64,000 nucleotides of DNA from an uncultured Caulobacterales bacterium (GTDB lineage Bacteria; Pseudomonadota; Alphaproteobacteria; Caulobacterales; Caulobacteraceae): the NCBI GenBank assembly GCA_903900155.1, contig CAIUMD010000060.1, forward strand, positions 1-64,000, written 5' to 3'. The notes under the pieces are model-generated. The model was not told the origin of the DNA. It saw only the letters and a program-made list of their open reading frames with translations, and did not search any database. Shown in pieces: positions 1-64,000 of this stretch. Numbering within the stretch: the first letter of the stretch is position 1; every line of letters starts with the position of its first letter. Position numbers and translations under genes: made by a program.

Positions 1-69
1 CTCAGGATGAGGTTTCTACTGATAGGGCGTCAAAAATAGTCCTCATCCTGAGCTTGTCGAAGGACGAGG
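1..69. repeat. REP-like palindromic repeat, one full and one partial copy
   Basis: Bases 41-69 form an imperfect palindrome (CCTC-TCCT pairing with AGGA-GAGG around AGCTTGTCG). Bases 1-12 are the exact reverse complement of 41-52, so a second, partial copy in the opposite orientation enters from the left edge. The sequence is of the widespread intergenic type built around TCCTGAGCTTGTCGAAGGA seen in many proteobacteria. It lies just beyond the 3' end of the minus-strand gene at 78-1850 and could also act as a transcript-end hairpin. Confidence 0.6.
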
Positions 70-77
70 ACGGCCCC

Positions 78-1850
78 TCAGAACAACAGGTCGTCGTCCT
101 CGACGATAGCCGCCTCGGCCTCGACCTCGACGGCCGCCTCACCCAGACCCTCGGTCAGCGCGCGGTGAACCTCGCGTTCCTGGGCCATGGTGTATTGCTT
201 GGCTAGCTTGTCGGCGAGCGGACGCACCGCCGCGGCGATGTCGCCGGTTTCGATCTCGTACTCGCCAGCCATGTCCAGAAGCTGGTTGGCGGCGGCGTCC
301 AGCACCGAGCCGATCTGCTTGTGGAAGTCGAAGCGCTGAGACGCGCGGCGCAGCATGTCGACCACCTCGGCGCCTTGGCGGGCGACGGCGTTGAGGGCGG
401 TCTCGACGCCGTCGCCGGCCTTGCCGATGCGGGTGACCGCGTCGGTCAGCACGTTGGCGGCCGCGGCGGCCTTGCCGTCCTCGCCACCCTGCGCGGCTTC
501 GCGCTGGCCCAGGGCCTCGGCGGCGTTGAACAGGCCTTCCAGGGCGCTGGTCGTGTGGGCGGCGGACTTTTCCAGGTGGATGGCATGCTGGCGCAGCTCG
601 ATGGCGATGACGCCCAGCGGCTTGCCGGTCTCGCCGATGCGGCTGCACTTCAGCGTGGTGTTCAGCGCCATCATCTGCACGTCGGCGCGGATGTTCTGGA
701 TGCCGGCGATGCGTTCGGACAGGTCGCGGGCCGAGACGGCGGCCGAGCGGCTGACGTCCTCGGCGGCCCGCTCGCCGGCGGTCATGTCGCCGACCAGCTC
801 CAGGGCCTGGCCGACATTGCCTTCCAGGTTGCGCAGGAAGTTGGCGTCCTTGCCGCCCATCTGGTCTGAGCTCTGGCCCGAGGCCAGGTCGCGCAGGCGC
901 AGGAGTTCGGTTGCGTCGGCGGCCATGCCGATGACGTTCTGGCCGATGCGCGAGACGTCGCGGTGGAAATCCTCGGCCGTCGCGACCAACTGGGCGCCCA
1001 GCAGGCGGTGGACGAAGGCGTGGGCGCGGGCGCGGGGCTCGGCGTCGAGGGCGGCGATCTCGGCGCTGTCGTCCAGATACTTCAGGCCCGCCTGGACGTG
1101 TTCGATCCGCTGGCGGGTGATGTCGCCGATTTGCAGGGCCGCCAAGCCCGAGCCGACCTTCTTCTGAACGTCGCGGGCCAGGCTGGCCACGCTCTGGGCG
1201 ACCTGGGCGATCTTGGCGTGGTGGTCGGCGATGGCGCCGGCGCTGGCGGTCAGGGCGTCGGGCACGGCCGGCAGCAGGGCCACGCAGTCGCGGGCCAGTT
1301 CGTGCTCGTGCGTCAGGGCCCCGCGCAGGGTGTGGTCCAGGCCCGCCAGTTCGCCGGCGAAGGCGTCCAGCTGGGTGCGGCCCATGTCGATGCAGTCGTA
1401 GATCTCCTGGGCGAAGATCGCGAACTCCGGCCCGGCGGCGGCGATGCCGCCCGAGGTGATCTTGATGTTGATGGCGAAGACCCGAAGATAAGCCAGATGC
1501 TGGCGCATCTCCTCGATGCAGGCCCCCAGGCGGTCGCCGAACTTGACCAGTTCGCTGACCCGCTCGCGACGGGCGCCCAGGCTGCCCGGCAGGGATTTCA
1601 GGGACTCGGCGGCGCGGGCCAGGTCGGCGGTGGTGCTCGACACCGTGTCGGCGTCCAGATTGCCGCGCATGCTGTCGAGGCCAGCGATCAGGGCGCTGAC
1701 GCCGTCGACCGCGCGAGACAGGACGTCGCCGGCTTCCAGGAAGCGGCTTTCGACCACCTGACGGGCGGATTCCAGGCGCTGGCTGATCCGTGCGCCCTCG
1801 CCGGACGCCGCCGTGGTCTGCAAGACCGTCGCTTCTGCTGACAAGCCCAT
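78..1850 (-). CDS. Chemoreceptor-like alpha-helical protein without membrane segments
   Basis: A 590-aa protein, mostly alpha-helical and alanine-rich, with long heptad-like stretches typical of chemotaxis transducer or methyl-accepting-type signalling domains. I see no signal peptide and no hydrophobic transmembrane segment, so it is probably cytoplasmic. The C-terminus is acidic (EDDDLLF). It lies 84 bp downstream of, and in the same direction as, a hybrid histidine kinase, so a joint signalling role is plausible but inferred. I do not see the highly conserved hairpin-tip motif of classical MCPs, so the exact family is uncertain. The ATG at 1850 has only a weak ribosome binding site. Confidence 0.7.
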   Translation of the reverse strand: MGLSAEATVLQTTAASGEGARISQRLESARQVVESRFLEAGDVLSRAVDGVSALIAGLDSMRGNLDADTVSSTTADLARAAESLKSLPGSLGARRERVSELVKFGDRLGACIEEMRQHLAYLRVFAINIKITSGGIAAAGPEFAIFAQEIYDCIDMGRTQLDAFAGELAGLDHTLRGALTHEHELARDCVALLPAVPDALTASAGAIADHHAKIAQVAQSVASLARDVQKKVGSGLAALQIGDITRQRIEHVQAGLKYLDDSAEIAALDAEPRARAHAFVHRLLGAQLVATAEDFHRDVSRIGQNVIGMAADATELLRLRDLASGQSSDQMGGKDANFLRNLEGNVGQALELVGDMTAGERAAEDVSRSAAVSARDLSERIAGIQNIRADVQMMALNTTLKCSRIGETGKPLGVIAIELRQHAIHLEKSAAHTTSALEGLFNAAEALGQREAAQGGEDGKAAAAANVLTDAVTRIGKAGDGVETALNAVARQGAEVVDMLRRASQRFDFHKQIGSVLDAAANQLLDMAGEYEIETGDIAAAVRPLADKLAKQYTMAQEREVHRALTEGLGEAAVEVEAEAAIVEDDDLLF

Positions 1851-1934
1851 GAATTTGCCGATTGTTTTACTCAGCGACCACTATCGCGGGCATGTGCGAA
1901 GGCGGGGTAAAAATCCGCCAAAAATTTAGACGTT

Positions 1935-3872
<1,938 letters not shown>

Positions 3873-3936
3873 GAAGTCCCACGACCTCCGGTCCAGCATA
3901 GGCGCACAGCGGGCTGAAAAGACCGTTAAGTGTTGA

Positions 3937-4292
<356 letters not shown>

Positions 4293-4293
<1 letters not shown>

Positions 4294-5627
4294 TGAGCGG
4301 GCCCAGCCGTCGCGGGATCCTAGGCGGCTCGGCCGCATTGGCCCTGGCGAGCGGCGCGACCGCCGCGCCGAAGAAGACGTCCCTGCTGGCCCCGACCCCG
4401 CCGATGGGCTGGAACAGCTGGAACAGCTTCGCCACCACGATCACCGAAGCCCAGGCCCTGGATCAGGCCGCGATCATGGCCCGCGACCTGCTGCCGGCCG
4501 GCTACGACATCCTGACCGTCGACATCCAGTGGTACGAGCCCGGCGCCAGCAGCTACGAGTACGCGACGGCCCCCGTGCCGACGATGGACGACCACGGCCG
4601 CCTGCTGCCGGCTCCCAACCGTTTCCCGTCCAGCGCCGGCGGCCAGGGCTTCAAGCCGCTGGCCGACAAGATTCGCGCGCAAGGCCTGAGGTTCGGCGTC
4701 CACCTGATGCGCGGCGCCCCGCGCCTGGCGGTCGAGCGGGGGCTGACGGTGCTGGGGACCAGCCTCTCGATCGCCGATATTGTCGACAAGCGCAGCGTCT
4801 GCGCCTGGAATCCCGACATGTACGGGGTCGACATGAGTAAGCCCGGCGCCCAGGCCTATTACGACAGCGTCTTCGCGTTGCTGGCGTCCTGGGGCGTGGA
4901 TTTCGTCAAGGTCGACGACCTCTCGCGGCCTTATGACGCCCACATGGCGGAGATCGAGGCGATCCATCGCGCCATCGGTCGTACGGGACGGCCGATGATC
5001 CTCAGCATGTCGCCCGGCGAGACCCCGGTGATCCGCGGCGCGCACGCCAGGCAGCACGCCCAGATGTGGCGGATCTCGGACGACTTCTGGGACGATTGGA
5101 AGATGCTGGAGGCCCAGTTCACCCGGCTGGAGAACTGGTCGCCCTTCATCGGCGACGGCGGCTGGCCCGACGCCGACATGCTGCCGCTGGGCCGGCTGGC
5201 CCTGGGCGAGCGCGATACGAAGTTCACGCCCGACGAACAGCGCACCCTGATGAGCCTGTGGTCGATCGCCCGCTCGCCGCTGATCATGGGCGGGGATCTC
5301 CGCCACCTGGACGCTCCGACCAAGGCCCTGCTGACCAATCCCGAAATCATCGCGGTCAATCAGGCCTCTGGCCAGAACCGCCCGCACTTCGTCGAGGACG
5401 GGGTCCGCGTCTGGACCGCCAAGGCGGCCGACGGCGACGACTACCTGGCGCTGTTCAATACCGGCGGCAAGCCGCGCGAGGTCGGCGTGGACCTGAGGGC
5501 GGTAGGCCTGCCGGGGTCGGTCGCGGTGCGCGACCTGTGGAGCCGGAGCGACGCCGGCCGCGCCTCGGGCCGCTTCGCCGTCCCGCTGCCGCCGCATGGC
5601 GCGGGGCTCTACCGCCTGCGCGGATAG
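4293..5627 (+). CDS. GH27 alpha-galactosidase, exported
   Basis: A 444-aa glycoside hydrolase family 27 enzyme, predicted to release terminal alpha-galactosyl residues from plant oligosaccharides. The N-terminus SRRGILGGSAALALA followed by ASGATA looks like a twin-arginine signal peptide, placing it in the periplasm or outside. Family marks: PPMGWNSWNSF near residue 37, nucleophile Asp208 in FVKVDD, acid/base Asp264 in WRISDDFWDDW, and RSPLIMGGDLR. A small beta-sandwich follows. It overlaps the DUF1244 stop by one base and is followed after 5 bp by a LytTR regulator. GH27 also includes beta-L-arabinopyranosidases, so that specificity is possible. Confidence 0.88.
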
Positions 5628-5632
5628 GCTTG

Positions 5633-6391
5633 ATGGCGGCAGGTCCCGACACGGCGCGGCGATGGGCCATCGAGCTGGCGATGCTGACCGCCATGGGCCT
5701 GCTGCTGGGCTTCCTGGGGCCGTTCGGGGCCGAGCACATGACGTCCGCGCGCCGCTACGGCTACTGGATGATCTGCGTGGTCGGCAGCGGCCTGATCGGC
5801 ATCGGGCTGGACTGGCTGCTGGCGCGGCGCGTGCCGGGAACCTGGCGGCGCGTGGTCCTGGTCTCGGCTCTGATGACGCCGCTGGCGGTGTTGCTGGTGA
5901 TGACGGCCGCGGTGGTCATCTTTGGCGACCGCTACAGCTGGACCAACCTCTGGAAGCTGCTGCCGCAGTCGCTGCCGATCGCGCTGGCCATGATGGCGGT
6001 CCGGGCCCTGGCCTGGCGGCCCAGGCCCCATCGCGTCGAGACCCGCACCATCGTCGAACCGCCGCTGCCGCAGGCCGAAGCCGCCTTCCGCAAGCGCTTG
6101 TCGGCCAGGCGGCGCGGCGCGCGATTGATCGCCGTTGAAGCCCACGACCACTATCTGAAGGTCCACACCGACGCTGGTGAGGAACTGATCACCCTGCGCT
6201 TCGCCGACGCCCTGGACGAACTGGCCAAGGTCCACGGCTGGCGCGTCCACCGCTCCTGGTGGGTGGCGGCCGAGGCGGTGGAAGGCGTGCGCTGGCGACG
6301 CGGCGCCGGCGAAGTCCGTCTGGCTGGCGGCCTGGAAGCTCCCGTCAGCCGGACGTACGCGCCGGTGCTGAAAGGGGCGGGGTGGTTCTAG
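5633..6391 (+). CDS. Membrane-anchored LytTR-type transcriptional regulator
   Basis: A 252-aa protein with four hydrophobic segments in the N-terminal 130 residues (around 14-31, 42-61, 73-93, 107-122) and a C-terminal LytTR DNA-binding domain (LIAVEAHDHYLKVHTDAGE, then RVHRSWWVAAEAV and a SRTYAPVLK ending). Such fusions bind DNA from the membrane and are common in alphaproteobacteria. It begins 5 bp after the alpha-galactosidase stop and is probably cotranscribed, so it may control that enzyme or report on envelope state. ATG at 5633 is used; a TTG lies immediately before it. Confidence 0.82.
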   Translation: MAAGPDTARRWAIELAMLTAMGLLLGFLGPFGAEHMTSARRYGYWMICVVGSGLIGIGLDWLLARRVPGTWRRVVLVSALMTPLAVLLVMTAAVVIFGDRYSWTNLWKLLPQSLPIALAMMAVRALAWRPRPHRVETRTIVEPPLPQAEAAFRKRLSARRRGARLIAVEAHDHYLKVHTDAGEELITLRFADALDELAKVHGWRVHRSWWVAAEAVEGVRWRRGAGEVRLAGGLEAPVSRTYAPVLKGAGWF

Positions 6392-6463
6392 CGCGCGATC
6401 ACACTTGTCGCGTGTGGCGACTTAAGCTTTGCTGTCCTGGATTGCGTGCGAAGGGGGCAAGCG

Positions 6464-7471
6464 ATGGTGACCGTTCGTCAGTTCAGTCGCGGCGTTGGCC
6501 GGACGATGCGCGCCATCGAGCGTGATCGTCAGCGAGCAGTTCGTCAGCGTCTTCTTCACGAAAAGGCCATGGCGCGGCAGGCGACGCTCGATGCGGCCGC
6601 GGACGCGGCGCAGGCCTATGAAGACCTTCTGGAGATGCTGACCGGCGCCCATCGTGAGGACTTCAGACGGATGGACTGGCTGACGACGGCGATCGCCAAG
6701 CCGCCCGAGGATCCGGCGGCGACGGACTTTCGCGAACAGAAGGCGATGCAGGCGTTGCAGGCCTATGCGCCGGGTTGGTTCGCCCGGACCTTCGGTCTCG
6801 CGAAGGGCGCGCGTCGCAAGCTGTCGGAGGCGGTCAGGATCGCCCGACAACAAGACGCGGACGACTTCGCCGATCGTCAACGCACGGTCACGCAGCGACG
6901 TGAGGAGATCGCCTTAGCCGGGGCAGTGACGAGACTGGAGCCACAGGCCGTGCTCTCGGCGCTAAATCAGCATGTGGTGCTGGCTGAAACGCCAGTCGAG
7001 GGTGTCAATGTCCTAGCCAGCGCCGGACGTTTGGTGGCTGTTCTCAATGGGCTCGAAATCGAGGATATGCCGCGCCAATCCACCACTCTGCTGCAGTCAG
7101 GCAAGGCGTCTCAGAAAGCGCTCACGACGACCCGGATTCACGAACTGCATCGGGATTGTGTGCGTTCGGCGGCTGTCCGCGTCGCGGCGGAGTTCCTGCG
7201 GGTGATCCCAATCGATGAGGTCGAGGTCTTGGTCGAAGTCGATCTCTTGGATCGCGGTTCTGGCCACATCGCCCCCCAGCCCGTGCTCTACCTTCGTGTC
7301 ATCGCCCAGGCGCTCGAGACCGTGAATCTGGCGCTAGCCGAGCCGGCGCCGCTGATCGAACGTCTGGGCGGTCGCCTGAACTGGAAACGCAAGGAAGGGC
7401 TCGGCGCCATCGATGTGACGACGCTGAACCTGCCTCCCGAATTGTCGCGCGATACGCCGGCGGCCGCCTAG
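6464..7471 (+). CDS. Unrecognised 335-aa soluble protein
   Basis: I do not recognise this family. The N-terminal half (residues 1-150) is highly charged and likely coiled-coil, rich in Arg, Ala and Gln. The second half is a compact alpha/beta region (AVLSALNQHVVLAETPVEGVN onward) ending in a Pro-rich tail. There is no signal peptide or membrane segment. The ATG at 6464 has AAGGGGG six bases upstream, better than the GTG at 6446. Third positions are less GC-rich than in neighbouring genes. Its TAG stop directly abuts a glycosidase remnant read in the same frame, which suggests this gene arrived with an insertion/deletion event. Confidence 0.7.
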   Translation: MVTVRQFSRGVGRTMRAIERDRQRAVRQRLLHEKAMARQATLDAAADAAQAYEDLLEMLTGAHREDFRRMDWLTTAIAKPPEDPAATDFREQKAMQALQAYAPGWFARTFGLAKGARRKLSEAVRIARQQDADDFADRQRTVTQRREEIALAGAVTRLEPQAVLSALNQHVVLAETPVEGVNVLASAGRLVAVLNGLEIEDMPRQSTTLLQSGKASQKALTTTRIHELHRDCVRSAAVRVAAEFLRVIPIDEVEVLVEVDLLDRGSGHIAPQPVLYLRVIAQALETVNLALAEPAPLIERLGGRLNWKRKEGLGAIDVTTLNLPPELSRDTPAAA

Positions 7472-7810
7472 GCGTTCAACGCCTGGGGCGACCCGACCAA
7501 CTCGCCCGGGCTCACGGTGATCATCCCTTTCACCCGCATGCTGGCCGGTCCCATGGACCTCACGCCGGGGATCACGAGGCTCGTCCGGACGCCTTCCAGT
7601 TCATCCGTGATGCGCCGACCGATTGGGAGACGTCCAGGACCCTGCAGGGCCAGGTTGGGGACTATGTCGTCGTCGCCCGCCAGCAGCGCGGGGCCAAGGA
7701 CTGGTTCCTGGGCGCCCTGATCGACGAGAAGAAGATCGTCACCGCCAAGGGACGGCCTGGACATGGCGCCTGGCGGCGGCGCGGCGATCCGGTTCAAAAT
7801 CCTGGACTGA
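7472..7810 (+). pseudogene. Remnant of a GH97 alpha-glucosidase/galactosidase (C-terminal pieces)
   Basis: Two family GH97 (SusB-type) segments survive. The first, from 7472, reads FNAWGDPTNSP then PFTRMLAGPMDLTPG, the conserved region following the catalytic barrel strands. The second, from about 7591 in another frame, reads FIRDAPTDWETSRTLQG, then GDYVVVARQQ and KDWFLGALIDE, the C-terminal beta-sandwich entry. The intervening stretch that normally separates these motifs is missing, the frame is shifted at the junction, and the N-terminal two thirds are gone. It cannot encode an enzyme. GH97 members are exo-acting alpha-glycosidases, fitting the nearby alpha-galactosidase as a former glycan-use locus. 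Confidence 0.75.
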
Positions 7811-7850
7811 CGGGCTCGGAACTATAGTTTTTACGCAACACGTCGTTCAT

Positions 7851-7936
7851 CGACCTTCCAAAGCAATTGTCGGGCGGCTCGGGGCTCTGTAAGCAGGCGC
7901 CTTACTGGTCGCCCAACGAGGCGTTTTGGAAGGTCG
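7851..7936 (+). promoter_or_regulatory. Structured leader with 12-bp inverted repeat masking the wzm ribosome binding site
   Basis: CGACCTTCCAAA at 7851-7862 is perfectly complementary to TTTGGAAGGTCG at 7925-7936. The second arm contains the Shine-Dalgarno GGAAGG for the start codon at 7940. Within the enclosed 62 bases are nested pairs GGGCG (7872-7876) with CGCCC (7910-7914), and GTAAG (7889-7893) with CTTAC (7901-7905). As RNA this could fold into a branched structure that hides the ribosome binding site of the polysaccharide operon. It may equally be a small palindromic element. No known riboswitch or JUMPstart motif was recognised. Confidence 0.5.
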
Positions 7937-7939
7937 CGA

Positions 7940-8731
7940 ATGCCGAGTCCCGTGATGGCGGCGCTCAAGGATGTGGGAGACGGGATCCGTCTCGCGCCCC
8001 TGTGGTGGCGGCTTGGCCTGGACCAGACGGCGTCGCGCTTCCAGCGTTCGATCCTGGGTCCGTTCTGGATGGCGTGCAACCTGCTGGTCGTCGCCTTCGC
8101 CCTGGCCTTCCTGGTCAGCGCCCTGATGGGCGCGGACATCATGAAGAGCTATCCACAGGTGGTGGCGGGCCTGCTGGCCTGGTCGCTGGTGGGCACGGCC
8201 ATGGCCGAATCCCAGGCGATCTTCCTCTACAACGCCGGCCTGATGCAGAACCAGCGCCTGCCGCTCAGCTTCTACGTCTTCCTGCACGTGCAGAAGGCCG
8301 CGACGAACTTCCTGTTCCAGGCCATCGCCTTCTGGGTGGTGATGCTGATCATGGGCCGCTTCGTCGCGCCGCACTGGACGCTGATCCCGGCGATCGTGGT
8401 GATGCTGCTGATCGTGGGCCTACAGGGCTTCGTCATCGCCATCCCGTCGACCCGGTTCCGCGACGTGGCCTATATGATGAGCTACCTCGTCCAGCTCTTG
8501 TTCTACGTGACGCCCGTGTTCTGGCTGGCGACCAACGTCAGCGCCAAGCACCGCTGGGTCGTCGAGCTGAACCCGTTCACCCACCAGGTGGAGTTGCTGC
8601 GCGCGCCCCTGACCGGCCACGCGCCGGCGCTCGTCGACTGGTGCTGGACGCTGGGCGCCACCGGCGTCCTCGCCATCATCGCCTTCACGCTGCTGGCCTT
8701 GTTCCGCAAGCGCGTGGTCTTCTGGCTGTAG
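7940..8731 (+). CDS. wzm: ABC-2 type polysaccharide export permease
   Basis: A 263-aa inner-membrane protein with about six hydrophobic segments, matching the ABC2_membrane (Wzm/TagG) family that exports O-antigen or capsule-type polysaccharide. Typical features are RFQRSILGPFWMACNLLV near the N-terminus, RFRDVAYMMSYLVQLLFY in the middle, and the NPFTHQVELLRAPL region before the last helices. Its ATPase partner follows after 9 bp. ATG at 7940 is preceded by GGAAGG, itself inside an inverted repeat. It heads a chain of surface-polysaccharide genes with tiny gaps or overlaps. Confidence 0.87.
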   Translation: MPSPVMAALKDVGDGIRLAPLWWRLGLDQTASRFQRSILGPFWMACNLLVVAFALAFLVSALMGADIMKSYPQVVAGLLAWSLVGTAMAESQAIFLYNAGLMQNQRLPLSFYVFLHVQKAATNFLFQAIAFWVVMLIMGRFVAPHWTLIPAIVVMLLIVGLQGFVIAIPSTRFRDVAYMMSYLVQLLFYVTPVFWLATNVSAKHRWVVELNPFTHQVELLRAPLTGHAPALVDWCWTLGATGVLAIIAFTLLALFRKRVVFWL

Positions 8732-8740
8732 GAGCAGGCG

Positions 8741-9493
8741 ATGACGCACCAGATCACGCTGAAGAACGTCGATCTCGACTACTTCGTCTACAGCCTGCGC
8801 TCGCAGTCGCTGCGCAGCGCCGTGTTCAACCTCGCGGTCGGCGGCAAGATGTACAAGGCCGCCGGTGACGTGGCCGCGGTCAAGGCGCTGCACGACATCA
8901 ACCTGGACATCGTCGAGGGCGACCGTATCGCGCTGGTGGGCCACAACGGCTCGGGCAAGACGACCCTGCTCAAGGTCATCGCCGGCATCTATCACCCCAC
9001 GCGGGGCGACCTGAAAATCGACGGCGACATCACCTCGATGATCGCCATCAACGCCGGCCTGGACATGGAGGCCACCGGCCTTCGCAACATCCACAAGCTG
9101 GGCATGATGCGCCGGCTGTCGCGCAAGACGATCGACAGCCGCGTCGAGGCCATCGCCGAGTTCTCGGGCCTGGGCGACTTTCTCCACTTGCCGGTTCGCA
9201 CCTATTCGGCCGGCATGCAGGCGCGCCTGATGTTCGCCGTGGCCACCGGGTTCGAGGCCGACATCCTGGTGCTGGACGAGTGGCTCAGCGCCGGCGACGC
9301 CGCCTTCGTGCAGAAGGCCGCCGACCGCATGCACCGGATGGTCGAGGACGCCAAGATCGTGGTCCTGGCCACCCATGACCACGATCTGGTGCGCCGGGTC
9401 TGCAACCGCGTCTGCGAACTGCAGGGCGGCCGTATCGCCTTCCTGGGCACCACCGAGGAATGGCTGGCTTACAAGGAATCCCAGGCCGCATGA
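8741..9493 (+). CDS. wzt: ABC transporter ATPase for polysaccharide export
   Basis: A 250-aa ATPase of the Wzt/TagH type that powers the preceding permease at the inner membrane. Walker A GHNGSGKT is at residues 67-74, signature YSAGMQ at 155-160, Walker B DILVLDE at 174-180, and the H-loop in LATHDHD. It lacks the C-terminal carbohydrate-binding extension found in long Wzt proteins such as those of E. coli O8/O9a, so export is probably not coupled to recognition of a chain-end modification by this subunit. Its TGA overlaps the ATG of the methyltransferase. Confidence 0.88.
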   Translation: MTHQITLKNVDLDYFVYSLRSQSLRSAVFNLAVGGKMYKAAGDVAAVKALHDINLDIVEGDRIALVGHNGSGKTTLLKVIAGIYHPTRGDLKIDGDITSMIAINAGLDMEATGLRNIHKLGMMRRLSRKTIDSRVEAIAEFSGLGDFLHLPVRTYSAGMQARLMFAVATGFEADILVLDEWLSAGDAAFVQKAADRMHRMVEDAKIVVLATHDHDLVRRVCNRVCELQGGRIAFLGTTEEWLAYKESQAA

Positions 9494-10410
9494 CCGACAC
9501 CGTCCGTCGTATCGCGCACGAAGACCTCAAGGGCGTGGCCGCCGACGTGTGGCTGGCGCGCCTGAAGCGTTCGGTCGCCGAACGGGTGCAGGGTGGGGTG
9601 CTGTACCCTGACTTCCCGTCGGCCGAGATCCAGCGCCAGTTCGTCGGCTCGGCCTATGAGGACGCCCTCGATGAGGCCGGCCGCTTCTATCGCTTCGCCC
9701 AGGAGAGCATGGGCGATCGCGGCTACAAGCAGTCCTGCGGGAGGGGTTATCTGGACTTCGGTTGCGGTTGGGGTCGGATCGGCCGGTTCTTCCTGCGCGA
9801 TTTCCAGGCCGACGACATCGTCGGGGTCGACATCGATCCGGACATGGTCGCCTTCTGCGCCGGCGCCAACCTGCCGGGAAGCTTCGACACCATCGTCAAC
9901 GGCCAGCCGCTGCCGTTCGCCGACGGCCATTTCCGGCTGGTGACGGCCTATTCGGTCTTTACCCACCTGCCGCCGCACCTGTTCCGCGCCTGGCTGGCCG
10001 AGCTGATGCGCGTGCTGGCCCCGGGCGGCCTGCTGGTCTTCACGGTCGAGCCGCCGCGCTTCCTGGACTTCATCGAGGCCGCCGACCCCAATTCCGAGAA
10101 CGGCTGGCATGTGGCCCTGTCGGCCTACAAGGACCAGCTGCCGCGCATGCGGGCCGAACTGGCCCAGGACGGCATCGCCTATCTACCCTCGGGCGGCGGC
10201 GCCTATCGCGAGTCCGACGTCTATGGCGACACGACCGTGACCGCCAAGTACGTGGCCAAGGAAGCCGCCCCGCACGGCGGCGAGGTGGTGCGCTATATCG
10301 ACGACCCGGCCCGCTTCTTCCAGGCGGCGGTGGTCATCCGCAAGCGCGACCCCAACCGCCCGCAAGGCTTCTTCGCGCGGCTGCTGGCCCGTCTTTCGGG
10401 CAAGGCATGA
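9490..10410 (+). CDS. SAM-dependent methyltransferase in polysaccharide operon
   Basis: A 306-aa class I methyltransferase. The SAM-binding motif is LDFGCGWGRIGRFF, followed by VGVDIDPDMV, and post-motif LRVLAPGG-like LMRVLAPGGLLVF. The N-terminal about 80 residues and C-terminal about 100 residues are extra and may bind the acceptor. The location between the exporter ATPase and glycan-assembly genes (4-bp overlaps on both sides) suggests it methylates a sugar, possibly as chain-terminating or decorating modification; the acceptor is unknown. Confidence 0.82.
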   Translation: MTDTVRRIAHEDLKGVAADVWLARLKRSVAERVQGGVLYPDFPSAEIQRQFVGSAYEDALDEAGRFYRFAQESMGDRGYKQSCGRGYLDFGCGWGRIGRFFLRDFQADDIVGVDIDPDMVAFCAGANLPGSFDTIVNGQPLPFADGHFRLVTAYSVFTHLPPHLFRAWLAELMRVLAPGGLLVFTVEPPRFLDFIEAADPNSENGWHVALSAYKDQLPRMRAELAQDGIAYLPSGGGAYRESDVYGDTTVTAKYVAKEAAPHGGEVVRYIDDPARFFQAAVVIRKRDPNRPQGFFARLLARLSGKA

Positions 10411-12851
10411 GCAGCCTGAAGCCCGGCCGCGACGTCACGGTCCAGGGCAAGGACGCCCAGGGCCGGACGATCTTGGTCGCGGCCGGCGGCGACCCGCAGA
10501 TGCTGTGGAGCCCGACCCGCGCCGAGCGGGCGGGGCTGAAAGCCGCCAAGGCCGTGCGCATCGACCTGAAGCTGGAGGCCATCGAGGGCCAACTGGTCGG
10601 CCCGGCCCTCTATGCCGACTGGGGCGACGGTTTTTCCGAGGATTCCTACACCCGCCTGAAGGCTGGTCCCGACGGCTGGTTCGCCTCGCTGCCGGCGCGC
10701 AGCTGGCAGCTGAACGCCGTACGCCTGGATCCGTCCGAGGGCGCGTGCGCCTTCACCGTGACGGACTTCAAGGTCACCCGGGTCGGCGACCTCGGCGCAG
10801 ATCCGCGCGGCCTGCGCGGCGCGGTGATCCAGGCCCTGAAGCCGGCTCTCGGCCCGCTGGGCAAGCCGGTCGGGGCGGTGTGGCGGCGTGGCCGGGCCAT
10901 GCTGCAGCGTTCGCGCGGGACCCGCGCGGTCGCCGGCGACGCCGGACCGGTCCGGGCGACCTACCAGCACGCGATCGCGGTCTCGAAGAGCCTGCGCAGC
11001 CCGCATTTCGCCGCCCCGATCGCCGCGCCGATCGTATTGCCGGTCGACGCGCCCAAGGTCGTGGCCTTCTACCTGCCGCAGTTCCATCCGTTCCCGGAGA
11101 ATGACCTGTGGTGGGGCAAGGGCTTCACCGAGTGGACCAACGTCTCCAAGGCCCAGCCGCAGTTTCTGGGCCACTACCAGCCGCGCCTGCCGGCGGACCT
11201 GGGGTTCTACGACCTGCGCCAGCGCGAGGTGATCGCCCAGCAGATCGACCTGGCCAAGGGCGCGGGCGTGTCGGCCTTCTGCTTCCACTACTACTGGTTC
11301 GCGGGCAAGCGCCTGCTGGAGCGGCCGATCGAGCTGGTGCTGGACGACCCGAGCCTGGATTTTCCGTTCGCCCTGTGCTGGGCCAACGAGAACTGGACCC
11401 GCCGCTGGGACGGCGACGAGAGCGACGTCCTGATGGGCCAGGATCACTCGCCGGAAGACGACCGCGCCGTGTTCGAGGACATGGCCCGCTATATCCGCGA
11501 CCCGCGCTACCTGAAGGTCGGCGGCAAGCCGGTGCTGGTGCTGTATCGCCCAGAGATTCTGCCGGAGCCTAAGGCCACCACCGACCGCTGGCGTGAACAG
11601 GCGCGAGCCATGGGGATCGGCGAACTGCATCTGCTGTGCACCACGGCCTTCGGCTTCCAGGACTATGCCAGCCACGGCTTTGACGGGATCATCGACTTTC
11701 CGCCCCATGCCATCGTCGAGGGCGAGATCACCAAGTCGGTGACGCCGCTGCATGCGAGCTTCACCGGCAAGGTCTATGACTATCCGACCGTCGTGCGGCA
11801 CAAGCTGGACGAGCTGGAGGCCGCGCCCGCCGCCTTCGTGCCGGGCGTCATGCCGGGCTGGGACAACCAGGCCCGCAAGCCGTGGGCCGGCCACGCCTTC
11901 CACGACGCCGACCCGGAAAGCTACCTGACCTGGCTGTCGGGAGCGCTGAAGCATGTCGAGGCCAGGCATCCGAAGGGCGAGGCGATGGTCTTCGTCAACG
12001 CCTGGAACGAATGGGGCGAAGGGGCCTATCTGGAGCCCGATCGCTGGTTCGGCCACGGCTATCTGCACGCCACCCGCACGGCCCTGGGGGCCTATGTGCC
12101 GCGCCTGACCGACGCCCATCCGCTGGTGGCGCAGGCGCAAGGCCAGTTCCAGAAGCGCGCCGAGGCCGTGGTGCTGCTGCACCTGTTCTATCCCGAGCTG
12201 ATCGACTGGTTCGCCCACCGCCTGGCCGCGACGGCCCGCGGCTTGGACGTGATGATCACCGTGCCGGAGAGCTGGAGCGAGGCCGACCTGGCCCGTGCCC
12301 GCGCGGCCTTCCCGGCCGCGCACCTGGCTATCGCCGAGAACCGCGGGCGCGACATCCGGCCGTTCGTCGAGACCCTGCGCCGCGCGCGGGCCCTGGGCTA
12401 TTCGGTGTTCTGCAAGCTGCACTCCAAGCGCTCGCCGCACCGCGCCAAGGGCGACGAATGGCGGGCCGAGCTGTTCGACGGCCTGCTGGACGGCGAGGCC
12501 GCCAGCCTGGCCCTGCGCGCCTTCGCCCAGGATCCGAAGCTGGGTCTCTTGGCCTCGTCGGAGGCCCGCATGCGGATCGGCGATCCGGACGTCATGGCCA
12601 ATAACGGCGCGGCCGTGGAGCGCCTGACGGCCCGCATGGGCCTGAAGCCCACCCCCGAGACGCCGTTCGCGGCCGGCTCGATGTTCTGGGGGCGGACGGA
12701 AGCCTTCGCGCCGCTGTCGGACCTTGCCGACGCCGAGATCGGCTTCGAGCCGGAGCTCGGCCGGGTCGACGGCACGACGGCCCACGCGATCGAGCGCCTG
12801 ACCGCCGCCATCGTCGCCCGGGCCGGCTATCGCGCGAGCTTCGAGCTGTGA
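10407..12851 (+). CDS. WbsX-like (GH99-like) and RgpF-like two-domain polysaccharide assembly protein
   Basis: An 814-aa cytoplasmic protein. Residues 1-200 form an unassigned N-terminal region. Residues about 212-560 match the WbsX / glycoside hydrolase 99-like domain: VVAFYLPQFHPFPENDLWWG, GFTEWTNV, FCFHYYWFAGKRLLE, LCWANENWTRRWDG and VNAWNEWGEGAYLEPD. Residues about 580-814 match the rhamnan synthesis protein F domain: LLHLFYPELIDWF, NRGRDIRPFVETL, KLHSKRSPH and GSMFWGR. Such fusions occur in O-antigen and rhamnan clusters and are thought to build or process glycan chains. It overlaps both neighbours by 4 bp. Confidence 0.83.
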   Translation: MSSLKPGRDVTVQGKDAQGRTILVAAGGDPQMLWSPTRAERAGLKAAKAVRIDLKLEAIEGQLVGPALYADWGDGFSEDSYTRLKAGPDGWFASLPARSWQLNAVRLDPSEGACAFTVTDFKVTRVGDLGADPRGLRGAVIQALKPALGPLGKPVGAVWRRGRAMLQRSRGTRAVAGDAGPVRATYQHAIAVSKSLRSPHFAAPIAAPIVLPVDAPKVVAFYLPQFHPFPENDLWWGKGFTEWTNVSKAQPQFLGHYQPRLPADLGFYDLRQREVIAQQIDLAKGAGVSAFCFHYYWFAGKRLLERPIELVLDDPSLDFPFALCWANENWTRRWDGDESDVLMGQDHSPEDDRAVFEDMARYIRDPRYLKVGGKPVLVLYRPEILPEPKATTDRWREQARAMGIGELHLLCTTAFGFQDYASHGFDGIIDFPPHAIVEGEITKSVTPLHASFTGKVYDYPTVVRHKLDELEAAPAAFVPGVMPGWDNQARKPWAGHAFHDADPESYLTWLSGALKHVEARHPKGEAMVFVNAWNEWGEGAYLEPDRWFGHGYLHATRTALGAYVPRLTDAHPLVAQAQGQFQKRAEAVVLLHLFYPELIDWFAHRLAATARGLDVMITVPESWSEADLARARAAFPAAHLAIAENRGRDIRPFVETLRRARALGYSVFCKLHSKRSPHRAKGDEWRAELFDGLLDGEAASLALRAFAQDPKLGLLASSEARMRIGDPDVMANNGAAVERLTARMGLKPTPETPFAAGSMFWGRTEAFAPLSDLADAEIGFEPELGRVDGTTAHAIERLTAAIVARAGYRASFEL

Positions 12852-13879
12852 GCGCGTTCAAGAGTCTGGCCCGGCGGACGGCGCGCAAGCTCAAGGGCCT
12901 GCTGCCCAAGGCTCCGCTTCCTCGCCCGCCGTCCGTGGCCCTGACGATCGTCGCGCAGGCCGATCCCGTGGTGTGCGACGCCTGGCATGCGCCGGCCTTC
13001 GGGGCGGTGTTCGATGACCAGGGGCGGGTGCTGGAACCTACGATCCGCCCGGCGCTGAGCTACACCCCGACCCTGGCGGCTCTGCCGAATGCCTGGCGCG
13101 AGGGCGAGACGACGCAGTTCGAGCTACCCATCGAGGCGCTGCAGATCCCCCGCGCCACGGTGTTCGTGAGCTGGGCCGGCCTGCACAACTACGCCAGTTT
13201 CCTGCTGAACGATCTGCCCGTGCTGGTCGCGGCCGAGCAGGCGGGCGCGCTGGCTACGCATCCGCCGATCGCGCCGCCGCTGCTGCCCTGGCAGGCGCAG
13301 CTGCTGGACCTGACCCTGGGCGGCGCGGTGAAGCCCACGGTGGTCGAGGCGCCGATCGTCCGCCTGGGCGAGGCGGTGCGCCATGCGCCGGACTTGGCGT
13401 TGGCGCGCGAGCGGATGCTGACCCATGTGGCGGTTCCCGATGATCCGGGCGCGCCCAAGCGCATCTATGTCAGCCGCCGCGGCGCCTTGAAGGACGAGCT
13501 GCTCAACGAGGCCGCGCTAGAGGCGGCCCTGGAGGCGCGAGGCTTCATGATCGTGCGCCCCGAGGTTTGGTCGATCCGCGACCAGATCATCCTGTTCCAT
13601 CGCGCCAATGTCGTGGTCGGCGCGACCGGCGTCGCCATGGCCAACGTCTTCTTCTGCCGGCCGGGAACCAAGGTCGTCGAGATCCAGCCCGACGGCCTTG
13701 CGGGCGACTGGGTGCGTGACCTCGCTCGACGGGGCGGCGGCGAGGCGCGGGCTTTCGCCGCGCCCGCGCTGCCCGACGATACCGAGATCCTGATTGAAGG
13801 CCTGTCGCTCCCGGCCTCGGAATTCACGTGGCGGCTGGACCTGGGCGCGTTCCTGTCCTTCCTGGACGAGGCGCTCTAG
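12848..13879 (+). CDS. GT61-like (DUF563) glycosyltransferase
   Basis: A 343-aa protein of the DUF563/GT61 type. Recognisable pieces are the central NYASFLLNDLPVL region (the family usually has an H-W-L-D-type motif here), KRIYVSRRGALKDELLNE, and the C-terminal HRANVVVGATGVAMANVFFC stretch that parallels the family GxHGAxLxN motif. The usual His in that motif is replaced (GATGVAMAN), so activity is less certain. It starts with GTG overlapping the previous TGA. A second family member follows immediately, suggesting successive additions in one polysaccharide. Confidence 0.72.
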   Translation: MSAFKSLARRTARKLKGLLPKAPLPRPPSVALTIVAQADPVVCDAWHAPAFGAVFDDQGRVLEPTIRPALSYTPTLAALPNAWREGETTQFELPIEALQIPRATVFVSWAGLHNYASFLLNDLPVLVAAEQAGALATHPPIAPPLLPWQAQLLDLTLGGAVKPTVVEAPIVRLGEAVRHAPDLALARERMLTHVAVPDDPGAPKRIYVSRRGALKDELLNEAALEAALEARGFMIVRPEVWSIRDQIILFHRANVVVGATGVAMANVFFCRPGTKVVEIQPDGLAGDWVRDLARRGGGEARAFAAPALPDDTEILIEGLSLPASEFTWRLDLGAFLSFLDEAL

Positions 13880-15048
13880 TGGTCGCGTTCGTCGACATCA
13901 CCGGGGCCGAGCGGCTGTCGATGGGCAAGGCCTTGAACGGCGCCCAGCGCGTCGCGCGGGTCAAGCTGATGGGCTCCAGCGGGCCGATCGCGTCGCGCCC
14001 AATGCTGTGGCCCTGCGCCGGCGAGATCCTGAACGGCATGCACGACCTGCCCGACGTGGTCGCGCCGGAGATCGACCTGGTGGTCGTCCACCGCGCCGTG
14101 GCGGGAGGTTCGGGCGCGCAGCTGAAGCTGGACGACGCCTATGTCCATGCGGGCGAAGCCTATCCCGCCTACATCCGCTATCGGTACGAGCACGACATCG
14201 CCGCCGACGCCTGGCGCTTCGACGTTCCGGTCCGCAAGCGCCTGGACCGGGCGTTCGTGATCACCCATTACAACTATGTCTGGGGTCACTGGTTGACCGA
14301 GATGTATCCCAAGCTGTTCCTGATCCGGGCGCTGCTGGCGGTGGGCGTGGTCGCGCCCTTGCTGTTGCCGGTCACCGCGCCGGCCTATGTGGCCAGGATC
14401 GCGCAGGAGCTGGTCCCGGATCTGGAGATCGTCACCTACTACCCGCGCGATGAGGCTGTGGAGATCGGGACCGTCCTGCTGCCGCACATGCTGAGCCAGG
14501 ACTACTATTTCCACGACTTCCTGCGCCGGAGCCTGGAGCGCGAGGCCCTGGCCTGGCCGCGCGGCGGGACGCCGGACAAGGTATTTGTCAGCCGCGCCGG
14601 GGTGGGCGCCACCTTCCGCGAGCTGACCAACGAGGCCGAGATCGAGGGCCTCGCCGAAGAACTGGGCTTGACCCTGGTGCGGCCGGAGACGCTGCCCTGG
14701 ATCGAGCAGGCCCGGATCTTCTCGCGCGCCAGTGTGGTGGCTGGCGAGTTCGGCTCGGGCCTGCACAACGCCCTGCTGTCGCCGGCGGGTTGTCAGGTGG
14801 TGTCGCTGAACTGGCTGGTCGACGTGCAGTCGCGGATCGCCAACTTCCGCCGCCAGGACGTCGGCTACATCCTGCCCGCCGACGGTCGCGCCCGCCTGCA
14901 CGCCGAAGAGCAGCAGAGCCAGCCGTTCACGATCGATCCCGTCGAGTTCCGTGCGAAACTGGCGCTCGCGGTCGGGCGCGCGGAAGCTCGGGCCGTTCTG
15001 GCTGGCTGGGACGATGGCCCAACCGTCCTACCGGAGCTGATCCTATGA
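13879..15048 (+). CDS. GT61-like (DUF563) glycosyltransferase, second copy
   Basis: A 389-aa protein with the same layout as its upstream neighbour: YNYVWGHWLTEMYPKLFLIR (family HWLxExxPKL region), DKVFVSRAGVGATFRELTNE, and ASVVAGEFGSGLHNALLSP, corresponding to the GxHGSGLxN-type motif. The HW-LTE region and the SGLHN motif are better conserved than in the preceding gene. It begins with GTG overlapping the last base of the previous TAG. Probable cytoplasmic transferase acting on the polysaccharide exported by the ABC pair. Confidence 0.75.
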   Translation: MVAFVDITGAERLSMGKALNGAQRVARVKLMGSSGPIASRPMLWPCAGEILNGMHDLPDVVAPEIDLVVVHRAVAGGSGAQLKLDDAYVHAGEAYPAYIRYRYEHDIAADAWRFDVPVRKRLDRAFVITHYNYVWGHWLTEMYPKLFLIRALLAVGVVAPLLLPVTAPAYVARIAQELVPDLEIVTYYPRDEAVEIGTVLLPHMLSQDYYFHDFLRRSLEREALAWPRGGTPDKVFVSRAGVGATFRELTNEAEIEGLAEELGLTLVRPETLPWIEQARIFSRASVVAGEFGSGLHNALLSPAGCQVVSLNWLVDVQSRIANFRRQDVGYILPADGRARLHAEEQQSQPFTIDPVEFRAKLALAVGRAEARAVLAGWDDGPTVLPELIL

Positions 15049-16127
15049 AGGCGCTGGCCCTGACCGTCCTGCTGCTGGCGACGCCGGCGATCTCGGCCGA
15101 GCGGGTTTCGCTGCTCAAGGTCTGCGATACGCCCAAGGGCGTCGAATTCCAAGGCGGCGGCTATGGCGGGATCTCGGGGATCGACCACGATCCGCGCACG
15201 GGCCTTTGGGCCTTCATCAGCGACGACAAGTCCGAGCATGGGCCGTCGCACGCCTTCCTGGGCCGGCTGGATGTGCGGCCCGGAAAGCCTTGCGGTCCGG
15301 TGCTGGAAACGATGATCCCGCTGCGCCGCGAAGACGGCGCGACCTTCCCGGACCGCAAGGCCGGGACCGAGGCCGCCGACGGGGAGTCCATCCGCTTCGA
15401 CCCGTTGAGCCACGATCTGGTCTGGTCGACCGAAGGCGACTTCGACCACGGCTATCCGCCCTCGGTGCGGCGCATGAAGGCCGACGGGACGCCGGTCGCG
15501 CGGCATGTCGTCCCTGAAAAACTGACCTTCCACGACGGCGGCCGGACCGGCGCGCGCAAGAACGCCACCACCGAGGGCATGAGCTGGTCCGCTGACGGAC
15601 GGTCCTTGTGGCTGTCGATGGAGTGGCCGCTGGCTCAGGACGGCCCGATCCCTTCGGTGGCCGAGGGCGGGCTCACGCGCCTGACGAAACTGGACCGTTC
15701 GGGAAAGGTCCTGGCCCAGTACGCCTATCGCATCGACCCGGTGCAGGTCGCCTCACCGGTGGGTGTCGGCGACAACGGGATCAGCGAGATCCTGGCCCTG
15801 GACGCCCATCGCCTGCTGGTGCTGGAGCGCTCGGGGATCAAGGGCGCGGACGGGCGCTACAGCTACCACGTCCGCCTGTACGTGGCCGATCTGGCCAAGG
15901 CCCAGGACGTCTCGAAGATCGGGAGCCTGTCGGCGACGCCCGTGCGGGCCGTCGACAAGCGCCTGTTGCTGAACTTCGACAGCCTGGGCGTGCGGATCGA
16001 CAATCTGGAAGCCATGGCGTGGGGCCCGCGCCTGAAGGACGGGGCCCGCACGCTGGTTCTGGCTTCGGACGACAACTACGACGCCAACCAGGTCAACCAG
16101 ATCCTGGTCCTGCGGGTCGGCCCGTAA
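15045..16127 (+). CDS. Secreted esterase-like activity of phytase family protein
   Basis: A 360-aa protein with an N-terminal signal peptide (MKALALTVLLLATPAISAE) followed by a beta-propeller-like domain of the phytase-like/esterase-like family (Pfam PF13449 type): GGISGIDHDPRTGLWAFISD, TEAADGESIRFDP, TTEGMSWSADGRSLWLSME, and NLEAMAWGPRLKDG. The repeated G-(I/M)-(S/A)-W/D pattern followed by D-rich loops is characteristic. Substrate is unknown. Its ATG overlaps the stop of the preceding transferase, so it is the last gene of the polysaccharide operon; its last 52 bp overlap the opposing SDR gene. Confidence 0.78.
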   Translation: MKALALTVLLLATPAISAERVSLLKVCDTPKGVEFQGGGYGGISGIDHDPRTGLWAFISDDKSEHGPSHAFLGRLDVRPGKPCGPVLETMIPLRREDGATFPDRKAGTEAADGESIRFDPLSHDLVWSTEGDFDHGYPPSVRRMKADGTPVARHVVPEKLTFHDGGRTGARKNATTEGMSWSADGRSLWLSMEWPLAQDGPIPSVAEGGLTRLTKLDRSGKVLAQYAYRIDPVQVASPVGVGDNGISEILALDAHRLLVLERSGIKGADGRYSYHVRLYVADLAKAQDVSKIGSLSATPVRAVDKRLLLNFDSLGVRIDNLEAMAWGPRLKDGARTLVLASDDNYDANQVNQILVLRVGP

Positions 16128-16969
16128 GCGGCGGCGCCCTCGGCCGGGAAGTCGGTCGAGACGGCGACCGCGCGCCAGTCCTTGAGCACCGCCAGGTGGG
16201 CCGCGGCCACGGCTTCGGTCGCCGCGGCCGTATCGCTGCCCAGCGGCAGGCGGACCGGCGGGTTGGGCGCGCTGACGAAATCGACCAGCACCTTGGCCAG
16301 GCGGTTGGGATCGCCGGGCTGGTTGTGGCTGACCACGGCGGCGTGAGCGCGCACGGAGCCGGCCGTCTCGTTATAGTCGGCGATGCTGGCCGGGCTGATG
16401 CTCAGCGAGGTCGAGTCGAGGAAGTCGGTGCGGAAATAGCCCGGCTCGACGGCGGTGGCGAAGACGCCCAGCGGGGCCAGCTCGGCGGACAGGGCCTCGG
16501 TCAGGCCCTCCACGGCGAACTTGGTCGAGCAGTAGATCCCGAAGCCCGCGCCCGAGCGCAGACCGCCCACCGACGACAGGTTCAGGATCCGGCCCGAGCG
16601 CTGGCGGCGCATATGCGGCAGCACCGCACGGGTCACGGCCAGCAGGCCAAAGACGTTGGTGCGGTACAGGGCTTCGATCTCGGCGCCGGTGGCTTCCTCG
16701 ACCGCGCCCAGAAGGCCGTAGCCGGCGTTGTTGACCAGCACGTCGATGCGGCCGAAGCGCTCGACGGCGGCCTTGGCGGCGGCGTGGGCCTGCGCCTCGT
16801 CGGTGACGTCCAGCGCCACGGCCAGGAGGTTTTCGTGCTGGCCCAGGCGCTCGGTGATCGAGGCGGGGTTGCGGGCGGTGGCGACGACGGCGTCGCCGGC
16901 GGCCAGGGCCTGTTTGGCGATCAGCGCGCCGAAGCCGCGCGAGGCGCCGGTGATGAACCAGGTGCGCAT
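16076..16969 (-). CDS. Short-chain dehydrogenase/reductase
   Basis: A 297-aa classical SDR. The NAD(P) motif is TGASRGFG at residues 7-14, followed by NNAGYG and a catalytic SS...YCSTK (Ser and Tyr-x-x-x-Lys). Arg at positions 10 and 33 of the cofactor region suggests NADP preference. The substrate cannot be inferred. It is transcribed divergently from a LysR regulator with a T-N11-A dyad between them, the standard arrangement for regulator and target. Its 3' end overlaps the convergent phytase-like gene by 52 bp. Confidence 0.88.
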   Translation of the reverse strand: MRTWFITGASRGFGALIAKQALAAGDAVVATARNPASITERLGQHENLLAVALDVTDEAQAHAAAKAAVERFGRIDVLVNNAGYGLLGAVEEATGAEIEALYRTNVFGLLAVTRAVLPHMRRQRSGRILNLSSVGGLRSGAGFGIYCSTKFAVEGLTEALSAELAPLGVFATAVEPGYFRTDFLDSTSLSISPASIADYNETAGSVRAHAAVVSHNQPGDPNRLAKVLVDFVSAPNPPVRLPLGSDTAAATEAVAAAHLAVLKDWRAVAVSTDFPAEGAAAYGPTRRTRIWLTWLAS

Positions 16970-17021
16970 GTCTCGTTCCTTCCGTTTGGCCGCGTCCGGG
17001 GAGCGTCGCGGCGACGGAGGA

Positions 17022-17051
17022 CTATCTAGACCTCGGGCTTAGATGAGATAG
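17022..17051. promoter_or_regulatory. LysR-type operator between SDR and LysR genes
   Basis: The 122-bp divergent intergenic region contains ATCTA-N11-TAGAT (17024-17044), a textbook LysR T-N11-A dyad, nested in an outer pair CTATCT (17022-17027) and AGATAG (17046-17051). It is 41 bases before the LysR start codon and about 50 bases before the SDR start, so binding could control both genes. Confidence 0.55.
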
Positions 17052-17091
17052 TCATCGCCTTTCTCGCCAATTCAGTGAGAAGTTTTCATCA

Positions 17092-17982
17092 ATGCGTCCC
17101 GTCGCGCCCGCCGACCTGGCCAGCTTCCTGGCTATCGCCCGCCACAAGAGCTTCCGCCGCGCGGCCGACGAACTGGGCTGCACGCCTTCGGCGCTGAGCC
17201 ACGCCCTGCGCGGCATCGAGCAGCGGCTGGACCTGCGCCTTATCAACCGCACGACCCGCAGCGTCGCCCTGACCGAGGCCGGCGAGCAATTGTTCGAGCG
17301 CGTGTCGCCGGCTTTCCGCGACATCGACGACGCCCTGGACGATCTCAACAACTTCCGAGGCCAGCCGATGGGGAGCTTGCGCCTCAACGCCGCGCGTGGC
17401 GCGGCCGAGATGGTGCTGCTGCCGATGGTGACCCGCTTCCTGGTCCAGCAGCCCGGCGTGACGGTCGAGATCATCGCCGACTCCGCCCTGGTCGACATGG
17501 TGGCCGAGGGTTGCGACGCGGGCATCCGCTTTGGCGAGACCATCGCCCAGGACATGATCGCCGTGCCGATCGGCGGTCGCCAGCGCAGCGCCATCGTCGC
17601 CTCGCCGGCGTTCTTCGAGAAGCACCCCAAGCCGACGGCGCCCGAGCAACTGAAGGAAATCCCCTGCATCCGCTACCGTTTCGCCAGCGGCCGGTTCTAT
17701 GCCTGGGAGTTCGAGCGTGGCGGGATCGAGCTGAACATCGAGGTCGACGGCCCGCTGACCCTCAACGACCAGCAGCTGACCATCCAGGCGGCCCTGGACG
17801 GCATCGGCGCGACCTTCGCGTTCGAGGAACAGGTCGCCGACCTGATCGCGGCTGGCAAGCTGGTGCGTGTGCTGGAGGACTGGTGCCCCTACTACAGCGG
17901 CTTCTACCTCTATTATCCCAGCCGTCGCCGCGCGCCCGCGCCGCTGCGGGCCTTCATCGACTTCATCCGCGAGGGCGGGTGA
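17092..17982 (+). CDS. LysR family transcriptional regulator
   Basis: A 296-aa LysR regulator. The winged helix-turn-helix spans residues 5-63 (SFRRAADELGCTPSALSHAL, RGIEQRLDLRLINRTTRSV), followed by the effector-binding periplasmic-binding-protein fold from about residue 90. It is divergent from the SDR gene at 16076-16969 and probably controls it and itself. The ligand is unknown. Confidence 0.9.
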   Translation: MRPVAPADLASFLAIARHKSFRRAADELGCTPSALSHALRGIEQRLDLRLINRTTRSVALTEAGEQLFERVSPAFRDIDDALDDLNNFRGQPMGSLRLNAARGAAEMVLLPMVTRFLVQQPGVTVEIIADSALVDMVAEGCDAGIRFGETIAQDMIAVPIGGRQRSAIVASPAFFEKHPKPTAPEQLKEIPCIRYRFASGRFYAWEFERGGIELNIEVDGPLTLNDQQLTIQAALDGIGATFAFEEQVADLIAAGKLVRVLEDWCPYYSGFYLYYPSRRRAPAPLRAFIDFIREGG

Positions 17983-17993
17983 GGTGAGGCCGG

Positions 17994-18350
17994 TTACTCC
18001 GGCTGGAACTTGTCGACGGCCTTGCGCAGGGCGCCGGCATTGATCGGCTTGGCCAGCACCTCGATGCTTTCGAAGCCCTTGCGGGGCAGGTCGCCATAGC
18101 CGGTGGCGAACACGAACGGCACGCCTTGCTCGCGCAGCGCCTCGGCGACCGGGAACACCATCTCGCCGCCGATATTGACGTCCAGAACCGCGCCGTCCGG
18201 CGCCGCCTCTTCGCTGCCCAGCCACTCCAGGGCGTCGCCGACCGCGCCGAACGATCCGGCGATCTCGCAACCCAGGTCGCCGAGCATGTCCTCGACCATC
18301 ATCGCCACCAGGGCTTCGTCCTCGACGATCATCACCTTGCTGGGCTTCAT
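17994..18350 (-). CDS. Single-domain response regulator
   Basis: A 118-aa stand-alone receiver domain: acidic pocket VEDEALV, phospho-acceptor Asp in VLDVNIGGE, Thr/Ser switch in FATGYG, and Lys in VLAKPI. There is no output domain. Its start overlaps the stop of the HWE kinase by 4 bp, so the two are an obvious pair. The family is typically an alphaproteobacterial partner of HWE kinases, relaying phosphate or tuning the kinase. Confidence 0.88.
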   Translation of the reverse strand: MKPSKVMIVEDEALVAMMVEDMLGDLGCEIAGSFGAVGDALEWLGSEEAAPDGAVLDVNIGGEMVFPVAEALREQGVPFVFATGYGDLPRKGFESIEVLAKPINAGALRKAVDKFQPE

Positions 18351-19534
18351 GCGGCCAGACTCATCCGTTGCGACAGCGGCGCGCGCAGGGTGTAGACCAC
18401 GCCCTGCTCCGCGAAATCGAGACTGGCCTTGCCGCCCAGGTCGCGGGCCAGACCGCGCTCGATCATCTGGACGCCAAAACCTTTGTGCTTCGGCTTGTCG
18501 GCCACTGCCGGGCCGCCCACCTCGCGCCAGGTCAGGGTCAGCATCGGCGGCGTGGCGGTCTCCTCGACGCTCCAGCGGATCACCACCCGGCCTTCCGGAA
18601 TCGAGAGGGCGCCGTGCTTGGCCGCGTTCACCGCCAGCTCGTGCAGGGTCATGTGCACCGACACCGAGGTCTCGGCGCTGAAGGTCAAGGCCGGGCCGAT
18701 AATGTCGAAGCGTTCGGCCAGGTCGGGACTGAACGGGGCCAGGGCCTTGTCCAGGATTTCGTGCAGCTCGGCGCGGCCCCAGGCGCGGCGGGTCAAGAGC
18801 TCGTGGGCCTGCGACAGGGCCAGAATGCGGTTCTCGAAGGTCTCGGCGAAGGCTTCCGGCGTCGGCGTCGAGCGCAGGGTCTGGCGCGAGATCGACTGGA
18901 CGATGGCCAGGGTGTTCTTCACCCGGTGGTCCAGCTCCTGCAGCAGGAAGGTCCCGTGATGGCGGGCGTCGACCAGGCTGTCGTGCAGGCGGCCGCTCTC
19001 CAGGGCCGAGGCCGTGGCGCGGGCGATGACCTGCAGCTTCTTGACGATCTCGGGGGCGGGGACGTGCTCCTGCGCCCAATAGGCGCCGATGGCGGCGAGC
19101 GGATCCTCCAGACGCACCGGGGTCATCACCAGGCTTTTGACGAAGGTCGGGCGATAGGCGTCGTGCGGGATGCGCTCGTCCAGATAGATGTCGGGGATGA
19201 TCACGGTCTGGCGGTTCAGCATCGCCCAGCCGGAAATGCAGGCCGTCAGCGGGAAGCGCTTGCCTTTCCACAACGGACCGATCGCGTCCTCGTCGAAGTA
19301 CCAGCACTTGTCGTTGTCGCGCAGGACGAAGGCGACGCCGTCGGCGCCGGAAACGCGCCGGGCCGCCTTGCGGACGACCTCGGCCACTTCGCTGATGGTG
19401 CGGGTCGCCGACAGGGCCTCGATCGTTTCGATGAGCGTCAGCAAGTCCGTTTCGGACGTCGCGACATCATCTTTAGGGGCCAGATCCAGCATTCTTCGAA
19501 GATCGCACGTCGGTTGTGTTTGAAACCCTAACAT
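18347..19534 (-). CDS. GAF-containing HWE-family histidine kinase
   Basis: A roughly 395-aa soluble kinase. A GAF domain covers residues about 30-180 (ISEVAEVVRKAARRVSGADG, CISGWAMLNRQTVIIPD). The H-box is LLQELDHRVKNTLAIVQSI, typical of the HWE/HisKA_2 family, and the ATPase region contains LHELAVNAAKHGAL and GFGVQMIERGL. There is no membrane segment; the GAF domain may bind a small molecule or sense light or redox state. The start is uncertain: ATG at 19534 is used, but ATG at 19492 with GAAGA just upstream, or TTG at 19552, are possible. It overlaps the receiver gene by 4 bp. Confidence 0.85.
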   Translation of the reverse strand: MLGFQTQPTCDLRRMLDLAPKDDVATSETDLLTLIETIEALSATRTISEVAEVVRKAARRVSGADGVAFVLRDNDKCWYFDEDAIGPLWKGKRFPLTACISGWAMLNRQTVIIPDIYLDERIPHDAYRPTFVKSLVMTPVRLEDPLAAIGAYWAQEHVPAPEIVKKLQVIARATASALESGRLHDSLVDARHHGTFLLQELDHRVKNTLAIVQSISRQTLRSTPTPEAFAETFENRILALSQAHELLTRRAWGRAELHEILDKALAPFSPDLAERFDIIGPALTFSAETSVSVHMTLHELAVNAAKHGALSIPEGRVVIRWSVEETATPPMLTLTWREVGGPAVADKPKHKGFGVQMIERGLARDLGGKASLDFAEQGVVYTLRAPLSQRMSLAA

Positions 19535-19713
19535 GCAGACGGCGCCGGACAAGCTGGACCGCCCGACCCCGGTGTGATCGTTTGCACATGCGCAAGGGTT
19601 GAGTTTCGTTATGCCTGTGAGGCGAGTGGGCGACGAATATGGCGCGGGCTATGCAATAACATTGTTAGATCAACGTTCTGGCGAGATCTTGCGCGCGCGC
19701 TCGCTTGCCGTGC

Positions 19714-21006
19714 TCACGCCGCGGATGGCTCTGCGGGCCTCTTTTCACCGCGCAGGACGCGCGACAAACGGTCGCGGTCCAGGGCGCCTTCCCAGCGCGC
19801 GACGACCAGGGTGGCCACGCCGTTGCCGACCAGATTGGTCAGGGCCCGGCACTCGCTCATGAACCGGTCGACGCCGACCAGCACCGCCAGGGCCGCGATC
19901 GGGATGTCGGGCACGACCGCCAGGGTCGCGGCCAGGGTGATGAAGCCCGCGCCCGTGACGCCCGAGGCGCCCTTCGAGGTCAGCATGGCCACGCCCAGCA
20001 GGGCCAACTCCTGGCCCAGGGTGATGTCGGTGTTGGTCGCCTGGGCCAGGAACAGGGTGGCCAGGGTCATGTAGATGTTGGTGCCGTCCAGGTTGAAGCT
20101 GTAGCCGGTGGGGATGACCAGGCCGACGACAGAGCGCCGCGCGCCGGCGTTCTCCAGCTTCTCCATGATCTGGGGCAGCACGCTCTCGGACGAACTGGTG
20201 CCCAGCACGATCAAGAGCTCCTCGCGGATATAGGCGAGAAAGCGCAGGATCGAGAAGCCGCTGGCCCAGGCGATCGTTCCCAGCACCACCAGCACGAACA
20301 GCAGCGAGGTGATGTAGAAGGTCGCCACCAGCGCCCCCAGCTGCATCAGCGCCCCGATCCCGTACTTGCCGATCGTGAAGCCCATGGCCCCGAACGCGCC
20401 CAGCGGCGCCAGGCGGACCACGATGTGGATGACGCCGAAGAACAGCTTGGCCGCGTCCTCCAGCACATTGGCGACCTTGTCGCCGAAGTCGCCCAGCCGC
20501 GTGCAGGCAAAGCCCGTCAGGATGGCGATGACCAGCACCTGCAAGAGGTTGCCCTCGGCGAAGGCGCTGAAGAAGGTGTCGGGGATCAGGTGCAGCAGAT
20601 AGGGGATCAGCCCCTCGCCGTGCTTGGCCTTCTCGACATAGCCGGCGGCGATCGACGGATCCAGCGTGGCCGGATCGATGTTGAAGCCGTCGCCGGGCCG
20701 AAGGGTGCGCCCGACCACCAGGCCCAGGATCAAAGCCAGGGTCGAGACGACCTCGAAATAGAGCAGGGCCTTCACCCCCACACGCCCGAACGCCTTGATG
20801 TCGCCCATCCGCGCGATGCCGCCGGCCACGGTGCAGAAGATCACCGGCGCGATGACCAGCTTGATCAGCTTGATGAAGGCGTCGCCCAGGGGCTTTACCG
20901 CCACCCCGATCTTGGGCCACAGGGCGCCGACCAGGATCCCGAGCGCGATGGCGATCAGCACCTGGACATAGATCGATTTCAGATGCCGCACCGCGTTCGC
21001 CCCCAC
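19714..21006 (-). CDS. dctA: C4-dicarboxylate:cation symporter DctA
   Basis: A 430-aa inner-membrane carrier of the DAACS family, importing succinate, fumarate and malate with protons or sodium. About eight hydrophobic helices, the serine-rich reentrant motif [18 protein letters not shown], the [14 protein letters not shown] motif and [16 protein letters not shown] are all present, as is the C-terminal [20 protein letters not shown]. The SSSESVLP form and the [10 protein letters not shown] segment favour DctA over glutamate carriers. No dctBD kinase pair is visible nearby. Confidence 0.88.
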
Positions 21007-21083
21007 CTGCCCTTAAAGCTGTCGCAGGCGGGGTTCGCACGCCCGCCTTCTTGCGCTATTGACCCTGGCCCCGCGCGAAGCGT

Positions 21084-21160
21084 GGCCCGGTAGCTCAGCA
21101 GGATAGAGCAGCGCTTTCCTAAAGCGAAGGTCGGGGGTTCGAGTCCCTCCCGGGCCGCCA
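21084..21160 (+). tRNA. tRNA-Arg (anticodon CCU)
   Basis: A 77-base cloverleaf with encoded CCA. Acceptor GGCCCGG pairs with CCGGGCC, discriminator G, D-stem GCTC/GAGC, anticodon loop TTCCTAA giving CCT, T-stem GGGGG with CCCTC and loop TTCGAGT. The anticodon stem has one mismatch at its base (G27-A43). A mobile-element fragment begins six bases after the CCA end, and tRNA 3' ends are common integration sites. Confidence 0.95.
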
Positions 21161-21166
21161 GTGTTG

Positions 21167-21601
21167 TGTTGGTGCAGCGCCGGAGGGACACGAGGGCGGC
21201 TCGAAAATTCCTCTAACGGCTGCTACGCCGCCAGTCGGTCGAACCCGAAACCATCACCACCGGTGGCTTGTCATCATACTCGGCGGCCCTGCGGGCGTTG
21301 GATTTGGAGCACCTTCATCGGCCAGGACGGCTCCGGGAGAACAATCGAGCCGAGAACTTCCACCTTCCGATCCGGCAGCGAGAGCGGAGGATGCAAGGTT
21401 TCAAAAGCCAGCCATCAGCCCAGCGCTTCCTGTCTACCCACGCCGCCGTCTACAACACTTTCTCCGTCCAGCGACATCTGATCAGCCGACCCAACCTTCG
21501 CCGTTTCCGCGCCGAGGCGCATGACGCCCGGGCGAAGGCCACGGCCTGAAAAGGTCAAGTATTGGCTCGCTTCAAATTGCGAAGATTAACCTGACAGCGC
21601 C
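21167..21601 (+). mobile_element. Truncated IS6-family insertion sequence (broken transposase)
   Basis: This is a 5'-truncated copy, in the opposite orientation, of the complete element at 22403-23214. Similarity starts at 21167, right after the tRNA, and continues to the terminal CTGACAGCGCC at 21591-21601, which is the mirror of the other element's end. The transposase frame has a nonsense codon (TAA at 21214-21216 where the intact copy has GAA) and lacks roughly the N-terminal 110 residues including the first catalytic Asp. Remaining differences from the intact copy are few, so divergence is recent. Confidence 0.82.
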
Positions 21602-21712
21602 CGCCCAAGTATCCGACCTCCGCGCCCTGCCGCGACTAAAGAGATAACTCCGATCCACCTAGCAATTTCCACGGATAGGCCGGCGATATGTACCTAAATT
21701 CACGGTTGGGTA

Positions 21713-21976
21713 TTAAGGTCTGCCGACAAGCACCCAGACAAAGCCGAGCCAGATAGCACTCGATATGGCATGCCCCACAACAATCCTGACGCCTGCGGGA
21801 ATTGCAATTAGCGACATTATTATTGAAAGTATGGCATCAAAAACAAAATATGAAAACCATGTGGATGATAATTCATCACGTATGAAAGACATCGATAGGG
21901 AAAGTACTGCGGCACCCACCGAGCAAATGAAGCGATATCCTATACAATAGCGAAATATTTCAGACCAACTCAGCAT
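21713..21976 (-). CDS. Small membrane protein, possible immunity partner
   Basis: An 87-aa protein with two to three hydrophobic segments (about residues 12-32, 41-62, 66-84) and no recognised family. Its ATG overlaps the TGA that closes the preceding damaged reading frame (TGATG), so the two were one coupled unit. It has clearly lower GC than anything nearby. A small membrane protein coupled to the 3' end of a larger gene inside a mobile island is the usual look of an immunity gene after a toxin, but nothing in the sequence proves it. Confidence 0.55.
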   Translation of the reverse strand: MLSWSEIFRYCIGYRFICSVGAAVLSLSMSFIRDELSSTWFSYFVFDAILSIIMSLIAIPAGVRIVVGHAISSAIWLGFVWVLVGRP

Positions 21977-22402
21977 CACTTCCCCGCAAACTTATCCTTG
22001 GCTTCCTGGCCGACATCCGCCGCCTTCTCATCAGTAGGCTGCAACGGCCGCAGCAAGGCCCGTTTTCGCGGTGGCAGGCATCATTTTCATCGCGCCGCTC
22101 TGCAAAACGCGGGCAGTGGCGTTACCTGCTTTCATTTGAAGCGCTCGCGCTTCGGCGCGGTTCACGGCACTCGCCGTGAGCCTACCGCCTGCAGCGCCGA
22201 CGCCCTTGCTCACAGCACCGGCGACAACACCGGATTTCGCCCCCTGCGCTAGACCCTCTTTATGCTCAGCGGCAGACGCCGTCCCAGATGCCGCCCCCTC
22301 TCCGACGAGCGCAGCTCCTTTCGTAACGATAGATGCTGCCTTGATGGCCACGCCAGCCTTTTCGATCAACTGCCCCGCTCCCGCGCCGGTGGCACCGTCG
22401 AC
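21976..22402 (-). pseudogene. 5'-truncated, frameshifted Ala/Gly-rich protein remnant (toxin-like context)
   Basis: An open frame enters from the insertion-sequence boundary at 22402 with no start codon (first residues VDGATGAGAGQLIEKAG) and continues as an Ala/Gly-rich region of about 125 residues to a stop at 22031. A +1 shift near 22060 instead yields LQPTDEKAADVGQEAKDKF then AGK and a stop at 21976, a much more natural hydrophilic C-terminus that overlaps the next gene's ATG. I therefore read it as the C-terminal part of a larger protein, cut by the IS and later frameshifted. The low-complexity Ala/Gly helical segment is reminiscent of linker regions in large secreted effectors, but no toxin domain is recognised. 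Confidence 0.45.
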
Positions 22403-23214
22403 GGCGCTGTCAGGTTAATCTTCGCAATTTGAAGCGAGCCAATACTTGATCTTTTCAGGCCGTGGCCTTCGCCCAGGCGTCATGCGTCTCGGCGCGGAAA
22501 CGGCGAAGGTTGGGTCGGCTGATCAGATGTCGCTGGACGGAGAAGGTATTGTAGACGGCGGCGTGGGTAGACAGGAAGCGCTGGGCTGATGGCTGGCTTT
22601 TGAAACCCTGCATCCTCCGCTCTCGCTGCCGGATCGGAAGGTGGGAGTTCTCGGCTCGATTGTTCTCCCGGAGCCGTCCTGGCCGATGAAGGTGCTCCAA
22701 ATCCAACGCCCGCAGGGCCGCCGAGTATGATGACAAGCCATCGGGGGTGATGGTTTCGGGTTCGACCGGCTGGCGGCGTAGCAGCCGTTCGAGGAATTTT
22801 CGAGTCGCCCTCGTGTCCCTGCGGCGCTGCACCAACAGCTCCAGAACCTCGCCTTCATCGTCGACCGCGCGCCAGAGGTACATGTGCTTGCCGCCGATCC
22901 GGCAGACCACTTCGTCGAGATGCCAGCGTGGCGAAGGGGGGCGGAGCTTCTTCAAGCGCCTGGCGATGGCCGGTCCGAATTTCTTGGCCCAGCAACGGAT
23001 CGTCTCATAGCTGACCTCGATTCCGCGCTGGGCGAGGAGGCATTCGACGTCACGAAGGCTCAAGCTGAACCGGAAATAGAGCCAAACGGTATGTCGGATG
23101 ACGTCGGCCGGGAAGCGATGGCGCTTAAACGATAGCGGTTTCAAACTCAGTCTCCGCCAATGGGCTGGGCCGCACCATGATGCGAAGACCGGTTAGCGTT
23201 AGGCTGACAATCCC
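22403..23214 (-). mobile_element. Complete IS6-family insertion sequence, about 812 bp
   Basis: The element is bounded by GGCGCTGTCAG at 22403-22413 and CTGACAATCCC at 23204-23214 (8 of 11 terminal bases inverted-repeat matched), with a second shared block TCTTCGCA inside each end. It contains one intact transposase. The 8-bp flanks CCGTCGAC and AATACATT differ, so no target duplication is visible; the right and left flanks were therefore probably not joined before insertion. Its left end interrupts the remnant gene at 21976-22402. Confidence 0.82.
22455..23144 (-). CDS. IS6-family transposase (DDE)
   Basis: A 229-aa transposase, close to the usual IS6 length of about 230-240. The N-terminus has the helix-turn-helix (SLSLRDVECLLAQRGIEVSY, ETIRCWAKKFGP). 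Catalytic residues: Asp in WHLDEVVCRI, Asp in [12 protein letters not shown] and Glu in [10 protein letters not shown], with the NNRAENSH motif between, all standard for the family. The frame is intact, so the element may be active. A near-identical but broken copy lies at 21167-21601 on the other strand. Confidence 0.92.
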   Translation of the reverse strand: MKPLSFKRHRFPADVIRHTVWLYFRFSLSLRDVECLLAQRGIEVSYETIRCWAKKFGPAIARRLKKLRPPSPRWHLDEVVCRIGGKHMYLWRAVDDEGEVLELLVQRRRDTRATRKFLERLLRRQPVEPETITPDGLSSYSAALRALDLEHLHRPGRLRENNRAENSHLPIRQRERRMQGFKSQPSAQRFLSTHAAVYNTFSVQRHLISRPNLRRFRAETHDAWAKATA

Positions 23215-23231
23215 AATACATTGGCCTCCCC

Positions 23232-23798
23232 CTAAAGAATCCACGCGCTCTTAGCTCGGGCTACGGCGTCGGTTCGGTTGATGGCGCCCAGTTCTTCCGT
23301 CAGGCGGGCCACGTGTATCTTCACCGTCGAGGGAGAGATCGTAAGTTTCTGGGCGATCTGCTTGTTGGACATGCCCTCGGCCATCAGTCGCAGGACTTGT
23401 AGCTGGCGCGGCGGCAGGGCCTTGAGTTCCAGCGCCCGGATACCCTGAACCCGCGCGCGGATCGTCTCTATGAGCGTTGCCGGTTCAGCGTTCTTGAAGC
23501 AGATCGCGGCGACGCCGAAATTGCGCACGGCTTCGAGTAGTCCGGCGTCGTCGACGCCCGTATTGACGACCAATGTGGCCTTGGGCGCTCTGGCGCGAAG
23601 GGTCGCCAAGCCTTCGAGCGGCTCACTCCCCGGCATCGAGAGATCGACAAGGCAAAAATCGGGCCCTCGCTGCGCCAGCGCCCAGGCCGAAGGATAGTCG
23701 CCAGCTTCGTCAAGTTCGAGATGGGGCCAGCGGCCACGCATCGCCGATACGAGGGCCGCGCGCATCAGCGGGTGATCGTCGCAGATCAGGCCGCGCAT
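23232..23798 (-). CDS. LuxR/NarL-type response regulator
   Basis: A 188-aa regulator. The receiver domain has CDDHPLMR, acceptor Asp in CLVDLSMPG and a Lys in CFKNAEP; the output is a LuxR helix-turn-helix (LPPRQLQVLRLMAEGMSNKQ, IAQKLTISPSTVKIHVARL). Its start overlaps the end of the kinase gene by 13 bp, so the two form a two-component system. No target is evident; the divergent gene on the other side of the kinase is the RTX surface protein. Confidence 0.9.
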   Translation of the reverse strand: MRGLICDDHPLMRAALVSAMRGRWPHLELDEAGDYPSAWALAQRGPDFCLVDLSMPGSEPLEGLATLRARAPKATLVVNTGVDDAGLLEAVRNFGVAAICFKNAEPATLIETIRARVQGIRALELKALPPRQLQVLRLMAEGMSNKQIAQKLTISPSTVKIHVARLTEELGAINRTDAVARAKSAWIL

Positions 23799-25126
23799 TT
23801 TGACGCGTCGACGGCGGGTTCGACCGAAAGCCGGATATAGAAGGCCGCCCCCTTCGATGCGGTCTGTTTCACGCCGCAGGTTCCGCCCATGAGCGCCGCC
23901 AGTCCTCGCGTGGCGGCCAGGCCCAGGCCAAAGCCGCCGGCGGCGCCGACGCGGCTGCCCTGTTCGAAGGGCAAGAAGAGGCGCGTTTCGTCTTCAAGAT
24001 CAAAATGAGTTCCATCGTCGATCACCCACAGGACCACCTGCCCGGCTTTTCGCCGCGCGCCGATCAGCACCCGTGCGCCGCCGGAGTGGCGGATAGCGTT
24101 CGACACCAGATTCTCCACGGCGCGGCCTAAGAGATCCAGGTCGGCGTGCAGCGCAATGCGCGCGCCCGCGAACGACAGCCGGATTTGCTCCGCGCTCGCC
24201 GCCGAGGCCTGGGTCAGCCTTACGCGGTCGAAGATCTCACCGGCGGCCACGCGCCTCCATTTGGGCTTCAACGCCCGGCCTTCCAGCCGCAGGTGCTGCA
24301 GCATCGCCTCGACGAGGCTTCGCGCGACGCCCAGAGACCGCTTGGCGTTGTCGAGCGAGAGAGACTGTTCGCGCTGGGCCCGTCCCGGCCGAACGCCGTC
24401 GAGAAACAGCGCCGCCGCCTGCAGGGGCTGTTGCAGGTCGTGCGACGCGGCCCGGATGAAATGGGTCTTGGCGTCGCGCTCACGCTCGAGTTCGACCAGG
24501 GCTTGGGCAAGCTCGCGACGCGAGGCGTCCGCCATCGCCTGGGCCCTGGCCGCCTTGACGACGGCCTCGCGTACGAAGCGCCGGATGGCGATCAGCGTCG
24601 CCCCGAACAGGACGAGGAAGAGGCTCAATTGCAGGAAATAGGGCGGCCGCTCGACCATGAGCCAGGCCGTCAGCGATCCCAGCACCAGCAGGACCGCCGA
24701 ACGCAGGACCTGGGTGGCCTCGGTCGCGGCGGCGAACTGGATGATCAGGAACCAAGCGCAGAGGACCAGCAACATCGCCCGCAGGTCCGGGTCGGAAACC
24801 GGCAGGAAGACCCAGACGCTGGCGGCCGTCGCCAGGTTGCAGAGCCACATGATGACCTTGGCGCCCGGAATCCAGGTCCGCAGGATCGCCTCGTCCGAGG
24901 GCGGCTTGGAGCGAAAAACGATCCACGCCGCCAGCCAGCCGACCAGCACCGCCGACATCGCGCAGACCCACAGCGCAAAGCCGGTCTTTTCGGCGCGATG
25001 AACGAACTGGAGCGCGAGAAAGGCGGTCACGGCCAGCAGGCCGAACCAGGCCGCGATGCTGCCCTTCAGCTCGGCCCTGACTTCATGGGCGAGAACCTGA
25101 TCTCGAACAACCCGATCCACTGACAC
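23786..25126 (-). CDS. Membrane sensor histidine kinase
   Basis: A 446-aa kinase. Five to six hydrophobic segments fill residues about 20-200. A coiled region leads to the H-box FIRAASHDLQQPLQAAALFL; the HDLxQP form is common in kinases paired with LuxR regulators. ATPase motifs are NLVSNAIRHSGG, VIDDGTHFD (degenerate G1), and GFGLGLAATRGLA. GTG at 25126 is selected, following GGGGGCG; a TTG precedes it and the frame remains open to 25297, but that upstream part is basic and low-quality. It overlaps its regulator by 13 bp. Confidence 0.83.
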   Translation of the reverse strand: MSVDRVVRDQVLAHEVRAELKGSIAAWFGLLAVTAFLALQFVHRAEKTGFALWVCAMSAVLVGWLAAWIVFRSKPPSDEAILRTWIPGAKVIMWLCNLATAASVWVFLPVSDPDLRAMLLVLCAWFLIIQFAAATEATQVLRSAVLLVLGSLTAWLMVERPPYFLQLSLFLVLFGATLIAIRRFVREAVVKAARAQAMADASRRELAQALVELERERDAKTHFIRAASHDLQQPLQAAALFLDGVRPGRAQREQSLSLDNAKRSLGVARSLVEAMLQHLRLEGRALKPKWRRVAAGEIFDRVRLTQASAASAEQIRLSFAGARIALHADLDLLGRAVENLVSNAIRHSGGARVLIGARRKAGQVVLWVIDDGTHFDLEDETRLFLPFEQGSRVGAAGGFGLGLAATRGLAALMGGTCGVKQTASKGAAFYIRLSVEPAVDASKCAA

Positions 25127-25338
25127 CAAAGACGCCCCCTCGTCCCGCAGGACGATCGGTGGGCCACAAGGGACTGTCAAGCACGGGCGGCCAGGTCGGC
25201 AAGTAGACCAGATGGCTGACTTGTGGGGCTCGCCTCGCCTTCGAATAAGTGGGCGGCGTCCTGTGACCCGATCTTCGGGGTGGCCCGCGTGATCCACGCG
25301 GCGCCAAGTCCAAATGCTGCGGGGCGGGAGGGTGAACC

Positions 25339-28300
25339 ATGCCGGCAGTGATCGCCTCGACGCTCGACGACGCCACGATCGCCAAGTTTATCGCCGAACT
25401 GCGCGACAGCGATGCGGAATATGCGCTTTCGACCTATGTCGAGCTGCGCTCCGACCGCGGCTATATCAAGCTCGACGGGACGGAATTTGGCGGTTTCGAC
25501 GCGACCGGTCCCTCGTCCGGCACGATCACCAAGATCCTCTGGCAGTCCACGGTCGGCGCCTTTCAGGTCTCCAGCATCGTGATCTCGGCCAACAGCCTGA
25601 AGACGGCGGTGATCGCGCAGGATACGGCGGCGGTGAGCAACCTGCTGTTCGGGCGCAACGACAAGATCGACGGCTCGGATGGGAACAACGTCCTCTATGG
25701 CTACGCCGGCAACGACCTGATCTCCGGCTATCAGGGCGACGACAAGCTGTACGGCGGGGACGGTAACGACTCGCTGGACGGCGGGCTGGGCAACGACACT
25801 CTGATCGGCGGGGCCGGCGACGACATTCTGCACGGCAACAACGGCGACGACTACATGGACGGTGGCGATGGCGTCGACGCCGTCACCTTCAACTGGCTGG
25901 GCGCCACGACCGGCGTGACGCTGGACCTGAAGGTCACCGGTCCCCAGAACACCGGCCACGGCCTGGACACCATCCTCAATGTCGAGAACGCGGAAGGGAC
26001 CCGGTTCGACGACGTCATCCACGGCACCAACGCGGCCAACATCCTCTCGGCCGGCTCCGCGGGGAATGACAAGCTCTACGGTTACGGCGGCGACGACACC
26101 CTCCTCGTTCCCATGATCGCCAACGCCGTCATCGACGGCGGCGGGGGCGTCGACACGCTCAGCCTGGCGGGCGCGGTGCGCGAGTGGACCGTCGATCTCA
26201 GCAAAACCCAGGCGCAGGTCGTCGGCACTGGCTTCAACCCGCTGTACGCCGATCTCAAGGCCACCATCACCGGTATCGAGAACCTGGACGGGGGCCCTTA
26301 TGGCGACACGTTGAAGGCCGCGCCGGGCGGCTCGCGCATCCGCGGCGGGGCGGGCAACGATCTCATCTACGGGGCCGACGGCGCCGACACCCTCGAGGGC
26401 AACGCCGGCGACGATGAGATCGATGGCGGCGGCGGGTTCGACGTGGCCGTCTACAACGGCAAGACCGCCGACTACACCGTGACCGACCTGGGCGGCGGGT
26501 CCTGGATCGTCAAGGACAACCGGGCAGGCTCGCCCGAGGGCACGGACAAGCTCTTCGGCATCGAGGTCCTGCGGTTCTCCGATTCCGGCGCCTTGCCGAT
26601 CGTGGCCACGCTCACCTCGACACCCTCGACCATCGCCAACGGGGCCCAGGGCACGGTGAAGTTCACGATCACGCTGAACGTCGCCGCCGACCAGGACCTG
26701 ACCTTCTACATCCGCCCCAACCAGTGGAAGCAGGGCGAGAAGCCGCCGGTCACCTATCAGTACAAGACCGATTGGACCTTGGAAGGCGCCCAATCGGACT
26801 ACACCTACAACCCCGCCCTGGACGCCGGGGTCATCCGCTTCACCAAGGGCCAGCAGACCAAGACCTTCGAGATTAACATCCCGAAGTCGGAATTCACGAT
26901 CGGCTCGGGCAGGGACACTTTCCAGATCGCCCTGGAGAGCGCCGCCTCCAATCCCAGCCACGTCTCGGTCTCCAAGGAGGCCAGCTCGGCCACCGGCGTG
27001 GTCAACCATCCCGACGCGCCGGCCGCCCGCCTGGCGCTGAGCTACAGCGGCGATTTCGGCGCCGACTGGACCAAGTACAAGGCGCTGTTCGAGGCCGACC
27101 TGCAGGCGGCTATGGCCCGGGTCGTGGAAGCCCTGCCCAAGGACCTGCAAGGCGTGACGGTGCAGATCCAGGCCACGAGCTTCAGCGGAGAGATCGCAAA
27201 CACCCTGGCCGCCGCGGCCCCGCACACGGTCCTGGGCTGGTTCAAGCCGCCTGGGACAGAATGGCTGCCCAGCTGGGTGGCCCTGCCCGAAGCTCTGGCC
27301 CGCTATACGACCGGTAAGGACGCCGACCCGGCTAGGGCCGACATCATCCTCAACATCGATCCGAGCAGGATGCTGCGGTTCTACGGCGGCGAGCCGGACG
27401 TCAAGGGCTCGGAGAAGGCCTTCGGCACGGTCGACGCCCAGACCGTACTGGCCCACGAACTGCTGCATGGCCTGGGGTATGGCGCGTACATCCCTAATGA
27501 GGCCAACCTGACGCCGTGGCGCGTGATCCTGGACAAGACCAACAACGTCATCGTCCGGGACGCGGACGGCAAGCCTATCGTTCTCGGCAACGGCTCTGTC
27601 GACCTCGGCAAGGGCCTCGTCGTACCGGCCATCGGCGCAGATTACGGCCACCTGGCGGCCAACAACTCGCTGATGCGCCCCAACAACGTCGGCCCGCAGA
27701 ACATCTCCGCGCTGGACGAGGCCGTCCTCAAGCTGATCGGCTACTCGCCGGACGCCTTGGTCAATGTCGGCCTGCTGCCCAAGGCGGTCCAGGACGCCTG
27801 GCAGAACCTGCTTCGCGGCGCGGCCTTCTCCGACATGTTCGACCTGTTCGGTTCATTCAGCGGCGGCTCCGCGCCGGCGCCGGAAGGCGCGGCGGCCCTG
27901 GCCGCTCCAACGCTCACAACGACCGAGATCATCGCCGAGCTGGTCAAGCGCGCCGACGCAACGACCTCGGTCGCGACCCTGAGCTACCAGTTCTTCACGG
28001 GCAAGATCCCATCGGAAGCCGGGATCGACTACCTGGTCTCCCCCTTCGGGCCCAACCCCAACAACCTGAATGCCCAGTACTATCAGAGCTTCAGCCTGGA
28101 GAACCGCTACATCAACTTCGCGGTCAACCTGGGCAAGGTCGGCGAGGGACACGCCAAGTTCGAGGCCGCATACGGCGAATTGACGCTCTTCCAGGCGACG
28201 AAAAAGGCCTATGAGGAGATTTTCGGCCTGGCCCCGACCGACGCCAAGGTGGCGGCTCTGCTGGAGCCCGCCTTCGTGATCGCCGGCCGTACCATGACCC

Positions 28301-28518
28301 GGGCGCAATATTTCGAGGCTTACGGCGCCGATGGCCCCACCGGGATCGGGACCAAGGCGGCCATGGTCGGCTGGCTGCTCGCCGAGGCCGAGAAGGCCGA
28401 CATCGGCCAGTACGCCCTCTCCAACGCAGCGTTCCTGACCGACCTGGCCGATGGCGCCAGCTTCGCTATCGATCTGATCGGCGTCTATGGGCGGGCATCA
28501 TACGACTTCGGGGGCTAG
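25339..28518 (+). CDS. RTX surface protein with metallopeptidase domain and RsaA-N-terminal-like anchor
   Basis: A 1059-aa protein without a Sec signal, as expected for type I secretion. Regions: N-terminal domain 1-103; calcium-binding RTX nonapeptides at about 104-180 and 333-370 (GGxGxDxLxG); a Calx-beta-like domain about 422-555; a zinc-metallopeptidase-like domain about 563-808 with HELLHGLGYG (His706, Glu707, His710) and a later DYGHLAANNSLM that could give the third ligand; and residues 882-1059, whose YQFFTGKIPSEAGIDYLV and ENRYINFAVNL closely parallel YQFFTGxxPSxAGxDFLV and ENRFINFSINL in the N-terminal LPS-binding part of Caulobacter RsaA. It probably cleaves proteins at the cell surface while held on O-polysaccharide. 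GGAGGG precedes the ATG. Confidence 0.82.
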   Translation: MPAVIASTLDDATIAKFIAELRDSDAEYALSTYVELRSDRGYIKLDGTEFGGFDATGPSSGTITKILWQSTVGAFQVSSIVISANSLKTAVIAQDTAAVSNLLFGRNDKIDGSDGNNVLYGYAGNDLISGYQGDDKLYGGDGNDSLDGGLGNDTLIGGAGDDILHGNNGDDYMDGGDGVDAVTFNWLGATTGVTLDLKVTGPQNTGHGLDTILNVENAEGTRFDDVIHGTNAANILSAGSAGNDKLYGYGGDDTLLVPMIANAVIDGGGGVDTLSLAGAVREWTVDLSKTQAQVVGTGFNPLYADLKATITGIENLDGGPYGDTLKAAPGGSRIRGGAGNDLIYGADGADTLEGNAGDDEIDGGGGFDVAVYNGKTADYTVTDLGGGSWIVKDNRAGSPEGTDKLFGIEVLRFSDSGALPIVATLTSTPSTIANGAQGTVKFTITLNVAADQDLTFYIRPNQWKQGEKPPVTYQYKTDWTLEGAQSDYTYNPALDAGVIRFTKGQQTKTFEINIPKSEFTIGSGRDTFQIALESAASNPSHVSVSKEASSATGVVNHPDAPAARLALSYSGDFGADWTKYKALFEADLQAAMARVVEALPKDLQGVTVQIQATSFSGEIANTLAAAAPHTVLGWFKPPGTEWLPSWVALPEALARYTTGKDADPARADIILNIDPSRMLRFYGGEPDVKGSEKAFGTVDAQTVLAHELLHGLGYGAYIPNEANLTPWRVILDKTNNVIVRDADGKPIVLGNGSVDLGKGLVVPAIGADYGHLAANNSLMRPNNVGPQNISALDEAVLKLIGYSPDALVNVGLLPKAVQDAWQNLLRGAAFSDMFDLFGSFSGGSAPAPEGAAALAAPTLTTTEIIAELVKRADATTSVATLSYQFFTGKIPSEAGIDYLVSPFGPNPNNLNAQYYQSFSLENRYINFAVNLGKVGEGHAKFEAAYGELTLFQATKKAYEEIFGLAPTDAKVAALLEPAFVIAGRTMTRAQYFEAYGADGPTGIGTKAAMVGWLLAEAEKADIGQYALSNAAFLTDLADGASFAIDLIGVYGRASYDFGG

Positions 28519-28553
28519 AAGGGGATCAATCCCATCTGATCCACCGCTCGACC

Positions 28554-28575
28554 CTTCGCCGGCTTCGCGGCGAAG
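28554..28575. terminator. Hairpin after the RTX gene
   Basis: CTTCGCCG (28554-28561) pairs with CGGCGAAG (28568-28575) around a 6-base loop, 36 bases past the RTX stop and 58 bases before the opposing oxidoreductase stop. There is no T-tract, so it is at best a weak or Rho-assisted end for the convergent transcripts. Confidence 0.3.
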
Positions 28576-28632
28576 CTCTGCGGGTCTGGAGCGAGGCGGT
28601 CGCGTTCCCAGGGTTAACCCGACGACGCTGGA

Positions 28633-30687
28633 TCAAAGCGCCAATTGCAGCGCTTGCCCGTCGGCGGCCGGGACCGAGCAGCAGATCAGCGCCTCGTCGT
28701 CGGCGACCCGGGCTGTCGGCGGCTTCAGATACGAGACCGAGCCTTGAACGATCCTGGTCTTGCACGAGCCGCAGGTCCCGGCCCGGCAGCTGAATTCGGG
28801 CTGCAAGCCGCGCGCCTCGGCCAGGTCCAGCAACGTGCCTGAACCGGGTTCCCAGCGGGCCTCCTTGGACGATTCCAGGAAGAAGACGGGCTTGGCGGTG
28901 GTCGCCGGCGGCGGGCCGGCCGGGATCGGCGCGGCGCCGACCTCGGGCGTGCGCTGCATCGAGGCCGGGCCGAACGCCTCGGCATGGATGCGCTTGTCGG
29001 CGATGTTCAGGCCGCGCAGACCATCATAGACCGCCTGCATGAAGGTCGGCGGGCCGCACAGATAGAAGTCGTAGTCGTCGAACGGCAACTCGGCCCGCAG
29101 GGCGTCCATGTCCAGGCGGCCCAGCAACTCGTAGTCGTCGGGATCGGCACCCTGGGTGTCACTGAGGATCCGGGTCAGATGCATCGCCCCGCCGGTCGCC
29201 TCGACCAGAGCCGACAGCTCGGCGTCGAAGGCCCGCTCGGCCTTGGTCCGCGCGGCCTGGAAGATCCAGGTCCGCCGGATGCCGCGCTTGCGGAAGCCCT
29301 CGAACAGCAGATGGCGGACCATGGCGATCATCGGCGTGATGCCCACCCCGGCCGCCAGCAGTACGGCCGGCCTTTCCTCCAGGGCGTCGATCGTGAAGTC
29401 GCCGGCCGGGGCGCGGGCCTCGATCAGGTCGCCCTCACGAATGTGGTCGTGCAGATATTGCGAGACCACACCGTCGCGCTTGACGCTGATCCGGTAGAAC
29501 GGGTCCGAGGGCGCGACCGACAGGGTGTAGGTGCGGATTACGGGGCGCTCGGCGCCGGGCGGCTGCACGCGGATCGGCAGGTGCTGGCCGGCCAGGTGGG
29601 GAATGGCGACCGCGCCGTCGGCCGGCTCCAGCTCGAACGAGCGGATCGTCGCGCTTTCGTCCGTGATCTTCCGCACCCGGAACGGCCGCCACTGATTGGC
29701 CAGCTCGGCGGCCTTCAGGCGCGCGGCGGTCTCGTCCCAGTCGCCGGTGATCAGGGCGTTGGGCGAGGCGCCGTCCAGGCGAGTGCTCCAGCGGACGGGC
29801 AGGGCGGCGCGGCGGCGCACGAACCGCGTCGGCCGCAGGCGCCATAGGCGCTCGGCGCCCTGGAAGGCGGCGATCTCGGGCGAGTCCAGCACCACCTCGG
29901 CAGTGCCGGTCAGCTGCAGCAGGTCGCCGCTGGCGAAGTCGACAAAGACCAGGCCCGCCTTGCCGTTCAGCAGGATGTTGCCCAGCGTGTTGAAGAACAG
30001 GTTGCCGGCGAAGTCGGGGATGGTCAGGACGCCGTCGTCGCTGATCCGCACGAAGCCAGGCTTGCCGCCCCGGTGCGAGACATCGACCTCGCGGCCGTTC
30101 TCCTCGCTATAGGAGGCGACGAAAAAGGCGTCGGCCGCGTCGATCACGCGGCGGGCCTCGGCGTCCAGAATGTCGAAGGCCTCGACCTCGCCGCCATAGG
30201 GCGCGGCCGGATCGCCGACCACGTCGAAGTCGCGCAGCTGGATATATTGCGGGCAGTTGCCGTAGCTTTGGCCGACCGTGACGTCGAAGCCGTGGGGCCG
30301 GCGGACCAGCGTCCCGTTCATGCGGTTGCGGCGGCGGGTGTGCAGCTCGATGCCCAGCAGGCCGACGGGATCGCCATCTTCCATGCCGGCATCGGCGGGA
30401 TCGCTGGGCTGGCGCACGGCGGCGATGGCCAGGGTGTGGATGTCGGGTGCGCTGATGAAGCCCGGCTGGCCGGCGATAATCGTCGCCCAGGGCGCGCCGG
30501 CAGGATCGACGCCGCCCAGCACCAGGAACGGCAGCTGCGGGAAGAACTCGCGATGCTGGTCCAGCAGGAAGTCGCGCACGATCCTGCGGCCCAGCGTGTC
30601 CATGCGCGCCTCGACGCCGACGGCGCGCTGGATCTCTATTTCGCCGCGATGCCAGGGAGAGGGCTTTTCGACTTCAGTCGTGGTCAT
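28633..30687 (-). CDS. PNPOx-like / ferredoxin reductase / 2Fe-2S ferredoxin fusion
   Basis: A 684-aa cytoplasmic oxidoreductase. Residues about 30-300 form a split-barrel flavin-binding domain of the pyridoxamine-phosphate-oxidase type (ATIIAGQPGFISAPD, NLFFNTLGNILLNGKAGLVF). Residues about 340-570 are a ferredoxin-reductase module (RTYTLSVAP FAD motif, LLAAGVGITPMIAM, YLCGPPTFM). The C-terminal about 90 residues are a plant-type ferredoxin with CRAGTCGSCK and a later C (ICCS). Electrons would flow NAD(P)H to flavin to 2Fe-2S. It lies 27 bp after a glutathione S-transferase gene, suggesting a detoxification operon. Confidence 0.87.
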   Translation of the reverse strand: MTTTEVEKPSPWHRGEIEIQRAVGVEARMDTLGRRIVRDFLLDQHREFFPQLPFLVLGGVDPAGAPWATIIAGQPGFISAPDIHTLAIAAVRQPSDPADAGMEDGDPVGLLGIELHTRRRNRMNGTLVRRPHGFDVTVGQSYGNCPQYIQLRDFDVVGDPAAPYGGEVEAFDILDAEARRVIDAADAFFVASYSEENGREVDVSHRGGKPGFVRISDDGVLTIPDFAGNLFFNTLGNILLNGKAGLVFVDFASGDLLQLTGTAEVVLDSPEIAAFQGAERLWRLRPTRFVRRRAALPVRWSTRLDGASPNALITGDWDETAARLKAAELANQWRPFRVRKITDESATIRSFELEPADGAVAIPHLAGQHLPIRVQPPGAERPVIRTYTLSVAPSDPFYRISVKRDGVVSQYLHDHIREGDLIEARAPAGDFTIDALEERPAVLLAAGVGITPMIAMVRHLLFEGFRKRGIRRTWIFQAARTKAERAFDAELSALVEATGGAMHLTRILSDTQGADPDDYELLGRLDMDALRAELPFDDYDFYLCGPPTFMQAVYDGLRGLNIADKRIHAEAFGPASMQRTPEVGAAPIPAGPPPATTAKPVFFLESSKEARWEPGSGTLLDLAEARGLQPEFSCRAGTCGSCKTRIVQGSVSYLKPPTARVADDEALICCSVPAADGQALQLAL

Positions 30688-30714
30688 GGCGCTCTCCCTG
30701 GCGGTTGGGCCCCG

Positions 30715-31326
30715 TTACGCGGCCAGGCCGACGGGCGTGCGGGCGAAGGGGACGAAGCCCGGCAGGGCCTCGATGCGGGCCAGCCACTGGCGTACGGCGG
30801 GATAAGGCTCGAGGTCGACATTCCCCTCCGGCGCGCGGGCCGTGTAGCTGTAGAGGGCCACCTCGGCGAGGGTCGGACGATCGGCGACCAGCCAGTCGCG
30901 CTGGCTCAGCAGGCCTTCCAGGGTCTTGAGCAGGGCGTGGCCGCGGTCGATGACCTCTTCGGGATCGCGCTTGGCGCCGAACACGGTGACCAGGCGGGCG
31001 GCGGCCGAGCCGTAGGCCAGTTCGCCGGCGGCGACCGACAGCCAGCGCTGCACCTGGGCGGCCTGGATCACGTCTTCCGGCAGCCAGTCGGTCTTGCCGT
31101 ACTTCTTGGCCAGATAGACCAGGATGCTGTTGGAGTCGGCGATGACGATGTCGCCGTCTTCCAGCACCGGCACCTGGCCGAACGGGTTCAGCTTCAGGAA
31201 CTCGGGCTTCTTGTGGGCGCCGCCGGCCAGGTCGACCTCGATCAGTTCGGCCTCGACGCCGATCAGCGACAGGAACAGCTGGGCGCGGTGGGCGTGGCCC
31301 GAGAGCGGGAAGTAGTGCAGACGCAT
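30715..31326 (-). CDS. Glutathione S-transferase
   Basis: A 203-aa GST. The thioredoxin-like N-terminal domain has [19 protein letters not shown], the cis-proline motif [11 protein letters not shown] and [16 protein letters not shown]; the helical C-terminal domain includes [12 protein letters not shown], matching the conserved (T/S)xAD-like capping region. It is the first gene of a two-gene unit with the PNPOx-ferredoxin fusion. Confidence 0.9.
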
Positions 31327-31572
31327 CGTCGTGTCCTTCTGGAGCGGGGCGGCTGGACACGGCGTCCATCCGATGTCCCGAAAACTAGACGCTGCTCGGC
31401 CACGCTGAAGCCGCGACGGGGTAAAGGCACTATTCCGCGCGATGAAATGGTCTGCGGTCTGATGGGCTTGTGTTTCGTTCAGCGGAACAATTCATTCCGC
31501 CGGATCCGCGTTCTTCCGATCCGGCGCGGGGCTCATATCCGCTGTCATCGGCCATCCCCGCCGGAGAGGATC

Positions 31573-31860
31573 ATGACCCCCGCAGACTTGAACCCGAAGC
31601 TGGCCGTGCAGGTCCGGCTAGCCCTGTTCCCGACCGAATCCGCCGTGGCGCAGGAGGCAGCGCAAGCCGGCCTGACCGGCGCCGAGATCGACGCCGCGCG
31701 CGAGGGCCGCAGCTTCGACATCCAGGCCCAGGCGGCGATCGTCCTGGCCCTGGCGCTGCGAGCTGGTGTCGTCACCGACGCCGCGCGCAGCCGGGCCGAG
31801 CGTGTCGGCCTGTGCGCCGGCCAGATCCGGGCGTTGCTGACCCTGGCGCGGGAGGACTAA
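31573..31860 (+). CDS. Small helical protein resembling the C-terminal half of carboxymuconolactone-decarboxylase/AhpD-like proteins
   Basis: A 95-aa protein. The pattern GLTGAEIDAAREGRSFDIQA followed by ALALRAGVVTDA and a second helix RAERVGLCAGQIRAL resembles the second half of AhpD/CMD domains, which normally carry E-x-x-C-x-x-C just upstream. Those cysteines are absent, so peroxidase-type chemistry is unlikely. GGAGAGGATC lies before the ATG. It is followed after 4 bp by a 36-codon frame. Assignment is tentative. Confidence 0.55.
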   Translation: MTPADLNPKLAVQVRLALFPTESAVAQEAAQAGLTGAEIDAAREGRSFDIQAQAAIVLALALRAGVVTDAARSRAERVGLCAGQIRALLTLARED

Positions 31861-31864
31861 GGCG

Positions 31865-31975
31865 ATGCCCCGCTTCCGTTTCCGCAAGACGGCCAAGGCC
31901 TTCCTGCACGACGTCTTCGTCAAGCTGGCTGAAGGGCAGACCGTCGACGCGATCTCGTGGATGGGCCTGTTATAG
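31865..31975 (+). CDS. Tiny basic ORF, possibly the stump of a larger gene
   Basis: A 36-aa frame (MPRFRFRKTAKAFLHDVF, then VKLAEGQTVDAISWMGLL) that begins 4 bp after the previous stop with GGAGG 11 bases upstream. The first residues look like a genuine conserved start, but the frame ends abruptly one base before the stop of the convergent LysR gene. It may be a small protein or the 5' end of a gene truncated by rearrangement. Confidence 0.35.
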   Translation: MPRFRFRKTAKAFLHDVFVKLAEGQTVDAISWMGLL

Positions 31976-31976
31976 C

Positions 31977-32873
31977 CTAGTTGAGCAGGCGGTCGGCCCG
32001 CAAGCGCTCGCCGGCGAAGTCGATGAAGGTGCGCACCTTGGCCGGCGCCTGCCGCCCCTCCGGGTGGACCAGGTGGATCGGCAGCGATGCCTCCTCATAG
32101 GCCGACAGCACCGTCTGCAATTCGCCCGACTCCAGCGAAGGGGCGACCTGGTACGACAGCACCCGTGTCAGGCCGAAGCCGGCGATCGCCGCCTGCAGGG
32201 CCGCGTCGTTGGTGTTGCAGAACAGGCGCGGATAGACGTGGACGATGGTCTTGTCGTTCTGGCCGAAGCGCCATTCCGACGACGCCCAGGCGCTGGTCGT
32301 GGCGATGACCGCGTGGTTGGCCAGGTCCGCCGGCGTCGCCGGTGCGCCGTTCTTCTCGAAATAGCCGGGCGAGCCGCAGATCACCCGCCGCACCGCGCCG
32401 ACCCGCAAGGCGCTGAAGCCGGAATTGGACAGGTTGCCGATCCGCACCGCCAGGTCGACGCCCTCGTCGACGATATTGACCATGCGATCCACGAACAGGG
32501 TCCGGACGCTGACCTGCGGGTGCTGCGCCAGATAGTCCATGATGATCGGCAGGATGTAGCGGTGGCCGAAGATCACCGGGGCGGTGATGGTCAGCACGCC
32601 GCTGGGTTTGGCATAGCTGCCGGCGGCGCTGGCCTCGGCCTCGGCCAGGTCGGCCAGGATCCGCGTGCAGTCCTCGAAGAACCGCGCCCCGGCGTCGGTC
32701 AGGGTGACCGAGCGCGTGGTGCGGGTCAGCAGGCGCGCGCCGATCGTCTCCTCCAGCGCGGCCACCGCGCGGGTGACGGCCGGCGGGCTCATGTGCAGGT
32801 GACGCGCGGCCTCGGCGAAACCCTTGGTCTCGGCCACCTTCACGAACACTCTCATCGCCTGCCAGCGATCCAT
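31977..32873 (-). CDS. LysR family transcriptional regulator
   Basis: A 298-aa LysR regulator of the type with N-terminus MDRWQAMRVFVKVAETKGF, AEAARHLHMSPPAVTRAVAA and LEETIGARLLTRTTRSV. The C-terminal effector domain is complete (AVRIGNLSNSGFSALRVG, HLVHPEGRQAPAKVRTFIDF). The closest potential target unit is the GST/oxidoreductase pair, but small genes on the other strand lie between, so the link is weak. Confidence 0.9.
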   Translation of the reverse strand: MDRWQAMRVFVKVAETKGFAEAARHLHMSPPAVTRAVAALEETIGARLLTRTTRSVTLTDAGARFFEDCTRILADLAEAEASAAGSYAKPSGVLTITAPVIFGHRYILPIIMDYLAQHPQVSVRTLFVDRMVNIVDEGVDLAVRIGNLSNSGFSALRVGAVRRVICGSPGYFEKNGAPATPADLANHAVIATTSAWASSEWRFGQNDKTIVHVYPRLFCNTNDAALQAAIAGFGLTRVLSYQVAPSLESGELQTVLSAYEEASLPIHLVHPEGRQAPAKVRTFIDFAGERLRADRLLN

Positions 32874-33104
32874 GACGCCCGCCTTTCCCTTGTCCTCGAG
32901 GTTATAGTCAGCGCCGCCGCTTAACGCCTAGTTGGGGCCGTCTCGCCGGCGGTTTTCACGGCTTGGGAGAAGACGTCCAGAGCGCGGGTGGCATAGACGA
33001 GGCTGGCGCCGGCGCCGATCGCGACGGCCACGTGAAAGCCCGTGCTGACGTCCAGCAATCGCTAGGACCTGCGCGCAGGCCTTCGCGCGGCGGCTTTCTG
33101 CTGG
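32874..33104. other. Intergenic region with a short minus-strand coding remnant
   Basis: On the minus strand between about 33061 and 32920 a frame without proper start reads LLDVSTGFHVAVAIGAGASL, then VYATRALDVFSQAVKTAGET and APTRR. It has one hydrophobic segment and coding-like third positions, and a TAG lies just upstream. It looks like the C-terminal stub of a lost gene; the parent family is not identifiable. Confidence 0.3.
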
Positions 33105-34049
33105 CTAGCGGGCGCGGGGGGAGACGACCAGGACACCGTCGGCGCGCGGGCGCACGGTGACCGAAAGCGCGGTCGGCAGGTTGGCGACGAAGGCGCGTGA
33201 CTGGTCGGCGCGGAAGCTGGCGGTCACCCGCAGGTCGGCCGCGCCCGGGGCGGCGACCACCCGCACGGCCGAGAAGCGGCCGATGTCGCTGGCCACGTCC
33301 GTCAGGCGGGCCGAGACATAGCTCAGGCGGCCCTGGCGCCAGCCGGCGATCGCGGTCGGATCGGCCAGCTTGGCCGGCCGCGCGCCGGCCGCGTCCAGGG
33401 TGACGCTGTCGCCCCTGGCCAGGACAGCGTCGAAGGCGGGGCCGCCCTCGTCGCGGTGCACGGCCACGCGGCCGCGCTCGACCGCCACGCCGATTTCGCC
33501 GCTGGGCGCGTGGCGCACCTCGAAGCGGGTGCCCAGCACGGTGACTTGCGTCTGGCCGGCCTCGACCTGGAACTTGCGGCCCGGGGCGTGGCGGATGTCG
33601 AACAGGGCCTCGCCGCGCTCGAGCACATAGTGGCGGCCGCCCATCAGGCCGGCCTTCCGCAGGCGCGTTTCGGGCGCCAGGGTCGCCACGCTGCCGTCGG
33701 CCAGGGTGGCGGTGCGCACCGCGCGGCCGCTCTCCAGAATCTCGGGCGGCCGGGCGGCCAGGGTCACGCCGATCGCCAGGCAGGCCGCCAGCGGCAGGCC
33801 GGCGGCGGCGGCCCAGCGCCAGGCCGGCGCTCGGGCCGGGCGTGTCTCGCGGGCCAAGGCGTCGACGCCGCTCAGGGCCAGCATCAGTTGCTCGGCCTGG
33901 TCATAGGCCTTAGCATGACGAGGATCGGCGGCCAGCCAGTCGCGCAGGTCGTCGGCGCGTTCGGGCGACAGGCGCTCGCCGAACACGGTCAGGGCCCAGT
34001 CTCGGGCCTTTCCCTCGATGTCGTCGTCAGGCGCGACGGTTGCGTTCAC
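33105..34049 (-). CDS. FecR-type anti-sigma factor / sigma regulator
   Basis: A 314-aa protein. The cytoplasmic N-terminal domain contains DWALTVFGERLSPERADDLR and DWLAADPRHAKAYDQ, typical of FecR anti-sigma domains. One transmembrane helix follows (about residues 77-97), then a periplasmic FecR domain (TATLADGSVATLAPETRL, RGEALFDIRH, VTVLGTRFEVR) and a short STN-like C-terminus. In known systems FecR relays outer-membrane receptor occupancy to its sigma factor. It overlaps the ECF sigma gene by 23 bp. The receptor at 35415 is the nearest candidate partner but shows no obvious N-terminal signalling domain. Confidence 0.88.
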   Translation of the reverse strand: MNATVAPDDDIEGKARDWALTVFGERLSPERADDLRDWLAADPRHAKAYDQAEQLMLALSGVDALARETRPARAPAWRWAAAAGLPLAACLAIGVTLAARPPEILESGRAVRTATLADGSVATLAPETRLRKAGLMGGRHYVLERGEALFDIRHAPGRKFQVEAGQTQVTVLGTRFEVRHAPSGEIGVAVERGRVAVHRDEGGPAFDAVLARGDSVTLDAAGARPAKLADPTAIAGWRQGRLSYVSARLTDVASDIGRFSAVRVVAAPGAADLRVTASFRADQSRAFVANLPTALSVTVRPRADGVLVVSPRAR

Positions 34050-34620
34050 GAGACAATCCTCGAAAATCTATCCGACCGCCCGTGATGGCGCGCTGGCAGG
34101 CGGCGACGGCTTCCCCGACCGTTTTCCGCACCAACGCCTCGGACACGCCGTTCTGGCGGGCGATCTCGGCAAAGCTTTGACCGGCCACCCGGTTGGCCGC
34201 CAGGAAGCGGCGGTGACGCGGAGGCAGGCCTTCGACGACGCGGGTCAGCACGCCCAGCTCCTGCTTGGCGATGATAGTCCGCTCGGCGTCAGGTTCGGCG
34301 TCCGCCTCCAGGGCCGGCGCGGAGGCCGACACCAGGCGGGAAGCCATCTTCTGACGTCGCAAGGCGTCGCGCGCGAGATTGATGGCCACGCGAAAGACGA
34401 AGGCCCGGGGGCTTTCGTGCGACTGGTCCGCCGGCCGCTCGCCCAGCTTGACGAAGGCCTGCTGCGCCAGGTCCTCGGGCTCGGGCGGGCCGGGGCCGAA
34501 CCGCGCTCGCAGAAAACGGCGCAGGTCGTCCCAGTCATCGCAATAGCTCTCGCGGAAGGCCGACTGGCCGCTCCACGTTCGCACGTCGTTGTCGGCGCTC
34601 GGCCGGTGCGGTTTCGCCAC
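34027..34620 (-). CDS. ECF sigma factor, FecI type
   Basis: A 197-aa ECF sigma factor. Sigma region 2: LRRFLRARFG, DLAQQAFVKL and FRVAINLARDALRR. Sigma region 4: LPPRHRRFLAANRVAGQSFA, EIARQNGVSEALVRKTV. It starts with GTG after GAGGGGCC and overlaps the FecR gene by 23 bp, so translation is coupled. Likely directs transcription of an iron- or glycan-uptake receptor. Confidence 0.88.
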   Translation of the reverse strand: MAKPHRPSADNDVRTWSGQSAFRESYCDDWDDLRRFLRARFGPGPPEPEDLAQQAFVKLGERPADQSHESPRAFVFRVAINLARDALRRQKMASRLVSASAPALEADAEPDAERTIIAKQELGVLTRVVEGLPPRHRRFLAANRVAGQSFAEIARQNGVSEALVRKTVGEAVAACQRAITGGRIDFRGLSRERNRRA

Positions 34621-34984
34621 GGCCCCTCCCTATCGTTACGCGCCGTCTTATGCCGCCGACGATGCGGGTTCGCGGCCGCCGGTTCAATGCGCCAACAAAA
34701 AAATCGCCGTTCGAACATCTTTGTTGTGCGGATCAATCTGGCCCATTCGTTGAGTCAGGTTTGAGGGTGACTTTTGGCAAGTATTTGCCTTGAAAATCGC
34801 ATGTGACCGGTAACTTTTTTCTTTCCGATTTAAATTCGGCATGTTTATGTCGAAACAAGTGACACCGGTGTCCAGCCGGGCAGGCGACAATTTCGCCGGA
34901 TTAGGGAAGGGGAGGCGGGCCTTTTGCGAGCCCTGAGCCATATCGATCGCCTTGCGCGGATCGCCTCGGACGAGCGAGGCGCCC
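34621..34984. promoter_or_regulatory. Divergent control region between ECF sigma and HU-like/TonB receptor genes
   Basis: A 364-bp AT-richer stretch without genes. It holds two palindromes with central CCGG: TGTGACCGGTAACT at 34802-34815 and TGACACCGGTGTCC at 34860-34873 (13 of 14 bases palindromic). Their centres are 58 bp apart. This shape is typical of LacI-family operators. A further near-palindrome CCGATTTAAATTCGG lies between them at 34825-34839. I could not fix -35/-10 elements with confidence. Confidence 0.45.
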
Positions 34985-35287
34985 ATGCGCGTTGACGGCG
35001 GCTTCGTCCAACCCTTCATGGATTTCTCGCGCATGGACCGCGAGCTGAGCGACGTCATGGTCCAGGCGCTGCTGAACCGCATGCGCCAGGCGCTGCTGGA
35101 CGGCCACAGCCTGGACGTCCCCAGCATCGGCGAACTGACCATCCACCAGACCCGCTCGCGGGCGCTCGTCAATCCGATCAGCGGCCAGACCCGTGAACTG
35201 GGCGGCGAGCGCACCGTGCTGTTCCGCCCCGACCGCCAGCTGGTGAAGGAGCTGAACGCCAACCGGAAAGATCACGATGTCGGCTGA
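34985..35287 (+). CDS. HU/IHF-like DNA-binding protein
   Basis: A 100-aa protein. After an unusual 20-residue N-terminus, it follows the HU pattern: MVQALLNRMRQALLDGHSLD, VPSIGELTIHQTRSR (equivalent of the FGxFxVRxR core), then NPISGQTRELGGERTVLFRP ending in LVKELN. The Pro between strands, expected at the tip of the DNA-intercalating arm, is present in NPISGQ. It precedes the pectin-type TonB receptor by 127 bp in the same direction, so it may be a local nucleoid protein or regulator of that locus. Confidence 0.65.
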   Translation: MRVDGGFVQPFMDFSRMDRELSDVMVQALLNRMRQALLDGHSLDVPSIGELTIHQTRSRALVNPISGQTRELGGERTVLFRPDRQLVKELNANRKDHDVG

Positions 35288-35414
35288 CGCCACGCACCGC
35301 AGGGCGTGAACGCCAGCTGACGGACCACGGCCGACTAGGGGCCATCAACAGGCGAAGGGACGGACAGAGAGATATCCGCCGCCCGGAGTCGACGTCAATT
35401 GGGGAGGAAAACCA

Positions 35415-38400
35415 ATGACCATCCACCGCGACCAACACAAGAAGCGGGCCTTGCTGCTCGCCAGCATCTCTACCGCCGCCTTCGTCGCCGCCGCGCCGGG
35501 TTTCGCGGCCGCCCAGGAAGCCGCTCCGGCTAGCGCCCCCGGCGAGACGGTCAGCGAGGTGGTCGTCACCGGCTATCGCGCCGCCCTGCGGAGCGCCCTG
35601 AACCTGAAGAAGAACTCGGACGTGATGATGGACGCCATCAACGCCGAGGACATCGCCGACTTCCCCGATTCCAACCTGGCCGAGTCGCTGCAGCGCCTGC
35701 CGGGCATCTCGATCGACCGCGACAACGGCGAAGGCCGCACCATCAGCGTGCGCGGTCTGTCGGGCGACTTCAGCCGTGTACGAATCAACAACATGGAGGC
35801 GCTGTCGACCGGCGCGGCCAACGACGCCGGCTCCAGCCCCAACCGCTCGCGCGCTTTCGACTTCAACGCCTTCGCCTCGGAGCTGTTCAGCTCGGTGCGG
35901 GTGCGCAAGTCGTCCTCGGCCGAGGCCGATGAAGGCTCGCTGGGCGCGACCGTCGACCTGATCACCGGCCGTCCGTTCGACTACAAGAACAGCGCCGCGG
36001 CCTTCTCGGCCGAGGACTCGTACTATCAGAACGGCAAGAAGCACGCGCCGCGCATCACCGGCCTGTTCTCGGACCGCTTCTTCGACGGCAAGCTGGGCGT
36101 GCTGGTCTCGGCCGCCTGGGCCAAGCGCAATTCCGAGGACGACAACTACGCTCGCGGCACCGGCTCGTCGGACTATGTCTATCGCGGCTCGACCTGGACC
36201 GGTGACGAGCTGCCCGGCCGCGCCGGCTTCGCCGCGCCGACCGGCACGGTGTTCAGCGCCCTGATCCCGACCACCCTTACGGGCGTGGCCCTGAACGCCT
36301 ACAAGGCCGATCCGGCCAACTACTACAACCCGATGGCCAATCCGGACGCCTATGCGGCGATGACCGGTTCGGATCCGGTCGCCTATGCCAAGCTCTATCC
36401 GGGCTGCGCCGCCGTGGCGGCGCAAGCCGTCGCTGGCCTGACCCCGACCACGCCGGGCTGCAACAACTCGCTGGTCCGCTTCCCGGCCCTGCCGTCGATC
36501 TCCCAGCGCAATGTCGAGACCGAGCGCCTGGGCCTGACGGGCTCGTTCCAACTGCAGCTGGCCGAGCGCACCCGCCTGACCGTGGACGGCCTGTATTCGA
36601 AGTTCGAGAGCACCAGCACCAACTACCAGTTGGGTCCGGTCGGCCTGAACCGCAACAACACCAACGCCAGCTATCAGTACGGCGCCAACGTCCCGACGGC
36701 CACGGCGCGCGCGGGTTCGGCCTTCACCGACGCCCAGCGCCGCGCCCTCTATCCCGGCACCTGCACCTTCGCCGCCGAGACCGAGCTGTCGCCTGGTACG
36801 GACTGCGGCCAGTCGCTGAACGGCAACAACCCGCTGCCGGGCTACACCTACAGCTATAACCCCAACAATCTGGACGCTTACGAATACTACACCAACCCAG
36901 CCTCGCCCGGTTACATGGGTCCGGCCGCCAGTCTGCCGTTCCGCGGCCAGCTGATCGGTCGCCCGGCGGTCAAGGTGCTGGACGCCGACGTCGTGGGCCA
37001 GAACGCCGAATATTTGAAGCTGGGAAATGTGGACTGGCGCTCGGGCGCCGACCGCGGCGCCTACACCACCGACTTCCGCCAGGTCTCGGCCACGGTCGAC
37101 CACGAGTTCAGCGACAAGCTGCGCGCCACGGCCACGCTGGGGACCTCGCGCTCGGAGAACGTCAACGTCGGCACCCTGGTCGAGTTCAACGCCCTGGACG
37201 TCCAGGGCCCGTTCGTCTTCGACGAGCGCGGCGCGACGGGCATGCCCAAGTTCGACGCCGGCTTCAACGCCGCCGACCCCAAGAACTGGGGCGTCATCAA
37301 GGGCTTCTCGGGCATGCGCCACTATCGGCGCACGACGATCAACGACTACAAGGGCGGCAAGATCGACGTCACCTACGAGCTCGACGATCACTGGACGATC
37401 AAGGCGGGCGTCACCAAGCGTGAGTTCAAGTTCTCGACCGACCAGTACGAGCGCAACAACGACCTGCTGAACCCGACCGAAAAGGAAGCCAAGGTCACCG
37501 TGGCCTCGCTGGGTAAGGTGATCGAGTTCGGCAACGGACTCGACGTGCCGGCCGGTTCGACGACCAGCTTCTTCGCCCCGAATATGGAGGCCTTCAGCCA
37601 GGTCTTCGGCTTCGACTGCAATTGCATCAACAAGTTCGGCGACTTCACGATCACGCGGAAGCGCAACCGCACCGCCACCTTCGGCGTGACCGAGAAGAAC
37701 CTGTCGTACTACGCGCAGTTCAACTTCAGCTACGACGTCTGGGGCGGCCGTCGCCTGTTCGGTAACGTCGGCGTTCGTCAGGCGCAAACCGACGTCGCGG
37801 CCTTTGGCGAGACGACCGCCGGCCGCCGTATCGCCGGCGAGAACCACTACACCGACACCCTGCCGTCCGGGAACATCACTTGGGAGGCCTGGGACAACCT
37901 CTACATCCGCGCCGCGGCCGCCAAGGTCATGGCCCGTCCGCTTCTGGGCAACCTGTCGCCGGCCATCACCGGGATCAGCATCCCGGGCGACGGCTCCAAC
38001 ATCGGCGGTACCATCACGGTCGGCAACACCAAGCTGTCGCCGTTCCGCGGCGAGGCCTATGACGTCGCCGCCGAGTGGTACTTCAACAAGGGCGGTCTGA
38101 TCAGCCTGGGCTACTTCCGCAAGGATATCTCCAGCTTCCCGCAAACCGTCTTCTACGAAGCGCCGCTGTCGCAGTTCCTGGACGCCGAAGCCATCGCGGC
38201 CCTGAAGTTGCAGTTCCCGGCCGAGACCGGCGCCGACGTTTTCCGCCGCGCCTATATCGACGCCAACAACACGGTTCTGGCCCGCCAGGTCCGCGACGCG
38301 CCCGGCGGCTACCTGCAGGGCTGGGAGTTCAACTTCCAGCAGGACCTGACCTTCCTGCCCTGGTACTTCAAGAACCTGGGCGTCCAGTTCAACATGACCA

Positions 38401-38873
38401 AGCTGGACACCAGGCTGACCTACATCCTGGATCCGGGCACCGTGGTGGCCGGGGCCGGCACGGTCACCAAGCCGCCGACCTACGGCGCCGGTCCGTGGCT
38501 GGGCGCCTCGCCCAAGGGCCTGAACTTCACGCTCTACTACGAGACCGAGAAGTTCAACGCCCGCGTCTCGGTCGCCAAGCGCGACGCCTACAAGACCACC
38601 TACCCGCTGACCGCCGGCAACTGCGACCCGGGTCTGCAGTCGAACGGCACGGCGTGCGACAGCCCGCTGATCAACGAGTTCGGCTCGTCGGCCGCGACCA
38701 CCAATGTCGACATGTCGGTGCGCTGGTCGCCGATCAATAAGGTCAGCATCACCTTCGAGGCGCTGAACATCACCGACGAAAAGGCGACCCGCTACAGCTA
38801 CACCGATCCGGTGATCCAGTCGTACGGCGCCAGCGGCCCCAACTACCGCCTGGGCGTCCGCTACAAGTTCTAG
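35415..38873 (+). CDS. TonB-dependent outer-membrane receptor (pectin oligosaccharide candidate)
   Basis: A 1152-aa receptor. A signal peptide (cleavage near FAAAQ) is followed by the TonB-box-like SEVVVTGYR and a plug domain (SLQRLPGISIDRDNGEGRTI, SVRGLSGDFSRVRIN). The rest is a 22-strand-type barrel ending in the aromatic YRLGVRYKF. The form with AALRSALNLKK after the TonB box is typical of the large Caulobacter/Xanthomonas carbohydrate receptors. GGGGAGG precedes the ATG. It is followed, after a terminator-like hairpin, by a pectate lyase and pectinesterase, so uptake of pectic oligosaccharides is the best guess. No STN signalling domain is present. Confidence 0.9.
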   Translation: MTIHRDQHKKRALLLASISTAAFVAAAPGFAAAQEAAPASAPGETVSEVVVTGYRAALRSALNLKKNSDVMMDAINAEDIADFPDSNLAESLQRLPGISIDRDNGEGRTISVRGLSGDFSRVRINNMEALSTGAANDAGSSPNRSRAFDFNAFASELFSSVRVRKSSSAEADEGSLGATVDLITGRPFDYKNSAAAFSAEDSYYQNGKKHAPRITGLFSDRFFDGKLGVLVSAAWAKRNSEDDNYARGTGSSDYVYRGSTWTGDELPGRAGFAAPTGTVFSALIPTTLTGVALNAYKADPANYYNPMANPDAYAAMTGSDPVAYAKLYPGCAAVAAQAVAGLTPTTPGCNNSLVRFPALPSISQRNVETERLGLTGSFQLQLAERTRLTVDGLYSKFESTSTNYQLGPVGLNRNNTNASYQYGANVPTATARAGSAFTDAQRRALYPGTCTFAAETELSPGTDCGQSLNGNNPLPGYTYSYNPNNLDAYEYYTNPASPGYMGPAASLPFRGQLIGRPAVKVLDADVVGQNAEYLKLGNVDWRSGADRGAYTTDFRQVSATVDHEFSDKLRATATLGTSRSENVNVGTLVEFNALDVQGPFVFDERGATGMPKFDAGFNAADPKNWGVIKGFSGMRHYRRTTINDYKGGKIDVTYELDDHWTIKAGVTKREFKFSTDQYERNNDLLNPTEKEAKVTVASLGKVIEFGNGLDVPAGSTTSFFAPNMEAFSQVFGFDCNCINKFGDFTITRKRNRTATFGVTEKNLSYYAQFNFSYDVWGGRRLFGNVGVRQAQTDVAAFGETTAGRRIAGENHYTDTLPSGNITWEAWDNLYIRAAAAKVMARPLLGNLSPAITGISIPGDGSNIGGTITVGNTKLSPFRGEAYDVAAEWYFNKGGLISLGYFRKDISSFPQTVFYEAPLSQFLDAEAIAALKLQFPAETGADVFRRAYIDANNTVLARQVRDAPGGYLQGWEFNFQQDLTFLPWYFKNLGVQFNMTKLDTRLTYILDPGTVVAGAGTVTKPPTYGAGPWLGASPKGLNFTLYYETEKFNARVSVAKRDAYKTTYPLTAGNCDPGLQSNGTACDSPLINEFGSSAATTNVDMSVRWSPINKVSITFEALNITDEKATRYSYTDPVIQSYGASGPNYRLGVRYKF

Positions 38874-38924
38874 GCTGACTTCCCTCAAGATCCCGGGGGC
38901 GCCTCCAACGGTCCGGGGATTCGG

Positions 38925-38964
38925 AGCGACGCCGGCGATGCCCATCGCTGGCGTCGAGCTTTTT
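38925..38964 (+). terminator. Intrinsic terminator/attenuator after the first TonB receptor
   Basis: CGACGCCGGCGATG (38927-38940) is complementary over 13 of 14 positions to CATCGCTGGCGTCG (38943-38956), followed by AGCTTTTT. It lies 50 bases past the receptor stop and only 15 bases before the pectate lyase start, so it could set the receptor-to-enzyme expression ratio. Confidence 0.75.
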
Positions 38965-38978
38965 GGATGGAGTTTGGA

Positions 38979-40574
38979 ATGTTCTCGCGACGCACCTTGC
39001 TGGGCTCCGTGGCGGCCCTGCTTTTCCTGGGAAGCGCCGCGCGGGCGGCGACCGGCCCGACCTCCGCGCAGGTCAAGGCGACCATGGCCCGGGCGACGCG
39101 CTTCATGACCGACAAGGTCGCGGTCCACGGCGGTTATGTCTGGTCCTACCTGCCGGACTTCTCGCGCCGCTGGGGCGAGATGGAAGCCTATCCGTCGATG
39201 ATCTGGACCCAGGCGCCAGGCACGCCCGAAATGGGCCAGATCTTCCTCGACGCCTATCACGCCACCGGCGACGAGGCGTACTACAAGGCCGCCCAGCAGT
39301 CTGCCGACGCCCTGATCGCGGGCCAGCATCCGACGGGCGGCTGGAACTACATCATCGACTTCGCCGGCGAGGCCTCGCTGAAGCGGTGGTACGAGACCAT
39401 CGGGGCCAACGGCTGGCGGCTGGAGGAATTCCAGCACTACTACGGCAACGCCACCTTCGACGACCACGTGACGGTGGAGTGCGGCCGCTTTCTGCTGCGC
39501 CTGCACCTGGAGAAGGGCGATCCCAAGTATCGCGTCGCCGTCGACAAGGCCGTCGATTTCGTCCTGAAAAGCCAATATCCGAATGGCGGCTGGCCCCAGC
39601 GCTGGCCGCGCATGGGTCAGTTCACCAAGCAGGGCCGTCCCGACTACACCGATTTCATCACCCTGAACGACGAGGTCGCTGAGGAGAACATCGACTTCCT
39701 GCTGCTCGTCCTGCAGCAGCTGAAGGACGAGCGGGTCCGCGAGCCGGTCAAGCGGGGCATGGAACTGATTATCGCCCTGCAGCAGCCGCAGCCCACGCCG
39801 GGTTGGGCCATGCAGTACTCACTGGACCTCAAGCCCGCGACGGGACGCACCTATGAACCCGTCTCGATCACCCCGCACGGCACGGCCGCGGCGGTGATGC
39901 AGCTGATCGCCTACTACCAGCAGACCGGCGAGCGCCGGTACCTGGCCCGGATCCCGGAGGCGCTGGACTGGCTGGCCAGCGTCGAGATCCCGGCCGACAA
40001 GCGCGGGCCGGACGGGCGCAACTTCTACCGCAACTACGACCCCGCGACCGGCAAGCTGCTGGGCGGCCATCGCAGCGGCTCCAACAGCCAGAACGGCAAG
40101 TTCTGGGCGGACTTCAACACCGAGGGGACCAAGGCGGAGAAGCACATCAATGTCTCGTCGCTGCGCGCCCGCTACGAGCGCGTCGCGGCGATGTCGCCGG
40201 AGGAGGCGACCAGGAACTCGACCCTGATGGGCCGCGGGCCGTCGCTGCTGCCGCCCTATGTCGTCAGCCATGTCGGCGGTTCGGACCTCAAAGTCACGGT
40301 CGGCGAGGGCAAGCGCCTGGCGGCCGCAGCCGAGCTGGTCTCGAGCCTGAACGCCGAGGGCTATTGGCCCGTGGAACTGCGCACGACCAGCCATCCCTAT
40401 CGGGGCCCTGGCCCGGACAAGCCGCCGGCCGGCTTCATCGATGTCGGCCAGGTGGGCGACGCCTGGGACACCTCGCCCTTCACCCTGCCCAGCGGCCCGA
40501 TGGGCATTTCCACCGGCGCCTATATCAACAATATGGCGCGCCTGATCACCTATCTGCGGACCCAGACAGCATGA
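38979..40574 (+). CDS. Secreted pectate lyase, PL10-like
   Basis: A 531-aa protein. Signal peptide MFSRRTLLGSVAALLFLGSA with cleavage near AARAA (twin-arginine-like). The core resembles the polysaccharide lyase 10 alpha-toroid: WNYIIDFAGE, SQYPNGGWPQRWP, DYTDFITLNDEVAEENIDFL, and RNFYRNYDPATG. It would cut polygalacturonate by beta-elimination. ATG at 38979 is preferred over 38967 because GGAG lies between them. The pectinesterase gene overlaps its stop by 4 bp, so de-esterification and cleavage are co-produced. Confidence 0.82.
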   Translation: MFSRRTLLGSVAALLFLGSAARAATGPTSAQVKATMARATRFMTDKVAVHGGYVWSYLPDFSRRWGEMEAYPSMIWTQAPGTPEMGQIFLDAYHATGDEAYYKAAQQSADALIAGQHPTGGWNYIIDFAGEASLKRWYETIGANGWRLEEFQHYYGNATFDDHVTVECGRFLLRLHLEKGDPKYRVAVDKAVDFVLKSQYPNGGWPQRWPRMGQFTKQGRPDYTDFITLNDEVAEENIDFLLLVLQQLKDERVREPVKRGMELIIALQQPQPTPGWAMQYSLDLKPATGRTYEPVSITPHGTAAAVMQLIAYYQQTGERRYLARIPEALDWLASVEIPADKRGPDGRNFYRNYDPATGKLLGGHRSGSNSQNGKFWADFNTEGTKAEKHINVSSLRARYERVAAMSPEEATRNSTLMGRGPSLLPPYVVSHVGGSDLKVTVGEGKRLAAAAELVSSLNAEGYWPVELRTTSHPYRGPGPDKPPAGFIDVGQVGDAWDTSPFTLPSGPMGISTGAYINNMARLITYLRTQTA

Positions 40575-41926
40575 CCTTTCCGATGACGCGCCGCGTGGCG
40601 CTGGCCGGCATCGCGGCGGCTCCCGCCGTCGCGCGAGCCGCGACGCCGGCGACCGCGACCTACGCCCTGGTCCCCGACATCGTGGTGGCCAAGGACGGCT
40701 CGGGCCAGTTCAGCACGATCCAGGCGGCGCTGAAGTCGATCGCCCCCGACAATCGCGAGCGCAAGGTGATCCTGGTCCGCAACGGCTTCTACGACGAGGC
40801 CGTGCGGATCGACGCACCCTACGTGACCCTGCGGGGCGAGAGCCGGCTGGGCGTGCGCCTGCAAGCCCATCGTCCCGCCAACGAGACCAAGGACGAGATC
40901 GGCCAGGGCGTGGTCAATATCGGGCCGACCGCCCACGACTTCGTCCTCGAGCACATGACGGTGCACAACACCGTCACCGTCGCCGGTCCCCACGCCTTCG
41001 CGGTGCTGGGCCGGGGCGATCGGACGATCATCCAGGACGCCGACCTCTTGAGCCTGGGCGCCGACACCCTGGCGCTGTGGCGGACCGACAAGTCCAAGGC
41101 CGAGATGGGCCTGTCCGAAGCGCCGGGCGCCACGCCGCTCAGCCCCGACGGTGGGCGCTATTATCACACCGACCTGCGGATCACCGGCGCGGTGGACTTC
41201 GTCTGCCCGCGCGGCTGGTGCTTCATGTCCAACTCCGAGATCGTCCAGATCTATCCCCGCGCCGAGGCCGCCGTCTGGCACGAGGGCAAGGGTAACGCCG
41301 ACAAGAAGTTCGTCATGAAGGGCTGCACGTTCGACGGCCCGCCGAACTTCTATCTGGGCCGCCATCACCGTGACGCGCAGTTCTATTTCCTGGACTGCGC
41401 CTTCTCCGAGCGGATGCGCGACAAGCCGACCTATCAGGTGATCTACCCGCTGGACGGCGGGACCCCCAGTCCGGCCGACATGGAACGCAACCGCGTCGCG
41501 GCCGCCGAAACCCAGTGGGGCGAGCGCCGCTATTTCAGCAACAGCCACCGCACGGGCGGCGACTACGCCTGGATGGCCGATAGCCTGAACAAGGCTCAAG
41601 CCGGCAAGATCGACGCGGCCTGGACCTTCGCCGGCACCTGGAACCCCGAACGCACGGATGGTCCGCGCGTCATCGCCGTGGCGACCGAGGGCGGCAGGGC
41701 CAAGCTGACCTTCGACCGCCTGGTCACGGTGAAGGGCGCGCCGGGGCTGGTCTCGGTCAGCGGTCAGTCCAGCAAGTATGCCGAGGGCAGCGGGACCAAC
41801 ACCCTGACTTTCGAGACGGCCGGCGCGCCCGCGCGTCTCGACTTCGCGCAGGGCGTGGTGATCGGCACGGAGGCCGTCGCGAAGACGGCCTTCGCAGCGG
41901 CCCGCCTGCCTACTTCACGTCGATGA
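40571..41926 (+). CDS. Secreted pectinesterase, CE8-like
   Basis: A 451-aa protein with a signal peptide (RRVALAGIAAAPAVARA) and a right-handed beta-helix. Family marks of pectin methylesterases are DIVVAKDGSGQFSTIQAAL, ITGAVDFVCPRGWCFMSNSE (the GxVDF catalytic Asp motif) and FYLGRHHRDAQFYFLDC (LGR motif). It would remove methyl groups from homogalacturonan, giving substrate for the adjacent lyase. Its 3' end overlaps the convergent DUF1593 gene by 17 bp. Confidence 0.85.
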   Translation: MTFPMTRRVALAGIAAAPAVARAATPATATYALVPDIVVAKDGSGQFSTIQAALKSIAPDNRERKVILVRNGFYDEAVRIDAPYVTLRGESRLGVRLQAHRPANETKDEIGQGVVNIGPTAHDFVLEHMTVHNTVTVAGPHAFAVLGRGDRTIIQDADLLSLGADTLALWRTDKSKAEMGLSEAPGATPLSPDGGRYYHTDLRITGAVDFVCPRGWCFMSNSEIVQIYPRAEAAVWHEGKGNADKKFVMKGCTFDGPPNFYLGRHHRDAQFYFLDCAFSERMRDKPTYQVIYPLDGGTPSPADMERNRVAAAETQWGERRYFSNSHRTGGDYAWMADSLNKAQAGKIDAAWTFAGTWNPERTDGPRVIAVATEGGRAKLTFDRLVTVKGAPGLVSVSGQSSKYAEGSGTNTLTFETAGAPARLDFAQGVVIGTEAVAKTAFAAARLPTSRR

Positions 41927-43388
41927 TCACCCGCTTGTAGCGGGTCAGGCGAGGGGAGCCGTGGTCGGTGACGGCCAGGATGACGTGCATCGTCCCCGTG
42001 CCCGGCGGCACGACGCGGTTGGTCTTCACGGTCAGCCAGGCCTTGGGCTGGTCGGCGTTGTTGATGTCCAGCTTCACGCCGGAGGCCGAGCTGGTCATGC
42101 CGCGCGTGCCGGCCTCTTCGTAGCAGAACCACTCGTAGGACAGGGCGTCGCCGTCCGGGTCGCTGGAGCCGACGGCGCTGAGGTCGACACGGTCGCCCGG
42201 CTTGGCGACGATGTAGTCCGGGGTCTCCAGCTTGGGGACCGGCGGGTGGTTGGCGTCCTTGTAGGACTTGGTCGTCCAGTCCATGCGGGCGGCGAAGTCG
42301 TTCTGGAACGCCTCGCGCCAGCGCCAGACCGTGGCTTGGGCGGTGGTGTGCCACTCGCCGTCGCGGCCCCGGACCTCGTCCATGGCGTTGGTCCAGATCG
42401 GACGGGTCTCGGGCTCCAGGAACCAGCGCTCCTTGCGCGGGGTGTAGAGCTCGTAGCGGCCGCCCCAGCCGCCCCACTCCGGATGATCGGGATCCGACAG
42501 GCCGTTGTCGATCAGGTTCAGGAACGACGGGGTGTCGCCCTCCATCTGGAACTTCCAGTTGGGATAGGCCGCGCCCAGCGGGCCCTTGGCGCGGATGTTG
42601 GCGTTGAGCCACTCGTTGCTGACCAGGTACTCGTTCGCCCCGCCGAAGCGGCCGTGGAAATTGTCGCCGCCGATGCCGATCCAGGTCGACATGTGGAAGC
42701 TGACGCCGGGGCTGACGATGTAGTGCAGGTCCGGGAACTCGCGTCGGATCCACGGGCCGCTGTCGTCCTGGTCCGAGATCGCATAGACGCGCAGCTTCGA
42801 CACGAACTTGGCCAGCGCCGCCTTGGAGCGGGTGTTGCGCACCTTCCACAGGGCCTGGCCCAGCGCGGTCGGGCCGCCCCAGACGGTGACCCAGACCGGA
42901 CGCGGATCATCGCGGTCGACGGCCTTGATCAGGAGGTCCGAGCCCGGCGAGTCCTTGCCCGCGCCGATCGCACTCTTGCCGTCCGGGATCAGGGCCTGGG
43001 AGATCGTCGCCTTCAGCGCGTCGGCGGTTGGGAAGCCCTTCTCGTGCTGTTCCAGGTTGTCGCGGACCTGGCCGTACGTGTCGACGATGTGGGTGATCAG
43101 CCGCGGATTGACCTCGCCCTTCACCGTGGTGGCGACCAGGCCCTCGATGTCGACCTGATTGGCGTAGGTCATCAGGCGGACCATCGACTCCTGATCGTCG
43201 GGGTCGCCGCCGATGTCGGTCAGCACGAACAGGCGCGGCTTTTCGTGCGCGGCCTTCAGCGGCGATTGCGACGGGGCGGGAGCGGCGGGCGCCTGGGCCG
43301 CCATCACCGGCGAGGTCGTCAGGGCCGCGATCAGCGCCAGGCTGGCGGCTGTGCGAAGCCCCTTGGCCAGCGACGTCAGTCCAGTCAT
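41910..43388 (-). CDS. Secreted DUF1593 protein, nucleoside-hydrolase-like
   Basis: A 492-aa protein with a signal peptide (LAALTTSPVMAAQ region). The DUF1593 domain starts with LFVLTDIGGDPDDQESMVRL, which carries the DxGxDPDD calcium-binding cluster of nucleoside hydrolases, followed by VWGGPTALGQALW and YAISDQDDSGPWIRREFP. The C-terminal about 110 residues are a PKD/Ig-like domain (VDLSAVGSSDPDGDALSYEW). Nucleoside hydrolases cleave pentofuranosyl bonds, so a secreted furanosidase acting on plant material is conceivable; function is unproven. It is divergent from the second TonB receptor. AAAGGA precedes the ATG. Confidence 0.8.
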   Translation of the reverse strand: MTGLTSLAKGLRTAASLALIAALTTSPVMAAQAPAAPAPSQSPLKAAHEKPRLFVLTDIGGDPDDQESMVRLMTYANQVDIEGLVATTVKGEVNPRLITHIVDTYGQVRDNLEQHEKGFPTADALKATISQALIPDGKSAIGAGKDSPGSDLLIKAVDRDDPRPVWVTVWGGPTALGQALWKVRNTRSKAALAKFVSKLRVYAISDQDDSGPWIRREFPDLHYIVSPGVSFHMSTWIGIGGDNFHGRFGGANEYLVSNEWLNANIRAKGPLGAAYPNWKFQMEGDTPSFLNLIDNGLSDPDHPEWGGWGGRYELYTPRKERWFLEPETRPIWTNAMDEVRGRDGEWHTTAQATVWRWREAFQNDFAARMDWTTKSYKDANHPPVPKLETPDYIVAKPGDRVDLSAVGSSDPDGDALSYEWFCYEEAGTRGMTSSASGVKLDINNADQPKAWLTVKTNRVVPPGTGTMHVILAVTDHGSPRLTRYKRVIIDVK

Positions 43389-43936
43389 GCGCGGATCCTT
43401 TCCCCGTTCGGACCTTTGCGGTCCCGGCGTTCCGGGATCTGGGTCCTCTTCTGGCGCTCGTGCGCCTTGGCTGAGGCAACAGGTACCGACGGCCAAGGTG
43501 GGGGTCAACGCGGATCTCGCGCGGTTCAATCGAAAAGAAAGGAAAACGAAAGTCGCTGTTCCCATCATCTGGGAATGAGCCCTTGGCCTTGAAATTGCTT
43601 GCCATAGACCGTCTTGCAACGGCTTGGCGCGGCGCTTTGAGCCGTCGAAAACCCATTCCTCAGACATATCTTCGGGGCGTTGAATGTTTTCGATTGATTT
43701 CGATTGATATCCTTTGATAACGCTTTTGTTCAGCGAACAGCGAATGCGTTCCCATCCCAGACCTCCTCTCGGGATTGGGGCGCGTCTAGGCGGCGTCGGC
43801 TTCCTTTCCAGCCGACGTCGCCGCTTTCCGCCCGGGCCGTGTTTCCGGGCGTCCAAGACGATGAGGCGCTCGACAGAAGCGTCACGAGGAAACGCAAACG
43901 ACCGCGCCGAGAGCGCGCGGCGAAGGGGAACGGGAA
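43389..43936. promoter_or_regulatory. Divergent control region between DUF1593 and second TonB receptor, with phased 10-bp repeats
   Basis: A 548-bp region with no convincing gene. It contains a perfect tandem pair of TTTCGATTGA at 43688-43707 on the receptor side, and CGAAAAGAAAGGAAAACGAA at 43531-43550 (two 10-bp units, 7 of 10 matching) on the DUF1593 side. The 10-bp period places each unit on the same DNA face. Direct repeats of this kind are usual for DeoR-family operators, and similar ones occur upstream of the sugar catabolic operons at 52620-53019. Confidence 0.45.
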
Positions 43937-46870
43937 ATGATCGACAGGTTCCAAAAACAATTGGCCGGCAGCGCTTCGGGCCTGGCCCTGGTGCTGGCGC
44001 TGGGCGGCGTCGCCCACGCCGAGGACGCCATCGCCACGGCGAGCAGCGCGGCGGTTCCGGCCGCCATGGGCGCCGCCGCCCTCCAGGAAGCAACCGCGGC
44101 TCAGGCCGACGACACCGCCGTGACCGAGGTCGTGGTCACCGGCTTCCGCAACAGCCTGGCCAAGGCCCTGGAGCTGAAGCGCACCAACACCGGCGTGGTC
44201 GACTCGATCCTGGCCGAGGACATCGCCAAGTTCCCCGATAACAACCTGGCCGAATCGATCCAGCGGATCCCCGGCGTCGCCATCAGCCGCGACCAGGGCG
44301 AAGGCCGGGCGCTGTCGGTCCGGGGCCTTGGTCCCGACTTCACCCGCGTGCGCATCAACGGCATGGAGGCCCAGGCCTCGACCGACGGCTACAGCGGCGC
44401 CAACCGCGGCCGGGGTTTCGACTTCAACGTCTTCGCCTCGGAACTCTTCAACCGCATCGATGTGCGCAAGACGCCGTCGGCCGACGTGGAAGAAGGCTCG
44501 CTGGGCGCGACCGTCGACCTCGTGACCGGCCACCCGTTCGACTACAAGGGCTTCAAGCTCGCCGCCTCGGCCCAGGCCGGCTACAACACCCAGACCGAAA
44601 AGACCCGCCCGCGCCTGGCGCTGCTGGTCAGCAACACCTTCGCCGACGACAAGCTGGGCGCGCTGTTCTCGGTCGCCTATTCCAAGACCGCCGTGAACTT
44701 CCAGCAGTCCAGCTCGGGCCTGTGGAACCAGGGCAATGGCGACGGCGGCTGGTGCCGTCCGACCACGGGCACGGGCGGCATTTGCGACGTGCCGGCGGCC
44801 GACTTCGCCAGGGCCACCTCGATCTACAATCTGGCCAGCTCGCCCACGACCTACTACCCGCGCTTCATGCGCTACGTGCAGGGCCTGGGCAAGACCGAGC
44901 GCCTGGGCCTGACCGGCTCGCTGCAATGGCAGCCGACCGACGACACCAAGGTGACGCTGGACGGCCTGTTCTCGCGCTACAAGGTCAGCCGGGACGACTG
45001 GCCGCTGGAAGCCATCGGCTTTTCCCGCGGCGCCTCGCAGGGCGGCAAGCCCGAGATGCTGGTCAGGGACATGATCCTGGATAGCAAGAACACCATGCTC
45101 TACGGCCTGTTCGACAATGTCGACATGCGCTCGGAGCACAATCGCGACGAGTTCTCGACCGACTTCGGCCAGTGGACCCTGAACGCCGAGCACAAGTTCA
45201 ACGAAAAGTTCAGCGTCGACGGCGTCGTCGGCTACTCGTACTCGGACTTCGACAACTTCAACGACATCTCGACCCAGATCGACCGCTTCAACGTCGACGG
45301 CTACTCGATCGACATCCGGCCCAAGGGCCAGTACCTGCCGGCGATCAACTACGGCTTCGACGTCACCAACCCGTCGCTGTGGTACTTCGGTCCGACCGTG
45401 ACCCAGCCGGGCGGCACGGGCCCGACGGGTCCTGAAATCCGCCTGCGTCCGAACTACACCGACAACAAGTACAAGACCGTCCAGGTCAACGGTAAGTACG
45501 CCTTCAACGACGGCCTCACGTTGCGCGCCGGCGCCAACTGGAAGCAGTACGACTTCAGCGCCCAGTCCTATCGCTACGCCCTGGGCGAGGCGAACTTCCC
45601 GGCCATCCCGGCCGGCTACACCATCCAGAGCCTGACCGAGCAGTTCTGCGGCCTGGCCAATCTAAAGGTTCCCACGCCGACCCCGACCTGCTGGACGACG
45701 CCGAACATCGACGCCTTCCAGGCCGCCTACAACATCTACTCCAACACTGGCCGTACGGCCTTGTCGCAGACCGTCGCCAGCGTGCGCGGCGAAAACCGCT
45801 CGGTGAAGGAAGAGGACAAGACCGGCTACGTCATGGCCAATTTCGACCAGGAGGTCGGAAGCTGGCGCGTGCGCGGCGACGTCGGCGTCCGTTATGTCGA
45901 GACCAACCAGACCTCGAACTTCTACACCAACGTCCCGACCTCGGTGAACGCCGCCGGCTTCGTGATGACGACGGTCAAGCGCCAGTATACCGACACCCTG
46001 CCGTCGTTGAACCTGGTGCTGGAGCCGACCGACAAGCTCCTGGTCCGCTTCTCGGCGGCCAAGGTCATGGCGCGTCCGGCCCTGGGCAATCTGGCGGCGG
46101 CGACCAGCGTCTCGGTGGCGGGCGGCTCGCGCTCGGTCTCGACCGGCAACGCCAACCTCGACCCGTACCGCGCCAAGTCGGCCGACTTCTCGATCGAGTG
46201 GTATCCGAAGTCGGGGACGATCGTGTCGGCGGGCTTCTTCTACAAGAAGATCAGCACCTACGTTCAGACCATCACCACCATCGCGCCCTATTCGTCGACG
46301 GGCCTGCCGGTCTCGCTGCTGGACGGCACGGGCGTCAACGCCAACGACGACTTCAGCATCACCAACGTCATCAACACCCCCGGCGGTCCGCTGAAGGGCT
46401 TCGAGTTGAACTACCAGCAGCCGCTGGACTTCCTGCCCGACATGTTCCGCGGCTTCGGCGTGCTGGCCAACTACACCTATGTCGACAGCAGCATCGACTA
46501 TTTCGCCACTACGGCGGCGGGCGCGGCCAAGATCAACGCGCCGCTGCTCAACCTGTCGAAGAACGCCGCCAACGCCACGCTGTACTACGAGCGCGGCAAG
46601 GTGCAGGCGCGTGTCTCGGTGAACTATCGCGACAAGTACCTGACCGCCGTCCCGGGCCGCTACAACCAGGACGTCCAGGGCAACCTGTCGACCACGTTCT
46701 TCGACGCCTCGGCCTCGTACAAGGTCACTGAACAGCTGTCGGTCAGCATCGACGCGCTGAACCTCAGCAACGAGAAGGACATCTCGTACATCGACTCCAC
46801 GACCCAACGTTTCGAGAACTACCGGGTCGGCGGCCGCCAGTTCTATGTGGGCGCCCGCTACACCTTCTAG
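43937..46870 (+). CDS. TonB-dependent outer-membrane receptor, carbohydrate type
   Basis: A 977-aa receptor. Signal peptide with LALVLALGGVAHAED cleavage region, TonB-box-like TEVVVTGFR, plug domain (SIQRIPGVAISRDQGEGRAL, SVRGLGPDFTRVRING) and barrel ending in FYVGARYTF. It belongs to the same large Caulobacter/Xanthomonas group as the receptor at 35415. A GGGAA run precedes the ATG. Its position beside DUF1593, GH31 and the sugar catabolic operons suggests import of a plant-derived glycan or glycoside. Confidence 0.9.
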   Translation: MIDRFQKQLAGSASGLALVLALGGVAHAEDAIATASSAAVPAAMGAAALQEATAAQADDTAVTEVVVTGFRNSLAKALELKRTNTGVVDSILAEDIAKFPDNNLAESIQRIPGVAISRDQGEGRALSVRGLGPDFTRVRINGMEAQASTDGYSGANRGRGFDFNVFASELFNRIDVRKTPSADVEEGSLGATVDLVTGHPFDYKGFKLAASAQAGYNTQTEKTRPRLALLVSNTFADDKLGALFSVAYSKTAVNFQQSSSGLWNQGNGDGGWCRPTTGTGGICDVPAADFARATSIYNLASSPTTYYPRFMRYVQGLGKTERLGLTGSLQWQPTDDTKVTLDGLFSRYKVSRDDWPLEAIGFSRGASQGGKPEMLVRDMILDSKNTMLYGLFDNVDMRSEHNRDEFSTDFGQWTLNAEHKFNEKFSVDGVVGYSYSDFDNFNDISTQIDRFNVDGYSIDIRPKGQYLPAINYGFDVTNPSLWYFGPTVTQPGGTGPTGPEIRLRPNYTDNKYKTVQVNGKYAFNDGLTLRAGANWKQYDFSAQSYRYALGEANFPAIPAGYTIQSLTEQFCGLANLKVPTPTPTCWTTPNIDAFQAAYNIYSNTGRTALSQTVASVRGENRSVKEEDKTGYVMANFDQEVGSWRVRGDVGVRYVETNQTSNFYTNVPTSVNAAGFVMTTVKRQYTDTLPSLNLVLEPTDKLLVRFSAAKVMARPALGNLAAATSVSVAGGSRSVSTGNANLDPYRAKSADFSIEWYPKSGTIVSAGFFYKKISTYVQTITTIAPYSSTGLPVSLLDGTGVNANDDFSITNVINTPGGPLKGFELNYQQPLDFLPDMFRGFGVLANYTYVDSSIDYFATTAAGAAKINAPLLNLSKNAANATLYYERGKVQARVSVNYRDKYLTAVPGRYNQDVQGNLSTTFFDASASYKVTEQLSVSIDALNLSNEKDISYIDSTTQRFENYRVGGRQFYVGARYTF

Positions 46871-46921
46871 GCTTCCCTAGCCTCCAACAACGGTGTGCGC
46901 CCTCCTGCGCAAACCGTACTT

Positions 46922-46957
46922 CGGCGCCGGTCCCCCCGACCGGCGCCGCCTTTGTTT
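46922..46957 (+). terminator. Intrinsic terminator/attenuator after the second TonB receptor
   Basis: A perfect 11-bp stem, CGGCGCCGGTC (46922-46932) with GACCGGCGCCG (46938-46948), 5-base loop, then CCTTTGTTT. It sits 52 bases after the receptor stop and 32 bases before the GH31 start, the same arrangement as at the first receptor. Confidence 0.75.
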
Positions 46958-46988
46958 CCCCGGTAAGTTTCGAGGGTGAGGTTCGAGC

Positions 46989-49352
46989 ATGCGCAAGGCG
47001 CTTCTACTGGCGGTTCTGGCGATGCTGGCCGTGCCCGCGGCGGCCCTGGCCGAGGTCCAGGTCCATGCGGTCGGCAACGTCGTGGAGGTCCGCAACGGCG
47101 CCGACGTCATGCGCCTGACGGTCTGCGCCGACGGCGTGGTGCGGGTGGTGGCCAGTCCCGACGGTCAGGCGGCGGGCTCGTCGCCGCAGCAGCCGTGGTT
47201 CTCCAAACCTTGCGCGCCACAAGCCGGGACCCTGACCGACGCCACAGCCACCGGCACGGGCGTCAACACCGCCGCTGGCGGCGGCACGGCCAAGGCGACC
47301 GCGAAGGTGCTGAAGACCGGCGACCTTCGCGTCTCGATCTCGCTGTCGGACGGAACCCTGACCTTCTTGGCCCCCGACGACCGCATCCTTTTGCAGGAGA
47401 TGGGCGAGCGGCCGCGGATCTATGAGCCGACGACCCTGTCGGATGGCTCCAAGGCCTGGAAGCTCACCGAGCGCTTCCACCCGGCCCTCCGCCAGGGGCT
47501 GTACGGCCTGGGCCAGCACCAGTCCGGACAGTTCAACTACCAGGGCGCGGTGGTGCGCCTGGCTCAGGCCAACACCGACATCGCCCATCCGCTGATGATG
47601 TCGACGCAGGGTTTCGGCCTGCTGTGGAACACCGCCTCGGCCTCGACGCTCGACAATCGCTTTCCGACCGAGCTGACCCTGACCGCCGATGTCGGCCAGG
47701 CCATCGACTACGTCTTCCTGTACGGCCCCGAGTTCGGCCAGGTGGTGGCCAAGTACCGCGACATGACCGGCGCCGCGCCGCTGTTCCCGCGCTGGGCCTA
47801 TGGCCTCTTCCAGTCGATGGACCGCTACGCCAGCGGCCAGGAGTTGCTCGACGTCACGCAGCGATACCGGGATGGCGACGCGCCGGTCGACGTCATCGTC
47901 CAGGACTGGCGGTGGTGGAGCCGCATGGGCGATCCGGAGTTCCGCCCCGACGGCTATCCGGACGTACTTGGCCTCCTGAACACCCTGCGTGAGCGCAAGG
48001 TCCACACCATGCTCAGCATGTGGCCGCTGCTGTCCAAGTCGTCCCAGCTCTACAAGCTGATGGCCGAGCGCGGTTGGCTGATCCCCGGCACGGCGCTGTA
48101 CGACCCGACCAATCCGGAAGCCGCCGATCTCTACTGGTCGCACCTGGGCAGCAAGCTGCTCGACCAGGGCTGGGACTCGTTCTGGCTGGACGGTTCCGAG
48201 CCCGAGCTGCACCTGCCGACCATGGCCGAGACCGACCGCACCCTGAATGGCCGCAAGCTGGCCATCGGGCCGGGCGAGCTCTACGGCAACGCCTTCCCGC
48301 TGGCCCATGTGGGCGCGGTGTCGGACCGCTGGCGCCAGCAGCGCGAGGACAAGCGGGTGTTCATCCTGTCGCGCTCGTCGTTCGCCGGCGTGCAGCGCTA
48401 CGGCGCGGCCTCGTGGTCGGGCGACATCCTGAACGGCTTCCCGGTGTTCCAGCGCCAGATACAGGGCGGGCTGAACTTCGCGCTGTCGGGCATGCCGTAC
48501 TGGACCACCGACATCGGCGGCTATTATGGCGGGGTGCTGGACAACCCGCCGACCGGCCCCGCGACCACCAATCCGGCGTTCCAGGAGCTGTATGTCCGCT
48601 GGTATCAGTTCGGCGTCTTCAACCCGCTGTTCCGCACCCACGGCAAGCGCGCGAACAACCGCAACGACCTCTTCGCCTATGGCGACAAGACGCCGATCCT
48701 CCTGGACTACGACCGGCTGCGCTATCGGCTCATGCCCTACATCTACGGCCTGGCCTGGCGGGTCACCGACAAGGCCGACACCATCATGCGGCCGCTGGTC
48801 ATGGACTGGCGGACCGACGAGCGGACTTGGAACATCGGCGACCAATTCCTGTTCGGGCCGTCCCTGATGGTTGCGCCGGTGATGAACGCCGGCCAGCGCT
48901 CGCGGTCGGTGTTCCTGCCGGGCGCGGCGGTCTGGTACGACTTCTGGACCGGGAAGAAGCTGGCCGGTGGGCGGTGGATCGACGCCGCCGCGCCGCTGGA
49001 GAAGATTCCGCTCTATGCGAAAGCCGGAGCGATCCTGCCGCTGGGCGGGGCGGTGAACTACGCCGGCCAGGACCCGCAGGGACCGCTGGAGCTGCGGATC
49101 TACGCGGGCGCGGATGGGGCGTTCGAGCTCTATGACGACGCCGGCGACAGCTACGCCTACGAGCGCGGCGAGCGGGCGGTGACGCCGCTGGCCTGGAGCG
49201 ACGGCGCGCGGACGCTGGCGATAGGGGCGCGGGTGGGGCGCTTCCCGGGGATGGTCAAGGACCGGGCGTTTAAGGTGGTGCTGGTGGATGGCGGCCGTGA
49301 GCGGGTTAAGACGGTGCGCTACGACGGGCGTGCGCTTGAGGTGACGTTCTAG
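46989..49352 (+). CDS. Secreted GH31 alpha-glycosidase (alpha-xylosidase/alpha-glucosidase type)
   Basis: A 787-aa enzyme with a signal peptide (LLLAVLAMLAVPAAALAE). The N-terminal beta-sandwich is followed by the GH31 barrel: FPRWAYGLFQSMDRY, VIVQDWRWW, nucleophile Asp401 in FWLDGSEPEL, SRSSFAGVQRYGAASWSGDI, TTDIGGYYGG and FRTHGKR; a C-terminal beta domain has FLPGAAVWYDFWTG. The WLDGSEPE form and VQDWRWW are closer to bacterial alpha-xylosidases than to starch maltases. It follows the second TonB receptor across a hairpin. Confidence 0.87.
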   Translation: MRKALLLAVLAMLAVPAAALAEVQVHAVGNVVEVRNGADVMRLTVCADGVVRVVASPDGQAAGSSPQQPWFSKPCAPQAGTLTDATATGTGVNTAAGGGTAKATAKVLKTGDLRVSISLSDGTLTFLAPDDRILLQEMGERPRIYEPTTLSDGSKAWKLTERFHPALRQGLYGLGQHQSGQFNYQGAVVRLAQANTDIAHPLMMSTQGFGLLWNTASASTLDNRFPTELTLTADVGQAIDYVFLYGPEFGQVVAKYRDMTGAAPLFPRWAYGLFQSMDRYASGQELLDVTQRYRDGDAPVDVIVQDWRWWSRMGDPEFRPDGYPDVLGLLNTLRERKVHTMLSMWPLLSKSSQLYKLMAERGWLIPGTALYDPTNPEAADLYWSHLGSKLLDQGWDSFWLDGSEPELHLPTMAETDRTLNGRKLAIGPGELYGNAFPLAHVGAVSDRWRQQREDKRVFILSRSSFAGVQRYGAASWSGDILNGFPVFQRQIQGGLNFALSGMPYWTTDIGGYYGGVLDNPPTGPATTNPAFQELYVRWYQFGVFNPLFRTHGKRANNRNDLFAYGDKTPILLDYDRLRYRLMPYIYGLAWRVTDKADTIMRPLVMDWRTDERTWNIGDQFLFGPSLMVAPVMNAGQRSRSVFLPGAAVWYDFWTGKKLAGGRWIDAAAPLEKIPLYAKAGAILPLGGAVNYAGQDPQGPLELRIYAGADGAFELYDDAGDSYAYERGERAVTPLAWSDGARTLAIGARVGRFPGMVKDRAFKVVLVDGGRERVKTVRYDGRALEVTF

Positions 49353-49370
49353 AGGGCGGGCCCGCTGAGC

Positions 49371-50834
49371 TTAGAGCATCGCTCGGCGCAGGGCGTCCTG
49401 CCAGCGCGCCACCGTCGCCTCACGCACCTCAACGCTCATCGCCGGCGTGAACGTCCGCTCGGCCGGGCGCACCGGCGGCGCCTTGATCCCCATGCCCTCG
49501 GCCGCCAGCCGCGCCGCGCCCAGGGCGCTGAGTTCGGCCGCGTCGGCGCGGACGACAGGGCGGTCGATCAGGTCGGCCAGCAGCTGCATCAGGACGTCGT
49601 TGCGCGAGGCGCCGCCGTCGACGTTCAGGGCCGGAAGATCGCCATGCAGGTCGGCCTGCATGGCCATGAACACGTCGTGGATCTGCAGCGCTACCGCCTC
49701 CAGCGCCGCGCGGGCCAGGTGGGCGGGCGTCGTGCCCAGGTTCATGCCGCTGACCAGCCCCCGCGCCTCGTCGCGCCAGTGCGGGGCGCCCAGGCCGGCC
49801 AGGGCCGGGACCAGGGCGACGCCGCCGCTGTCGGGGACGGTGAGGGCCAGGTCCGTCAGGGCCAGCTCGTCGCGCAGGCCCAAGAGCTTGGTCGCAAACG
49901 CCACCGTATGGCCCGAGACCGAGATATTGCCTTCCAGCGCATGCAGCGCGCCGCCGGCCCGGCTCCAGGCGATGGTGCTGGAGAGGCCATGCGCCGACCA
50001 GATCCGCGCCTTGGTCACCGTCATCAGCGACGAGCCGGTGCCGCAGGTGGCCTTGATCCGGCCAGGACCATCGAGGCCGTGGCCGTAGAGGGCGGCGTGG
50101 GAGTCGCCCATGGCCGCGTGGATCGGCACGCCGCCGGGCAGGGTGGTCGCGCCGCTGGCGGTCTCGCCGAACAGGGCGTCCGAGGCGCGGATCTGCGGCA
50201 GCGCCTCCAGCGGGATGTCGAACAGCCGCGCCATCTCCGGGTCCCAGGCCAGGCTGGAGAGGTTCATCAGCTGAGTGCGCGAGGCGTTGCTGTGGTCGGT
50301 GGCGTGGGTCGCGCCGCCGGTCAGGTTCCACAGCAGCCAGGCGTCGATCGTGCCGGCCTTCAGCTGGCCCCGCGCGGCGCGGGCGCGGCCGTCCTCCGCA
50401 TGGTCCAGCAGCCACGAAAGCTTGCCGGCCGAGAACATGGGATTCAGCGTCAGGCCCGTGCGGGCGATGGCGTCGGGCTCGTAGCCGTCGGCCTTCAGCG
50501 CCTCGCAGCGCGGGGCCGAGCGGCCGCATTGCCAGATCACGCACGGACCGACCGGGCGGCCGGTCGCGGCGTCCCACAGCACCACGGACTCGCGCTGGTT
50601 GGAGAGGCCGAGCGCGTCGACCGGCAGGCCCATGGCGACGATCTCCTCGGTCACGCCGGCGACGCTGGCCCAGATGTCGTCGGCCGAAGACTCCGCCCAA
50701 CCCGGCTGGGGATAGCGCACCTGCGTCGGGCGCGAGGCCTGGGCCAGGATCTCGCCCTCGGGGCCGACCAGCACCGCCTTGGTGTTGGTGGTGCCCTGGT
50801 CGATCGCCAGAATCGCCCCAGGAGTCATGGTCAT
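49371..50834 (-). CDS. FGGY-family sugar kinase, candidate D-apulose kinase
   Basis: A 487-aa kinase of the glycerol kinase branch: phosphate loop AIDQGTTNTKAVL, SNQRES, WQCGRSAPRC, catalytic Asp in MGDSHAALYGHG, ATCGTGSSLM, and LNVDGGASRNDVLMQ. It overlaps the transketolase C-terminal subunit by 4 bp and is third in that operon. Glycerol kinase normally has WQDRR, where this protein has WQCGR, and true glpK clusters with glpF/glpD, which are absent; a different ketose or polyol is likely. In the D-apiose pathway a FGGY enzyme phosphorylates D-apulose before a split transketolase, fitting this context. Confidence 0.8.
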   Translation of the reverse strand: MTMTPGAILAIDQGTTNTKAVLVGPEGEILAQASRPTQVRYPQPGWAESSADDIWASVAGVTEEIVAMGLPVDALGLSNQRESVVLWDAATGRPVGPCVIWQCGRSAPRCEALKADGYEPDAIARTGLTLNPMFSAGKLSWLLDHAEDGRARAARGQLKAGTIDAWLLWNLTGGATHATDHSNASRTQLMNLSSLAWDPEMARLFDIPLEALPQIRASDALFGETASGATTLPGGVPIHAAMGDSHAALYGHGLDGPGRIKATCGTGSSLMTVTKARIWSAHGLSSTIAWSRAGGALHALEGNISVSGHTVAFATKLLGLRDELALTDLALTVPDSGGVALVPALAGLGAPHWRDEARGLVSGMNLGTTPAHLARAALEAVALQIHDVFMAMQADLHGDLPALNVDGGASRNDVLMQLLADLIDRPVVRADAAELSALGAARLAAEGMGIKAPPVRPAERTFTPAMSVEVREATVARWQDALRRAML

Positions 50835-51778
50835 CGCGCCAGGAGGTCCCGGGCGGCGTCAGCGATGCCGGCGGCGGTCAGGCCGTAGCGCTCCATCAGG
50901 AACTCGGCCGAGCCGGTGGGCAGGAAGCCGGGGAAGCCCAGGATCCGCATCGGGCAAGGGGACTGGGTCGCCAAGACCTCGGCCACCGCGCCGCCCAGGC
51001 CGCCCTTCACCGAGTGCTCCTCGACCGTGATCACCGCGCCGGTCTTGGCGGCGTCCAGGATGGCGGGCTCATCAAGTGGGGTCAGGGTGGCCATGTTGAT
51101 CACCTTGGCCTGCACGCCCTCGGCCGCCAAGGCCTCGGCGGCGGCCAGGGCGCGCCAGACCATGGTCCCGTTGGCGATGATGGCGACGTCGCCGCCCTCG
51201 CGCAGGGTCTCGGCCTTGCCGATCTGGAAGCGCTCGGCGGTGTGCTGGAGCGCCGGCACCGGCATGCGGCTGATGCGGATGAACACCGGGCCGTCCAGGG
51301 CGGCGGCGGCCTTGATCGCCTCGCCGGTCTCCCAGGGATCGGAGGGCACGACGACGGTCAGATTGGCCATCGGCCGCAGCCAGGCCAGGTCCTCGATCGA
51401 GTGGTGGGTGGGGCCAAGCTCGCCATAGGCGATGCCGCTGGAGATGCCGCATAGCTTCACATTGGCTTGCGAATAGGCGACATCGGCCTTGATCTGCTCC
51501 AGCGCCCGGCCGGTCAGGAAACAGGCCGCGCCACTGACGAACGGCACCTTGCCGCCGTTGGCCAGGCCCGCGCCGACGCCGATCATGTTCTGCTCGGCGA
51601 TGCCGACATTGATGAGCCGCTCGGGGAATTTCTTGCGAAAGCCGCCCAGCTTGCTGGAGCCGACGCTGTCATTGACCACGGCGACGATCCGCGTGTCCGC
51701 CTCGGCCAGGGCCTCCAGCGTCGCGACATAGGCCTCGCGGCAGTCGAACAGGCCTGCGGTCTTCTCGGGATCGTTCAC
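50831..51778 (-). CDS. Transketolase C-terminal subunit, candidate D-apulose-4-phosphate transketolase subunit
   Basis: A 315-aa protein comprising the pyrimidine-binding and C-terminal domains of transketolase: LINVGIAEQNMIGVGAGLA (catalytic Glu), FLTGRALEQIK, GPTHHSIEDLAWLR, VIIANGTMVWRALAAAEALA-like segment and GGAVAEVLA. It has no diphosphate-binding domain; that is supplied by the gene just upstream (1-bp gap). It starts with GTG and overlaps the kinase start. Housekeeping transketolase is a single chain, so the split form points to a catabolic pathway. Confidence 0.85.
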   Translation of the reverse strand: MNDPEKTAGLFDCREAYVATLEALAEADTRIVAVVNDSVGSSKLGGFRKKFPERLINVGIAEQNMIGVGAGLANGGKVPFVSGAACFLTGRALEQIKADVAYSQANVKLCGISSGIAYGELGPTHHSIEDLAWLRPMANLTVVVPSDPWETGEAIKAAAALDGPVFIRISRMPVPALQHTAERFQIGKAETLREGGDVAIIANGTMVWRALAAAEALAAEGVQAKVINMATLTPLDEPAILDAAKTGAVITVEEHSVKGGLGGAVAEVLATQSPCPMRILGFPGFLPTGSAEFLMERYGLTAAGIADAARDLLAR

Positions 51779-51779
51779 G

Positions 51780-52619
51780 TCAGGAAAGCTCCGCCAGGGC
51801 TTGGGCGTACTGGTCGGCGTTGGGGCAGCCGTGGTGCCAGCCGGCCTGGTTTTCCATGTACGACACGCCCTTGCCCTTCACGGTCGAGGCGATGACGCAC
51901 AGCGGCCTGTCGCCGGTGGTCTCCAGAGCGGTGATCAGGGCGGCCGGCTCGTGGCCGTCGATCTCGAGGACGTCCCAGCCGAAGGCGCGCCACTTGTCGC
52001 CCAGGGGCTCCAGGCTGACGGTCTCTTCCGTAGGCGCGCCTTGCTGCAGGCGGTTGCGGTCGACGATCAGGGTCAGGTTGGCCAGCTTGCGGTGGCCGGC
52101 GGTCATGGCCGCCTCCCAGCAGCTGCCTTCCTGCAACTCGCCGTCCCCGGTCAGCACGAAGACGCGGAAGTCGGCCTTGTCGATCTGGCCGGCGATGGCC
52201 GCGCCGACCGCGACGGGCAGGCCGTGGCCCAGCGGGCCGGTATTGGTCTCGACGCCCGGCAGATAGGTGCGGCTGGGGTGGCCGTTCAGGCGCGACAGCG
52301 GCCGCAGGTAGGTCGACAGCTCCTCCTCCGGGAAGAAGCCCGCGCCCGCCAGCACCGAATAGAAGGCCCCGGTGCAGTGGCCCTTGCTCATGATGAAGCG
52401 GTCGCGGGCCGGCGCGTTGGGCTGGTTGGCGTCGTAGCGCATGACGTCGAAATAGAGGGCCGCCAGGATGTCGGCCGCCGACAGGTCGCCGCCCGGATGG
52501 CCCTGCTTGGCCTCAAAGATCATCTTCAGCGCGCTGCGACGGATCCAGTTGGCGCGCTCCGCCACATGGGCGGCGCGGCTTTTCAGGTCGTCCGCGCCCT
52601 GGCGGTGAACTTGGCTCAT
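51780..52619 (-). CDS. Transketolase N-terminal (TPP) subunit, candidate D-apulose-4-phosphate transketolase subunit
   Basis: A 279-aa subunit holding the thiamin diphosphate-binding half of transketolase: AKQGHPGGDLSAADILAALY, TNTGPLGHGLPVAVGAAIAG, and the GDGELQEGSCWEA...VDRNRLQ diphosphate/magnesium motif. Length fits split-transketolase TPP subunits. The ATG at 52619 is chosen because the conserved N-terminus begins shortly after; another ATG is 10 codons upstream (52649) and the frame is open to 52763. It is the first gene of the three-gene operon read away from the ABC operon. Confidence 0.85.
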   Translation of the reverse strand: MSQVHRQGADDLKSRAAHVAERANWIRRSALKMIFEAKQGHPGGDLSAADILAALYFDVMRYDANQPNAPARDRFIMSKGHCTGAFYSVLAGAGFFPEEELSTYLRPLSRLNGHPSRTYLPGVETNTGPLGHGLPVAVGAAIAGQIDKADFRVFVLTGDGELQEGSCWEAAMTAGHRKLANLTLIVDRNRLQQGAPTEETVSLEPLGDKWRAFGWDVLEIDGHEPAALITALETTGDRPLCVIASTVKGKGVSYMENQAGWHHGCPNADQYAQALAELS

Positions 52620-53019
52620 CTTCGACGGTCTCGCTGGTCGTCGCGACATGGATCGAGGGCGCGTGCGACCGCGGAAGAGGCGCGTTTTTCGGTCGCGCTC
52701 GATTCCGCCTGGTTCCAGGCCTCCCTCGACGGTCAAACTAGGCGGGGCGGTTTGCGAGTGCAATGGTGAAATGCGTCGTTTTCTTTCGATTTTCTTCGTT
52801 TCAGTTGGCGGGAGAAAACGGAACGCGTGCGTCCAGAAGGGTGTTTTCGTGATCTAAGTCCCTGTCGGCGTGACGGAAATCGCGATCGTCGCCAGAGGGC
52901 AATCCCTTTGCGGTGAGGGCTGATTGACAGCCCCAATCCGCCATGACACGTTTTGCCCGAATTCGAAATCATTCGAAAGTAGCGCCGAAAACGGCGCACA
53001 GAACGGGGAGAGGCGGACC
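52620..53019. promoter_or_regulatory. Divergent control region of the sugar catabolic operons with phased repeats
   Basis: A 400-bp, less GC-rich region with no supported gene. On the transketolase side three TCG triplets are exactly 10 bp apart (52776, 52786, 52796) within a TTTTCTTTCGATTTTCTTCG stretch. On the ABC side ATTCGAAA repeats perfectly at 52961-52968 and 52971-52978. Both fit direct-repeat operators for the DeoR-family protein encoded at 56265. Start positions of transcription could not be read with confidence. Confidence 0.5.
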
Positions 53020-53676
53020 TTGCGGCAGGCGGGCGATCGGCATCGCGGCGATAGCGTGCGACGGACGGGCCTGGTCCTGGTCCTGGTCGCCCTGCTGCCC
53101 GTGGTCAGCGCCTGCAAGGTCGTCCCCATCGCCGCCGATCGCGCCGCCCGCGAACGCCAGGCGGGCAGCTTCGACGCGACGCGGTATGTCGAGGCCGTCT
53201 GGGACGCCCAGGCCGCGCCCTACTGGGACAAGCAGGCCGAGCCGCTGACCCAGCTCACCGCCCAGATCGACAAGGACATCGACGCCGCTGGCGGACGCAA
53301 GGCCGGCGATGGCTCGCCCTGGACTTTTGTCACGCAAGGCGAAGGCCAGGTCACCGCGGTGAAGACCAACGCCCGCGCCGGCGCGGTGACCGTCACGGTC
53401 GACGGCAAGCCGGTCGAGGTGCTGGTCGGGCCCGTCGTGTCGGGCTCGGCCCTGCGCGACAGCCTGCCGTTCGTGACCTTCAACGACTTCTCCAACCAGA
53501 TCGCCTTCGCCGAGGTCGGCGGGGCCCTGACCAAGCGGGCCCTGCGCCAGGCGCGGCCGGCGGCCCAGGGTCTCAAGCCCGGCGACCGCGTGCGCTTCCA
53601 GGGCGTGTTCCAGCTGGGCAAGGCCGGCGATCCCGTGGTCGTCACGCCCGTGCGCCTCGAGCGGGTCGGGGCCTGA
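53020..53676 (+). CDS. DUF2291 periplasmic lipoprotein of a sugar ABC system
   Basis: A 218-aa lipoprotein: basic start, hydrophobic LVLVLVALLPVVSAC with the lipobox Cys, then DUF2291 features (KVVPIAADRAARERQAGSFD, PLTQLTAQIDKD, GVFQLGK ending). DUF2291 proteins are found almost only with ribose-type sugar ABC transporters; their role is unclear. No ATG is available; TTG at 53020 is chosen because GGGGAGAGG lies 7 bases upstream. A GTG at 53056 is the alternative and would leave a shorter n-region. It precedes the ATPase by 4 bp. Confidence 0.75.
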   Translation: MRQAGDRHRGDSVRRTGLVLVLVALLPVVSACKVVPIAADRAARERQAGSFDATRYVEAVWDAQAAPYWDKQAEPLTQLTAQIDKDIDAAGGRKAGDGSPWTFVTQGEGQVTAVKTNARAGAVTVTVDGKPVEVLVGPVVSGSALRDSLPFVTFNDFSNQIAFAEVGGALTKRALRQARPAAQGLKPGDRVRFQGVFQLGKAGDPVVVTPVRLERVGA

Positions 53677-53680
53677 CGCC

Positions 53681-55198
53681 GTGTTGCGGGCGGAGAAGAT
53701 CGGCAAGACCTATGGCGGCGTCACGGCGCTGGACGGCGTCGACTTCGACGTCCGCGCCGGGGCGGTCAACGTGCTGATCGGCGAGAACGGCGCGGGCAAG
53801 TCCACCCTGATGAAGATCCTGGCCGGGGTGGAGCAGCCCACCTCGGGCCGCCTGCTGCTGGACGGCCAGCCGGTGCGGTTCGCTTCGGTGCGCGAGGCCG
53901 CCAAGGCCGGCGTCGGCATCGTCTTCCAGGAGCTGAACCTCTGCCCGAACCTGACGGTGACGCAGAACATCTTCCTGGGCCGCGAGCCGACCAGGCTGGG
54001 CGCCACCGACCACGCCGTCGAGAACGCCCGCGCCCGCGCGGTGCTGGCCCGCCTGGCCCACGGCATCGATCCGGACGCACCGGTCGGCGACCTGCGGGTG
54101 GGCGAGCAGCAGATCGTCGAGATCGCCAAGGCCCTGGTCGAGGACGCCCGCGTGCTGATCCTGGACGAGCCGACCTCGGCTCTCAGCGCCGCCGAGGTCG
54201 AGGTGCTGTTCGGTGTCATCGGCGAGCTGAAGCGGGCCGGGGTGGCGGTGATCTACATCTCCCACCGGCTGGAAGAACTGATGCGCATCGGCGACTACGT
54301 CACCGTGCTGCGCGACGGCCGCCTGATCGCCTCCGAGCCGGCGTCGAAGGTGTCGGTGGCCTGGATCATCGACAAGATGCTGGGCGACAAGGCCCGCCAG
54401 CGGCCGCGCGGCGGAACGCGCCAGGCTGGCGCGGTCGTGCTGTCGGCGCGTGACATCGCCCTGCCGCGTCGCGGCGGCGGCTTCCTGGTCGACCATGTCA
54501 GCGCCGACTTTCGGGCCGGCGAGGTCACCGCGGTCTACGGCCTGCTGGGCTCGGGTCGCACCGAGCTGCTGGAAAGCCTGTGCGGCGCTCGCAACGCCGG
54601 CGGGACCGTGATCCTGAACGGCGAGGACGTCTCGGCCCTGAGCCTGGCCGAGCGCTGCCGCAAGCGCTTGCGCTTCGTGCCCGAGGACCGTCAGCGCGAC
54701 GGCCTGTTCCACAATCTGTCGGTAGGCGGAAACCTTGGCCTCTCCAGTCTGCTGGGTTTCCTGCGCGGTGGCCGGATCAGCGAGGGTAAAGAACGTTCGA
54801 CCATCGCCGACATGATGGCCCGCCTGGGCGTCAAGTCGGCCGGCGTGGAGGCGGCGATCGGTTCGCTGTCGGGCGGCAACCAGCAGAAGGTGGTGATCGG
54901 GCGCGGCCTGATGACCGGGCCGTTGGTCATGCTGCTGGACGAGCCCAGCCGGGGCGTCGACATCGGCGCGCGCGGCGAGGTGTTCGACACCATGCGCGCC
55001 CTGGCCGACCAGGGCCTGGCGGTGGTGTTCGCCACCTCCGACCTGCTGGAAGCCCAGGCCGTCGCGGACCGCGTGCTGGTGCTGGCCGCCGGCCGCCTGA
55101 CCGCCGACCTGACGATCGAACAAGCGACCGAGGCCGCCCTCGTGACCGCCTCCAACGCCGTGCCGCCCCCCGTTTTGTTTAGGGAGACCGCCGCGTAA
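53681..55198 (+). CDS. Sugar ABC transporter ATPase, RbsA/XylG type
   Basis: A 505-aa protein with two fused ATPase domains. The first has Walker A GENGAGKST, signature region LRVGEQQIVEIAKALV and Walker B LILDEPTSAL; the second has the degenerate GLLGSGRTEL loop, SGGNQQKVVIGRGL and MLLDEPSRGVD, typical of the CUT2 family for monosaccharides. It energises uptake by the downstream permease and binding protein. It starts with GTG and overlaps the permease ATG by one base. Confidence 0.92.
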   Translation: MLRAEKIGKTYGGVTALDGVDFDVRAGAVNVLIGENGAGKSTLMKILAGVEQPTSGRLLLDGQPVRFASVREAAKAGVGIVFQELNLCPNLTVTQNIFLGREPTRLGATDHAVENARARAVLARLAHGIDPDAPVGDLRVGEQQIVEIAKALVEDARVLILDEPTSALSAAEVEVLFGVIGELKRAGVAVIYISHRLEELMRIGDYVTVLRDGRLIASEPASKVSVAWIIDKMLGDKARQRPRGGTRQAGAVVLSARDIALPRRGGGFLVDHVSADFRAGEVTAVYGLLGSGRTELLESLCGARNAGGTVILNGEDVSALSLAERCRKRLRFVPEDRQRDGLFHNLSVGGNLGLSSLLGFLRGGRISEGKERSTIADMMARLGVKSAGVEAAIGSLSGGNQQKVVIGRGLMTGPLVMLLDEPSRGVDIGARGEVFDTMRALADQGLAVVFATSDLLEAQAVADRVLVLAAGRLTADLTIEQATEAALVTASNAVPPPVLFRETAA

Positions 55199-56229
55199 TG
55201 GCGACCGAAGCTACTTCCTCGACCGGGCCGGGCGTCGTCGCGGTGCTGCTGAAGCTGCGCGCCCTGATCGCCCTGGCCGTGGTCGTCGCCTTCTTCTCGG
55301 CAGCGGCCCCCAACTTCCTGTCGGCGTCGAACTTCCTGATCATGTTCAAGCACGTGGCGATCACGGCGATCCTGGCGATCGGCATGACCTACGTCATCCT
55401 GACCGGCGGCATCGACCTGTCGGTGGGCTCGATCGCGGGCCTGGCCGGCATGGTCGCCGGGGCGCTGATCCTGAACGGCGTGACGCTGCAGCCGCTGGGC
55501 GTGGTGGTCTATCCCAGCGTGCCGGTGGTGATCGCCCTCGTGCTGGTGCTGGGCGGGATCGCGGGCCTGTTCAACGGGGTGCTGGTCGCCCGTTTCCGCA
55601 TCGCGCCGTTCATCGCCACCCTGGGCGTGCTGTACGTCGCGCGGGGCGCGGCCATGCTGCTGTCCAACGGCGCGACCTTCCCCAACCTGGTAGGCCGCCC
55701 GGACCTGGGCAACGAAGGCTTCCCGCTGCTGGGCTCGGCCTCGATCCTGGGCCTGCCGGTGACGGTGATCCTGCTGGCCGTCATCGCCCTGGTCGCCGCC
55801 TTCGTGGCCAAGGACACCCCCTTCGGTCGCTGGGTCTACGCCATCGGCGGCAATGAGCGCGCGGCCATGCTGTCGGGCGTGCGGGTCGAGCGGGTGAAGG
55901 TCGCCGTCTATGTCATCTCCGGCGTCTGCGCGGCGCTGGTGGGCCTGATCGTCTCCTCCGAGCTGGTGGCCGCCCATCCGGCCAGCGGCGAGACCTTCGA
56001 ACTGTCCGCCATCGCGGCCGTCGTGCTGGGGGGCGCGTCGCTGTCGGGCGGGCGCGGCACGGTCGGCGGCGCCTTGATCGGCGCCTGCGTGATCGGCGTG
56101 CTGGGCGATGGCCTGGTGATGATGGGCGTCAGCGAGTTTTGGCAGATGGTCATCAAAGGACTTGTGATCATCGCCGCTGTCGTGCTCGACCAGCTGCAAG
56201 GACGTCTCACGGCATCGGGCAGGGCCTGA
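55198..56229 (+). CDS. Sugar ABC transporter permease, RbsC type
   Basis: A 343-aa inner-membrane permease with about nine to ten hydrophobic helices. Family motifs are GGIDLSVGSIAGLAGMVAG, FRIAPFIATLGVLYVARGAA, YAIGGNERAAMLSGV and AAVVLGGASLSGGRGTVGG. A CUT2-family partner of the ATPase and of the binding protein at 57122. Confidence 0.92.
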   Translation: MATEATSSTGPGVVAVLLKLRALIALAVVVAFFSAAAPNFLSASNFLIMFKHVAITAILAIGMTYVILTGGIDLSVGSIAGLAGMVAGALILNGVTLQPLGVVVYPSVPVVIALVLVLGGIAGLFNGVLVARFRIAPFIATLGVLYVARGAAMLLSNGATFPNLVGRPDLGNEGFPLLGSASILGLPVTVILLAVIALVAAFVAKDTPFGRWVYAIGGNERAAMLSGVRVERVKVAVYVISGVCAALVGLIVSSELVAAHPASGETFELSAIAAVVLGGASLSGGRGTVGGALIGACVIGVLGDGLVMMGVSEFWQMVIKGLVIIAAVVLDQLQGRLTASGRA

Positions 56230-56264
56230 CCGTGGACGCTGTCTCGCAGAGGAGCAAGAGAGCC

Positions 56265-58072
<1,808 letters not shown>

Positions 58073-58090
58073 TTTCTGGAGTACGCGCTC

Positions 58091-59071
58091 ATGAGCAAGC
58101 TGAAGTTCGGAGCCGGCATCTGGCACTTCGCCACCTATGTCGACCGCTACGCCACCGACGGTTACGGCCCGCCCGTCAGCCTGATCGAGGCCATCGACAA
58201 GGCCGGCCAGGTCGGCGACCTGTCCGTGGTCGACCTGAACTATCCGTTCGTCGATCCGAACCTCTCACTGGACGAGGTCGAGGTCGCGCTGAAGCGCAAC
58301 AATCTGGGGGTCATCGGCATCACGCCCGAGATCTATACCCGCCAGTTCTCGAAGGGCGCCTTTACCAATCCCGATCCGGGCGTCCGCCGCCTGGCCAACG
58401 AAATGTGCAACGATGCGGCCAAGGTGGTCCGCCGCTTCGGCGCCGACTACGTCAAGCTGTGGCCGGGCCAGGACGGCTGGGACTACCCCTTCCAGGTCGA
58501 CCACAAGAAGCTGTGGCGGATGTCGATGGACGGCGTCGGCGAGCTGGCCAGCCAGAACCCCGACCTGAAGTTCGTCATCGAGTACAAGCCGCGCGAGCCG
58601 CGCAACCACATGAGCTACGACTCGGTGGCCCGCACCCTGCTAGGCATCGAGAAGATCGGCCTGCCCAATATCGGCATCCTGCTGGACTTCGGCCACTCGC
58701 TGTACGGCGGCGAGTCGCCGGCCGACGCGGCCCAGCTGGCCATCGACCACGGCCGCCTGTTCGGCATGGACGTCAACGACAACCTGCGCAGCTGGGACGA
58801 CGACATGGTCGCCGGCTCGGTCCACCCGATCGAGCTGTTCGAGTTCTTCTACGTCCTGCGCAAGAACAAGTGGGAAGGCGTCTGGCAGCTGGACCAGTTC
58901 CCGTTCCGCGAGGACAGCGTCACGGCCGCCAAGCTGGCCATCGACTTCCTGAAGGTCATCGACCGGGCGCTGGATAAGCTGGACTTCGACGCCATGCAGG
59001 CCGCCCAGGATCGCCAGGACGCCCTGGAGGCCCAGCGCCTGGCCCGCGCGGCGCTGTTCTCGTCGTACTGA
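58091..59071 (+). CDS. Xylose isomerase-like TIM-barrel protein, candidate D-apiose isomerase
   Basis: A 326-aa protein of the sugar isomerase/epimerase (AP endonuclease 2-like) TIM-barrel superfamily. Likely metal ligands are Glu164 in FVIEYKPRE, Asp199 and His202 in LLDFGHS, Asp227/Asp229 in GMDVND, and Asp268 in WQLDQFPF. Such metal-dependent enzymes interconvert aldose and ketose. It is the last gene of the import operon, and with the FGGY kinase and split transketolase completes an isomerase-kinase-transketolase set as described for D-apiose (apiose to apulose, apulose 4-phosphate, then transketolase). Rhamnose, lyxose or another aldose would also be possible. Confidence 0.78.
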
Positions 59072-59105
59072 GGATGGGACGGCGGTCGCTCAAGCTGCGA
59101 ATCCC

Positions 59106-59130
59106 GGGCGGCGCCGAACGGCGTCCGCCC
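59106..59130 (+). terminator. Strong hairpin between isomerase and GntR gene
   Basis: GGGCGGCGCCG (59106-59116) pairs with CGGCGTCCGCCC (59119-59130) with one bulged T and a minimal loop, 35 bases after the isomerase stop. No T-run follows. It may end or attenuate the importer operon and argues that the GntR gene starts downstream of it. Confidence 0.4.
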
Positions 59131-59229
59131 CGGTTGCGTGGCGGCGAGCGACCGGCCTTCCACCGCGCCCGGGGGGCGGTCGAGATCCGCTATCTGGACT
59201 TCGAACCGGCCTTGCTCCAGTTTCCGGGC

Positions 59230-59928
59230 ATGGCGCTCCGGAATGCAGACGGAGGGCTGGTCGAGGCGCCGATCGCCAAGCGCAAGCTCTCCGACCACGT
59301 CCTCGACCGCCTCAAGGCGATGATCACCTCGGGCGAGTACGCGCCGGGCGAGGCCCTGCCGTCCGAGCGCGGGTTGATGGTCCGCTATGGCGTGGGCCGT
59401 CCGGCGATCCGCGAGGCCATGCAGACCCTGGCCACCCAGGGCTTGATCGCCATCAAGCACGGCGAGCGCGCCCGCGTGCGGCCGCTCAGCGCCAAGGCCG
59501 CCGTGGGCCAGCTGGACCTCGTGGCCCAGCTGATGCTGTCGGCCTCGCCGAACATGGTCGAGAACCTGAAGGAAGCTCGCCGCTTCTTCGAGCGCGGCAT
59601 GGTCCGCGAGGCCGCCGTGAAGGCCGAGGCCGCCGACCTGGAGCAGCTTGAGCAACTGGTTTCCCAGCAGCGCCAGGCCCTGGACGACGCCGGGGCCTTC
59701 ATCGCCCTGGATCGCCGGTTCCACGGCAAGCTGGCCGCCATCTCCCGGAACGCCATCTTCGACGCGGTGGCCGAGGCGATGCTGGGCTGGCTGCACCTGG
59801 AGTTGGACGCCGCCGCGCGCGGCAAGCTGGTCGCGGAGTACGGCCAGATCGTCGACCGCCTGCGGGCTCGCGACGCCGACGGCGCCGAGGCCGCCCTGCT
59901 GCGCGCGCTGGACCTGGCCGAGGCCTAA
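59230..59928 (+). CDS. GntR/FadR-family transcriptional regulator
   Basis: A 232-aa regulator. The winged helix contains LSDHVLDRLKAMITSGEYAP, GEALPSERGLMVRYGVGRPA and IREAMQTLATQGLIAIKHGE; the C-terminal FCD ligand domain has ARRFFERGMVREAA, FHGKLAAISRN and YGQIVDRLRARDADGAEAAL. Length is standard for FadR-type proteins if it starts at the ATG at 59230; an upstream ATG at 59074 would add 52 atypical residues spanning a stable hairpin. No clear ribosome binding site was seen for either. It probably adds a second layer of control to the sugar operons. Confidence 0.82.
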   Translation: MALRNADGGLVEAPIAKRKLSDHVLDRLKAMITSGEYAPGEALPSERGLMVRYGVGRPAIREAMQTLATQGLIAIKHGERARVRPLSAKAAVGQLDLVAQLMLSASPNMVENLKEARRFFERGMVREAAVKAEAADLEQLEQLVSQQRQALDDAGAFIALDRRFHGKLAAISRNAIFDAVAEAMLGWLHLELDAAARGKLVAEYGQIVDRLRARDADGAEAALLRALDLAEA

Positions 59929-60659
59929 AGCTCGCCGCCGATCCGCTCGACCTCGTCGGCCAGGGCCGCCAGGTCGAGGATCTTCAGGGTGCGGCCGCTC
60001 TGGCGGACGATGTTCAGGCTGGCCAGGCGGTTCAGCTCGCGGGTCACCGGCTCGCGCTGGCTGCCGACCAGGACGGCCAGTTCCGCGTGGGTGGGACACG
60101 GCTGGATGACCACCTCGTTGGCGTCGCCAGCCACGGCCGAGCCCATGCGCAAGAGCTCGATATCGACCCGGCAGGCCACCGACACGGCGGTCAGCTCGAA
60201 CAGACGATCGGTCAGGGCGCGGGTCAGGCTGGCCATGTCTTCCAAGAGGGCCCGCATGAAGCGCGGCGAGTCGTTGAACAGGCGCAGCACCAGCCGCTGG
60301 GGCAGGCGCACCAGCCGCACGTCCTCCAGGGCCACGATATTGACCGAACGCGGCAGGCCGTCGATGGCGGCGATCTCGCCGAAATAGCCGCCCGGCGGGA
60401 TGCGGCGATAGCCGACCTCGCGCCCCGAGCGGGCATAGAGGTTGGCCAGCAGCGCGCCTTCCAGCAGCAGATAGATGCCGCCGTCCTCGTCACGGCGCTG
60501 CAGGATCATCTCGCCCTTGCCGTAGCGCAGGTGCTCGACCTGCGGCCCCAGCGCCTCGACCTCGTCGGGGGTCATGTGCCGGAACAGCTTGTTGGCGCGA
60601 TAGTCCTCGGGTAGCGCAAACGTTTGTGCGCGGGCGGAGGATGGCGGAATCACGGTCAT
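59925..60659 (-). CDS. Crp/Fnr-family transcriptional regulator
   Basis: A 244-aa regulator. The cyclic-nucleotide-binding-like domain (residues about 25-140) has GEMILQRRDEDGGIYLLLEG, GGYFGEIAAIDGLPRSVNIV; the C-terminal HTH_Crp helix region has THAELAVLVGSQREPVTREL and LASLNIVRQSGRTLKI. There is no N-terminal cysteine cluster, so it is not an FNR oxygen sensor. The GEIAAIDGLPRS segment resembles cAMP-binding pockets. It is divergent from the TIR protein with only 37 bp between starts. Its end overlaps the GntR gene by 4 bp. Confidence 0.88.
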   Translation of the reverse strand: MTVIPPSSARAQTFALPEDYRANKLFRHMTPDEVEALGPQVEHLRYGKGEMILQRRDEDGGIYLLLEGALLANLYARSGREVGYRRIPPGGYFGEIAAIDGLPRSVNIVALEDVRLVRLPQRLVLRLFNDSPRFMRALLEDMASLTRALTDRLFELTAVSVACRVDIELLRMGSAVAGDANEVVIQPCPTHAELAVLVGSQREPVTRELNRLASLNIVRQSGRTLKILDLAALADEVERIGGEL

Positions 60660-60696
60660 CAGGTACGGTCCTGCACGGTCGTGCTGGGGGCGGCGA

Positions 60697-62757
60697 ATGG
60701 AAAATCGACAGCGTTACAAGGCCTTTATCAGCTATAGTCACCATGACCGCCAAGCGGCTGAATGGCTCCATCGCGCTTTGGAGCGTTATCGCGCGCCGCC
60801 CAGGTTGTCGGCCAGGAACGGCGCCAGCATCGCGGGCGGCCTGAAGCCGATTTTTCGCGATCGCGACGAACTGAGCGCCGCCGCCGATCTGGGCGAGACC
60901 ATCCGCGACGCCCTGGACCGCTCCGACGCCCTGATCGTGCTGTGCTCGCCGACGGCGGCGACCTCGCGCTGGGTCGACCAGGAGGTCGCCTATTTCCTCC
61001 AGGATCGCGGCCCCGGCGCGGTGCTGTGCGTGATCACCCCCTCGACCCCGGCCGACGCCCCGCTGGACGCCGTGATGCCGCCGGCCCTGCGCGCGGCCCT
61101 GCCCGAGGACGTCGAGCCTCTGGCCGTCGACCTGCGCCCCGACGCCGACGGCAAGCGCCTGGCCCGGCTGAAGATCGCCGCCCGCTTGCTGGATGTCAGC
61201 CTGGACCAGCTGGTCCAGCGCGACGCCCGCCGCCGCCTGCGGGTGATGGCCGCTTTCACCGGGCTGGCCGCCGTGGTCACCGTCGGCATGGGCGCCATGA
61301 CCGTGGCCACCCTCAAATCCCGCCAGATCGCCCGCGAGCAGCGCGACGAGACCGAGGCCCTGGTGGCCTACATGCTGGGCGACCTGCGCGAGCAGCTGGA
61401 GCCGGTGGGCCGGCTGGACGTGCTGGACGGCGTCAGCGCCAAGGTGCTGGCCTACTACGCCAAGGATCGCAGCGACCGCCTGGACGACAAGGCCCTGGCC
61501 CAGCGCGCCAAGGCCCAGACCCTGTTGGGCACGATCCGCGAGCAGCGCGCCGACTATGCGGGGGCCGAGGACGCTTTCCGGCAAGCCGCCGCCACGACCC
61601 ATGCCCTGGTCGAGCGCGACCCGACCAACGGCGACCGCATCTTCGACGAGGCCCAGAACGTCTACTGGCTGGGCTATATGGGTTGGCGCAGCGGCGACCT
61701 GGCCAGCGCCGAGCGTGGTTTCCGGGACTATGCCGCGCTGGCCGACAAGCTGGTCAAGCTGGACCCCAATCGCCCCGAGTGGCGGATGGAGGTCGCCTAT
61801 GCCGCGACCAATCTGGGCACCCTGTACTTCGAGCAGGAGCGGATGGAGGAGGCGCTGGCCGCCTTCCGCCGGTCACTGGCCGAAAAGCGGGCCGCCCTGG
61901 CGCGGGCGCCGCAGGACAAGGCCCGGATCGCCGACGTCGCCAACACCCAGGCCTGGATCGCCGACACGCTGGGCCGGCTGGGCCGCGTGCGCGAAAGCTA
62001 TGACGAGCGCGCGGCGGCGACCGCCCTGGTGAACGCGGCCGCGGCCAAGGATCCCGGCGACAAGCGGCTGGCGGCCAAGGCGGTGGGCACCGAGATGGCG
62101 CTGGCGCGGCTGGAGCTGGACCTGGGGCGGCCCGCGCGGGCCCGCGCCCTGTCCGACGTCGCCTTGCGCAAGGTGCGTGAACTGGCGGCCCTGGATCCGA
62201 CCAATGCGCGCTGGGGCGAGTTCCAGGTGGTCACCCTGCTGGATCGCGTGGACATCGCCTGCTGGTCGGACGACCTGGCCGAGGCGCGCGCCAGCCATAA
62301 GGAGGCCGTCGCCAGCCTGGCCAAGCTGCACGGCGGCGACGTCAAGGCGTGGCGCAGCGACCTGGAAGGACGCCTGGCCCTGCAGGAGATCATGCTGGCG
62401 CGCCGGGCGGGCGATGCGGCGCTGGAGCGCCGGCTGGCCCAGGACCTGCTGGCGGTCATGGACAAGGTCCCGGGCTCGCGCGAGTTGCAGGCCGAGCGCA
62501 TGACCCTGGCGGCGGCCGCGCAACTGGCGGCCGGGCAGGCGTCCCGGACCATCGCGACCCTGGCGCCGAAACTGCCGTCGCTGGCCTCTTCAGGGCGCGA
62601 TGTGCTGGCTCGCGCATACCTTGCGGCGGGCCAGCGCAACCAAGCCGAGAAGATCGTGCGTGAGTTGAAAAAACACGGCTACGCCCATCCTGGCTTCCTT
62701 GCCTTTTGGGCAGATTCCCCCGTAGGTGGAATCTCCGGTCGGGAGGCTATTAAATGA
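60697..62757 (+). CDS. TIR domain - transmembrane helix - TPR protein
   Basis: A 686-aa protein. Residues 5-120 are a TIR domain (YKAFISYSHHDRQAAEWLHR, PIFRDRDELSAAADLG, IVLCSPTAATSRWVDQEVAY); Glu96 in SRWVDQE occupies the position of the catalytic Glu of NAD-cleaving TIR domains. One transmembrane helix lies at about 183-205. Residues 210-686 form helical TPR-like repeats (GTLYFEQERMEEALAAFRRS and similar), which would be periplasmic if the TIR domain is cytosolic. A TIR NADase or signal-generating enzyme gated by an envelope signal is plausible. GGGGGCGGCGA precedes the ATG, and the stop overlaps the next gene by 4 bp. Confidence 0.85.
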   Translation: MENRQRYKAFISYSHHDRQAAEWLHRALERYRAPPRLSARNGASIAGGLKPIFRDRDELSAAADLGETIRDALDRSDALIVLCSPTAATSRWVDQEVAYFLQDRGPGAVLCVITPSTPADAPLDAVMPPALRAALPEDVEPLAVDLRPDADGKRLARLKIAARLLDVSLDQLVQRDARRRLRVMAAFTGLAAVVTVGMGAMTVATLKSRQIAREQRDETEALVAYMLGDLREQLEPVGRLDVLDGVSAKVLAYYAKDRSDRLDDKALAQRAKAQTLLGTIREQRADYAGAEDAFRQAAATTHALVERDPTNGDRIFDEAQNVYWLGYMGWRSGDLASAERGFRDYAALADKLVKLDPNRPEWRMEVAYAATNLGTLYFEQERMEEALAAFRRSLAEKRAALARAPQDKARIADVANTQAWIADTLGRLGRVRESYDERAAATALVNAAAAKDPGDKRLAAKAVGTEMALARLELDLGRPARARALSDVALRKVRELAALDPTNARWGEFQVVTLLDRVDIACWSDDLAEARASHKEAVASLAKLHGGDVKAWRSDLEGRLALQEIMLARRAGDAALERRLAQDLLAVMDKVPGSRELQAERMTLAAAAQLAAGQASRTIATLAPKLPSLASSGRDVLARAYLAAGQRNQAEKIVRELKKHGYAHPGFLAFWADSPVGGISGREAIK

Positions 62758-63161
62758 CGGAACCAGTACCCGCTAAACTTGTCGAGCTCGTTATCGGCTT
62801 GGACAAGAACTACAACTTCATGAACTTCTTGCATCCGGAGCGGCCCACGCGGCTGAGCCTGGATCTGAGCGAGCGTTGCGAGCTGGTCTTCACGCTCAGC
62901 GACCAACTGATCAACGCCGGCTGGAAATTCCAGCGTCGTCCGATCGAGTTTGATCGCGACTACGGCGTCAACTTCTCCAGCTTCGTCTGGGTGCCCTATT
63001 CGATCGACGGCGGCGACATGCTGCCGCGCGCTCGCTTCAAGGTCATCTATGAAGACGCGCGCATGGGCGAGTACACCTACAGCCTGTTCATGCTGGACGG
63101 CCACGACCAGAAGATCGATCTCGATCCCGATATCGACAACGGCTTCGGTCGACTGCCCTGA
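62754..63161 (+). CDS. Unrecognised 135-aa protein in the TIR operon
   Basis: A small soluble protein with no family I recognise. It appears mostly beta with several aromatic strands (FSSFVWVPYSIDGGD, RARFKVIYEDARMGEYTYSL, FMLDGHDQKIDLDPDIDNGF); the acidic C-terminus could bind metal. It overlaps the TIR-TPR gene by 4 bp and is followed after 11 bp by the TPR/SLOG-like gene, so it is an integral member of the operon, perhaps a regulator or accessory subunit. Confidence 0.7.
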   Translation: MTEPVPAKLVELVIGLDKNYNFMNFLHPERPTRLSLDLSERCELVFTLSDQLINAGWKFQRRPIEFDRDYGVNFSSFVWVPYSIDGGDMLPRARFKVIYEDARMGEYTYSLFMLDGHDQKIDLDPDIDNGFGRLP

Positions 63162-63172
63162 TCGCGCAAGCG

Positions 63173-64000
63173 GTGTTCGACCAGGACCAGGTCGCCGCGC
63201 TGATCCGGCGCGGCGAGATCCTGGCCGCCTACGACATCGCTCGCGCCGCCCTCGAGGCGGGTGAGACCTCGCGTGACGTCGCCTATGCCGCCGTGCTGTG
63301 CCTGGCGCGGTCGGGGGCCATCGATTTCGCGCGTTCCGAATATGTCCGCCTGGGCCTCGACCGGGCGGACGACTCGGACGCCGTGGCCTTGGGCGCGCGG
63401 CTGCTGAAGGACGTGGCCCTGGCCGCGCGCGGCCCGCGCCGCACCGCCTTCGCCCGCGCCTCGATCCGGCGTTACGAGGCCCTTTTCCAAAGGTTCGGCG
63501 GCCTGTACGGCGCGATCAACGCCGCGACCATGACCCTGGTGGCCGGCGATCCCGAGGGCGCCCTCGAGCGCGCCGCCGCTGCGCTGGAGACCGCCCCGCC
63601 GCCCGGCCTGACCGGCGAGGCCGCCTATTACGAAGCCGCCAGCCGGGCCGAGGCCCGCTTCCTGACCGGCGACGTCTTCGCCGCGCGCGAGACCCTGGCC
63701 GCGGCCATGACCTTCGCGCCCCAGGCCTATGCCGCCCACGCCTCGACCCTGCGCCAGCTGGACATGCTGTGCCGCGAAACCGAGGTCGATCCGGCCTGGC
63801 TGGCCCCTTTCCGCCCGCCGGTCTGCGCGCACTTCACCGGCCACATCCTGGGTCCTGACAAGGACGCGGCGCTGTCGGACTGCGCCTTGCGCCGCAAGGT
63901 CGACCAGCTGTTGAAGGACCAGCGGGTCGGCTTCGGCTATGGCAGCCTGGCGGCCGGGGCCGACATCGTCTTCGCCGAGGCCCTGCTGGCGTCGGGGGCC
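63173..64000 (+). CDS. TPR protein with SLOG-like motif, cut by the window end
   Basis: An open frame of at least 276 codons that runs off the right edge. GTG at 63173 is the first sensible start, 11 bp after the previous stop. Residues 1-200 are helical repeats (ALIRRGEILAAYDIARAALE, EAASRAEARFLTGDVFAARE). From about residue 218 the sequence reads CAHFTGHILGPDK, then GFGYGSLAAGADIVFAEALL, resembling the G-rich ligand loop of SLOG (DprA/LOG-like) domains. In related proteins this segment often precedes an adenylate/guanylate cyclase domain, which cannot be checked here. Together with the TIR gene it suggests a nucleotide-based signalling operon. Confidence 0.65.
   Translation, partial: MFDQDQVAALIRRGEILAAYDIARAALEAGETSRDVAYAAVLCLARSGAIDFARSEYVRLGLDRADDSDAVALGARLLKDVALAARGPRRTAFARASIRRYEALFQRFGGLYGAINAATMTLVAGDPEGALERAAAALETAPPPGLTGEAAYYEAASRAEARFLTGDVFAARETLAAAMTFAPQAYAAHASTLRQLDMLCRETEVDPAWLAPFRPPVCAHFTGHILGPDKDAALSDCALRRKVDQLLKDQRVGFGYGSLAAGADIVFAEALLASGA

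Follow-up and report, generated by a model that had tools for sequence, protein, structure and literature searches.

Gene content of the locus

The window (the whole 64,000-nucleotide stretch that was analyzed) carries, between 49371 and 59928, two divergent operons with DeoR and GntR regulators, as the original prediction had described. Every gene named in that prediction was located there by ORF calling and Pfam, and the claimed neighbours (pectate lyase, pectinesterase, two TonB receptors and a glycosidase, here of family GH31) were confirmed by Pfam. The prediction was silent on a PF07632 protein at 41910-43388 on the minus strand. Several probable start codons fall inside the mechanical ORFs, and these starts were picked by eye. 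The features are as follows.

35415..38873, + strand: TonB-dependent receptor 1 (Pfam PF00593/PF07715; possible outer-membrane uptake of pectin fragments)
38967..40574, + strand: pectate lyase PF09492 (Pfam E 1e-26)
40571..41926, + strand: pectinesterase (Pfam E 6e-17; start chosen by eye)
41910..43388, - strand: PF07632 Sde182_NH-like secreted protein, 492 aa (Pfam E 6e-102; start by eye)
43688..43704, - strand: direct repeat ATCGAAATCAATCGAAA, operator-like, in the promoter region between the divergent genes for the PF07632 protein and TonB receptor 2
43937..46870, + strand: TonB-dependent receptor 2 (Pfam)
46989..49352, + strand: GH31 glycosidase with secreted-like N-terminus (Pfam E 9e-81)
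49371..50834, - strand: FGGY kinase, predicted apulose kinase, AplK-like (Pfam, sequence comparison, tree)
50831..51778, - strand: transketolase C-terminal half, predicted AptB (Pfam; 44% to E. coli SE15 AptB)
51780..52619, - strand: transketolase N-terminal half, predicted AptA (Pfam; 46% to E. coli SE15 AptA; start by eye)
52962..52978, + strand: direct repeat TTCGAAATCATTCGAAA, operator-like, in the promoter region between the two divergent apiose operons
53056..53676, + strand: DUF2291 lipoprotein of the importer (Pfam E 2e-50; 37% to R. etli counterpart)
53681..55198, + strand: CUT2 ABC transporter ATPase (Pfam; 50% to R. etli)
55198..56229, + strand: CUT2 ABC transporter permease (Pfam; 60% to R. 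etli)
about 56265..57113, + strand: DeoR-family regulator (Pfam)
57122..58072, + strand: periplasmic binding protein with D-apiose as predicted ligand (68% to the 5ibq protein of R. etli p42f)
58091..59071, + strand: xylose-isomerase-like TIM barrel, predicted D-apiose isomerase, ApsI-like (66% to 3ktc)
about 59230..59928, + strand: GntR/FCD (NanR-like) regulator (54% to the R. etli p42f NanR-like regulator)

This arrangement is not due to chance, because the apiose gene set recurs in related genomes. Among 80 named isomerase loci, the kinase was found in 77 and both transketolase halves in 71; the remaining nine have no transketolase in the locus DNA covered, some of them lying at contig ends. 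The pectin-related neighbours recur as well. Relatives of the pectate lyase (PF09492, which we take to be PL10) lie near apiose genes in L030, L041 and L126, and GH31 relatives adjoin the kinase in L002, L003 and L184. The pectinesterase at 40571..41926 is presumably a CE8 enzyme.

Core pathway enzymes and importer

When the isomerase was compared with solved structures, it matched 3ktc, which we take to be Pectobacterium ApsI, with 66% identity over 321 columns (E 9e-147). Next in the PDB came a xylose isomerase (E 9e-19), with rhamnose isomerases near 1e-7, and this score gap rules out a xylose or rhamnose isomerase identity. No enzyme for another sugar is therefore nearer than 3ktc, and the protein is predicted to be a D-apiose isomerase orthologous to ApsI. 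Relatives of the isomerase also occur without the rest of the pathway, as on a Pantoea plasmid (68%), where the gene adjoins polysaccharide genes.

In the case of the kinase, pairwise scores alone decide nothing, as E. coli AplK (43%, 363 bits) and GlpK (40%, 361 bits) are equally close and AplK is itself GlpK-like (39%). In a tree that took in 30 of the locus kinases, and in which AplK sits on a long branch, the kinase falls with SE15 AplK (98/88), apart from K-12 GlpK and from the GlpK-like kinase C85 of the same genome. Use of glycerol by the locus kinase was ruled out, because C85 is nearer to E. coli GlpK (48%) than the locus kinase is and the tree separates the two. The placement with AplK, not with the enzyme of another sugar, points to an apulose kinase. 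The transketolase, predicted to be split over two genes, does have adjacent but separate N and C halves, and their identities of 46 and 44% to E. coli SE15 AptA and AptB are consistent with a two-subunit apulose-4-phosphate transketolase.

The CUT2 sugar importer is present in full (DUF2291 lipoprotein, ATPase, permease and binding protein). The binding protein has its nearest solved structure in 5ibq, an R. etli p42f protein (68%) whose ligand we take to be apiose, and it probably belongs to the apiose-binding group. No paper on the PDB codes 3ktc or 5ibq was among the matches listed in the open-access literature.

The D-apiose transketolase route reportedly described by Carter et al. in 2018 runs from isomerase to kinase to transketolase. 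Gene content, kinship, synteny and the repeated motif are read from the sequence, and from these we infer the substrate, the reactions, the regulator and the role of the PF07632 protein as apiosidase. The TonB receptors would bring pectin fragments into the periplasm, where apiose would be cut free, with the PF07632 protein as the candidate enzyme, and the CUT2 importer would take the sugar in. The isomerase would then convert apiose to apulose, the FGGY kinase apulose to apulose 4-phosphate, and the two-part transketolase apulose 4-phosphate to xylulose 5-phosphate and dihydroxyacetone phosphate. Pectin is a plausible source of the apiose.

The cluster might instead use another branched or unusual sugar by the same chemistry, as the substrates of an isomerase and an FGGY kinase cannot be read from sequence alone and the kinase is GlpK-like. 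We consider this very improbable, since the isomerase, binding protein, GntR regulator, kinase and transketolase each agree with separate apiose-linked references and a GH140-type apiosidase recurs in sister loci. The predicted D-apiose reading is supported by these same matches, and we judge it highly probable that the locus imports and degrades D-apiose, probably from pectin; this confidence does not extend to PF07632 as the apiosidase. The related claim that all steps lie in one place holds, by inference, from the outer membrane to central metabolism, but the classical apiosidase GH140 is missing.

Regulators and a shared operator-like repeat

DeoR relatives were found in 52 of the 80 isomerase loci, and the GntR/FCD regulator resembles its NanR-like counterpart in the oiaX cluster of R. 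etli p42f. The pattern used for the operator-like repeat, WTCGAARNNWWTCGAAR, was widened (first W) from TTCGAAANNNTTCGAAA after the 43688 site was seen; this site has 2 mismatches to the first pattern. When TTCGAAANNNTTCGAAA was searched with up to 3 mismatches, 4 matches were obtained in the window against 1.2 expected, and at least 4 were reached in 5 of 100 shuffles. In the whole 4.94-Mb assembly the repeat has only two matches, 43688..43704 and 52962..52978. The former lies 300 bp from the PF07632 start and 233 bp from that of TonB receptor 2. A further site with 1 mismatch lies at 52784-52800, and the gap upstream of TonB receptor 1 holds no operator-like site (best, 5 mismatches).

Across the 80 loci and the window, the motif with up to 1 mismatch gave 45 matches, versus 1 for the reversed pattern. 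By their flanks, 18 are at the divergent promoter of the transketolase, 5 precede the isomerase and 3 are at PF07632 genes. Another 11 fall within the reading frame assigned to transketolase N; some of these frames are overlong, and some of the matches may be coding coincidences. In L126, a match lies 8 bp before the pectate lyase ORF as called. The DeoR protein is the probable repressor of the two divergent operons, acting at 52962-52978, and also of the PF07632/TonB-receptor promoter, at 43688-43704.

Distribution of GH140 apiosidases

GH140 is, to our knowledge, the only bacterial apiosidase family that can be named. In a profile search, a strong PF13204 protein (with PF12904) of the GH140 type was absent from the locus and from the genome, where the one PF13204 match is weak (E 2e-17) and on another contig. 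PF13204 matches in 50 related genomes separate into two groups, one strong (E 3e-75 or better) and the other weak (E 1e-15 to 1e-22), and it is possible that the weak-type proteins are a second apiosidase.

A GH140-type apiosidase (representative L031, PF13204 E 5e-103 with PF12904) is present in 16 of the 80 isomerase loci. In the locus DNA covered, PF07632 was found in 13 loci and never together with the L031-type GH140. We concluded that strict alternation is not established, because chance alone gives only 2 to 3 loci with both. Strict alternatives are also not borne out by L030 and L041, each of which adds a strong PF13204 protein (in L030 a more distant one, 137 bp from the isomerase; in L041 at 17 kb). 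The genome-level PF07632/GH140 test, with kinship not removed, gave strong GH140 anywhere in the genome in 4/15 versus 23/35 (p 0.015). GH140 was found in the locus DNA covered of 0/16 importer loci versus 14/34 others; by coordinates (within 32 kb) the counts are 2/16 and 21/34, with contigs unmatched and at least L009 wrong, as its isomerase is on another contig.

PF07632 as a candidate apiosidase

The PF07632 protein is the sole match to this family in the genome. It has a signal-peptide-like N-terminus, scores above the Pfam cut-off, and its structure model has the nucleoside-hydrolase fold. The founding member of the family is described in the available text of PMC8910321 as inactive on nucleosides and ribofuranose-binding, and is proposed there to be a furanose-interacting module. 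This would suit a lectin-like module that binds or presents apiose and is no hydrolase. Such a role seems unlikely to us, as D28, D34, D35 and D255 are invariant in 82/82 PF07632 rows and E253 is kept in 78/82 (numbering of the first alignment row), as expected of an active site, and nucleosides may be the wrong substrate test.

In 50 genomes, a PF07632 gene lies within 20 kb of the isomerase in 14/16 ABC-importer loci versus 1/34 others; apparent proximity in L023, in L029 and for additional copies in L030, L039 and L064 is not counted, as the genes there are on different contigs. In two family samples, 8 of 20 isomerase-positive genomes showed co-location, versus 0.17 expected (kinship not removed), and across loci PF07632 proteins share their slot with PF13204 proteins. 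The operator (up to 1 mismatch) lies upstream of 12/66 PF07632 copies in isomerase-positive genomes versus 0/36 in others, after removal of copies that lacked an N-terminus, had less than 300 bp of upstream DNA or had upstream DNA identical to that of another copy; five of the operator-preceded copies are far from the isomerase. Genome G271 was entered as isomerase-negative on no isomerase search, and without it the latter count is 0/35 copies or 0/30 genomes, if G271 holds one copy (p 0.0004 by genome). We think that the PF07632 protein belongs to the apiose system.

The family is broader than apiose. PF07632 occurs in 24/242 isomerase-negative Caulobacteraceae and in 10/315 isomerase-negative genomes of the Novosphingobium family sample. 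Among 70 neighbours of unlinked copies that were scanned, out of 130 listed, are GH43, GH39 and GH5 proteins and carboxylesterases, and six importer-bearing loci beyond the 50 genomes (L058, L062, L068, L075, L079 and L081) have no PF07632 in the locus DNA covered. In addition, a subfamily B seemed exclusive to apiose loci in the first tree (11/11 rows; built after removal of seven rows that were partial or duplicate) and failed in an even sample, where two of four B-type genes (by score) were in isomerase-negative genomes and one was on a contig other than that of the isomerase. It may well be, then, that the core pathway is right and that PF07632 cuts or binds other plant furanosides (e.g. 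arabinofuranose), being present because this is a pectin locus; the furanose-interacting module proposed for the nucleoside-inactive founder would fit this too. The operator counts, the co-location and the slot common to PF07632 and PF13204 proteins argue against it.

On genomic and structural grounds we tentatively propose, as a serious possibility short of a probable one, that some secreted PF07632 proteins of nucleoside-hydrolase fold form a new apiofuranosidase family. In these proteins a scaffold that hydrolyses N-ribosides would have been adapted to O-glycosides of apiose, itself a furanose sugar, under the control of the apiose operon's DeoR-type regulator. Many apiose loci of the ABC-importer type in Caulobacteraceae and sphingomonads, and perhaps a few in Actinobacteria (L059 and L070), would use them in place of GH140.

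Comparison with known systems

The locus shares the isomerase, FGGY kinase, two-gene transketolase and CUT2 importer with DUF2291 with the Pectobacterium route (ApsI, AplK, AptA/AptB), whose cluster DNA was outside the comparison. What sets it apart is the presence of both a DeoR and a GntR regulator, with pectin enzymes, TonB receptors and a PF07632 gene close by, in a genome that lacks a strong GH140.

The E. coli SE15 apiose cluster (NC_013654 572041-582988) is similar in AplK (43%), AptA (46%), AptB (44%), binding protein (48%) and permease (58%); unlike the present locus it has two SDR oxidoreductases, no isomerase gene and another regulator type, according to the available text of PMC13001218. 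The same text states that E. coli and E. fergusonii strains with a cluster of the SE15 kind grew on apiose and that K-12 did not; SE15 itself is not among the strains it names as grown.

The oiaX cluster of R. etli p42f shares the binding protein (68%), permease (60%), ATPase (50%), DUF2291 (37%) and GntR (54%), but carries oiaX (3-oxo-isoapionate-4-phosphate decarboxylase) and other apionate-type genes, with no isomerase and transketolase in the stretch examined. Saccharophagus Sde_0182 (2yhg), also a PF07632 protein, carries additional carbohydrate-binding domains and, in the available text of PMC8910321, is without known activity; the PF07632 protein here, in contrast, adjoins apiose genes and shares their operator motif.

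Implications

Apiose cross-links rhamnogalacturonan II and decorates apiogalacturonan. In the open-access literature, with subscription papers mostly outside, no paper was found on apiose and Caulobacter, and none of those listed on the PF07632/Sde182 family (titles and abstract starts) concerned apiose. The shared motif offers a simple regulon to test. If true, a PF07632 apiosidase would account for the way in which apiose users that lack GH140 gain access to the sugar, and a second apiosidase fold would provide a function for a Pfam family whose founder has no known activity.

Organization of the locus

The original prediction described this region as a candidate for a complete D-apiose catabolic locus, and its gene list was correct when gene calls and Pfam matches in the window were examined. 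Two divergent operons span 49371-59928, followed by a third regulator gene:

Within 49371-59928, minus strand: transketolase N-half, transketolase C-half and FGGY kinase
Within 49371-59928, plus strand: DUF2291, ATPase, permease, DeoR, binding protein, isomerase and GntR
59925-60659, minus strand: Crp-type regulator gene, next after GntR

Upstream of both operons are two TonB receptors, a pectate lyase, a pectinesterase, a GH31 enzyme and a PF07632 protein, the last of which was absent from the predicted gene list.

Beside the Crp-type gene, a protein of 686 aa (60697-62757, plus strand) contains a TIR domain (TIR_2, ThsB_TIR) and TPR repeats, with a weak PADLOC match to the SAVED-TIR model (E-value 2e-5); a defence or signalling role is possible. 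An RTX-repeat protein of 1059 residues (25339-28518, plus strand) carries its match to the RsaA N-terminal domain at the C-terminus (residues 875-1056), a domain order unexpected for an S-layer-like protein. The GC content dips to 0.621 at 20001-24000, a region which holds a tRNA-Arg (21084-21160) and an IS240-type transposase (22455-23144) and may be a mobile element insertion.

Apiose as the probable substrate

The window isomerase matched 3ktc, which we take to be the apiose isomerase of Pectobacterium atrosepticum (E-value 9e-147; 66 % identity over 321 columns), and the PDB runners-up were classical xylose isomerases with E-values of 9e-19 or weaker. The R. etli p42f protein crystallised as 5ibq, a structure that presumably holds apiose, shares 68 % identity with the window's binding protein. 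Its gene is in one stretch with oiaX, which belongs to the apionate route, and with the gene of a NanR-like regulator; this regulator shares 54 % identity with the window GntR. An apiose cluster of E. coli SE15 is named in PMC13001218. Identities between this cluster and the window were 43 % (kinase), 46 % (AptA) and 44 % (AptB).

Pairwise scores for the window kinase left AplK and GlpK (39 % identical to each other) unseparated. When a tree of 34 rows, including 30 locus kinases, was drawn, AplK, the window kinase and alphaproteobacterial locus kinases were grouped (98/88), with K-12 GlpK and the second kinase of the window's genome outside this group; the AplK branch is long in this tree. 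A second FGGY kinase lineage on the GlpK side (100/99) was found at five isomerase loci (L029, L030, L036, L039 and L042), which suggests kinase replacement beside the same isomerase.

Based on the references for isomerase, binding protein, GntR, kinase and transketolase and on the apiosidases at sister loci, the apiose reading stands, and the window probably contains a D-apiose locus that is complete and of an established type. No paper on such a locus in Caulobacter was found in an open-access literature search. As for the predicted pectin source, the pectate lyase and pectinesterase are present, and from these two enzymes we infer an apiose-substituted galacturonan, either apiogalacturonan or the RG-II backbone, as the likely origin.

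Gene neighbourhoods of isomerase relatives

One scan of named genomes yielded 361 isomerase relatives, of which 80 were kept. Their locus DNA contained the kinase at 77 and both transketolase halves at 71 loci, and a DeoR relative was found at 52. The neighbours of the 80 loci and the window were clustered, and each family was named from the Pfam matches of a single representative. A rhamnosidase-like family was observed at 26 loci and MFS transporters at 24. A GH140-type apiosidase was present at 16 of the 80 loci (representative from L031: PF13204 with E-value 5e-103, and PF12904). The repeated presence of an apiosidase next to the isomerase supports apiose independently. A DUF5060-PF13204-DUF5605 family (representative from L047) was found at 18 isomerase loci, for example L047 (11782-13359) and L003 (10985-12586). 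Several of these loci have no GH140, and the proteins are possibly a third apiosidase-like family.

The slot between isomerase and GntR is occupied in Caulobacter RHG1 (L003) by a protein that matches PF13204 weakly and in genome G572 by a PF07632 protein; in the window this slot is empty and the PF07632 gene lies 15 kb upstream. On a plasmid of Croceibacterium TMG7-5b, the isomerase adjoins a PF07632 gene and the rest of the pathway is absent from the stretch examined; another PF07632 gene is located beside the importer on the presumed chromosome. Genes for PdxA, a four-carbon acid sugar kinase, a DHDPS-like protein and an iron alcohol dehydrogenase lie near the plasmid pair (L185). On a plasmid of Pantoea sp. 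At-9b (L083), an isomerase relative (68 %) adjoins pckA and polysaccharide genes, and the pathway is missing; either other functions of the isomerase or a scattered pathway may explain this arrangement.

Distribution of PF07632

No strong GH140 was found in the window's genome, whose sole PF13204 match is weak (E-value 2e-17) and on another contig. PF07632 has a single match in the same genome, the gene within the window. Among 385 genomes of the same class, PF07632 was found in four (two strong, the window's genome included). Within the window's family, 249 evenly sampled genomes were searched; the isomerase was found in 7 and PF07632 in 31, with PF07632 in all 7 isomerase-positive genomes versus 24 of the 242 others (p 2e-7). 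In 328 sampled genomes of the Novosphingobium family, the isomerase was found in 13, PF07632 in 14 (13 over the cut-off) and both in 4, and PF07632 was present in 10 of 315 isomerase-negative genomes (p 0.001). The two genes were at most 20 kb apart on one contig in 8 of the 20 isomerase-positive genomes of these two samples (G000, G572, G522, G410, G519, G581, G664 and G723), against 0.17 expected, the genomes being not all independent.

PF07632 was also searched in 50 isomerase-positive genomes, a subset of the 80 picked mainly by taxonomy. It was found in 27, and within 20 kb of the isomerase on the same contig in 15, of which 11 have no strong GH140 genome-wide. Of the 16 loci with the CUT2 importer, 14 have such a nearby copy, versus 1 of the 34 without it. 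L031-type GH140 was found in the locus DNA of 0 of the 16 and 14 of the 34. However, six importer loci outside the 50 genomes (L058, L062, L068, L075, L079 and L081) have no PF07632 in their locus DNA and two loci without importer genes (L059 and L070) carry it; thus, this partition is not general. Alteromonadaceae Bs31 (L039; L134/L135, G666) has five PF07632 copies on the isomerase's own 53-kb contig.

Operator-like motif

The direct repeat TTCGAAATCATTCGAAA is located at 52962, in the promoter region between the two divergent operons. A search pattern, WTCGAARNNWWTCGAAR, was derived from this site and related promoters. It matched the 4.94-Mb assembly twice, once at 52962 and once in the interval that separates the PF07632 gene from TonB receptor 2 (43688); the reversed pattern, used as control, gave no match. 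This count is somewhat favoured because the first W was admitted after the 43688 site was known, and that site has two mismatches to the unwidened pattern.

With at most one mismatch, the 80 loci and the window gave 45 matches versus 1 for the control. Their flanks place 18 of them at the divergent transketolase/DeoR/DUF2291 promoter and 11 inside an ORF called transketolase N; 5 more precede the isomerase, 3 are at PF07632 genes, and the remainder lie elsewhere. None of the 45 was seen before a GH140 gene. DeoR would be the binder of the motif.

When 600 bp before the PF07632 domain were searched (at most one mismatch), the motif was found upstream of 12 of 66 copies (11 of 33 genomes) in isomerase-positive genomes and 0 of 36 copies in 31 other genomes, in all but one of which the isomerase was searched (genome-level p 0.0004). 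The control pattern was found upstream of 0 of 102 copies. The other 54 copies in isomerase-positive genomes have no motif, and five of the 12 motif-bearing copies are away from the isomerase (L131, L132, L174, L180 and L181).

PF07632 as a candidate apiosidase

Some PF07632 genes occur in genomes that lack the isomerase, and some lie next to hemicellulose enzyme genes; a nearby copy is absent at 2 of the 16 CUT2 loci (L003 and L029) and at the locus of genome G735. Copies linked to apiose genes are spread over more than one clade of the PF07632 tree (12 changes versus 23.7 for shuffled labels). The isomerase-free copies, the several clades and the loci without a copy indicate that the family probably extends beyond apiose and that apiosidase function would be limited to some of its branches. 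To the original prediction our analysis adds the PF07632 protein, which is predicted to belong to the apiose regulon and is a candidate apiosidase.
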